A stretch of 31,303 bases of DNA from Oscillospiraceae bacterium (GTDB lineage: Bacteria; Bacillota_A; Clostridia; Oscillospirales; Oscillospiraceae), in NCBI GenBank assembly GCA_017398105.1, contig JAFQHF010000097.1:1-31303 (forward strand), written 5' to 3'. The notes below the pieces were generated by a model. That model did not search any database. It was given only the letters and a program-made list of their open reading frames with translations, and was not told where the DNA came from. Shown piece after piece: positions 1-31,303 of this stretch; the first letter of the stretch is position 1, and each line of letters begins with the position of its first letter. Both the position numbers and the translations under genes were made by a program.

Positions 1-1496
1 GCCTGGGCTACATCGGCAAGAATGCCGGCGGCGCTCTGCGTCAGCCCTCCGGCGGCCCCACCATGAACGTTAAGGGTACCGCAGCAGGCGGCGGCAACGC
101 TCTGCTGATGCCCATGACCGAGTTCTCCCTGGGCCTGACCGGCGATATTAACGATATTATGAACGCTCACAACCTGGCTATGGTGGCTCTGACCGCCCGT
201 ATGCAGCACGAGCGCAACAACACCGACGAGTGGTTGGCCAAGAAGGGCCTGAAGCGTCTGGACATCGACCCCAAGCGCGTCGAGATGGGCTGGATCATCG
301 ACTTCTGCGCACAGTCCCTGCGTAACATCATCATCGGCATCGGCGGCCGTCTGGACGGCTTCATGATGGAATCCAAGTTCGGTATCGCTGTCGGCTCCGA
401 GCTGATGGCTATCCTGGCTGTTTCCAAGGATCTGGCTGACCTGCGTAAGCGTATCGGCAATGTGGTCGTTGCTTACTCCAAGTCCGGCGAGCCTGTCACC
501 TGTGAGGATCTGGAAGTTGCCGGCGCTATGACCGCATGGATGCGTAACGCCATCAACCCCACCATGTGCTACTCCGTCGAGCATCAGCCCGTTCTGATCC
601 ACGCCGGCCCCTTTGCAAACATCGCTATCGGCCAGTCCTCCGTCATTTCCGACCGTCTGGCTCTGAAGCTGTTTGACTACCATGTCACCGAGTCCGGCTT
701 CGCTGCTGATATCGGCTTCGAGAAGTTCTGGAACGTCAAGACCCGTCTGTCCGGTCTGACCCCCAACGTCTCCGTTCTGGTTGCTACCGTCCGCTCCCTG
801 AAGATGCACGGCGGCGGCCCCAAGGTCACCCCCGGCGCACCCCTGCCCAAGGAGTACACTGAGGAGAACCTGGAACTGCTGGAGAAGGGTACCTGCAACC
901 TGTTCCACCATGTCAACACCATCAAGAAGTCCGGCATCAACCCCGTCGTCTGCATCAACCGCTTCTACACCGATACCGACGCTGAGGTCGCTCTGCTGAA
1001 GAGACTGTGCGCTGAGCGCGGTGTCCGCTGCGCTGAGTCCAACCACTGGCGTTACGGCGGCGAAGGTGCTGCTGAGCTGGCCCGCGTGGTTGTCGAGGCT
1101 TGTGAAGATCCCGTGGAAGTCAAGTTCCTGTACGATCTGGAGATGCCCCTGCGTCAGCGTGTTGACCTGATCGCACGCGAAGTCTACGGCGCCGACGGCG
1201 TTGACTGGGCTCCTCTGGCTGTCGAGAAGGCAAAGCGCTTCGAGACCGATCCCAAGTACGCAGACTACTGCACCATGATGGTCAAGACCCACCTGTCCCT
1301 GTCCGACGATCCCACCAAGAAGGGTGTTCCCACCGGCTGGCGTCTGTTCGTCCGCGACATCCTGGAGTACGGCGGCGCTAAGTTCCTGTGCCCCATGGCT
1401 GGTACCATCTCCATGATGCCCGGTACTGCTGCTGACCCCGCTTACCGCCGTGTTGACGTTGACGTCGAGACCGGCAAGGTTTCCGGCCTGTTCTAA
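1..1496 (+). CDS. fhs: Formate--tetrahydrofolate ligase, 5' end outside window
   Basis: Makes 10-formyl-THF from formate, THF and ATP, the entry step of the methyl branch of the Wood-Ljungdahl pathway (cytosol). The frame is open from base 3, upstream of the first ATG at 63, so the true start lies outside. About 497 codons are visible against 555-590 for the family, so roughly 60 N-terminal residues, including the P-loop, are missing. Visible family blocks are [13 protein letters not shown] followed by an AAGGG turn, [48 protein letters not shown] and the C-terminal [18 protein letters not shown]. Several blocks differ from the common clostridial type (GQSS where HGCNS is usual) and recall the variant I associate with sulfate reducers; that comparison is from memory. 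fchA and folD follow on the same strand. Codon choice (CTG, CGT, AAG, ACC) suggests high expression. Confidence 0.96.
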
Positions 1497-1507
1497 TTAA
1501 TCCTACG

Positions 1508-1540
1508 AAAGCACAGGCGGCCTAACCGCCTGTGCTTTTT
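1508..1540 (+). terminator. Rho-independent terminator after fhs
   Basis: A perfect 13-bp stem (AAAGCACAGGCGG with CCGCCTGTGCTTT), a CCTAA loop and a T run lie 12 bases after the fhs stop. fchA/folD may therefore be transcribed by read-through or from their own promoter. Confidence 0.9.
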
Positions 1541-1562
1541 CTAAAAATCACCGAAAGCCCTT

Positions 1563-1759
1563 GTAGGGCGGGGTCATGCATGTTATAGAATGATTGCCAC
1601 TGGCAATCATCTGTGTTTTGGATTCGCTGCGCGACGCACCACCCCGCCGACCCGCTTGCGGGATTGAGCTGTTGAATTTCTGCGGATGGGCAGCAGCTCA
1701 CAACGCCATTGGCAGGGCGTTCATTGTACCTGCCCGGCGGGGTCATGACCCCGCCCTAC
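1563..1759. repeat. REPIN-like element with GTAG-footed palindromes
   Basis: Fills most of the fhs-fchA gap. The left arm begins GTAGGGCGGGGTCATG (1563-1578) but its second half is lost. The right arm is the full palindrome GGCGGGGTCATGACCCCGCC (1736-1755) followed by CTAC. The same pair of arms flanks the element at 6691-6827, with unrelated sequence between. It ends 12 bases before the fchA Shine-Dalgarno. Confidence 0.75.
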
Positions 1760-1786
1760 TATCTTAAAAACAGGAGATTTTTCATT

Positions 1787-2407
1787 ATGGATATGACTCT
1801 GGCATCCTGCCGTGAATTTGTTAGCGTTCTGGCCTCCGATGCTCCCGCTCCCGGCGGCGGCGGCGCAGCTGCCCTGGTTGGCGCCATCGGCACCGCTCTG
1901 GGCAACATGGTTGGCTCCCTGACCGTTGGCAAGAAGAAGTACGCTGCCGTTGAGGAAGAGATCATTGCCCTGAAGGCAAAGTGCGACGCCCTGCAGACCG
2001 AGCTGCTGAACCAGGTGGAAGCTGACGAAGTGAACTTCCTGCCCCTGGCCAAGGCCTACGGCATCCCCAAGGACGATCCCAACCGGGACAAGATCATGGA
2101 AGAGGCTACCATCATTGCCTGCTCCACGCCTATGAAGATCATGGAACTGTGCTGCGAAGCCATCGACTGCATCGCTGTGTTTGCCGAGAAGGGCAGCCGT
2201 CTGGCTGTTTCCGATGCCGGCTGCGGCGCTGTGTGCTGCAAGGCTGCTCTGCAGGCCGCTTCCCTGAATGTCTTCATCAACACCAAGTCTCTTAAGAACC
2301 GGGAAGTTGCTGAGGATATGAACCGTCACGCCAATGTGATGCTGAACAAGTACTGCCAGATCGCTGACGAGATCTTCAACACCGTCAAGGCCGGCTTCGG
2401 TCAGTAA
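1787..2407 (+). CDS. fchA: Methenyl-THF cyclohydrolase (FTCD_C family)
   Basis: A 206-residue protein matching the formimidoyl-THF cyclodeaminase/cyclohydrolase family in length and in its N-terminal glycine-rich block (PAPGGGGAAALVGAIG, about residues 22-37). In acetogens FchA interconverts 10-formyl-THF and 5,10-methenyl-THF. The ATG at 1787 is chosen because AGGAG lies 11-15 bases upstream (1772-1776); a longer in-frame extension would run back through the repeat element. folD follows after 33 bases, so the two are probably co-transcribed. Having a dedicated cyclohydrolase matters because the neighbouring FolD appears to lack cyclohydrolase residues. A histidine-degrading cyclodeaminase is the alternative, but no hut genes are present. 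Confidence 0.9.
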   Translation: MDMTLASCREFVSVLASDAPAPGGGGAAALVGAIGTALGNMVGSLTVGKKKYAAVEEEIIALKAKCDALQTELLNQVEADEVNFLPLAKAYGIPKDDPNRDKIMEEATIIACSTPMKIMELCCEAIDCIAVFAEKGSRLAVSDAGCGAVCCKAALQAASLNVFINTKSLKNREVAEDMNRHANVMLNKYCQIADEIFNTVKAGFGQ

Positions 2408-2440
2408 GACAACATAATTTGATTTTGGAGGAAATATACA

Positions 2441-3313
2441 ATGGCTAAGAGACTGCTGGGCAAGGAAGTCAACGAAGCGCTGGTTGCTTCCCTGCAGACC
2501 CGTACCGCTGCCCTGCGTGAAAAGGGCATTGTTCCCACCCTGGGCATCATCCGTCTGGGTGAGAATCCCTCTGACCTGAGCTATGAGAAGGGCGCTACCA
2601 AGCGCGCTGAGGAAGTTGGCGTTGCCGTTAAGAACTTTGTGCTGCCCGAGACTGCATCCAAGGATGAGGTTCTGGCTGTCATCGATCAGGTGAATGCCGA
2701 TGATTCCATCCATGGCGTCCTGATGTTCCGTCCCCTGCCCAAGCACCTGAAGGCTGACCAGGACGAGATCTGCAACCGTCTGGCTCCCAAGAAGGACGTT
2801 GACTCCATGACCCACATGTCCAATGCAGGTGTCTTCGAAGGTCAGGATCTGGGCTACGCTCCCTGCACCCCCGCTGCCTGCATGGAGATCCTGGATCACT
2901 ACGGCATCGACTGCAAGGGCAAGAACGCTGTGGTTATCGGCCGTTCCCTGGTCGTCGGCAAGCCCGCTGCTATGATGCTGATGGCTAAGAATGCCACCGT
3001 TACTGTCTGCCATACCCGCACCGTCAACACCGCTGAGATCTGCAAGCGCGCTGACATCATTGTCACCGCTGCCGGTGTTCTGAACTCCCTGACCGCTGAC
3101 TTTGTCCGCGAGGGCCAGATCGTCATCGACGTTTCCATGAACTGGAATCCCGAGAAGATCACCTCCAAGGGTAAGGGCGGCATGTCCGGCGACTGCGTGT
3201 TCGACGAGGTCGAGCCCATCGTTGAGGCCATTACCCCCGTTCCCGGCGGTGTCGGCGCTGTTACCACCTCCGTGCTGATGAAGCATGTTGTGGAAGCTGC
3301 AGAAAAAATCTGA
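2441..3313 (+). CDS. folD: Methylene-THF dehydrogenase (FolD family), probably dehydrogenase only
   Basis: A 290-residue FolD-family protein. It oxidises or reduces between 5,10-methylene- and 5,10-methenyl-THF with a nicotinamide cofactor. Visible are the conserved DVD of PKKDVDSM (residues 119-121), the cofactor-binding stretch VVIGRSLVVGKPAAMML and the C-terminal TPVPGGVGAVTTS. The catalytic Lys of the YxxxK motif is missing: Tyr48 is followed four places later by Ala52 (SYEKGATKRAEE). The Gln of the usual VQLPLP block is Phe96 (LMFRPLP). In characterised bifunctional enzymes these Lys and Gln residues are needed for the cyclohydrolase half-reaction. FchA next door could supply it. Shine-Dalgarno TTGGAGG sits 10 bases before the ATG. 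Confidence 0.93.
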   Translation: MAKRLLGKEVNEALVASLQTRTAALREKGIVPTLGIIRLGENPSDLSYEKGATKRAEEVGVAVKNFVLPETASKDEVLAVIDQVNADDSIHGVLMFRPLPKHLKADQDEICNRLAPKKDVDSMTHMSNAGVFEGQDLGYAPCTPAACMEILDHYGIDCKGKNAVVIGRSLVVGKPAAMMLMAKNATVTVCHTRTVNTAEICKRADIIVTAAGVLNSLTADFVREGQIVIDVSMNWNPEKITSKGKGGMSGDCVFDEVEPIVEAITPVPGGVGAVTTSVLMKHVVEAAEKI

Positions 3314-3332
3314 TTCTTCTTCTGAACAGGAT

Positions 3333-3364
3333 AAGCCCTCTGTGTGAAAGCACAGAGGGCTTTC
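3333..3364 (+). terminator. Rho-independent terminator after folD
   Basis: AAGCCCTCTGTG (3333-3344) pairs with CACAGAGGGCTT (3351-3362) around the loop TGAAAG, followed by a short T run. A near copy with a compensatory base-pair change lies at 3568-3597. Confidence 0.85.
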
Positions 3365-3368
3365 AGCT

Positions 3369-3538
3369 TGGAGAAAAAGCCCTTCTGGCTTTTTCTCCAG
3401 CTTTTTACAGCCTGCTGCGCGCACTCCTTGTGCGCCTCTGGCGCACAACTCGCACACTTGCAGTCTGAGATGTATTTTTGTCCACGTACACGCCGCGGCC
3501 AAAAATGATTCAGATGGGTTTGCCGCATTGGCGGCAAA
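3369..3538. repeat. Hairpin-rich intergenic spacer
   Basis: No gene is visible. A perfect 12-bp hairpin (GGAGAAAAAGCC, loop CTTCT, GGCTTTTTCTCC; 3370-3398) and an 8-bp hairpin TTTGCCGC/GCGGCAAA (3519-3538) are present. The stretch lies between two copies of the same terminator hairpin, as if a unit had been duplicated or inserted. Confidence 0.6.
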
Positions 3539-3567
3539 TTCTGCGAAGCCTTTTTTGAAAGTCTGAT

Positions 3568-3602
3568 AAGACCTCTGTGTGAAAGCACAGAGGTCTTTTT
3601 TT
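3568..3602 (+). terminator. Second copy of the folD-type terminator hairpin
   Basis: AAGACCTCTGTG (3568-3579) pairs with CACAGAGGTCTT (3586-3597), loop TGAAAG, then TTTTT. Against the copy at 3333 one base pair has changed on both strands (C-G to A-T) and pairing is kept. No gene precedes it, so it may insulate the phage cassette from folD transcription. Confidence 0.75.
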
Positions 3603-3697
3603 GTGGGTGTGGGGGAAGGATGGTTTCGCGAACAGATAACAGTACGAAAAACGATCGTTTTCTGCGGGGGAATATTGTCGGATAAAAATTCTTTTTG

Positions 3698-3725
3698 AAA
3701 AGTTGCACGTTTGGGTGCAACTTTT
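3698..3725 (+). other. 11-bp hairpin upstream of the phage cassette
   Basis: AAAAGTTGCAC and GTGCAACTTTT form a perfect 11-bp stem with the loop GTTTGG, 36 bases before the first phage gene. The short T run makes it terminator-like, so it may restrict entry into the cassette. A 14-bp palindrome, AAAACGATCGTTTT, lies upstream at 3648-3661. Confidence 0.5.
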
Positions 3726-3760
3726 GCTGTTTCTGAGAGTATGGGTGAGAGGGTGATAAC

Positions 3761-4078
3761 ATGGGAGGTTCCAAAAGGGATATCCGGCAGAGAATCCTTG
3801 CCGGGGAAGTTGGAAAAAAAGATGTGATGCGGCGTTTGGCGGAGCTGGCCTATGGAAGGGTCAATGACTGCGTGAAGCTGGCGGTGGAGGAGAGCCCGGA
3901 ACTGGATGGACTGGACTTGAGTCTGCTCAGTGAGGTGCGGCGCAATGAAAAAGGAATGGTGGAGGTGAAGCTCATAGACCGGCTGAAGGTGCTGGAACAG
4001 CTGTCGAAGGTGATCGGCGAGGAGGAAAATCAGATGGCTTCCTTCCTGCAGGCTGTGCAGGGTGGTGGCGATGGATGA
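3761..4078 (+). CDS. Phage terminase small subunit-like, lacking the DNA-binding N-terminus
   Basis: A 105-residue protein directly upstream of, and overlapping, the large terminase (ATGA at 4075-4078). The stretch VEVKLIDRLKVLEQLSKVI (about residues 67-85) matches the closing part of Terminase_2-type small subunits, whose usual form is a basic KLxDKLKALELL helix. Family members normally have 150-180 residues and begin with an HTH region that binds the packaging site. Here only the oligomerisation and terminase-contact part remains, and no open frame upstream could supply the rest. Start ATG with GAGAGGG upstream (3747-3753). Either it is a remnant, or packaging no longer needs sequence-specific pac recognition. 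The assignment rests mostly on position plus the C-terminal motif. Confidence 0.65.
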   Translation: MGGSKRDIRQRILAGEVGKKDVMRRLAELAYGRVNDCVKLAVEESPELDGLDLSLLSEVRRNEKGMVEVKLIDRLKVLEQLSKVIGEEENQMASFLQAVQGGGDG

Positions 4079-5316
4079 GATTTTCGCAGAAGCAGAGAAC
4101 CGTGCTGACCTGGTGGATGCCCAACAGCCAATACCGGGACTATGAAGCGATCCTCTGCGATGGGGCAGTGCGGTCGGGAAAAACGCTGGCCATGGGGCTG
4201 GGATTTTTCCTGTGGGCAAGCAGCAGCTTTGAAGGGAAAAAGTTCGGTATCTGCGGAAAGACGATCCAGTCTCTGCGGCGGAATGTGCTTTCGGAGATTC
4301 TGCCCCGTTTGGAGGCGCTGGGGGCGGCATGGACGGAAAAACGGTCGGAAAACCGGGTGACGGTGCGGTTCCTGGGAAGGGAGAATGATTTCTACATCTT
4401 TGGCGGGCTGGATGAACGCTCGGCGGGGATGATTCAGGGTATCACCTTTGCGGGAGTTCTGCTGGATGAGGCGGCGCTGATGCCCCGCAGCTTTGTGGAA
4501 CAGGCCTGTGCCCGGTGCTCGGTGGAAGGGAGCCGGCTGTGGTTCAACTGCAATCCGGAAGGACCCAATCACTGGCTGTACAGAACCTGGGTGCTGGAAG
4601 CGGAGAAACGGAAGTGCCTGCGGCTGCACTTTACCATGGCGGATAATCCGGGACTGACGGAAAAAATCCGGCAGCGGTATGAGCGGCTGTACAGCGGCGT
4701 GTTTTATCGGCGGTTCGTGCTGGGGCAGTGGGTACAGGCAGAGGGTCGGGTGTACGACTTTTTCACCGAAGAAATGGTGGGAAGGGAGCCAGCCTGCTGT
4801 GACAAATGGTACATTTCCTGCGATTACGGAACTGTAAATCCCATGTCCATGGGGCTGTGGGGAAAAAGCGGCGGTGTCTGGTATCGGGTGAAGGAATTTT
4901 ATTTTGATTCCCGGCGGGAACAGCGGCAGATGACGGATGCAGAATATGCGGATGCCCTGAAGGAGCTGGCAGGGGAGCGGGAAATCGCGGCGGTGATCGT
5001 GGACCCCTCGGCGGCCAGTTTTCTGGAGGTGCTGCGGCGCAGGGGATGGCGGGTGAAGAAAGCGCACAATGATGTGCTCGCAGGTATCCGCATGACATCC
5101 GATGCGCTGAAAAGCGGAAAGATCGTGATCTGCGAAGGGTGCGGCGACTGCCTGCGGGAGATGGAGGCATATGTCTGGGATCTGAGCGGCGGGCAGGATC
5201 GTGTGAAAAAGGAACATGATCATGCCATGGATGATATGCGGTATTTTGTGGCTACGGTGCTGAAGGAAAGCGGAAGCGGGTTTGCGGCCTGCACGGTGGA
5301 GCGGCGGGGAAGGTGA
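4075..5316 (+). CDS. Phage terminase large subunit (PBSX/Terminase_3-like)
   Basis: A 413-residue DNA-packaging motor. The ATPase domain shows Walker A GAVRSGKT (residues 30-37), Walker B GVLLDEA with Asp131/Glu132, and the coupling-type segment LWFNCNPEGPNHW. The RNase H-like nuclease domain shows ISCDYG (Asp250), VIVDPSAASF and DHAMDDMRYF. Every catalytic element I can identify is present and the frame is uninterrupted, which argues against simple decay. It overlaps the upstream gene by 4 bases. The TGA stop at 5314-5316 is immediately followed by the terminal repeat of a mobile-type element (5317-5397), so the element may have set the present C-terminus. Confidence 0.92.
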   Translation: MRFSQKQRTVLTWWMPNSQYRDYEAILCDGAVRSGKTLAMGLGFFLWASSSFEGKKFGICGKTIQSLRRNVLSEILPRLEALGAAWTEKRSENRVTVRFLGRENDFYIFGGLDERSAGMIQGITFAGVLLDEAALMPRSFVEQACARCSVEGSRLWFNCNPEGPNHWLYRTWVLEAEKRKCLRLHFTMADNPGLTEKIRQRYERLYSGVFYRRFVLGQWVQAEGRVYDFFTEEMVGREPACCDKWYISCDYGTVNPMSMGLWGKSGGVWYRVKEFYFDSRREQRQMTDAEYADALKELAGEREIAAVIVDPSAASFLEVLRRRGWRVKKAHNDVLAGIRMTSDALKSGKIVICEGCGDCLREMEAYVWDLSGGQDRVKKEHDHAMDDMRYFVATVLKESGSGFAACTVERRGR

Positions 5317-5397
5317 ATGATCGCTTTGCGTACGATGGAACGGTAGGGCGGGGGCATGACCCCGCCCTACAGATATACGTGCGCGAAACGATAATTG
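5317..5397. repeat. Short REP-type element between terminase and portal
   Basis: Imperfect terminal repeats AATGATCGCTTTGCG (5317-5331) and CGCGAAACGATAATT (5383-5397) enclose a single palindrome, GTAG-GGCGGG-GGCATGA-CCCCGCC-CTAC (5343-5370). It separates genes that are normally adjacent and translationally coupled in phages. Confidence 0.75.
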
Positions 5398-5427
5398 CAG
5401 AAAAGCACAATCGTGAAAGGAGACAGG

Positions 5428-6561
5428 ATGTTGAAACGGAAGAAGGAAAAGGCGGCTGTGGCGGCGGTTTGTCAGTTGCGGTGCGGGGATACCCATCCCT
5501 TTGGGGCCATGCGCGGCTTTGTGCCTCTGGGCGGAGGTGAGGAGCGGGTGTATCGGGAGATGCGGGAAGCGATTCCGGTGCTGGATGCGGCTGTGGGAAA
5601 AATGGTGCGACTGTGCGGAGGATTCCAGGTGAAATGCCGGAATGAAGCAGCCCAGAGAAGGCTCAACGATTTTTTACAGAATATGCCCTGCGGACATGGA
5701 CAGCGGGGAATTGAAAGCTTCCTGAGCGGGTATCTGGACAGCCTGCTGACCTATGGACGGGCTGTGGGAGAGCTGGTGGTGGCAGGCGGAAAGCTCCGGG
5801 CGGTGTGCTGGGGGGATGTGACCAGGCTGGAAGTTCAGGAGGAAGCAAGCGGCCTGGAGGTCGTGCTGTGGGGGATGGACGAGCATGGGCTGATGCGGCC
5901 TCTGCCTTACCAGCAGCTGCTTCTGTTTACAGCCTGGCATCCAGAGCCTGCCCATCCTTACGGGGTCAGTATGTTCCGGGGAATGCCCTTTCTGGCGGAC
6001 ATTCTGCTGAAAATCTACAATACCATCGGTTCCAATTGGGAACGGGCGGGAAATGTCCGCTACAGCGTGATCTGCAAGGGCGGCGAGGAGCTGGACCCTG
6101 TGCAGGCCCAGGAACGGGGAAAGGCTGTGGCGGAAGCCTGGGCCCGGGCGATGGAGGACAGCAAAAACGGCACCGTCCGGGATTTTGTGGCGGTGGGAGA
6201 TGTGGAAATCAAAGTGATCGGCGGTGAGGCGCCCATTCTGGATTCGGAGGTTCCTGTGCGGCAGATCCTGGAGCAGCTGGTGGCCAAGACCGGATTGCCT
6301 CCGTTCCTGCTGGGACTGAACTGGAGCACAACGGAGCGGATGAGCACCCAGCAGGCAGATCTGCTGACCAGTGAATTATGGGCCCTGCGGCGGGCGGTGG
6401 AGCCTGCCATGGGGAAGATCTGCCGGACATTTCTGGCGTTGGAGGGGCTGGATGACCGGTTTGAAATTCTGTGGGATGACATCAGCCTGCAGGATATGAC
6501 CCTGGAAGCACAGACGGAGCTGTACCGGGCCCAGGCGGAGCGGTATCGGGCGGAGATGTAA
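5428..6561 (+). CDS. Phage portal protein
   Basis: A 377-residue portal, the ring through which DNA enters the capsid. It is recognised by position between terminase and head protease, by length, and by blocks such as LLLFTAWHPEPAHPYGVSMF (about residues 169-188), LLKIYNTIGSNWERAGN and the C-terminal TTERMSTQQADLLTSELW, where portal proteins carry their long helices. The ATG at 5428 follows AAAGGAGACAGG; an upstream non-ATG extension is less likely. The C-terminus is short: it stops soon after LEAQTELYRAQAERYRAEM, where many portals continue 30-60 residues. Repeat elements lie on both sides. Arginine codons are almost all CGG/CGC, as in the terminase and unlike the C1 genes. Confidence 0.85.
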   Translation: MLKRKKEKAAVAAVCQLRCGDTHPFGAMRGFVPLGGGEERVYREMREAIPVLDAAVGKMVRLCGGFQVKCRNEAAQRRLNDFLQNMPCGHGQRGIESFLSGYLDSLLTYGRAVGELVVAGGKLRAVCWGDVTRLEVQEEASGLEVVLWGMDEHGLMRPLPYQQLLLFTAWHPEPAHPYGVSMFRGMPFLADILLKIYNTIGSNWERAGNVRYSVICKGGEELDPVQAQERGKAVAEAWARAMEDSKNGTVRDFVAVGDVEIKVIGGEAPILDSEVPVRQILEQLVAKTGLPPFLLGLNWSTTERMSTQQADLLTSELWALRRAVEPAMGKICRTFLALEGLDDRFEILWDDISLQDMTLEAQTELYRAQAERYRAEM

Positions 6562-6571
6562 GGAAGCGTAA

Positions 6572-6860
6572 ATTATCGTTTGTCGGCATGGGCCGACGAC
6601 CAATGCGTGCTCGGTGCAGCGGGAATCGTTACTGCCCAAACCCGCTCGGTATCGTTACTACGGTAAATGATTGTTTATCCATAAATATCTGTAGGGCGGG
6701 GTCATGACCCCGCCGACCCGCTATCGAGGATTGCCGCGGATGGTATGATTGCATTTGTTACATTTTGCACCGTTTTTTGCCTGGGCAGTTTCGCAACCTG
6801 CTCGGCGGGGTCATGACCCCGCCCTACAGTAGCATGCGTTGATTGTAGGACAAACGATAA
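6572..6860. repeat. Composite repeat: two elements between portal and protease genes
   Basis: The 329-base gap holds no gene. Part one (about 6572-6680) starts TAAATTATCGTTTGTCGG, contains CATGGGCCGACGACCAATGC and CCCAAACCCGCTCGG, and ends GTAAATGATTGTTTATC; a related copy lies at 26054-26155. Part two has two palindromes with feet pointing outwards (GTAG at 6691, CTAC at 6824-6827), each with the core GGCGGGGTCATGACCCCGCC, and ends with GACAAACGATAATTT (6849-6863). Confidence 0.75.
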
Positions 6861-6890
6861 TTTTATGAATGAATCAAGGAGGTATTGGAT

Positions 6891-7787
6891 TTGGAAATCA
6901 GGAAAGCGGCGCAGGCCGTTACGTCCGGGGCACCCAGTGCCCTGCAGCTGGAGAAGATCAATGCTCTGGCAAAGGCACGGCTGAATGGGGAGCAGGTATA
7001 TGTGTTCTCCGTGCGGCTGTGCGACGATCAGGTGGACAGGGATCATGAGCGGTTTGACACAGCGGCACTTCCGGAGCTGGCGAAGCTGTTCATCGGCAAG
7101 ACCGGTATCGTCGATCATAAGTGGAGCGCCGCCAATCAGGTAGCCCGGATCTTTGAGACCCAGGTGGTGCAGGAAGAGGGGACAAGCTTCGTGAAGGCCT
7201 GGGCCTATATCCGGCGGGGCGGAAGCAATGAGGAAATCATCGCCGATATTGAGGCGGGGATCAAAAAGGAGGTCTCCGTGGGCTGCGCCATGGGGCGGTG
7301 CATTTGCTCTGTTTGCGGCAGCGAGTACGGTACCTGCGGGCATAGGAAGGGCGAAAGCTATGACGGACAGGTCTGCTGCGGGATTTTGCAGGAGCCTGTG
7401 GATGCTTATGAATTCTCCTTTGTGGCGGTGCCTGCCCAGCGGGAGGCTGGGGTGATCAAGGCACTGGGCGGCAGAAAAAACTGCCTGAAGGAGCTGGCAG
7501 AGGAATTCGGCGCGCAGGCGGAATACCGGGAGCTTTACAAACAGGCACAGCTGGGAAAACAGTACCGGCGGGAACTGGAAGACAGTGTGGTGCAGCTGGG
7601 TCTTGCTCTGGAACTGGGTGTGGCGGAGCCTGTGCTGCGGAGTCTGGCGGGAAGCGCTGCTTCGGAGGATCTGATGGCACTGAAGGAAGCCCTGAACGGA
7701 CGGCTGGAGGAAATGCTTCCTGTAGTAACCCAGCTGGGCGGTAAATGCGGCAGGGAAGAATGCGTGGAGAGCGGATTTTTAATTTGA
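6891..7787 (+). CDS. Phage prohead protease with C-terminal scaffold-like region
   Basis: A 298-residue serine protease of the herpesvirus-assemblin/HK97 prohead-protease type, which matures capsids. The likely catalytic His is in GIVDHKW (His76) and the Ser in KKEVSVGC (Ser129). A Cys/His cluster follows (CICSVCGSEYGTCGH), as in many Firmicute phage versions, then DAYEFSFVAVPAQREAG. Residues from about 190 on are Leu/Glu-rich and helical in character, consistent with a fused scaffold. AAGGAGG at 6876-6882 fits the TTG at 6891 (8-base spacing) better than the TTG at 6885 (2 bases); no suitable ATG exists. Promoter input is unclear because the gene sits directly behind a 290-base repeat block. 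Confidence 0.85.
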   Translation: MEIRKAAQAVTSGAPSALQLEKINALAKARLNGEQVYVFSVRLCDDQVDRDHERFDTAALPELAKLFIGKTGIVDHKWSAANQVARIFETQVVQEEGTSFVKAWAYIRRGGSNEEIIADIEAGIKKEVSVGCAMGRCICSVCGSEYGTCGHRKGESYDGQVCCGILQEPVDAYEFSFVAVPAQREAGVIKALGGRKNCLKELAEEFGAQAEYRELYKQAQLGKQYRRELEDSVVQLGLALELGVAEPVLRSLAGSAASEDLMALKEALNGRLEEMLPVVTQLGGKCGREECVESGFLI

Positions 7788-7790
7788 GAA

Positions 7791-7945
7791 GGAAAATGAT
7801 CGTTTGCCGGTCTGGGTATCAACCAATCGTAGGGGCGGATTTTTAATCCGCCCTCCGGATACCGATAAATAAACGGCGCATACTTCGGCAGGGATTAGGG
7901 CGGATTGGAAATCCGCCCCTACGGAAGGAAATTATAAAAACTACG
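7791..7945. repeat. REPIN-like element between protease and capsid genes
   Basis: Starts AAAATGATCGTTTGCCGG (7795-7812). Two palindromes with outward feet follow: GTAG-GGGCGGATTTTTAATCCGCC (7829-7852) and GGCGGATTGGAAATCCGCC ending CCTAC at 7922. The left half is nearly the same as the elements at 18660 and 21322. The spacer contains CCGGATACCGATAAATA. Confidence 0.8.
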
Positions 7946-8003
7946 GAAGAATCCGGATGGTTCCGGTTCTGATATATTTTATTTTTACAGGAGGAGTTTG
8001 AAA

Positions 8004-9029
8004 ATGGGTTACGATAATCTGAGACTGGAAAAGGGTATGTATCGTCAGGAGGGTATGAGCTTTACCCAGGTGCTGGAGTCTCTGGACCCCAGTGAGAATT
8101 ACCGGGGTACGGCACTGGAAGGCACCGACGCGTTCCAGCGGCAGCTGAAGCGGTTCGGTATCCGGGCAAAGGGTGCCGGTTCTTCTCCCGTGGAGAAGTT
8201 CTTCCGGACCATGGATTCTGCGGTGCTGTTCCCTGAGTACATCGCACGAACCGTTCGTCAGGGCATGGAGGAAAATGACATCCTGCCTGCCATCACCGCA
8301 ACCACCACCGTCATCGATGCCATGGACTACCGCTCCATCTATTCCAATCCTACAGATGATGACAAGGCACTGCAGGATGTGGCGGAAGGTGCGGCCATTC
8401 CTGAGACTGAGGTGAAGACCAAGGAGCATCTGGTGAGCCTGACCAAGCGGGGCAGAATGCTGGTGGCTTCCTATGAGGCACTGCGGTTCCAGAAGCTGGA
8501 TCTGTTCAGCGTTATGCTGCGACAGATCGGTGCGCATATTCAGAAGCAGCAGCTGGCGGATGCGGTGAAGGTGCTGATCGAGGGTGACGGCAATGACAAT
8601 GCGGCTGTAGCTTACACCATTGGAACCAGCCCCATCTCCGGCACCAAGGGTACTCTGGGTTACGATCAGTTGGTGGAATTCTGGGGTCAGTTCGATCCCT
8701 ACACCATGAACACCATTCTGTGTTCCACTGCCACCATGACCCAGATGCTGAAGATCCCCGAGCTGCAGAATCCTCTGACCGGCCTGAATTTCCAGGGCAC
8801 CGGCAAGCTGACCACCCCTCTGGGCGCTCAGCTGCACCGGACTTCCGCAGTGGATGACGGTGTGATCATCGGTCTGGACAACCGGTATGCGCTGGAACTG
8901 GTGCGTGCCGGTGATGTGCTGGTGGAATATGACAAGCTCATTGACCGTCAGTTGGAACGGGCTGCCATCACTTCCATTTCCGGCTTCGGCAAGATCTGCG
9001 ACGGTGCGGCCTGCGTGCTGAACGTATGA
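8004..9029 (+). CDS. Phage major capsid protein (HK97 fold)
   Basis: A 341-residue capsid protein in the canonical position after the protease. Features fitting HK97-type major capsid proteins are the N-terminal helical, presumably cleaved or delta region (residues 1-60), the block PVEKFFRTMDSAVLFPEYI, the spine-helix-like segment LTKRGRMLVASYEALRF, and a C-terminal strand rich in Val/Ile (DDGVIIGLDNRYALELV). The ATG at 8004 follows ACAGGAGGAG with 8-9 bases spacing; the in-frame TTG at 7998 overlaps that ribosome site and is rejected. The coding frame is clean. An encapsulin-type nanocompartment is an alternative, but the flanking portal, terminase and connector genes favour a phage head. 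Confidence 0.85.
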   Translation: MGYDNLRLEKGMYRQEGMSFTQVLESLDPSENYRGTALEGTDAFQRQLKRFGIRAKGAGSSPVEKFFRTMDSAVLFPEYIARTVRQGMEENDILPAITATTTVIDAMDYRSIYSNPTDDDKALQDVAEGAAIPETEVKTKEHLVSLTKRGRMLVASYEALRFQKLDLFSVMLRQIGAHIQKQQLADAVKVLIEGDGNDNAAVAYTIGTSPISGTKGTLGYDQLVEFWGQFDPYTMNTILCSTATMTQMLKIPELQNPLTGLNFQGTGKLTTPLGAQLHRTSAVDDGVIIGLDNRYALELVRAGDVLVEYDKLIDRQLERAAITSISGFGKICDGAACVLNV

Positions 9030-9382
9030 TGACGGAGGCGGTGTTTGCTCAGGCGCTGCTGCTGACCGGGGAACTGGAGCTGCGGCAGATGGAACTGTTG
9101 CGGCTCCTGTGCGGCAGCGCGGTGTCGTCTCTGGCACTCCGGCTTCGGGACGGGCTGACGGCGGAGGACTGCGGCGGTGATTTTATTGCGGCTGCCAGTC
9201 TGTATGCCCTGGCGGCGCTGGAAAGCGCGGAGGCAGCCGGCGGCGTGGAGGAATTCAGGGCCGGTGATCTGACAGTGAAGCAGGGAGCCTCCGGAGATGC
9301 TGCCGCAAAAAGCCTGGAAAAACAGGCAGAGCGGATCATTGCGCCTTATGTGAAGGACAGATTTGCGTTTTTGGAGGTATGA
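9026..9382 (+). CDS. Probable head-tail connector (gp6-like)
   Basis: 118 residues, starting in the ATGA overlap with the capsid gene (9026-9029). It is short, acidic and alpha-helical in composition (ELRQMELLRLLCGSAVSSLA and AASLYALAALESAE). The C-terminal part SLEKQAERIIAPYVKDRFAF resembles the end of small connector proteins that bind below the portal. Position right after the capsid gene is the strongest evidence; the sequence alone would not be decisive. Confidence 0.6.
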   Translation: MMTEAVFAQALLLTGELELRQMELLRLLCGSAVSSLALRLRDGLTAEDCGGDFIAAASLYALAALESAEAAGGVEEFRAGDLTVKQGASGDAAAKSLEKQAERIIAPYVKDRFAFLEV

Positions 9383-9383
9383 T

Positions 9384-9728
9384 ATGCGCAGGCAGGTGGA
9401 ACGGATTTTGAACCGGTATGGTACGGATCTGACCCTTGTCAGCGAAACGGAAACCAAAACCGCCCGGGGTTTTTTCCGGGCGGTGAATTCCAAAAGCTGG
9501 CAGAGTATGGAAAGCGAAGCAAGCCTTCTGGGAGAAATTACCAGAGGACAGTATGTGTACATGGGGCCTGTGGATGTGCCGGTGCAGGAAGGGGATACGC
9601 TGGTGCTGGGACAGAAGGCCTATCTGTTCCGCCGGGTGGAGCCTTACTATTTCGGCAATGAGGCGGTATACCGGTGGGGACTGTGCGTGGAGAAGGGTGT
9701 GAATGATATTTGGGGTACTCGATCCTAG
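9384..9728 (+). CDS. Probable phage head-closure/neck protein
   Basis: 114 residues, starting one base after the previous stop with GGAGG at 9373-9377. It is beta-rich: RYGTDLTLVSETETK, VDVPVQEGDTLVLGQKAYLF and YRWGLCVEKG. This pattern, with an N-terminal ILNRYG and a central barrel, is typical of small head-closure proteins, and the gene is in the right place between connector and tail-completion genes. It overlaps the next gene by 19 bases. An exact family is not recognised. Confidence 0.5.
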   Translation: MRRQVERILNRYGTDLTLVSETETKTARGFFRAVNSKSWQSMESEASLLGEITRGQYVYMGPVDVPVQEGDTLVLGQKAYLFRRVEPYYFGNEAVYRWGLCVEKGVNDIWGTRS

Positions 9729-10411
9729 AACTGGTGCTCAGACGGCTGCGGGAGGCCGGTTTTGCTGCGGATGTGGCCTATCCCGGTCAGAAATTTCCCC
9801 GGATCAGCGATACCGTGGCGGCGGTGCACATTGAACGGGTGGATCGGGCCAATCTGACGGTGACGGTGGAGATCAGCATTCTGTGCCCTGCGGACATGGG
9901 CGGTACTGCCTGCGAGGTGGAGGCCCTGCGGGCTACGGAGATCCTGCGGTGGTCCGGCGCAGTTTGCGTGCAGAACGGGTGCACCTACGATGGTGTCGCT
10001 CAGGTGTATGTGGTCAGTGTGCTGGCGACCTTCACCGGCGTGACGGAGGCGGAGGACTGCATGATCTGGCAGGGCTTTTACTGCTATATCGACGGCATGG
10101 CCCACCGTTTTGCGGTGGAATTCACGGCGGATAATGACCGGGGCGGTCAGGCGGAATATGAGATGGGGCAGAAGGAGCCTACGCTGGTCAGCTTTGGCAG
10201 CAATCTGTGGAAGATTCAGCTGGTGGAGATGATCCCCTGCGGGTCACCGGAGCTTCCGGAACCGGATGGGGCCTTTGAACTGAAAATCGTGACGGAACAA
10301 ACCACGGAAATTTACACGGGCTGCCGGTGGCTGACGGAAAAACGGGAGATTTCCAAGCAGGGGCTGCGGCTGACCCGAACGGGTGCGGCGCTGAGACGGG
10401 AGGTGGAATGA
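9710..10411 (+). CDS. Phage tail-completion-like protein with extra C-terminal domain
   Basis: About 233 residues. Residues 1-110 (ILELVLRRLREAGFAADV, PGQKFPRISDTVAAVHIERV, then alternating strands) look like a tail terminator/completion protein. Residues 115-233 form a second beta-rich domain with several aromatics (GFYCYIDGMAHRFAVEF) and end in TRTGAALRREVE; I do not recognise it, and it could be a fused tail-tube-like domain. No ATG or GTG is available: the start must be TTG at 9710 or ATT at 9707, within the end of the preceding gene, with AGAAGG upstream (9691-9696). Translational coupling is therefore likely. Confidence 0.55.
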   Translation: MGYSILELVLRRLREAGFAADVAYPGQKFPRISDTVAAVHIERVDRANLTVTVEISILCPADMGGTACEVEALRATEILRWSGAVCVQNGCTYDGVAQVYVVSVLATFTGVTEAEDCMIWQGFYCYIDGMAHRFAVEFTADNDRGGQAEYEMGQKEPTLVSFGSNLWKIQLVEMIPCGSPELPEPDGAFELKIVTEQTTEIYTGCRWLTEKREISKQGLRLTRTGAALRREVE

Positions 10412-10412
10412 G

Positions 10413-10775
10413 GTGGCGTTTTTGAGCTATAAGACTTTCGTCTGGCCCCGGAATCCCCACACCTATGTGGAGGAGACCAGCCGGGAGCCCAAATTCCACA
10501 CGTCCGAGGGCATCACCTATTATGACGGGATGGGGGATATGAAGCGCATCATCCGGGGCAGCGGCGTGTTTTACGGTGAGAATGCCTATGACCGGTTCAA
10601 GGCGCTGGCTCTGCTGATGGAGCAGAAGGAGGCAGGCAATCTGGAACATCCCATCTGGGGTATCCGGTACTGCTACTTTACCAAGCTGGTGCTGAATCAG
10701 GAGCCGAAGGAAAATTTTGTCAGCTACAGCTTCGAGTTTACACAGGCGCATACCAATGGCGTGGTGCCGGTTTAA
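10413..10775 (+). CDS. Phage baseplate/tail protein, DNA-circulation N-terminal-like
   Basis: 120 residues from a GTG at 10413 behind GGGAGGTGG. The arrangement GSGVFYGENAYDRFKAL, then LEHPIWG, then LNQEPKENFVSYSFEF resembles the N-terminal domain of Mu-like DNA-circulation/baseplate proteins, where a G-x-F-x-G strand, an HP turn and a final FEF strand recur. It is the last phage gene: no tape measure, tube, sheath, baseplate wedge, fibre or lysis gene follows, and the strand switches at the next terminator. It starts one base after the upstream stop. Confidence 0.55.
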   Translation: MAFLSYKTFVWPRNPHTYVEETSREPKFHTSEGITYYDGMGDMKRIIRGSGVFYGENAYDRFKALALLMEQKEAGNLEHPIWGIRYCYFTKLVLNQEPKENFVSYSFEFTQAHTNGVVPV

Positions 10776-10794
10776 AATAGGCTGACAGCCGGCG

Positions 10795-10905
10795 GGTGAT
10801 CGGTACGGCGGCGATTGGGACAGATTAGGGATCAATCGTAGGGGCGGATTGGAAATCCGCCCCTACAATAGATGCGGGTTGCTCGAGGGATGAACGAGAA
10901 TTTAC
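10795..10905. repeat. Single-palindrome REP element after the phage cassette
   Basis: One fully symmetric unit with both feet (GTAG at 10838, CTAC at 10863-10866) and the core GGCGGATTGGAAATCCGCC, preceded by GGGATCAATC as in the larger copies. The right end GATGAACGAGAATTTAC (10889-10905) resembles the terminal repeat GACAAACGATAATTT. Confidence 0.7.
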
Positions 10906-10921
10906 GTGTACTCCGTTACAT

Positions 10922-10957
10922 AAAAAAGGCACTGCCGGTGGTTGGCAGTGCCTTTTT
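10922..10957. terminator. Bidirectional terminator between convergent units
   Basis: AAAAAGGCACTGCC (10923-10936) pairs with GGCAGTGCCTTTTT (10944-10957), loop GGTGGTT. An A run on the left and T run on the right let it end both the phage cassette and the minus-strand phosphoribosyltransferase. Confidence 0.88.
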
Positions 10958-10966
10958 GTGCAAATA

Positions 10967-11521
10967 TCAGGCCATGATGGTTCCGTCGGGGTTGAACAGG
11001 GGGAGCTTTTCCAGGTAGATCAGGTCAGCACGGTCCTGGGCATCGCCTTCGGCCAGAATGGCCATGCGGCCGCAGATCTCGCCGCCAGCCTTTTCGACCA
11101 GGGCTTCCAGAGCCTTCAGACTTTCGCCGGTGGAGATGACATCGTCCACGACCAGGATCTTCTTACCCTTCATCAGAGCGGCATCAGCGCCGTCCAGGTA
11201 CAGCTTCTGCTCCTTGGCGGTGGTAATGGAGTTGACGGTGACGGAGAAAATGTCCCGCATGTAGAGCTTGGGGCCTTTGCGGGCCAGGATGTACTTGGCA
11301 TCGCCTGCCTGACGGGCCATTTCGTGAGCCAGGGGGATGCCCTTGGCTTCGGCGGTGATGATGTAGTCGTATTCAGGGGCGCGCTTCAGCAGTTCCCGGG
11401 CACAGGCTACGGTCAGTTCCTGATCGCCGAAGATAACGAAACCGGCGATATACAGCTTGTCGTTGACGGGGCAGATGGGAAGATCCCGCTCCAGACCTGC
11501 GACGTTCATTCTATAGTACAT
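10967..11521 (-). CDS. Purine-type phosphoribosyltransferase
   Basis: 184 residues with the type I phosphoribosyltransferase PRPP loop ILVVDDVISTGESLKAL (about residues 121-137) and the upstream block YDYIITAEAKGIPLAHEMAR, as in adenine or xanthine phosphoribosyltransferases. These convert a free base and PRPP to the nucleotide in purine salvage. Adenine is the most likely substrate from overall likeness, but xanthine or a paralogous role cannot be excluded, so no symbol is given. ATG at 11521, with GGAGAG in the leader. It has its own promoter (11557-11584) and terminator, so it is a single-gene unit. Confidence 0.8.
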   Translation of the reverse strand: MYYRMNVAGLERDLPICPVNDKLYIAGFVIFGDQELTVACARELLKRAPEYDYIITAEAKGIPLAHEMARQAGDAKYILARKGPKLYMRDIFSVTVNSITTAKEQKLYLDGADAALMKGKKILVVDDVISTGESLKALEALVEKAGGEICGRMAILAEGDAQDRADLIYLEKLPLFNPDGTIMA

Positions 11522-11556
11522 GGGAAGTCTCTCCTTTTTTGTTAATGTATGATTTT

Positions 11557-11584
11557 ATTATACTGCGGCAGGGGGAAATGTCAA
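11557..11584 (-). promoter_or_regulatory. Promoter of the phosphoribosyltransferase gene
   Basis: On the minus strand TTGACA (11584-11579), a 16-base spacer and TATAAT (11562-11557): both boxes match the vegetative sigma consensus exactly. The leader is about 30 bases with no visible riboswitch. Confidence 0.85.
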
Positions 11585-11627
11585 GAAATTGGTGCGGAAG
11601 AAAGAGGGAACTGTCCTCCCATGGGCC

Positions 11628-11899
11628 GACAGCTGTTTCGTGCCCGGTGAGACGGAACGGAGAGTGAAGCGAATCAGCGCTGTGGTAAATGATCGTTTGT
11701 CGGCATAGGGATCAACCAATCGTAGGGGCGGATTTCCAATCCGCCCGAAATCTGTCGACCAATTCCCAGTGAAGCCAACTCCGGCGACCGCGGTCTTTGT
11801 ACAGATCGATACCATTCCCTTGTCGTTACGTTGAGGGCGGATTGAAAATCCGCCCCTACAATAGCATTTCGAGACTCGTGCGACAAACGATAATTTGCC
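11628..11899. repeat. REPIN-like element between two minus-strand units
   Basis: The 384-base gap carries no gene. A degraded piece (CATGGGCCGACAGC, 11630-11643) precedes a full element: GTAAATGATCGTTTGTCGG start (11689), palindrome with GTAG foot at 11722, about 88 bases of spacer, palindrome ending CCCTAC at 11859, and right end GACAAACGATAATTT (11883-11897). The spacer differs from those of the 18660 and 21322 copies. Confidence 0.78.
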
Positions 11900-11905
11900 T
11901 TCCTG

Positions 11906-12457
11906 TCATGCGCCGTATACGGCGATGCCCAGAACGGCGGCGATGCAGATCAGGGTGATGGGGGAGATCTTCTTTTTCAGCGCATATTTGCTGCCGAACA
12001 GAATGAGTGCCAGCACTGCGGTCAGGCCTGCGGCTTTCCGGTCGGGATGTCCGGGGAAACAGTTGGAAGCCACCATTTCCGCACCTGTGGCCAGGATAAT
12101 GCCGATAACGCAGGGCTTTATGCCCCGGAGAACGGCCTGCACGTAAGGATTGTCCATGGCGGATTTCAGGAGGATCATTACCAGAAGAATGATCACGAAG
12201 GCCGGAAGCACCACTGCTGTGGTGGCCAGTACCGCTCCCGGGAAGCCGCCCTGGCTGCTGCCGACGTAGGTGGCCAGATTGACCATGATGGGGCCGGGGG
12301 TGCTTTCGCTGACGGCGATCATATAGCTCAGGGTTTCATCGCTAAGCCAGCCGTAGGAAAGAACGATGTCCCGGATCAGGGGAATGGCGCCGTAGGCACC
12401 GCCGAAGGCAAAGCAGCCCACCTGGAGAAATCCCCAAAACAGATCAAAATAAATCAT
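11906..12457 (-). CDS. Chromate-transporter-family protein, half-size, second of pair
   Basis: 183 residues, one CHR domain. Typical blocks are FGGAYGAIPLI (about residues 18-28), SESTPGPIMVNLATYVG and LPAFVIILLVM; about five or six hydrophobic segments follow. Half-size CHR proteins work as pairs and correspond to the two halves of full-length ChrA, which exports chromate by proton motive force; in gut Clostridia the physiological substrate is unknown. The start ATG at 12457 overlaps the stop of the upstream partner (12454-12457), so synthesis is coupled. No terminator is evident before the repeat element downstream. Confidence 0.9.
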   Translation of the reverse strand: MIYFDLFWGFLQVGCFAFGGAYGAIPLIRDIVLSYGWLSDETLSYMIAVSESTPGPIMVNLATYVGSSQGGFPGAVLATTAVVLPAFVIILLVMILLKSAMDNPYVQAVLRGIKPCVIGIILATGAEMVASNCFPGHPDRKAAGLTAVLALILFGSKYALKKKISPITLICIAAVLGIAVYGA

Positions 12458-13017
12458 GCCCTGTCTCCTTTCTTCGTCCGGAAAAACAGGATCAGACTGA
12501 AGCAGCCGGCCAGGAGCATCAGACTCAGGGAACTGAAATTCCAGGACAGCAGATTTGCCGCGGTGATAAGCACCAGCGCGGCCAGAAGAATGCCTTTGGA
12601 AAGCGGTGTTTTCTTCATTTTCTGCAGCATATTCAGCCCGGCGTTGAGGATCAGCAATCCTACAGCCAGGCGGATGCCTCTGAAGGCACTGGCAATGACC
12701 GTGATCTCCAGAAAATTGTCCAGGAACATGGAAATGACATAAAGGATCACAAAAGAGGGAAGCACCACGCCGACGGTGGCAGCCACTGCACCGGCCATGC
12801 CCTTTTGATGATAGCCCACATAGGTGGCGCAGTTGATGGCGATGGGGCCGGGGGTAGATTCGGCCACCACGGTGACGTTCATCATTTCCTCATGGGTGAT
12901 CCATTTTTTCTTGTCTACACAGCTGTCTTCAATCAGGGCAATCATGGCGTAGCCGCCGCCGAAGGTAAACAGGCCGATCTTTGCGAAGGTCAGAAACAAT
13001 TCCAGCAAGGGGATCAC
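12454..13017 (-). CDS. Chromate-transporter-family protein, half-size, first of pair
   Basis: 187 residues with one CHR domain: FGGGYAMIALIED (about residues 19-31), AESTPGPIAINCATYVGYHQ (about 52-71), VVLPSFVILYVIS, then hydrophobic segments and a basic tail. It is the upstream partner of the gene at 11906 and only about 25-30% alike by eye, as expected for the two non-identical halves of a ChrA-like transporter. The start is GTG at 13017, supported by AAAGGAG just upstream; no ATG is suitably placed. It is expressed from the promoter at 13033-13061. Confidence 0.9.
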   Translation of the reverse strand: MIPLLELFLTFAKIGLFTFGGGYAMIALIEDSCVDKKKWITHEEMMNVTVVAESTPGPIAINCATYVGYHQKGMAGAVAATVGVVLPSFVILYVISMFLDNFLEITVIASAFRGIRLAVGLLILNAGLNMLQKMKKTPLSKGILLAALVLITAANLLSWNFSSLSLMLLAGCFSLILFFRTKKGDRA

Positions 13018-13032
13018 TCCTTTCTTTCCTTA

Positions 13033-13061
13033 AGTATAACGCCGGAAGCGGGCTGCGTCAA
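13033..13061 (-). promoter_or_regulatory. Promoter of the chromate-transporter pair
   Basis: Minus-strand TTGACG (13061-13056), 17-base spacer, TATACT (13038-13033). The leader is short, about 10-15 bases, with the ribosome site AAAGGAG. Confidence 0.75.
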
Positions 13062-13135
13062 GAAATGCGTGAAAACGGGATAGATGCCCTATGGAAATAT
13101 TTTGATAATTTGTATCGATATTTTTTGGTTAACAG

Positions 13136-13164
13136 TTGACAAAAAAGGAATATTTTACTACAAT
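13136..13164 (+). promoter_or_regulatory. Strong promoter of the ZTP-riboswitch transcript
   Basis: TTGACA (13136-13141), exactly 17 bases, TACAAT (13159-13164). Transcription should start near 13171, immediately before the riboswitch aptamer. Confidence 0.88.
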
Positions 13165-13171
13165 AATGATA

Positions 13172-13248
13172 CCATCCTGCATAACTGACGGATTTCGCGG
13201 AATCACCGCGGGGGAGTGCGGGAGATGCATGCCGACCGTCTGGGCAAT
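13172..13248 (+). ncRNA. ZTP (pfl) riboswitch aptamer
   Basis: Senses ZTP/AICAR ribotide (ZMP), which accumulates when 10-formyl-THF is short. Visible parts in order: P1 left side CATCCTGCA (13173-13181); the conserved ACTGACG; hairpin CGCGG/CCGCG (13196-13210); the conserved GGGGAG; P1 right side TGCGGGAGATG (13217-13227); then the pseudoknot-forming 3' module GCCGACCGTCTGGGCAA (13231-13247), matching the pfl consensus (GCCG, CTGGGC). Its last bases also form the left side of the terminator at 13242, giving mutually exclusive structures. Ligand binding should therefore switch expression on. Confidence 0.9.
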
Positions 13249-13280
13249 TCAGTTTGAGGCTGGATTGCCCCTTTTCTTTT
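13242..13280 (+). terminator. Riboswitch-controlled terminator
   Basis: GGGCAATTC (13242-13250) pairs with GGATTGCCC (13262-13270; one G-T), followed by CTTTTCTTTT. The left arm is shared with the CTGGGCAA end of the ZTP aptamer. Confidence 0.88.
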
Positions 13281-13355
13281 GGGCGGCATGGCAGACAGTG
13301 TTTGCAAATGCCCGTGATTCAGCTGAAAAGGATATTTTTTGTACAGAGGTGTGTT

Positions 13356-14687
13356 ATGAAAAAGATCAAGACCTTATCTGAAAGCGATTTTCTGAAGCTG
13401 TTTTTTACGCTCCTGTCCGCAGCATTCCTGGTGGCGGCATTGTTTATGCCGGACCGGGATCAGATGCTCGCCGGCTTCTGGCAGATCCTGAGCCAGCCCG
13501 GTAAGATCTCCACCAATGATTTCGCCCTGGGCGGCTTCGCGGCTACCTTCCTGAATATGGGACTGGTGGGCATGTGCTTTGTGGCGTTGTTCGTTCTGCT
13601 GAAGGCCACTGCCAACAATGTGTCCACACTGGCCTTTGTGCTGACCCTGGGCTTCAGCTCCTGGGGAATCACCGTGCTGAATATCTGGCCCACGATCCTG
13701 GGCGTGGTTGTTTACAGCCTGGTCCGCAAGGAAAAGCTGGGTGCCAACATCAATGCCATGATGTTCTCCACCGGCATTGCTCCTCTGATCACGGATCTGC
13801 TGGTTCGCTATCCCAATGCGGAAGTGGTGGGCTTCAATCTGCCCGGCCTGCTGGTGACCCTGCTGGTGGGCTTCCTGATCGGCTTCCTGCTGCCTGCCGG
13901 TCTGGGCCATGCCCCCAATGTCCATAAGGGCTTTGACCTGTATTCCGCAGCGGTTCCCGTGTGCTTCTTTGCCTTCTTCCTGAATGCTACGCTGTATAAG
14001 ACCCTGGGCATTGCCCTGCCTGCTGCACCCGGCGCGGAGACGCTGAGCGTGGCATCCCAGTCCATTGTGAATGTGTTCTGCCTGATCGTTTTCGGATCGT
14101 GCGTGGTGCTGGCGCTGGCTCTGGGCTGCAGGCCGAAGGACTATCTGTCTCTTCTGACCGCACCTGCCCATGTGGGTTCCGTTTCCTCTGCGAAGGGTAA
14201 GGAAGTATTCCTGATGAATGTGGGCGTGTACGGCCTGTTCATCCTGGCTTACTATAACCTCATCGGCGCTACCTTCAACGGCATCACCTTCGGCATCATC
14301 TTCTGTATGCTGTGCACCTGCAATTCCGGCTCCCATCCCGGTAATGTCTGGCCCATTATGCTGGGCTATGTGGTGGCAGCCACGGCCTTCGGCTGGCTGT
14401 CTCAGCTGGCAGGCGGCACATTCTCTCTGGCCATCAATGCCCAGGCGATTGCCATCGGCCTGTGCTTTGCCAATGGTCTGAGCCCCATCGTCAGCAAGTA
14501 CGGCTGGTTCTGGGGCATGGTCAGTGCCATTATGCACTATCTGCTGGTGACCTCTGTGCCCAACATGCACGGCGGCTACTGCCTGTACAACGGCGGCTTT
14601 ACGGCTGCTGTGATCTGCCTGATCCTGGTGCCGGAGCTGGAGCGCTTCGTCAAGACCAAAGAGGAGAAGAAGGCCCTGAAGGGCTGA
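13356..14687 (+). CDS. Polytopic membrane protein, DUF1576-like, ZTP-regulated (copy 1)
   Basis: 443 residues with roughly ten or more hydrophobic segments: an inner-membrane protein of the type I associate with DUF1576 (family name from memory). Function unknown; a transporter is likely. Conserved between both copies: MPDRDQML (about 34-41), FLNMGLVGM, SSWGITVLNIWPTILGV, VHKGFDLYSAAVPV, the polar motif CTCNSGSHPGN (Cys320-Asn330) inside an otherwise hydrophobic region, and HGGYCLYNGGFTAA near the end. ATG at 13356 with AGAGGTG upstream; further in-frame codons upstream lie in the riboswitch leader. The ZTP riboswitch implies expression when formyl-THF is low, so folate, a purine or a one-carbon donor are candidate substrates. 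Comparative genomics has used the name impX for a predicted pfl-controlled transporter; whether this is the same family is unverified. Confidence 0.8.
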   Translation: MKKIKTLSESDFLKLFFTLLSAAFLVAALFMPDRDQMLAGFWQILSQPGKISTNDFALGGFAATFLNMGLVGMCFVALFVLLKATANNVSTLAFVLTLGFSSWGITVLNIWPTILGVVVYSLVRKEKLGANINAMMFSTGIAPLITDLLVRYPNAEVVGFNLPGLLVTLLVGFLIGFLLPAGLGHAPNVHKGFDLYSAAVPVCFFAFFLNATLYKTLGIALPAAPGAETLSVASQSIVNVFCLIVFGSCVVLALALGCRPKDYLSLLTAPAHVGSVSSAKGKEVFLMNVGVYGLFILAYYNLIGATFNGITFGIIFCMLCTCNSGSHPGNVWPIMLGYVVAATAFGWLSQLAGGTFSLAINAQAIAIGLCFANGLSPIVSKYGWFWGMVSAIMHYLLVTSVPNMHGGYCLYNGGFTAAVICLILVPELERFVKTKEEKKALKG

Positions 14688-14753
14688 TACCCGGCAATAT
14701 TTCTCATTTCCCCAAGAAACACTTCACCGGAACGGACAGAGGAGACATCTGCC

Positions 14754-16082
14754 ATGAAACGCTGGAATACCCTATCAGAACGTGACTTTTTGAAGTATTT
14801 CTTCCTTTGCTTCAGCTTCAGCTTCCTGGCGGCGGCATTGTTTATGCCGGACCGGGGACAGATGCTGTCCGGTCTCTGGAAGATCCTGGGAAGCCCCACC
14901 AAGGCATCTACCAGCTTTTTCTCCATCGGCGGCTACAGCGCAACCTTCCTGAACATGGGTCTGGTGGGTATGATCTGTACGGCGTTGTATTGGATCCCCG
15001 GTGAAAAGTCCAATTCCGCTGCCACGCTGGTGACGATCCTGACCACTGGCTTTGGCTCCTGGGGCATTCACATCCTGAATATGTGGCCCACGATCCTGGG
15101 CGTGCTGCTGCACTGCCTGGTGAAGAAAGAGCCTTTGGGAAAACATACCAATGCAATGCTGTTCTCCACAGGTCTGGCTCCCTTTATTTCGGAGCTGATG
15201 GTTCGCTATCCCCATGCGCAGGTGGTGGGATTTACACCCGGCGGTGTTCTGCTGGCGGTTCTTGTGGGCGTTCTTGTGGGCTTTTTCCTGCCTGCCGGGC
15301 TGGACAATTCTCCGAAGGTGCATAAGGGCTTTGACCTGTATTCTGCCGCGCTGCCTGTGGGCATGACGGCATTTCTGATGCAGGGATGTCTGTACCGTGC
15401 CATGGGCGTGGAGATTCCGGCGGCGGTATCGGATCTGTCCGTGGCATCGCCGGAGATTACCAATACCTTCTGCGTGATCCTGTTTTCCTTGTGCGTGATC
15501 GTGGCGTTTGCCATGGGCTGCCGGCCCCGGGATTACTGGAACATGATGTATGCGGCAGTCCCGGCCACCAATTTCTCGGCGGTATACGGCAATGCGGTGT
15601 TTCTGATGAATGTGGGTCTGTATGGCTTTTTCATTCTGGGGTACTACAACTGGATCGGCGCCACCTTCAACGGTGTGACCTTCGGCGTTATGTTCTGTAT
15701 GCTGGCAACCTGTAATTCCGGCTCCCATCCGGGCAATATCTGGCTGATCACGCTGGGCTACGGACTTGCCTCCAAGCTGTTCCAGGTGCTGTCGCCTCTG
15801 ACCGGCGGTGAATTTATCCAGTATCTGAATTCCCAGTCCATCGTGGTGGGCTTGTGCTATGCCAACGGCCTGAGCCCCATTGCTGACGAGTATGGATGGG
15901 CCTATGGTCTGGTGGCGGCGATGTTCCATTTCTGTATGGTTACCACAGTGCCGGAGCTGCATGGCGGTATGTGCCTGTACAATGGCGGTTTCACCGCTGC
16001 ACTGGTGTGCCTGCTGATGCTTCCGGGTCTGGAGCGCCACTTCCGGACAAAGCATGAGCGCAGAGCGCTGAAAAGCAAATAA
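14754..16082 (+). CDS. Polytopic membrane protein, DUF1576-like, ZTP-regulated (copy 2)
   Basis: 442 residues, colinear with the preceding gene over its whole length and clearly a tandem duplicate (roughly 60% alike by eye). It keeps MPDRGQML, FLNMGLVGM, NMWPTILGV, RYPHAQVVGF, VHKGFDLYSAALPVGM, ATCNSGSHPGN and HGGMCLYNGGFTAA. Shared motifs in both copies point to functional residues, notably the SHPGN turn and the HGG..LYNGGF block. GAGGAG (14740-14745) lies before the ATG; the 66-base gap has no terminator, so both genes should share the riboswitch transcript, which ends at 16091-16124. The two proteins could act as a heterodimer or have diverged in substrate. Function not known. Confidence 0.8.
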   Translation: MKRWNTLSERDFLKYFFLCFSFSFLAAALFMPDRGQMLSGLWKILGSPTKASTSFFSIGGYSATFLNMGLVGMICTALYWIPGEKSNSAATLVTILTTGFGSWGIHILNMWPTILGVLLHCLVKKEPLGKHTNAMLFSTGLAPFISELMVRYPHAQVVGFTPGGVLLAVLVGVLVGFFLPAGLDNSPKVHKGFDLYSAALPVGMTAFLMQGCLYRAMGVEIPAAVSDLSVASPEITNTFCVILFSLCVIVAFAMGCRPRDYWNMMYAAVPATNFSAVYGNAVFLMNVGLYGFFILGYYNWIGATFNGVTFGVMFCMLATCNSGSHPGNIWLITLGYGLASKLFQVLSPLTGGEFIQYLNSQSIVVGLCYANGLSPIADEYGWAYGLVAAMFHFCMVTTVPELHGGMCLYNGGFTAALVCLLMLPGLERHFRTKHERRALKSK

Positions 16083-16090
16083 TGAAATCC

Positions 16091-16124
16091 AAAGCGGACA
16101 GTCGGTAAAAGGCTGTCCGCTTTT
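16091..16124 (+). terminator. Terminator of the ZTP-regulated operon
   Basis: AAAGCGGACAG (16091-16101) pairs with CTGTCCGCTTT (16113-16123), then further Ts, 9 bases after the stop codon. Confidence 0.88.
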
Positions 16125-16159
16125 GCCTGCACAAACCGAGAAATAGAAAAACAGTTCCT

Positions 16160-16352
16160 GTAGGGCGGCTTGCCCTCAAGCCGCCGTATCCGAACCAAAT
16201 GGCCGTTTTGCGGCGGGCTGAGGGCAGCCCGCCCTACTGGGGCATGTTCAAAGGGATACCGTACTTATGTCAGGTGACAACCACAATGATTGATTGTGAT
16301 AGGAAGAAGGAAACACATCGCGGGCGCGGATTGGAAATCCGCCCCTGCGATG
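16160..16352. repeat. REPIN-like element, third palindrome type, plus single REP
   Basis: Fills the gap before the ABC operon leader. Two palindromes point outwards: GTAG foot at 16160 with arms GGCGGCTTG/CAAGCCGCC, and arms GGCGGGCTG/CAGCCCGCC with CTAC ending at 16237. The core differs from the other elements, but the GTAG-foot layout is the same. A further single unit (GCGGATTGGAAATCCGC, 16326-16342) has decayed feet. No gene is visible in 16130-16600. Confidence 0.72.
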
Positions 16353-16440
16353 GCGTGTATCATTTGTACGTCAAACAATCCCTGATTGCTGCGGGTGGGT
16401 TTTACTAAAAATTTCCTTTGTATTTCGTGATTCTGTCAAT

Positions 16441-16590
16441 GGAAAAATGCATCCGGATGTGGTATCTTACATTCAGATCCTGACATTAAGCGGCAAGCTG
16501 CGTGAAAGGTGCGAATATGGTTTCCAGCCGCAGACCATGTCTGCGGACGTTTCCGTTGCCGTGCCTGAAAAGGTACGGTTATTTTTGTTT
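16441..16590 (+). promoter_or_regulatory. Attenuator-type leader, possible unclassified riboswitch
   Basis: CCGTGCC (16559-16565) and GGTACGG (16572-16578) form a terminator stem followed by TTATTTTTGTTTT, directly before the ribosome site of the next gene. TTGCCG (16556-16561), overlapping that stem, can instead pair with CGGCAA (16491-16496) and close a junction that contains the perfect hairpin CCGCAGAC-CAT-GTCTGCGG (16528-16546). This is the layout of a transcription-attenuating riboswitch. It does not match the TPP, cobalamin, FMN, lysine, SAM or molybdenum-cofactor consensus as I know them. The ligand is unknown, and no clear promoter was found upstream. Confidence 0.6.
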
Positions 16591-16604
16591 TGGAGGAAAA
16601 AGAT

Positions 16605-16868
16605 ATGGAAACACGGGTAGCGGTTATGAGCATCATCGTGGAAAACGGTGAGATGGTGGAAACACTCAATGGCATTCTGCATGCCTATGGGGAGTATATC
16701 ATCGGCCGGATGGGAATCCCCTACCGGAAGCGAAAGGTCAATATCATTGCCATCGCCCTGGATGCGCCCCAGAATACCATTTCCGCCCTTTCCGGAAAAA
16801 TCGGCAGCTTAAGCGGCATTTCTGTCAAGACCGCCTATTCCGGTGTGATCAGCACCGACGAAACGTGA
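16605..16868 (+). CDS. TM1266-type putative [FeFe]-hydrogenase-system regulator
   Basis: 87 residues, an ACT-like small protein. The blocks RVAVMSIIVENGEMVETLN, YGEYIIGRMGIPYR and LSGKIGSLSGISVKTAYS follow the TM1266 family, often found beside hydrogenase maturation genes and proposed, without firm proof, to be regulatory and to bind a small ligand. ATG at 16605 with TGGAGG 9-14 bases upstream; the TTG at 16590 overlaps the terminator tail and is rejected. It is the first gene after the attenuator leader and lies 11 bases from an ABC importer, so it may regulate or sense the imported compound. No hydrogenase genes are in this window. Confidence 0.82.
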   Translation: METRVAVMSIIVENGEMVETLNGILHAYGEYIIGRMGIPYRKRKVNIIAIALDAPQNTISALSGKIGSLSGISVKTAYSGVISTDET

Positions 16869-16879
16869 GGTAATTTGTT

Positions 16880-17911
16880 ATGAAAAAGCTCCGTAATGTA
16901 CTGGCCCTGCTGCTGGCTTTGCTGACCCTTACTGGCTGCGGCCAGGGCGCTCCTGCTGAAACCAGTCCTGCCGAGACCACTGCGGCTCCCACCGCAGCAG
17001 CCCAGGAGGATTCCAACGCTTCCGCACCTGTCAACGTCATGGTTCTGAACGGCACGACCGGCTTTGGTATGGCCAATCTGATGGATGCCGCTGCCAAGGG
17101 CGAAGCCGCTCAGGCGTATAACTTCACCGTGGAAACCGATGCCAGCAACATTGTGGCAGGTCTTGCCAACGGGTCCGTGGATATTGCCGCACTGCCCACA
17201 AACGCTGCTGCAACGGTCTACAACAAGACCCAGGGCAAGGTGCAGGTGCTGGCTCTGAATACCCTGGGCGTACTGTACCTGGTTACCGATGGCTCAGTGG
17301 CCGTTGAAAGCATGGCAGATCTGGCAGGTCAGACCGTCTATGCGCCTGCCCAGAATCCCAGCTTTATTTTCCAGTATCTGTGCCGGGAAAACGGTCTTGA
17401 GGATGTGACCATTGACAATACCTATGCCCAGCCTGCAGATCTGAATACTGCCGTGGCAGCCGGGGAGGTGTCCCTTGCAGTGCTGCCGGAGCCTATGGTC
17501 ACGGTGGCGAGATCCAAAAATCCGGATCTGGTGGTTGCACTGGATCTGACCGCCGAGTGGGATAAGGTGGCGCCTGCCGGTTCTCTGGTTCAGGGCTGTG
17601 TGGTCGTCCGCAAAGACTTCGTGCTGGAAAATGCTGCCGCTGTCAATACCTTCCTGGAAGAATACGGTGCATCCATTGAGGCACTGACCGCAGACATCGA
17701 GGGCACTGCCGCCAAGATCGAAGCAAACGGCATCTTTGCCAAGGCGGCTGTGGCAGCAAAGGCCATTCCCAACTGTAACGTCTGCTTCATTACCGGAGAA
17801 GAAATGCAGGCAGCCCTGTCTGAATTTTTGACCATTATGCACGCCGTTGCGCCTGCCAGCGTGGGCGGCAGTGTTCCCGGTGATGACTTCTACTGCATCC
17901 TGAACGGATGA
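16880..17911 (+). CDS. ABC importer substrate-binding lipoprotein (NMT1/SsuA-like)
   Basis: 343 residues. A lipoprotein signal is visible: basic MKKLRN, hydrophobic core, lipobox LTGC with the modified cysteine at residue 20, then an Ala/Thr/Pro-rich linker to about residue 50. The mature part has the periplasmic-binding fold type II layout of NMT1/SsuA proteins: VDIAALPTNAAATVYNK (about residues 98-114), DLAGQTVYAPAQNPSF and a later block LAVLPEPMVTVARS. Possible ligands for the family include sulfonates, nitrate, taurine and thiamine precursors; the sequence does not decide. It is followed in overlap by its permease. Neither a TPP riboswitch nor thiamine genes are nearby, which weakens a thiamine role. 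Confidence 0.88.
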   Translation: MKKLRNVLALLLALLTLTGCGQGAPAETSPAETTAAPTAAAQEDSNASAPVNVMVLNGTTGFGMANLMDAAAKGEAAQAYNFTVETDASNIVAGLANGSVDIAALPTNAAATVYNKTQGKVQVLALNTLGVLYLVTDGSVAVESMADLAGQTVYAPAQNPSFIFQYLCRENGLEDVTIDNTYAQPADLNTAVAAGEVSLAVLPEPMVTVARSKNPDLVVALDLTAEWDKVAPAGSLVQGCVVVRKDFVLENAAAVNTFLEEYGASIEALTADIEGTAAKIEANGIFAKAAVAAKAIPNCNVCFITGEEMQAALSEFLTIMHAVAPASVGGSVPGDDFYCILNG

Positions 17912-18657
17912 AGCGGGGGCCGGATTTCAAGGTAAAAAACCTGCTGGCGATCCTGTTCTGGGCGGCGGTATGGCATATTCTGGCGGTGTACGTGGACAAT
18001 TTTCTGCTCCTTCCCACGCCGCTTCAGGTGCTGGGCCGGTGCGGGCAGCTGATGGCCACAGCGGAATTCTGGCACATTACAGCAGTATCCATCGGACGAA
18101 TCCTGCTGGGTGTGCTGTGGGCCATGGTTCTGGGGCTGGGACTTGCGGTTCTGACCACGGTCAGCTCTCTGGCGAATGCCCTGGTTGCGCCGGTGATGAC
18201 GGCAGTGCAGGCTGCGCCGGTGGCCTCCTTTGCCATTCTGGTGCTGATCTGGCTGGAACGGGATGCTGTTCCGGTGCTGATCTGCGGCATGATGGTGCTT
18301 CCGGTGGTGTGGAGCAATGTCTGCACCGGTATCCGACAGACGGATGGGCAGCTTTTGGAGCTGGCAAAGGTTTATCGGCTGCCAAAAATGCGCATCCTCA
18401 GACGGATCTATGTGCCCTCGGTGCTGCCCTATTTCCGGGCGGCCTGCGGCAGCGCCCTGGGTCTGGGCTGGAAGGCGGGCATCGCGGCGGAGGTGCTGAC
18501 GGTGCCGAAGGCATCCATGGGCCGGATGATCTCGGAAGCCAAGCTGTATCTGCTGACGGAAGACCTGTTTGCCTGGACGCTGATGGTGGTTGTCCTGAGC
18601 CTTCTGCTGCAAAGACTCGTCCTTCGCCTGCTGAAGACCGGAAGATCGGAACCGTGA
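17908..18657 (+). CDS. ABC importer permease (SsuC/TauC-like)
   Basis: 249 residues, about six membrane segments, BPD_transp_1 fold. The cytoplasmic coupling (EAA) loop is visible as LLELAKVYRLPKMRILRRIY followed by VPSVLPYFRA (about residues 151-180). The ATG overlaps the stop of the binding protein (17908-17911), a sign of a fixed-ratio complex. The cognate ATPase gene is displaced 213 bases downstream by a REPIN-like element, unusual for a transporter operon. The substrate is that of the binding protein and is unknown. Confidence 0.9.
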   Translation: MKRGPDFKVKNLLAILFWAAVWHILAVYVDNFLLLPTPLQVLGRCGQLMATAEFWHITAVSIGRILLGVLWAMVLGLGLAVLTTVSSLANALVAPVMTAVQAAPVASFAILVLIWLERDAVPVLICGMMVLPVVWSNVCTGIRQTDGQLLELAKVYRLPKMRILRRIYVPSVLPYFRAACGSALGLGWKAGIAAEVLTVPKASMGRMISEAKLYLLTEDLFAWTLMVVVLSLLLQRLVLRLLKTGRSEP

Positions 18658-18659
18658 CG

Positions 18660-18841
18660 GGTAAATGATCGTTTGTCGGTCCAGGTATCAGCCAATCGTA
18701 GGGGCGGATTTTTAATCCGCCCTCCGGATACCGACAAATATACGGGGAATTATACGGCGCATGCTACGGCGGAGTTAGGGCGGATTGAAATTCCGCCCCT
18801 ACAGAATCCGTATGAACCAGTGCGCTGAATAATCATTTATC
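18660..18841. repeat. Full-length REPIN-like element inside the ABC operon
   Basis: A complete 180-base unit. Terminal repeats are TAAATGATCGTTTGTCGG on the left and AATAATCATTTATC on the right. GTAG-footed palindromes lie at 18698-18723 and 18777-18802 (CTAC end). It has the same length as the unit at 21324-21503 and differs from it at about eight positions. It separates the permease gene from the ATPase gene. Confidence 0.85.
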
Positions 18842-18870
18842 AGTGTGAACGTTTAAAGGGGGGAAGGCGA

Positions 18871-19434
18871 ATGCTGAAACTTACCAATATCTGCCACAGC
18901 TTTGGGGATAAAAAGGTGCTGGAAGGCATTGGCCTGACGCTGCTTCCGGGACAGCGGATTGCGCTCATGGGGCCCTCCGGAACGGGAAAGACCACTGTGC
19001 TGCGGATCGCTGCGGGAATCCTGAAGCCCTCCTCCGGCAGCGTGGAAAACACCTTCCGGAAGACGGCTGTGGTCTTTCAGGAGCCCAGGCTGCTGCCCTG
19101 GCGGACGGCAGCAGAGAATGTGAATCTGGTGCTGCGTGACAGCCGGGAGACGCTGGAAACAGCAAAATCCCACCTGAAACAGGTGGGATTGGCAGCGGAC
19201 TGGGACAAGTACCCGGCACAGCTCTCCGGCGGAATGCAGCAGCGGGTGGCGCTGGCGAGGGCATTGGCCGCCGGGGGGGATCTTCTTGTTCTGGATGAGC
19301 CCTTCAAGGCCATGGATGAAACGCTTCGCTATCAGGTCATTGGGACAGTGGCGCAGACAAAAGCCGCTGTCCTGCTGGTGACCCATGATGCGGAAGAAGC
19401 CAGAGCTCTGGGCTGTGAAATTGTAAAATTATAA
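18871..19434 (+). CDS. ABC importer ATPase (SsuB/TauB-like), short
   Basis: 187 residues. Walker A GPSGTGKTT (about residues 34-42), Q-loop VFQEPRLLPWRTAAENV, signature LSGGMQQRVALARALA, Walker B LLVLDEPF and H-loop LLVTHDAEEA are all intact. It is short for the SsuB/TauB group (about 240-260), mainly because it ends right after the H-loop region, so the C-terminal regulatory tail is missing. ATG at 18871 after AAAGGGGGGAAGG. It follows the importer genes but lies behind a repeat element, so transcription must pass two strong palindromes; one effect could be a lower ATPase yield. It ends at the bidirectional terminator at 19442. Confidence 0.88.
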   Translation: MLKLTNICHSFGDKKVLEGIGLTLLPGQRIALMGPSGTGKTTVLRIAAGILKPSSGSVENTFRKTAVVFQEPRLLPWRTAAENVNLVLRDSRETLETAKSHLKQVGLAADWDKYPAQLSGGMQQRVALARALAAGGDLLVLDEPFKAMDETLRYQVIGTVAQTKAAVLLVTHDAEEARALGCEIVKL

Positions 19435-19441
19435 AGAAAAA

Positions 19442-19475
19442 TGTAGGACGGGAGCAGATCCCGTCCTACATTCAT
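19442..19475. terminator. Bidirectional terminator between ABC operon and M42 peptidase
   Basis: TGTAGGACGGGA (19442-19453) and TCCCGTCCTACA (19459-19470) form a 12-bp stem, with A-rich sequence on the left and T-rich on the right. The TGTAGGACGGG foot also recalls a REP half, so it may be a co-opted repeat. Confidence 0.8.
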
Positions 19476-19480
19476 TTTTA

Positions 19481-20521
19481 TTATACGTTCAGATATCCGC
19501 ACAGCACCTTCAGGGTATTGTACACCCCGTCGATGTGGCTGCGCTCGTAGCCGTGGCTGGCGTAGACGCCGGGGCCGATGAGGCCGTGACGGATGTCGAA
19601 GCCGGCATTCAGGGTTACATCCACATCGGAAGAGTAGTGGGGGTACACATCCACCGCGTAATCCGCGTCGGTGGCCCTGGCGGCGGCGATGAGCTTGCCT
19701 ACCACCTCGTAGCTGTAAGGGCCTGCACTGTCCTTGGCGCAGATGCTCACCTGCCGCTCTGTGCAGGTCAGCCCCTCACCCACGCAGCCCATGTCCACGG
19801 AAATGGCTTCCGTCACACCGGTGGGAACAGAGGCGGCGCCGCCGTGCCCCACTTCCTCGTATACGGTGATGTGGACATAGGTGCGGCGGGGAAGGGAAAT
19901 GCGGTTGTCGGACAGGTATTTGGCAAAGCCCAGCAGCACACCCACGCTGAGCTTGTCGTCCAGGAAGCGGCTCTTTAAATAGCCGGAGGCGGTGCGGCGG
20001 GTACGGGGCTCAAAGCAGACAAAATCGCCCACCTCGATGCCCAGCTTCCGAACATCCTCTGCGCTGCGGACATCCTCATCCAGCACGATCTCGGTGGTAT
20101 CGAAATCCCGCTTGGCGGTCTTGTAGTCGGAATTGACGTGGACAGAGGCGTTGATCAGCTGCAGGGTGCCCTCGTAGATCTGCCCCTCCCGGGTATAGAT
20201 CCGGGCATTTTCCGCCTCGCCGTTTTCCGCGCGCATACCGCCGATCTTGGTAAGCTGCAGCCGTCCGTCGGGCTTGATCCGGCAGACCATGCCGCCAAGG
20301 GTGTCCACATGGGCTTCCAGGAACAGTCCGTCATTTCCATCCTCACCGCCCAGATCCACAAGGACACCGCCCTTGTTGGTGATCTTCGCGGCAAAGCCCA
20401 GGTTTTCAAAGGCTTCCTTTGTCCACCGGGCAGCTCCGGCAGTGAAGCCGGAAGGGGAATCGATGGCAAGTACTGCGGCAGCCTGTTCCCAGGCATAATC
20501 CGCGTAAGCAAAATCAATCAT
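19481..20521 (-). CDS. M42-family metalloaminopeptidase
   Basis: 346 residues. Metal and catalytic blocks of M42 (PepA/TET/FrvX type) peptidases are visible: LEAHVDTLGGMV with the first metal His/Asp (about residues 68-79), KSRFLDDKLSVG with the bridging Asp, VYEEVGHGG with the catalytic Glu pair, SVDMG, and the final metal His in YASHGYERSH. These cytosolic multimeric enzymes trim amino acids from short peptides. ATG at 20521 with AGGAGGTC upstream; the first 8 bases overlap the 3' end of the upstream ydcF-like gene, so the two form an operon. The substrate is not deducible. Confidence 0.92.
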   Translation of the reverse strand: MIDFAYADYAWEQAAAVLAIDSPSGFTAGAARWTKEAFENLGFAAKITNKGGVLVDLGGEDGNDGLFLEAHVDTLGGMVCRIKPDGRLQLTKIGGMRAENGEAENARIYTREGQIYEGTLQLINASVHVNSDYKTAKRDFDTTEIVLDEDVRSAEDVRKLGIEVGDFVCFEPRTRRTASGYLKSRFLDDKLSVGVLLGFAKYLSDNRISLPRRTYVHITVYEEVGHGGAASVPTGVTEAISVDMGCVGEGLTCTERQVSICAKDSAGPYSYEVVGKLIAAARATDADYAVDVYPHYSSDVDVTLNAGFDIRHGLIGPGVYASHGYERSHIDGVYNTLKVLCGYLNV

Positions 20522-21305
20522 ATTGACCTCCTAATAACAGGTAATGCCAGACACCGGCCACTTCCCGCATGAAGTGGTTGATTTTCTGACCCATGCGGCT
20601 TGTCCGGGCGGGGATGCCCACAAAGTCCACATCGCATTTTTTCGCAAACAGGCTTGCCCGGAACAAATGATATTCACTGGAGAGTACGCCCAGCTTTGCG
20701 GGCCGCTCTCCGGTTTTTTCTTCCACCAGATCCAGGGCGAAATTCAGGTTCTCCCAGGTGGAGGTGGCCTCCTGTTCCATCCAGATCCGCTCAGGCGCAA
20801 TGCCCAGATTCACCAGTTCCGTGAACATGGATTCGGCTTCCGTCATGGGCTCGTCATCTCCCTGACCGCCGGAAACAATGGCGATGGCATCAGGATGGGC
20901 TTCCAGGTAATCTGCTGCTGCGTAAATTCTGTCCCACAAGGACATGGAAGGCCCGGTGACCCGGACTTTTGCACCCAGCACCACCAGGTAATCCACATGC
21001 TCCAGAGGATCACCGAAGCTGGCTTTGATGATGAAGCCCTCCGTTATACCCACGATCAGCAGACCGATGATCAGGATCACCGTAAAGACCCTTGTGCTGA
21101 TACGGGCAAGCCGGGGGTATTTCATTGCGACCAGCGGCATCAGGGTATAAAACAGGATCAGCCCGATGAGGCAGATGCACACCAGGGCAGAAAAGCTGTA
21201 GCCCGGCACGCAGAATTTCAGGAAAAAGGCCAGACCGGTCAGCAAGCCGCAGCCAATCAGCGCGGCGATGCGTTTGGCGTTCAGGAAAGAGAGTAAGATT
21301 TTCAT
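20514..21305 (-). CDS. DUF218/YdcF-SanA-like membrane protein
   Basis: 263 residues. Three or four N-terminal membrane segments (about residues 10-105) are followed by a DUF218 domain: VDYLVVLGAKV, a central IAIVSGGQGDDEPMTEAESM with the family GGQG turn, then STWENLNFALDLV and GVLSSEYHLFRASLFA. YdcF/SanA/ElyC proteins act in the envelope or on nucleotide-like ligands; the precise activity is unknown. The start is ATG at 21305, directly after GGGAGGTTCC; an upstream in-frame extension runs into the repeat element and is rejected. A REPIN-like element directly adjoins the leader, and the M42 peptidase gene overlaps the 3' end. Confidence 0.88.
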   Translation of the reverse strand: MKILLSFLNAKRIAALIGCGLLTGLAFFLKFCVPGYSFSALVCICLIGLILFYTLMPLVAMKYPRLARISTRVFTVILIIGLLIVGITEGFIIKASFGDPLEHVDYLVVLGAKVRVTGPSMSLWDRIYAAADYLEAHPDAIAIVSGGQGDDEPMTEAESMFTELVNLGIAPERIWMEQEATSTWENLNFALDLVEEKTGERPAKLGVLSSEYHLFRASLFAKKCDVDFVGIPARTSRMGQKINHFMREVAGVWHYLLLGGQYD

Positions 21306-21321
21306 GGAACCTCCCGGAGGG

Positions 21322-21503
21322 GATAAATGATCGTTTGTCGGTCCAGGTATCAACCAATCGTAGGGGCGGATTTTTAATCCGCCCTCCGGATACCGACAAA
21401 TATACGGGGAATTATACGGCGCATGCTTCGGCAGGGTTAGGGCGGATTGAAAATCCGCCCCTACAGAATCCGTATGAACCAGTGCACTAAATAATAATTT
21501 ATC
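21322..21503. repeat. Full-length REPIN-like element upstream of ydcF-like gene
   Basis: Near-identical sister of the 18660 copy (equal length, about eight differences). Left end GATAAATGATCGTTTGTCGG, right end AATAATAATTTATC. Palindromes with outward feet lie at 21360-21385 and 21439-21464. The left end starts 17 bases from the ydcF-like start codon, so any native promoter lies beyond or within the element. Confidence 0.85.
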
Positions 21504-21523
21504 TTACCACATTCCGTCAAGGA

Positions 21524-21551
21524 AAACAAGCCGCCCGGGTGGGCGGCTTGT
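21524..21551 (-). terminator. Terminator of the zinc-ribbon gene
   Basis: Stem ACAAGCCGCCC/GGGCGGCTTGT with a 4-base loop (21526-21551). Read on the minus strand it is followed by TTTTCC, 16 bases beyond the stop. Confidence 0.82.
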
Positions 21552-21566
21552 AATATATTGGGAATA

Positions 21567-22109
21567 TCAGTTAAAACAACGCTTTTTTAGGTATGCACGT
21601 TCTTCTCTCATCTTTGAAATACGATGTTTTAGTACGAAGATGGAAGCGACAGTGAGGAGAATTGTAAAAATGAAAACGAAAGAAGAGAAACCGAAGCCGA
21701 GGGTAGCGTTGCAGAAAAGCATGAGTGCAACCAGAAGAACGATGCCAATAATACCCCGCTTTACAAGATTTTCTGTATTTTTTAGCTCTTCTTCAAGATT
21801 CTGAAGATTGCGGAACTTGCAACCACAGCTGCTACACATCCAGTAATTACGATGTGTGTTATTAAACTGCATGGCACTGACGCTGTTTCTCTTAGAAAAG
21901 GAATGGTTCAGAGAGGTTCCTCCTGTAACTTCTGTTTCTACAACAGGAGAAATATCGTGGGACTTGCATTCCGGACAATGCAAACGCTTGGTACCACCGG
22001 TGCGGGTGGGTTTTGTTGCAGGGACGGAGGCATGCTGATCCTGTCCGCAATTTCCGCAAAAGCGCGCGCCATCATTTAATTCTTTACCGCAGTTTTGACA
22101 AAAGCTCAT
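21567..22109 (-). CDS. Double zinc-ribbon membrane protein of unknown function
   Basis: 180 residues. A rubredoxin-like zinc ribbon at the N-terminus (CQNCG...FCGNCG, residues 4-22) and a second Cys set (CPEC about residue 45 with CSSCGCKF about residue 94) are followed by a Glu-rich helix and two membrane segments near residues 120-160; the C-terminus is basic. The topology suggests cytoplasmic metal-binding ribbons anchored to the membrane. ATG at 22109 with AAGGAG upstream; a longer extension into the promoter is rejected. It is divergent from an XRE regulator sharing a symmetric operator, so the pair looks like a self-contained regulated module. Base composition is AT-richer than the neighbours, a possible sign of transfer. 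Confidence 0.8.
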   Translation of the reverse strand: MSFCQNCGKELNDGARFCGNCGQDQHASVPATKPTRTGGTKRLHCPECKSHDISPVVETEVTGGTSLNHSFSKRNSVSAMQFNNTHRNYWMCSSCGCKFRNLQNLEEELKNTENLVKRGIIGIVLLVALMLFCNATLGFGFSSFVFIFTILLTVASIFVLKHRISKMREERAYLKKRCFN

Positions 22110-22138
22110 AATATGCGCTCTCCTTAATTGATGTCTGT

Positions 22139-22183
22139 AATATACCAAAACGGGATATTTATATTATACCGTTCTGGTATGAT
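22139..22183. promoter_or_regulatory. Divergent promoters with a symmetric operator
   Basis: Half-site ATACCAAAACGG (22142-22153) is the reverse complement, with one mismatch, of CCGTTCTGGTAT (22169-22180). Each half-site contains an extended -10 box: TGGTATGAT on the plus strand (22175-22183) towards the XRE gene and TGGTATATT on the minus strand (22147-22139) towards the zinc-ribbon gene. A protein bound at either half would block RNA polymerase, and the XRE protein is the obvious candidate. Confidence 0.75.
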
Positions 22184-22204
22184 GTTGTCAAGAGGTGGTG
22201 CGCT

Positions 22205-22414
22205 ATTTTTAGACTTCGGGAGTTGCGGAAAAAGCGGAATATTTCACAAATTACGCTTGCGATGGATCTGAGTATGAATCAGAACAGCATCAGCCGCTAT
22301 GAAACGGGAGAACGGGAAGCAGATTATGCAACATTAATAGCCATTGCTGACTACTTCAATGTTTCTATTGATTATTTATTGGGAAGAACTGAGAATCCGA
22401 AAATCAATAAGTAA
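22205..22414 (+). CDS. XRE-family HTH regulator, probable ATT start
   Basis: A 69-residue single-domain Cro/CI-type repressor. The frame reads FRLRELRKKRNISQITLA, then the recognition helix region MNQNSISRYETGEREADYA and the dimerisation tail DYFNVSIDYLLGR. Homologues begin M-x-x-LRELRKKR, which puts the start at 22205, an ATT, with AGAGGTGG 6-7 bases upstream. The only other in-frame candidate, TTG at 22223, would cut off the first half of helix 1 and has no ribosome site. The transcript start predicted from the extended -10 leaves almost no leader. It probably represses itself and the divergent zinc-ribbon gene. It converges on thrS through a shared terminator. Confidence 0.85.
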   Translation: MFRLRELRKKRNISQITLAMDLSMNQNSISRYETGEREADYATLIAIADYFNVSIDYLLGRTENPKINK

Positions 22415-22446
22415 ACGCCTGCTGCGATTTGCAGCAGGCGTTTGGC
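22415..22446. terminator. Shared terminator between XRE gene and thrS
   Basis: ACGCCTGCTGC (22415-22425) pairs with GCAGCAGGCGT (22431-22441), loop GATTT. It sits immediately at the XRE stop codon and 12 bases beyond the thrS stop. Confidence 0.82.
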
Positions 22447-22453
22447 GTTTTTG

Positions 22454-24250
22454 TTATACTTCCTTGCTCTTGGTGGCGATCTCCATCAGGCACTTGGCCA
22501 TGAAGGCATCGGGGGTCATGGCACCCAGATCCTCGCCCTTGCGGGTACGGACGGAAACGGTGCCGTTCTCCATATCCCGGTCGCCGATGACCAGCATATA
22601 GGGAATCTTCTGCATCTGTGCCTCGCGGATCTTGTAGCCCAGCTTTTCGCTGCGGCAGTCGGTCTCTGCGTGGATGTTCACGGCGTTCAGCTTGTCGGCC
22701 AGCTCCTTGGCATAGGCGTGGGCGCGGTCGGTGATGGGCAGAACCTTGACCTGGGTGGGCATCATCCACAGGGGCAGAGCACCGGCGTAGCGCTCGATCA
22801 GGTAAGCCAGGGTACGCTCGTAGCAGCCCAGAGAGGTGCGGTGGATGATATAGGGGGTCTTCTTCTGACCATCGGAGTCGGTGTACTCCATGCCGAACTT
22901 CTGGGCCAGCAGCATGTCGATCTGAATGGTGACGATGGTGTCTTCCTTGCCGAAGACGTTCTTGTACTGGATGTCCAGCTTGGGACCGTAGAAAGCGGCC
23001 TCATCGATGCCAATGGTGTATTCCACGCCCAGGTTGTCCAGGATCTCACCCATGACGCGCTGTGCCTCTTCCCACTGCTCGGCAGTGCCTTCATACTTGA
23101 CACCGGCACGGGCGGGATCCCACTGGGAGAACCGGAAGGAGCAGTTTTCCAGCATGCCCACGGTATCCAGGCAGTACTTAGCCAGCTCCAGGCAGCCCTT
23201 GAACTCCTCTTCCAGCTGGTCGGGGCGGAGCACCAGGTGGCCTTCGGAAATGGTGAACTGGCGGACACGGATCAGGCCGTGCATCTCGCCGGAGTCCTCA
23301 TTGCGGAACAGGGTGGAAGTCTCGCCCAGACGCATGGGCAGGTCACGGTAGGAACGGGCACGGTTCAGGTAGACCTGATACTGGAAGGGGCAGGTCATGG
23401 GACGCAGGGCGAAGCACTCCTTCTCCTCATCGTAGGGATCGCCCAGGATAAACATGCCGTCCAGGTAGTGATCCCAGTGGCCGGAGATCCGGTACAGATC
23501 CCGCTTTGCCATCAGGGGGGTCTTGGTCAGCAGGTAGCCCCGCTTCTGCTCTTCATCCTCCACCCAGCGCTGCAGGGTCTGGATGACTCTTGCGCCCTTG
23601 GGCAGCAGAATGGGCAGGCCCTGGCCGATCTCTTCCACGGTGGTGAAGAATTCCAGTTCGCGGCCCAGCTTGTTATGATCGCGCTTCAGGGCTTCTTCCT
23701 GCTGCTTCAGGTAAGCATCCAGCTCGTCCTTGCTGGGGAAGCCGATGCCGTAGATTCGCTGCAGCATCTTGCGGTTGGAGTCGCCGCGCCAGTAAGCGCC
23801 GCAGGACTTGGTCAGCTTGAAACCGTTGTGGCGCAGACGGCCGGTGTGATCCAGGTGAGGGCCGGCACACAGGTCGGTGAATTCGCCCTGGGTGTAGAAG
23901 CTGATGACGGCATCCTCGGGCAGGTCTTCAATGAGCTCCTTCTTGTAGGGCTCGTTGTTGGCGACCGCCCAGGCGATGGCATCCTCCCGGGACTTTTCGG
24001 TGCGCTCCAGCTTAATGCGCTCCTTGACGATCTTCTTCATCTCTGCCTCGATCTTGGTCAGATGCTCGGGGGTGAAGGAGAAGGGAGCATCAAAGTCGTA
24101 GTACCAGCCTTCATCGATGGCGGGGCCGATGGCCAGCTGAACCTCGGGCCACAGACGCTTGACGGCCTGGGCCATCACATGGGAGCTGGTGTGCCAGAAG
24201 GTCTTGCGGTATTCGGGATTTTCAAAGGTGTACAGATTTGCGTTTTCCAT
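22454..24250 (-). CDS. thrS: Threonyl-tRNA synthetase without TGS domain
   Basis: 598 residues. Charges tRNA-Thr in the cytosol. The editing domain starts at once: HTSSH (His20/His24) with the partner block FTDLCAGPH. The class II core follows: motif 2 RNEDSGEMHGLIRVRQFT, the zinc Cys in RPMTCPFQY, and motif 3 IIHRTSLGCYERTLAYLIE. The C-terminal anticodon-binding domain (PTQVKVLPITDRAHAYAKEL) is complete. Most bacterial ThrRS have about 640 residues with an N-terminal TGS domain of about 60; here ATG 24250 (AAGGAGG upstream) begins after it, and no upstream frame supplies it. Expression is governed by a T-box leader, so it responds to uncharged tRNA-Thr. Confidence 0.96.
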   Translation of the reverse strand: MENANLYTFENPEYRKTFWHTSSHVMAQAVKRLWPEVQLAIGPAIDEGWYYDFDAPFSFTPEHLTKIEAEMKKIVKERIKLERTEKSREDAIAWAVANNEPYKKELIEDLPEDAVISFYTQGEFTDLCAGPHLDHTGRLRHNGFKLTKSCGAYWRGDSNRKMLQRIYGIGFPSKDELDAYLKQQEEALKRDHNKLGRELEFFTTVEEIGQGLPILLPKGARVIQTLQRWVEDEEQKRGYLLTKTPLMAKRDLYRISGHWDHYLDGMFILGDPYDEEKECFALRPMTCPFQYQVYLNRARSYRDLPMRLGETSTLFRNEDSGEMHGLIRVRQFTISEGHLVLRPDQLEEEFKGCLELAKYCLDTVGMLENCSFRFSQWDPARAGVKYEGTAEQWEEAQRVMGEILDNLGVEYTIGIDEAAFYGPKLDIQYKNVFGKEDTIVTIQIDMLLAQKFGMEYTDSDGQKKTPYIIHRTSLGCYERTLAYLIERYAGALPLWMMPTQVKVLPITDRAHAYAKELADKLNAVNIHAETDCRSEKLGYKIREAQMQKIPYMLVIGDRDMENGTVSVRTRKGEDLGAMTPDAFMAKCLMEIATKSKEV

Positions 24251-24289
24251 GTGTTTTCCTCCTTGGTGTGATACCTTGCACAGACTGCT

Positions 24290-24317
24290 GTAGAGCGGGG
24301 TCATGACCCTGCCCTGC
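24290..24317. repeat. Decayed REP palindrome in the thrS leader
   Basis: GTAGAGCGGGGTCATGACCC continues to CTGCCCTGCA, with mismatches relative to the intact unit at 6691. It lies between the T-box terminator and the thrS ribosome site, so it is part of the mRNA and can fold. Confidence 0.65.
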
Positions 24318-24343
24318 AATCGGCATTTTTGGGGCAGGCAAAT

Positions 24344-24590
24344 AAAAAAATCCCACCCCCTGAATGATCAGGGGTGGGATACAGAAAGTATTCCACGGTT
24401 CCACCCTGGTTGCTCCGGAATCGAAGCCACTCATTGACGCGGTAACGGGCGCACCCGGCGGGGCATTTCTTCCCTGCGGCTCGGAAGTGGTATCGCTATC
24501 GGCAGGGGTACGGGAGCCTTTCAGCACAAGGGCACCCTCTCTGGGAATCTTACCGCCAGCGCGTGTCTTCGTCACAGCTTTTGACTAACA
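24344..24590 (-). ncRNA. T-box riboswitch of thrS
   Basis: Read on the minus strand, a long stem I region (24590 to about 24480) contains the T-box-typical GCTGAAAGGC and ACC (Thr) triplets that could be the specifier (24489-24491 is the more plausible; 24507-24509 the alternative). The conserved T-box sequence AGGGTGGAACC is at 24407-24397. The terminator ATCCCACCCC with GGGGTGGGAT (24380-24350) and a T run follow. Uncharged tRNA-Thr should stabilise the antiterminator and allow thrS expression. Confidence 0.93.
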
Positions 24591-24592
24591 AA

Positions 24593-24621
24593 AAAATACC
24601 ACAAAAATTCCGGAAAGTCAA
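24593..24621 (-). promoter_or_regulatory. Promoter of the thrS T-box transcript
   Basis: Minus-strand TTGACT (24621-24616), 17-base spacer, TATTTT (24598-24593). The predicted start near 24586 coincides with the 5' end of the T-box. The stretch 24622-24880 beyond it shows no gene, only a 16-base palindrome AATCCGGCGCCGGATT at 24671-24686. Confidence 0.7.
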
Positions 24622-24882
24622 TGGCTCAAAGGAAGGAATGCTGTTGGCGAAAGCCAAAAGTTTGGGTCGAAATCCGGCGCCGGATTGGCCATAATGCCGG
24701 GGAAACCAATTCCGGCAGAACGTTACAGCGGACGACAGCTTATGTAAACAATTGTAACCTTTCGACACTATATATCGTGGCAAAACGCGGAAAAACGACC
24801 GGTATCTAGTGCGGGGTTTACATAAAAAGTGGAATAATATTATGTCAAAAGTTGAGGAAAAACCTGTAAAAACAAGAAATAC

Positions 24883-24910
24883 TTGACTTTTACAGATAAA
24901 ATGATATAAT
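24883..24910 (+). promoter_or_regulatory. Promoter of the 3D-domain gene
   Basis: TTGACT (24883-24888), 16-base spacer, TATAAT (24905-24910). It leaves a leader of about 67 bases with no known riboswitch motif. Confidence 0.8.
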
Positions 24911-24984
24911 GAGCACATCCGGAAGATGCATGGAAAAATATTGTAATCTTTTGTGACCAAAAACAAACGCAGGGAGGCCGCCGT

Positions 24985-26049
24985 ATGAAAACGTCAAGAT
25001 CCAGATCCAGGGCAATGCGCAGACAGGTCATGGCCATAAGACTCTATGTGGGATTGCTGGTGGCTATTTTGAGCCTGTCGGTAACAGCGCTGCTGTCCCA
25101 GACGGCGCTGGCTACCACCTATGTCATTACGGACGGAGACCGGGTGGTGACCTATACGACCTTCTGCGAAGACCCGGTGCAGATCCTGGATCAGGCGGGG
25201 ATGGATATGGGGGAATTTGACACCTACGCCACCGAAGCCTGTCCGGAAGGGGAGACCATTACCATCAGCCGGGGACAGAAAATTACCATTTCCTATCATG
25301 GGCAGACCATAAAAGCCGCAAGCCAGGGCGAAACAGCTGGGGAGCTGCTGCGCCGCTTACAGCTGGATGTGGCGGGAGAGGATGTGGTCTCCCATGATTT
25401 GAATACCATGACCTGGGACGGGATGGTACTGTCGGTGGATCGGGTGGAAACCATCCGGGAAATCTATGCCAGCACCATGCCCCACGCGGTCAGCCACTGC
25501 CGGGATGCCTCCCTGCCTGCGGGCAGGGAGGAGATCCTGCGGCAGGGACAGGATGGCGAATTGCTGTGCACGGCGGATGTGACCTACGTCAACGGCCGGG
25601 AGCGCAGCCGGGAGGTGCTCTCCGAAACGGTGACGAAGCAGCCGGTCACGGAGGTTGTCGGCATCGGCACCGGCGAAGCGGAGGCGGAAGAAAAGGGCCT
25701 GCGCATGGAAGACGGCTACATAACCCTTCCCACCGGGGAAGTGCTGACCTATACCCACACGGAGACTGTCCGGGCTACAGCCTATACCCACATGGATAAG
25801 GGCTGCGGTCTGGTGACAGCCACCGGCACCGATGTCCGCTGGGGCACCGTGGCAGTAGACCCGGCGTTCATTCCCTACGGCACCCGGATGTTCATTGTAT
25901 CTGAAGACGGGGACTTTGTTTATGGCCTTGCCACGGCGGAAGACTGCGGCGGAGACATCAGGGGAGACCGGGTGGATCTGTATATGCCGAGCTTCGAGCA
26001 GTGCATGGAATTCGGAAGACAGAATTGTACCGTGTATTTTTTGAAATGA
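24985..26049 (+). CDS. Cell-wall protein with ubiquitin-like/G5-type repeats and 3D domain (YabE-like)
   Basis: 354 residues. Basic N-terminus, one membrane segment or signal anchor (about residues 19-43), then two DUF348-type repeats (VITDGDRVVTYTTFCEDP and ITISYHGQTIKAASQ), a G5-like stretch (EVLSETVTKQPVTEVVGIGT) and a C-terminal 3D domain: TAYTHMDKGCG, GTVAVDPAFIPYGTRMFI and the catalytic acidic block AEDCGGDIRGDRVDLYM. 3D domains are MltA-like lytic transglycosylase folds, so it probably cleaves or remodels peptidoglycan outside the membrane. Its place upstream of rsmA matches the yabE-rsmA order of Bacilli and Clostridia. ATG at 24985 follows AGGGAGG. It has its own promoter at 24883. 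Confidence 0.9.
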   Translation: MKTSRSRSRAMRRQVMAIRLYVGLLVAILSLSVTALLSQTALATTYVITDGDRVVTYTTFCEDPVQILDQAGMDMGEFDTYATEACPEGETITISRGQKITISYHGQTIKAASQGETAGELLRRLQLDVAGEDVVSHDLNTMTWDGMVLSVDRVETIREIYASTMPHAVSHCRDASLPAGREEILRQGQDGELLCTADVTYVNGRERSREVLSETVTKQPVTEVVGIGTGEAEAEEKGLRMEDGYITLPTGEVLTYTHTETVRATAYTHMDKGCGLVTATGTDVRWGTVAVDPAFIPYGTRMFIVSEDGDFVYGLATAEDCGGDIRGDRVDLYMPSFEQCMEFGRQNCTVYFLK

Positions 26050-26053
26050 ACAT

Positions 26054-26325
26054 GAGCGTTTGCCGGCATGGGCCGACGGCCAATGCGTGCCCGGTGCGGC
26101 GGAAATCGCGGCTGCCCAAACCCGCTCGGTTCGTTACTGCTGTAAATTCTCGTTTTGCTAACAGATACCATGCGCCATTGTAGGGGCGGATTTTTAATCC
26201 GCCCTACCCCTACCAAGGCATGTGCAGTAAAATCCTGTGTATATTTCTCGGTATCCGGAGGGCGGATTGGAAATCCGCCCCTACGATTGGTTGATCTCTA
26301 TGCTGATAAACGATCATTTTCCCGC
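26054..26325. repeat. Two nested repeat elements before rsmA
   Basis: Left part (26054-26155): GAGCGTTTGCCGGCATGGGC to CCCAAACCCGCTCGG and GTAAATTCTCGTTTTGC, a sister of 6572-6680. Right part (about 26160-26325): an inverted copy of the 18660 type, with GTAG foot at 26180, second palindrome ending CTAC at 26284 and end GATAAACGATCATTTT. The conserved pieces TATCCGGAGGGCGGATT and CCAATCGTAGGGG read on the opposite strand. No gene is visible between 26050 and 26394. Confidence 0.78.
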
Positions 26326-26338
26326 ACACAACTCAGCA

Positions 26339-26387
26339 TTGCAAAACCGCCCTTCTTCTGGTATGATAAACGGAAGAAAGGCGGTTT
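26339..26387 (+). promoter_or_regulatory. rsmA promoter bracketed by an inverted repeat
   Basis: TTGCAA (26339-26344), 17-base spacer and an extended -10 TGGTATGAT (26359-26367). AAACCGCCCTTCTTC (26344-26358) and GAAGAAAGGCGGTTT (26373-26387) are inverted repeats with one mismatch, placed exactly on either side of the -10. It could be an operator, or an RNA hairpin for transcripts arriving from upstream that would mask the ribosome site GAAAGG. Confidence 0.65.
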
Positions 26388-26394
26388 GTTTGTT

Positions 26395-27258
26395 ATGGTA
26401 AATGTCTGTGATATTCAGGTGATGAAGCCACTTCTGCAGGAGCATGGCTTCCATTTTTCCAAGGCCAAGGGCCAGAATTTTCTCATTGCCCCCTGGGTGC
26501 CCCGATCCATTGCCGAAGATGCCGGTGTGGATGAGACGGCGGGCGTTCTGGAGATCGGCCCCGGTATCGGTCCGCTGACCCAGCAGCTGTGTCTGCGGGC
26601 GAAGAAGGTCTGTGCGGTGGAGCTGGATACGCGTTTAAAGCCCATTCTGGACATCACGGTGGGGGAATTTGACAATCTGGAGATCGTCTGGAACGATGTG
26701 CTGAAGCTGGACATTCCGGCCTTCGTGGAGGAAAAATTCGGCGGTCTGCGGCCTATGGCCTGCGCCAATCTGCCCTATTACATCACCTCTCCCATTCTGA
26801 CAGCCCTGCTGGAGGCGGACTGCTTCGATTCCGTTACCGTCATGGTGCAGAAAGAGGTGGCCCAGCGGATCGCGGCTGCACCCGGCAGCGCCGATTACAG
26901 CGCCTTTACCGTGTTCTGCCAGTATTACGCCGAGCCGCAGCTGCTGTTCGATGTGCCTGCCCACTGCTTTATGCCCCAGCCCAAGGTCACCTCTGCGGTG
27001 ATCCAGCTGAAAGTGCGAAAAGAACGCAGCTGGGGCGCACTGGACGAGGATATTTTCTTCCGCACCGTCCGGGCAAGCTTCGCCATGCGGCGCAAGAAGC
27101 TCAGCAACGGCCTGGCTTCCGGCTTCCCGGAGCTGGGAAAGACCGGCGCGGCAGAAGTAATCCAGGCGGCAGGCTTTGATGCCAACGTCCGGGGCGAGAC
27201 CCTGAGCATCCCGGAATTTGTCCGGATCGCCAACGAGATCGTGAAGCGCAGAGGGTAA
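26395..27258 (+). CDS. rsmA: 16S rRNA dimethyladenosine transferase
   Basis: 287 residues (also called ksgA). Dimethylates two adjacent adenines in helix 45 of 16S rRNA, using SAM, as a late check on small-subunit assembly. Motifs: FLIAPW in the N-terminal substrate clamp (where most have FL-D), SAM loop VLEIGPGIGPLT (about residues 51-62), acidic VELD, and the catalytic NLPYYITSPI (about residues 124-133). The C-terminal domain (SFAMRRKKLSNGL) is complete. ATG at 26395; its ribosome site GAAAGG is 13 bases away, rather far. The yjjG-like gene follows after 4 bases, so the two are co-transcribed. Confidence 0.95.
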   Translation: MVNVCDIQVMKPLLQEHGFHFSKAKGQNFLIAPWVPRSIAEDAGVDETAGVLEIGPGIGPLTQQLCLRAKKVCAVELDTRLKPILDITVGEFDNLEIVWNDVLKLDIPAFVEEKFGGLRPMACANLPYYITSPILTALLEADCFDSVTVMVQKEVAQRIAAAPGSADYSAFTVFCQYYAEPQLLFDVPAHCFMPQPKVTSAVIQLKVRKERSWGALDEDIFFRTVRASFAMRRKKLSNGLASGFPELGKTGAAEVIQAAGFDANVRGETLSIPEFVRIANEIVKRRG

Positions 27259-27262
27259 CAGT

Positions 27263-27946
27263 ATGATCGAATTTTTGTTTCTGGATCTGGACGATACCAT
27301 TCTGGACTTTCACAAGGCGGAGCGGATCGCGCTGTCGAAGACCATCCGGGATTTTGGGATCGAGCCTGCGGAAGACGTTTTGCGCCTGTACCACGAAATC
27401 AACAGGTGGCACTGGGAACAGCTGGAAAAAGGTGCACTGACCCGGGAGGAAGTGCTGGTAAACCGGTTCGGGGTGCTGTTTAAACGGCTGGGAAAAGAGG
27501 TGGATGCCCATGATTGTGCAAGAGCCTATGAAAAGAATCTTTCCATCGGCCACTGGTTCCTGCCCGGGGCGGAGGAGGCGGTGGACAGGCTCCACAAAAA
27601 ATACCGGCTGTTTCTGGCCAGCAACGGCACGGCTTCCGTCCAGAAGGGCCGCATGACCAGCGCCAATCTGTATCGCTTCTTTGAGACGGTTTTTGTGTCC
27701 CAGGAGATCGGCCACAACAAACCCTCGAAGGAATACTTTGATGCCTGCTTTGCTGCGATCCCCGGCTTTGACCGGGAAAAAGCCATGATCGTAGGCGACA
27801 GCCTGACCTCGGATATCAAGGGCGGCATCAACGCCGGAATCCGTACGGTTTGGGTAAATCCGGAGCATAAGCCCTGCGGGGAGATTAAGCCGGATTATGA
27901 GATCGAAGCGTTAAGTCAGCTGGAAGAATTGCTGGATAGACTATAA
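27263..27946 (+). CDS. yjjG: HAD phosphatase, YjjG-like nucleotidase
   Basis: 227 residues. HAD motif I FLDLDDTILDF (Asp8, Asp10), motif II LASNGTASVQKGR, motif III Lys in EIGHNKPSKEYFD and motif IV VGDSLTSDIKGG match the YjjG/YfnB pyrimidine-nucleotidase subgroup, with an alpha-helical cap between motifs I and II. The activity is dephosphorylation of non-canonical or surplus pyrimidine nucleotides in E. coli; the substrate here is an inference. ATG at 27263, ribosome site AGAGGG inside the rsmA end. A REP palindrome lies 5 bases after the stop. Confidence 0.87.
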   Translation: MIEFLFLDLDDTILDFHKAERIALSKTIRDFGIEPAEDVLRLYHEINRWHWEQLEKGALTREEVLVNRFGVLFKRLGKEVDAHDCARAYEKNLSIGHWFLPGAEEAVDRLHKKYRLFLASNGTASVQKGRMTSANLYRFFETVFVSQEIGHNKPSKEYFDACFAAIPGFDREKAMIVGDSLTSDIKGGINAGIRTVWVNPEHKPCGEIKPDYEIEALSQLEELLDRL

Positions 27947-27951
27947 AAACT

Positions 27952-27979
27952 GCAGGGCGGGGTCATGACCCCACCCTAC
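27952..27979. repeat. Single REP palindrome after yjjG
   Basis: GCAGGGCGGGGTCATGACCC continues to the CACCCTAC end: one intact unit with a changed left foot (GCAG) and right foot CTAC. It occupies nearly all of the gap between two genes. Confidence 0.75.
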
Positions 27980-28004
27980 GGATGCTTTGGGAGGAGGAAA
28001 ACCG

Positions 28005-28232
28005 ATGGCAGAATACGAACTTGTCCATGAGATCAAAAACCTGTGCCGCAACAACCAGATGCGGGATGTTTTCTTTGAAGAGATCGAATGCGATGACCCG
28101 GAAAGCTGGCTGCGCAGCCGTCTGAAGGATAAGCAGCTGGAGCTGACGGTGGAATCCGGCAGCGCGGGAAGCGTCACCATTCATGCGGTGGTGGACGGCA
28201 TGATGGAAAAATACGTCTTTACGCCCATTTGA
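28005..28232 (+). CDS. Small conserved-looking hypothetical protein
   Basis: 75 residues, not recognised. Acidic and soluble, with an N-terminal helix (EYELVHEIKNLCRNNQMRDV) followed by alternating strands (ELTVESGSAGSVTIHAVVDG) and a C-terminal KYVFTPI. The ATG at 28005 has GGGAGGAGG 5-13 bases upstream; an earlier in-frame ATG at 27987 would start inside the REP-adjacent leader. It is probably co-transcribed with yjjG or driven from within the REP gap, and ends at a strong terminator. Clean codon use and a good ribosome site support it as a real gene. Function unknown. Confidence 0.75.
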   Translation: MAEYELVHEIKNLCRNNQMRDVFFEEIECDDPESWLRSRLKDKQLELTVESGSAGSVTIHAVVDGMMEKYVFTPI

Positions 28233-28236
28233 ATAC

Positions 28237-28278
28237 AAAATGCGTTCCTGCGAAAACCATTGCGGGAACGCATTTTTT
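28237..28278 (+). terminator. Terminator after the small gene
   Basis: AAAATGCGTTCCTGC (28237-28251) pairs with GCGGGAACGCATTTT (28262-28276; one G-T), followed by TT. It isolates the acs genes from the rsmA unit. Confidence 0.88.
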
Positions 28279-28300
28279 GTAAATTTCTATAAATTATGGG

Positions 28301-28345
28301 TTGAATTTATGGCGCATGTGTGATACGATATCGTTGTATCGATAT
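28301..28345 (+). promoter_or_regulatory. Promoter with overlapping dyad upstream of cooC
   Basis: TTGAAT (28301-28306), 17-base spacer, extended -10 TGATACGAT (28321-28329). A dyad GATAC-N9-GTATC (28322-28340) with the inner palindrome ACGATATCGT (28325-28334) overlaps the -10 and the likely start site, a typical repressor position. It leaves a leader of about 100 bases. Confidence 0.6.
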
Positions 28346-28435
28346 GGGGCAATTGCGCCTATTCGATGACATTCGCCATCACCCAAAAGCAGACAGTTTT
28401 CCTGTCGGCTTCCCCATATAAAGGAGAACCAAACT

Positions 28436-29200
28436 ATGCCTCATACCATTGCTGTTGCCGGTAAGGGCGGTGTGGGTAAGACCACCACCTGCGGCATGCT
28501 GATCGATTACCTGTGCAAGAAGAACCGCGGCCCCGTCCTGGTGGTTGACGCAGATGCCAACTCCAACCTGAACGAGGTTCTGGGTGTGGAGGTGGAGACC
28601 TCCCTGGGCCAGATCCGGGAAGAGATGGCACAGGCTGAACTGAAGGGCACCATCCCCAAGGGTATGACCAAGGCGGATTATGCCGAGATGAAGTTCAACC
28701 ACGCCCTGATCGAGGACGATGATTTTGATATGCTGGTCATGGGTCGCACCCAGGGCAAGGGCTGCTACTGCTATGTCAACGGCGTGCTGCAGTCCCAGGT
28801 GGCCAAGTATGCCAAGAACTATACCTATGTGGTTATGGACAACGAAGCAGGCCTGGAGCATGTGGCCCGGGGAACCCTGCCTCATGTGGACACCATGCTG
28901 CTGATCTCCGACTGTTCCCGCCGCGGCATTCAGGCTGTGGCCCGGATCGCGGAGATGATCGAAGAAATGAACCTGAATCCCGGTCAGATGGGCCTGATCG
29001 TCAACCGGGCGCCCGGCGGTGTCCTGAACGACGGCATCAAGGCTGAGATCGAGAAGCACGGCCTGAAGCTCTTCGGCGTGCTGCCCCACGACGAAGCGGT
29101 CTACGACTGCGACTGCAACGGCGATCCTTCCGCCAAGCTGCCGGACAGCGATCCCATGAAGGTTGCCCTGAAGGGCATCATGCAGTCCATCGGACTGTAA
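28436..29200 (+). CDS. cooC: CooC/AcsF-like nickel-insertion ATPase for CODH/ACS
   Basis: 254 residues, MinD/SIMIBI P-loop ATPase. Deviant Walker A GKGGVGKTT (residues 9-17), switch I/II regions VDADANSNLNEVLG and VVMDNEAGLEH, and a CxC pair Cys110/Cys112 in KGCYCYVN, as in CooC where the paired cysteines bind Ni. These proteins use ATP hydrolysis to load nickel into CO dehydrogenase or acetyl-CoA synthase. ATG at 28436 after AAAGGAG. The following acsD and acsC place it in the carbonyl-branch cluster, so the alternative (a generic MinD-like protein) is unlikely. Whether it serves CODH (CooC) or ACS (AcsF) cannot be told here. Confidence 0.9.
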   Translation: MPHTIAVAGKGGVGKTTTCGMLIDYLCKKNRGPVLVVDADANSNLNEVLGVEVETSLGQIREEMAQAELKGTIPKGMTKADYAEMKFNHALIEDDDFDMLVMGRTQGKGCYCYVNGVLQSQVAKYAKNYTYVVMDNEAGLEHVARGTLPHVDTMLLISDCSRRGIQAVARIAEMIEEMNLNPGQMGLIVNRAPGGVLNDGIKAEIEKHGLKLFGVLPHDEAVYDCDCNGDPSAKLPDSDPMKVALKGIMQSIGL

Positions 29201-29209
29201 AAATGCGCA

Positions 29210-29235
29210 TGTCATTGCGCGGGTTCGCAATGACA
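29210..29235. repeat. Intercistronic hairpin between cooC and acsD
   Basis: TGTCATTGCG and CGCAATGACA form a perfect 10-bp stem with the loop CGGGTT, with AT-rich low-complexity sequence behind it (29245-29300). It lacks a T run, so it is likely an mRNA-stability or repeat hairpin rather than a terminator. The motif recalls short palindromic repeats seen in many bacterial genomes. Confidence 0.6.
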
Positions 29236-29330
29236 GAAAGATGATAATTCTGCATTATGCGCTTTGCATATTGCATTATTATATATTACTTATTTCGTAA
29301 TCCAAATTATTTCAAGGGGGATAATCAATT

Positions 29331-30272
29331 ATGGCTTTCACTCCTAAGACGGCTCCCTTCAGCGGCAAGATCAATGCCGTGACTCTGGGTACCGGTGACA
29401 AGGCAATCGTCATCGGCGGCCAGAATGTGATGCCGTTCTACACCTTCGATGCTGCTATCGAAAACGCACCCAAGATCGGCCTGGAGGTCTCCGATCTGGC
29501 TTCCCAGTGGGAAGTTGCCAGCCTGAAGGAATTCTATGCTGGCTGCACCACCATGGCTGACTACGCCAAGAAGGCTGAGTCTGTCGATGGCTGCGACTTC
29601 ATCTGCCTGAACTTCGCAGGCGCAGACCCCAACGGCGCAAACCGCTCTGTTGCTGAGTGCGTTGCCGATGCAAAGGCTGTTGCTGAGGTCGTCACCAAGC
29701 CTATCGTTGTCATGGGCTGCAAGAACGTGGAGAAGGACAGCGAACTGCTGGCTGCTCTGGCTGAAGCTCTGGCCGGCAAGAACGTTCTGTTCATGGCTGC
29801 CAAGAACGAAAACTACAAGACCGTCGGCGCTTCCGTCGCTCTGGCAAACGGCCAGAAGCTGGGCGCTGAGACCGCTGATGACATCAACCTGGCCAAGCAG
29901 CTGAACATCATGCTGAAGGGCCTGAATGTCAATCCTGAGAACGTCGTTATGGACATCGGTACCGCCGCTGTTGGTTACGGCTATGAGTACGCCGCTTCCA
30001 CCTTCGACCGTATCCGTCTGGCTGCCCTGCAGCAGTCCGATGCTGACCTGCAGATGCCCATCCTGGCTGCCGTTTGCAACGACACCTGGGGCGTCAAGGA
30101 ATCCTCTGCAACTGAAGAAGATGAGCCCGCATGGGGCTGCCAGGAAGAGCGAGCCATCACCATGGAAATCGCTACCGCAGCAGCTGACCTGACCGGCGGC
30201 GCTGACGCTGTTGTTCTGCGTCATCCCGCTTCTGTGGCTACCATCAAGAAGTTCATCACTGAACTCGTCTAA
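29331..30272 (+). CDS. acsD: CODH/ACS corrinoid iron-sulfur protein, small (delta) subunit
   Basis: 313 residues. Together with AcsC it forms the corrinoid protein that takes a methyl group from methyl-THF and hands it to acetyl-CoA synthase. A TIM-barrel layout fits: IVIGGQNVMPFYTFD near the start, DFICLNFAGADPNG, KPIVVMGCKNVEKD, VVMDIGTAAVGYGYEYA and PAWGCQEERAITMEI near the cobamide-facing end. The ATG at 29331 has AAGGGGG 10 bases upstream. acsC follows after 20 bases. Codon use is strongly biased (CTG, GCT, AAG), consistent with very high expression. Confidence 0.94.
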   Translation: MAFTPKTAPFSGKINAVTLGTGDKAIVIGGQNVMPFYTFDAAIENAPKIGLEVSDLASQWEVASLKEFYAGCTTMADYAKKAESVDGCDFICLNFAGADPNGANRSVAECVADAKAVAEVVTKPIVVMGCKNVEKDSELLAALAEALAGKNVLFMAAKNENYKTVGASVALANGQKLGAETADDINLAKQLNIMLKGLNVNPENVVMDIGTAAVGYGYEYAASTFDRIRLAALQQSDADLQMPILAAVCNDTWGVKESSATEEDEPAWGCQEERAITMEIATAAADLTGGADAVVLRHPASVATIKKFITELV

Positions 30273-30292
30273 TCGGAAGGAGGATACTTACA

Positions 30293-31303
30293 ATGGCTCT
30301 GAAAGGTCTGGATATTTTTAAGCTGTCTCCTAAGAAGAACTGTAAGGAGTGCGGCAGCCCCACCTGTATGGCATTCTGCATGAAGGTGGCCCAGGGCGCA
30401 GTGTCTCTGGACAAGTGCCCCTACTTCTCTGAGGAAGCTCTGGCAACCCTGAACTCTGCCACCGCTCCCCTGATGAAGACCATTACCGTTGGCGATTACA
30501 AGCTGGGCGGCGAGACTGTCCTGTATCGTCACGAGAAGACTCTGGTCAACAAGAACCTGTTTGCTGTCTCCATCTGCACCGAGTGCCCCGATGTGGACGC
30601 AAAGCTGGCTGACATTGCCAAGATCGACTACGAGCGTATCGGCGAGCGTATGTATGTTGAGTCCATTTTCCTGGCCAACAAGCAGACCGATCCCGCTGTC
30701 TATGCCGAGCTGGTCAAGAAGGCTGCCGCTACCGGTCGTACCCTGATCCTGGAGTGCTGGGATGTTGAGTGCGCCAAGGCTGCCCTGGCTGTTGCCGGCA
30801 AGAACGTCATCCTGGACGGCGCTACCCCCGCAAACTGGGAAGCTATGAACGAAGTCGCCACCAAGGCTGGCGTCACTCTGGGTGTCTGGGCTGAGAACAT
30901 CTCCGACCTGTACGACACCGTCAAGAAGCTGGAAGGCAAGGGCAACAAGAACCTGATCCTGGACGTCACCGGCGCCAACGCCAAGGAGACTCTGGCCAAC
31001 GCTGTTCTGGTTCGCCGTACCGCTCTGAAGCAGGAAGACCGTACCTTCGGCTATCCCTCCATCGTGAACCTGGCCAAGATCGCCAAGGGCGACGACCGCC
31101 TGCAGACCGCTCTGGCTTCCATGTTCATCGAGAAGTACGCTTCCATCATCGTTATGTCCAACATGTCCTACGCTCAGGCTCTGCCTCTGTACGGCCTGCG
31201 TCAGAACATCTTCACCGATCCTCAGAAGCCCATGAAGGTGGAAGCCAAGATCTACCCCCTGAACGGCGCCGACGAGAACAGCCCCTGCGCTCTGACTGTC
31301 GAC
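30293..31303 (+). CDS. acsC: CODH/ACS corrinoid iron-sulfur protein, large (gamma) subunit, 3' end outside window
   Basis: 337 codons are visible of a protein of about 445 residues; the frame is open to the last base. The N-terminal [4Fe-4S] domain has Cys17, Cys20, Cys25 and Cys42 (CKECGSPTC and DKCPYF), which reductively reactivate the cobalt. The TIM barrel follows (NLFAVSICTECPDVDAKLAD, NLILDVTGANAKETLANAV, YPSIVNLAKIAKG). The B12-binding C-terminal domain lies outside the window. ATG at 30293 with GGAAGGAGG 10 bases upstream. It partners AcsD directly upstream; methyltransferase acsE and CODH/ACS catalytic subunits probably lie beyond the edge, which is inference. Confidence 0.95.
   Translation, partial: MALKGLDIFKLSPKKNCKECGSPTCMAFCMKVAQGAVSLDKCPYFSEEALATLNSATAPLMKTITVGDYKLGGETVLYRHEKTLVNKNLFAVSICTECPDVDAKLADIAKIDYERIGERMYVESIFLANKQTDPAVYAELVKKAAATGRTLILECWDVECAKAALAVAGKNVILDGATPANWEAMNEVATKAGVTLGVWAENISDLYDTVKKLEGKGNKNLILDVTGANAKETLANAVLVRRTALKQEDRTFGYPSIVNLAKIAKGDDRLQTALASMFIEKYASIIVMSNMSYAQALPLYGLRQNIFTDPQKPMKVEAKIYPLNGADENSPCALTVD

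Follow-up and report, generated by a model that had tools for sequence, protein, structure and literature searches.

Formate is exchanged between microbes in the gut and the rumen. FocA, a member of the FocA/NirC/FdhC (FNT) family (PF01226), is a pentameric aquaporin-like channel according to the title of a paper cited in PMC12449052. A 2024 survey reports, in the sections used here, that CO dehydrogenase/acetyl-CoA synthase is encoded in Faecousia and CAG-170, two genera of the human gut, that Faecousia has Wood-Ljungdahl genes, and that neither genus has a homologue of formate dehydrogenase, of pyruvate formate-lyase or of a known formate transporter; it also names other formate-yielding genes (PMC11338639). 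We found no mention of a transporter in PMC12773636. ZTP (pfl) riboswitches (RF01750) respond to shortage of 10-formyl-THF (PMC7266159, in part), and the genes named for them in the consulted parts of PMC2864571 and PMC7266159 encode purine and formyl-THF enzymes.

The locus described here lies in a window of 31,303 nucleotides from an Oscillospiraceae bacterium (contig JAFQHF010000097.1). Its switch is like the described ZTP riboswitches in aptamer sequence and structure, terminator overlap and expected ON logic, and differs from them in controlling an uncharacterised membrane family, DUF1576, on which no paper was found in the literature searched. We consider it somewhat probable that the subtype of DUF1576 in the window (type 1) is a channel for formate (or formic acid), the substrate we infer, and that it is switched on when 10-formyl-THF runs short.

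A ZTP riboswitch leader and a tandem DUF1576 pair

An Rfam scan of the window returned a full-length match to RF01750 (model positions 1–86, E = 1.6e-7), and no other Rfam family scored above its own cut-off. The match coincides with the aptamer that the earlier note had placed near 13172–13248, and the promoter and terminator read there are found as well, the promoter on consensus evidence only (4 promoter-like sites in the region vs 2.5 expected). The 5' arm of the terminator (GGGCA...) is also the 3' arm of the last hairpin of the aptamer; aptamer and terminator are therefore mutually exclusive, as had been claimed, and because they exclude each other the switch is expected to be ON with ligand. 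The window thus carries a switchable expression platform by sequence, which should act, upon putative ligand binding, as a transcriptional ON switch.

Table 1 Features of the window
Feature	Position	Strand	Evidence
fhs, formate-THF ligase, cut by window start	3..1496	+	PF01268 600 bits on 63-1496
fchA-type methenyl-THF cyclohydrolase	1724..2407	+	PF04961 200 bits
folD	2441..3313	+	PF02882 and PF00763
Sigma-70-type promoter TTGACA-17-TACAAT	13136..13164	+	consensus scan, 11/12
ZTP (pfl) riboswitch aptamer, RF01750	13171..13252	+	cmscan 59.9 bits vs gathering 39
Intrinsic terminator with T-rich tail	13242..13280	+	13-bp stem 13242-13270, loop 3, then CTTTTCTTTT
Copy A, type-1 DUF1576 protein of 443 aa	13356..14687	+	PF07613 in two stretches, 213 bits
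DUF1576 protein copy B, 442 aa	14754..16082	+	PF07613 220 bits, two stretches
Hairpin then TTTT, probable transcript end	16094..16124	+	read from sequence; terminator scan did not list it
P-loop ATPase, CooC-like by position	28436..29200	+	PF01656, PF13614; name inferred from neighbours
acsD-like, CO dehydrogenase/acetyl-CoA synthase subunit	29331..30272	+	PF03599 129 bits
acsC-like subunit, cut by window end	30293..31303	+	PF03599 168 bits, PF04060

The switch is followed by the tandem DUF1576 pair of the earlier note, both copies scoring far above the PF07613 cut-off of 25 bits and sharing 58% identity. Each protein contains two copies of the domain, and its halves are homologous. Searching Pfam with A and B, we obtained PF07613 alone at E up to 0.001, and no Amt, UT or FNT family. 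In the tree, copy B groups apart, within a paralogue clade that comprises 9 rows; on the formate-channel reading proposed below, it would be a second channel with another affinity or gating.

The earlier note also mentioned a predicted pfl-controlled transporter named impX. According to the part of PMC4418817 consulted, however, ImpX is a riboflavin transporter under an FMN riboswitch. It resembles the DUF1576 pair in that a role was proposed through a riboswitch, but no FMN riboswitch exceeded its cut-off in the window or in 31 DUF1576 loci (30 distinct places; 11 + 20 loci) scanned against all Rfam, and no paper combining the ZTP riboswitch and impX was found in the literature searched. ImpX was dropped as a lead on grounds of regulation and role, not of sequence.

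Type-1 genes mostly accompany formate-activating genes or have their own switch

In the window, a prophage lies between folD and the DUF1576 pair. We compared the locus with the best 80 of 112 confirmed relatives, picked by similarity, giving 81 loci with the window; four pairs among the relatives come from one assembly each. fhs, fchA or folD stood upstream of the DUF1576 gene in 48 of the 81 loci (the first gene begins less than 600 nt from the locus end in 8). A ZTP aptamer preceded the gene in 43 loci, and was commoner in those without fhs, fchA or folD (25/33) than in those with them (18/48). The pairing of aptamer and DUF1576 gene, recurring in 42/80 relatives, is beyond chance; a type-1 gene sits with fhs-fchA-folD or, apart from them, mostly has a ZTP switch of its own. 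Of the 43 ZTP-headed leaders, 41 had a terminator using the aptamer arm, and the remaining 2 were without the exact motif searched; this count alone is modest evidence, because 239 of 820 control trials with shuffled downstream sequence passed as well. The link to one-carbon metabolism proposed earlier is thus, for the window's subtype, stronger than first seen, with fhs-fchA-folD genes and a purine operon nearby.

That purE operon, headed by a ZTP switch, is divergent from the DUF1576 gene in 6/81 loci. It might point to another one-carbon-linked solute such as a purine base, glycine, formamide or bicarbonate/CO2; CO2 is consumed by the Wood-Ljungdahl pathway. Purine bases are large for the ammonium/urea-channel fold, however, CO2 passes membranes, and the fhs link favours formate, so that we regard such solutes as very unlikely. 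An ECF S-component beside TM1266 was also considered as FolT and set aside, as the one member tested had no NCBIfam match.

DUF1576 proteins are predicted to share the ammonium/urea-channel fold

Two AlphaFold models, which share sequences, resemble ammonium and urea channels; the AF2 model of copy A has a pLDDT of 82.9. The nearest folds among the matches listed were AmtB, Rh and urea transporters. On these models, the DUF1576 proteins of the window are predicted to be built from two homologous halves in the fold of Amt/Rh channels, urea transporters and RnfD (with NqrB), as expected of members of the Amt/Rh-UT-RnfD structural superfamily. Unlike Amt/Rh channels and urea transporters, they lie outside the Amt and UT Pfam families; the A3 profile gave no match to solved members of the superfamily at E up to 1. 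FNT structures were not among the 50 fold matches listed, which is not evidence of their absence.

The same folds could suit a channel for ammonium, urea or methylamine-type solutes, tied to purine synthesis by the nitrogen that purines need. Yet Pfam yields DUF1576 only, not the Amt or UT families, and no nitrogen-assimilation gene occurred among the identified neighbour clusters of type-1 loci, where formate-activating and purine genes recur. We therefore judge such a channel quite unlikely, and read the DUF1576 pair as channels for a small solute, formate most likely.

Formate genes are largely missing from type-1 genomes

Type 1 was present in 8 of 81 family genomes, a draw that includes its own centre, G004, picked for having type 1. 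FNT channels were found in none of these 8 and in 43 of the other 73 family genomes, and were also absent from 18 type-1 genomes of a second set. Pyruvate formate-lyase was likewise at 0/8; a fragment in G269 reached 199.5 bits against a model cut-off of 994 and could be a cut gene for this enzyme. Formate dehydrogenase was at 0/8 too. The six molybdenum proteins of type-1 and second-set genomes were typed, and those of G247, G286 and G011 were DmsA/YnfE-like, which ruled them out as formate dehydrogenases; molybdenum-enzyme counts elsewhere are not formate dehydrogenase counts. The acsC/D count (PF03599 matches of at least 90 bits, 25 genomes) left out G231, G251 and G259, whose matches over the cut-off were weaker and partial. 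One genome, G268, has acsC/D without any of the formate genes and without DUF1576.

The genomes examined contain little or nothing in the way of formate dehydrogenase, pyruvate formate-lyase or FocA-type channels, so a route of formate entry would be useful. Under shortage of 10-formyl-THF, AICAR nucleotides (ZMP/ZTP) would build up and fold the aptamer, the terminator would be blocked and the DUF1576 channels produced. External formate would enter through them and be converted by Fhs to 10-formyl-THF for purine synthesis, which could also feed the Wood-Ljungdahl methyl branch where that pathway is present. DUF1576 would thus be alike to FNT channels in its proposed job while belonging to a different Pfam family, and the absence of FNT from the 8 and 18 type-1 genomes fits replacement.

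The main rival is import of a folate such as folate itself or 5-formyl-THF; this import would refill the THF pool as ZTP rises. This is consistent with the response of ZTP switches to 10-formyl-THF shortage (PMC7266159, in part) and with the finding that only 3 of 25 type-1 genomes have dihydropteroate synthase (DHPS) above the cut-off, so that most may need outside folate. But those three (G265, G269 and G008) retain the DUF1576 gene, which adjoins fhs-fchA-folD in G265 and G269, and the absence of FNT would be left unexplained. Known members of the ammonium/urea-channel fold pass very small solutes, while folate exceeds 400 Da. We thus consider folate import unlikely. The earlier suggestion of a folate, purine or other one-carbon solute is narrowed towards formate, to which both the resemblance to channels in fold and the lack of formate genes point, with folate kept as main rival.

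Taken jointly, we propose only tentatively, a little short of even confidence, that type-1 DUF1576 is a new formate-channel family which, unlike FocA, adopts the ammonium/urea-channel fold. On this proposal the family is induced by the alarmone ZTP and, in gut Oscillospiraceae such as Faecousia, supplies the missing entry of formate into a Wood-Ljungdahl pathway that has no formate dehydrogenase. The locus offers a concrete candidate gene, with regulation and fold, for the formate gap of Faecousia and CAG-170. If true, DUF1576 would gain a fold and a likely job, a second protein architecture would perform the work of FocA, the ZTP regulon would widen from enzymes to substrate uptake, and such gut bacteria would have a new route of formate uptake.

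Type 2 and the wider DUF1576 family

The association with pfl, folate and purine genes that the earlier note expected of DUF1576 elsewhere holds for the window's subtype and not for type 2. fhs, fchA, folD, purE and purF were found in 0/38 type-2 loci within the fetched flank, ruling out a universal link to one-carbon genes, and a ZTP aptamer in 0/32 type-2 loci scanned. Type assignment is weak for L131 (324 vs 279 bits) and L129 (211 vs 251). Among 199 phylum genomes, DUF1576 was over the cut-off in 20 (one of them, G036, a fragment) and ZTP, under stricter filters, in 35; the two were adjacent only in G004, and in G045 and G087 they lie on separate contigs. These counts rule out a universal DUF1576-ZTP link. 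Against all Rfam, the sole known riboswitch in the 20 phylum loci was the ZTP of L097; L012 and L128 denote that same site.

Gene content of the phylum loci was checked by stop-to-stop frames. A protein of ~115 aa follows the DUF1576 gene in 11 of 19 type-2 phylum loci; of two members run against Pfam, one was HATPase-like. Together with a sensor Amt protein among the fold matches listed, this might suggest that DUF1576 has a sensory or regulatory role at the membrane instead of forming a channel; no relative of the HATPase-like protein, however, clustered in the 80 type-1 loci or was matched in the family loci, and we hold a sensor role to be highly improbable. On the formate-channel reading of type 1, one residue is of interest: type 1 carries the lysine K191 at a position occupied in most of type 2 by aspartate, and this lysine could help anion selection in type 1.

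A ZTP riboswitch controls two DUF1576 genes

We compared the window with all of Rfam, and the ZMP-ZTP aptamer (RF01750) was the sole family above cut-off (59.9 bits versus 39). The aptamer that the earlier note had read by eye is thereby confirmed, and the window riboswitch is a further example of the known ZTP class. The promoter and terminator described there were likewise recovered; the first arm of the terminator stem is the GGGCA of the last aptamer hairpin, so the two structures are mutually exclusive. The tandem DUF1576 (PF07613) copies share 58% identity. That they are the only genes on the transcript holds as a probability: since the upstream chromate-transporter pair is oriented oppositely and a hairpin with TTTT, ending at 16124, follows the second copy, the pair is probably the entire unit, with read-through into the TM1266-family gene at 16590 possible.

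Features of the window (C1 genes, ZTP unit and acs-like genes on the plus strand; (-) marks the minus strand)
Feature	Position (nt)	Remark
fhs	3-1496	left end
fchA	1724-2407	left end
folD	2441-3313	left end
Terminase, portal, major head and baseplate-like phage genes	within 3761-10775	head and packaging; between folD and ZTP unit
Chromate-transporter pair (PF02417)	11906-13017 (-)	split; divergent from ZTP unit
Promoter	13136-13164	TTGACA-17-TACAAT
ZMP-ZTP aptamer	13171-13252
Terminator	13242-13280	13-bp stem, T-rich tail
DUF1576 protein, copy A	13356-14687
DUF1576 protein, copy B	14754-16082
TM1266 leader	16476-16592	about 115 nt
SsuA-like ABC system	16880-19434
Threonyl-tRNA-synthetase-like gene	22454-24319 (-)	downstream of T-box leader
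T-box leader	24367-24584 (-)	68.4 bits, E 5e-13; below gathering score 93
acsD-like and acsC-like genes		right end

The window runs from one-carbon (C1) genes through phage genes and chromate transporters to the ZTP unit. L002, the locus second nearest to copy A on the protein tree, has the order fhs-fchA-folD-ZTP-DUF1576-DUF1576-TM1266, so the window is most simply the same arrangement interrupted by a prophage. The nearest relative, L001, is missing the upstream C1 genes, and a rearrangement is therefore also a possible cause of the separation. The acsD- and acsC-like genes indicate that the organism carries Wood-Ljungdahl genes.

Aptamer and gene neighbourhood in relatives

Scanning genome contigs, we confirmed 112 relatives and retained the best 80, among which four pairs share an assembly; with the window this gives 81 loci. 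These 80 were titled Oscillospiraceae, Clostridia, Clostridiales, Eubacteriales or Bacillota, five being Faecousia and one an 'uncultured bacterium'. We searched the 900 nt ahead of the first DUF1576 gene with a covariance model made from ten aptamers, including the window's, and detected a ZTP aptamer in 43 of the 81 loci; where the upstream sequence exceeded 600 nt, the count was 42 of 73. A terminator sharing an arm with the aptamer was present in 41 of the 43 leaders, the other two lacking the exact motif demanded by the pattern; 239 of 820 shuffled-sequence trials also passed. A ZTP aptamer also precedes the trigger-factor and fhs genes in L025 and L036, and FTHFS RNA (RF02981) occurred in two of 11 loci scanned (L007, L029).

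Neighbour clustering of the same loci placed fhs, fchA or folD no more than five genes upstream, in the same orientation as DUF1576, in 48/81. folD was the immediate upstream neighbour in 38, the aptamer lying between the two genes in 12 of these. DUF1576 was divergent from purE in six loci, where a separate ZTP aptamer heads each of the two genes; purE was followed by purF-like (below its cut-off), purM, purN and purO-like genes in five, and the sixth ends before them. The aptamer was more frequent where C1 genes were absent (25/33, window included) than where they were present (18/48; Fisher P = 0.0013). Eight loci had neither upstream C1 genes, purE nor aptamer: L013, L073 and L074 end at the DUF1576 gene, L033 has folD and fchA close by on the opposite strand, and L039, L077, L078 and L080 have none of them. 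Five arrangement labels (outgroup included) gave 33 changes on the 89-row protein tree versus a shuffled mean of 46, so the aptamer and C1 neighbours have been acquired and lost repeatedly while the one-carbon link persisted. The immediate upstream neighbour of DUF1576 is a Na+/H+-exchanger-like gene, assigned to PF00999 through one tested member, in 15/81 loci (L011, L014, L016-L019, L021, L029, L030, L040, L050, L053, L067, L069, L080), 14 of them with the aptamer.

Two DUF1576 subtypes

Among 199 phylum genomes, 20 had DUF1576 above cut-off, one of them as a fragment, and 35 had ZTP; the two adjoin at one place only. Window-like (type 1) and other (type 2) proteins were separated by two profiles built from 25 and 14 sequences, with L131 and L129 borderline. 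The fetched flanks of 38 type-2 loci (19 phylum, 19 family), which vary in length, showed no fhs, fchA, folD, purE or purF. The link to folate and purine genes expected in the earlier note thus applies to type 1 and fails for type 2. An alignment of 208 type-1 and 138 type-2 rows showed N67, N109, T139, H190, Y196, N288, N308, H327, N330, H394, H405, Y411 and N412 common to both; position 191 is K in 99% of type-1 rows and D in 76% of type-2 rows. Of the 19 phylum type-2 loci, 11 (L113, L115-L124) have a protein of about 115 aa next after DUF1576; one of two members tested matched HATPase_c in Pfam, which suggests signalling. That the window-type protein is itself a sensor is very improbable.

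Formate as the candidate substrate

We consider formate somewhat more probable than not as the substrate of window-type DUF1576. In the family set, 81 genomes drawn evenly around G004, DUF1576 occurred in 25, all typed, and type 1 in eight (G004, G217, G245, G247, G265, G269, G278, G286). folD lies directly upstream of the type-1 gene in five and about 3.3 kb off in G004; the G278 gene has a ZTP aptamer and lies at the end of its contig, and G217 has neither folD upstream nor the aptamer. In these counts, from genomes without stated completeness and lineages that are not independent, FocA-type (FNT) channels were found in 0/8 type-1 genomes versus 43/73 others (P = 0.0015), and acsC/D in 7/8 versus 18/73. 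Within the 25 acsC/D genomes, FNT occurred in 0/7 versus 14/18 (P = 0.0007), and any one of FNT, pyruvate formate-lyase (PFL) or Mo-oxidoreductase in 2/7 versus 17/18. Taken singly in the family draw, PFL (0/8 versus 14/73) and Mo-oxidoreductase (2/8 versus 37/73) did not differ significantly; for PFL, G269 has one short fragment of uncertain status below cut-off. The two type-1 Mo-enzymes were rejected as formate dehydrogenase (FDH), both being DmsA-like, so Mo/W-type FDH is 0/8.

Under the same limits of completeness and independence, the 18 genomes behind the first loci, G004 again included, had no FNT, no PFL above cut-off and three FDH. These true FDH alpha genes (L167 in G009, L168 in G008, L169 in G001) argue against formate, as their genomes retain DUF1576: purE-linked in G008 and G009, a tandem pair in G001, with no C1 genes upstream within the stretch of locus covered. 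At L167, a group A [FeFe] hydrogenase gene adjoins FDH alpha. An independent human-gut genome survey, in its passages on CAG-170 and Faecousia, lists both as without fdh, pfl or formate-transporter homologues and gives GCH1, ribBA and thiC as further genes there that relate to formate (PMC11338639). Gut acetogens without FDH and habitats rich in formate are described in passages of two further papers (PMC12449052, PMC10103890).

DHPS was above cut-off in only 3/25 type-1 genomes, so folate uptake would be useful to most as well; folate import is nonetheless unlikely. An ammonium or urea channel, which the predicted fold resembles, is less likely still, and another one-carbon solute ranks just after it. 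Our literature search found no paper joining 'ZTP riboswitch' with 'formate transport', nor any on DUF1576 by name, a family already named. If the formate reading is true, a ZTP-controlled Amt/urea-fold channel for formate entry would be new.

TM1266 leader and neighbours

A conserved leader precedes the TM1266-family regulator gene in the window and 12 relatives' loci (L001, L002, L014, L016, L020, L029, L034, L044, L056, L075, L077, L078). It reads TCCTGACATTAAG-stem-CTGCGTGAAAGGTG, and a hairpin with a T run, resembling a terminator, comes after. No Rfam family matched it above cut-off; in the 13 aligned leaders both sides changed in 5 of 19 pairs, with a small covariation term (-0.47). We regard it as a candidate uncharacterised riboswitch. 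One protein cluster follows TM1266 in 16 of 17 TM1266-bearing loci (7870-8430 in L034, and 15 others); the member tested is an ECF transporter S-component (PF12822), whose usual place the SsuA-like system takes in the window.
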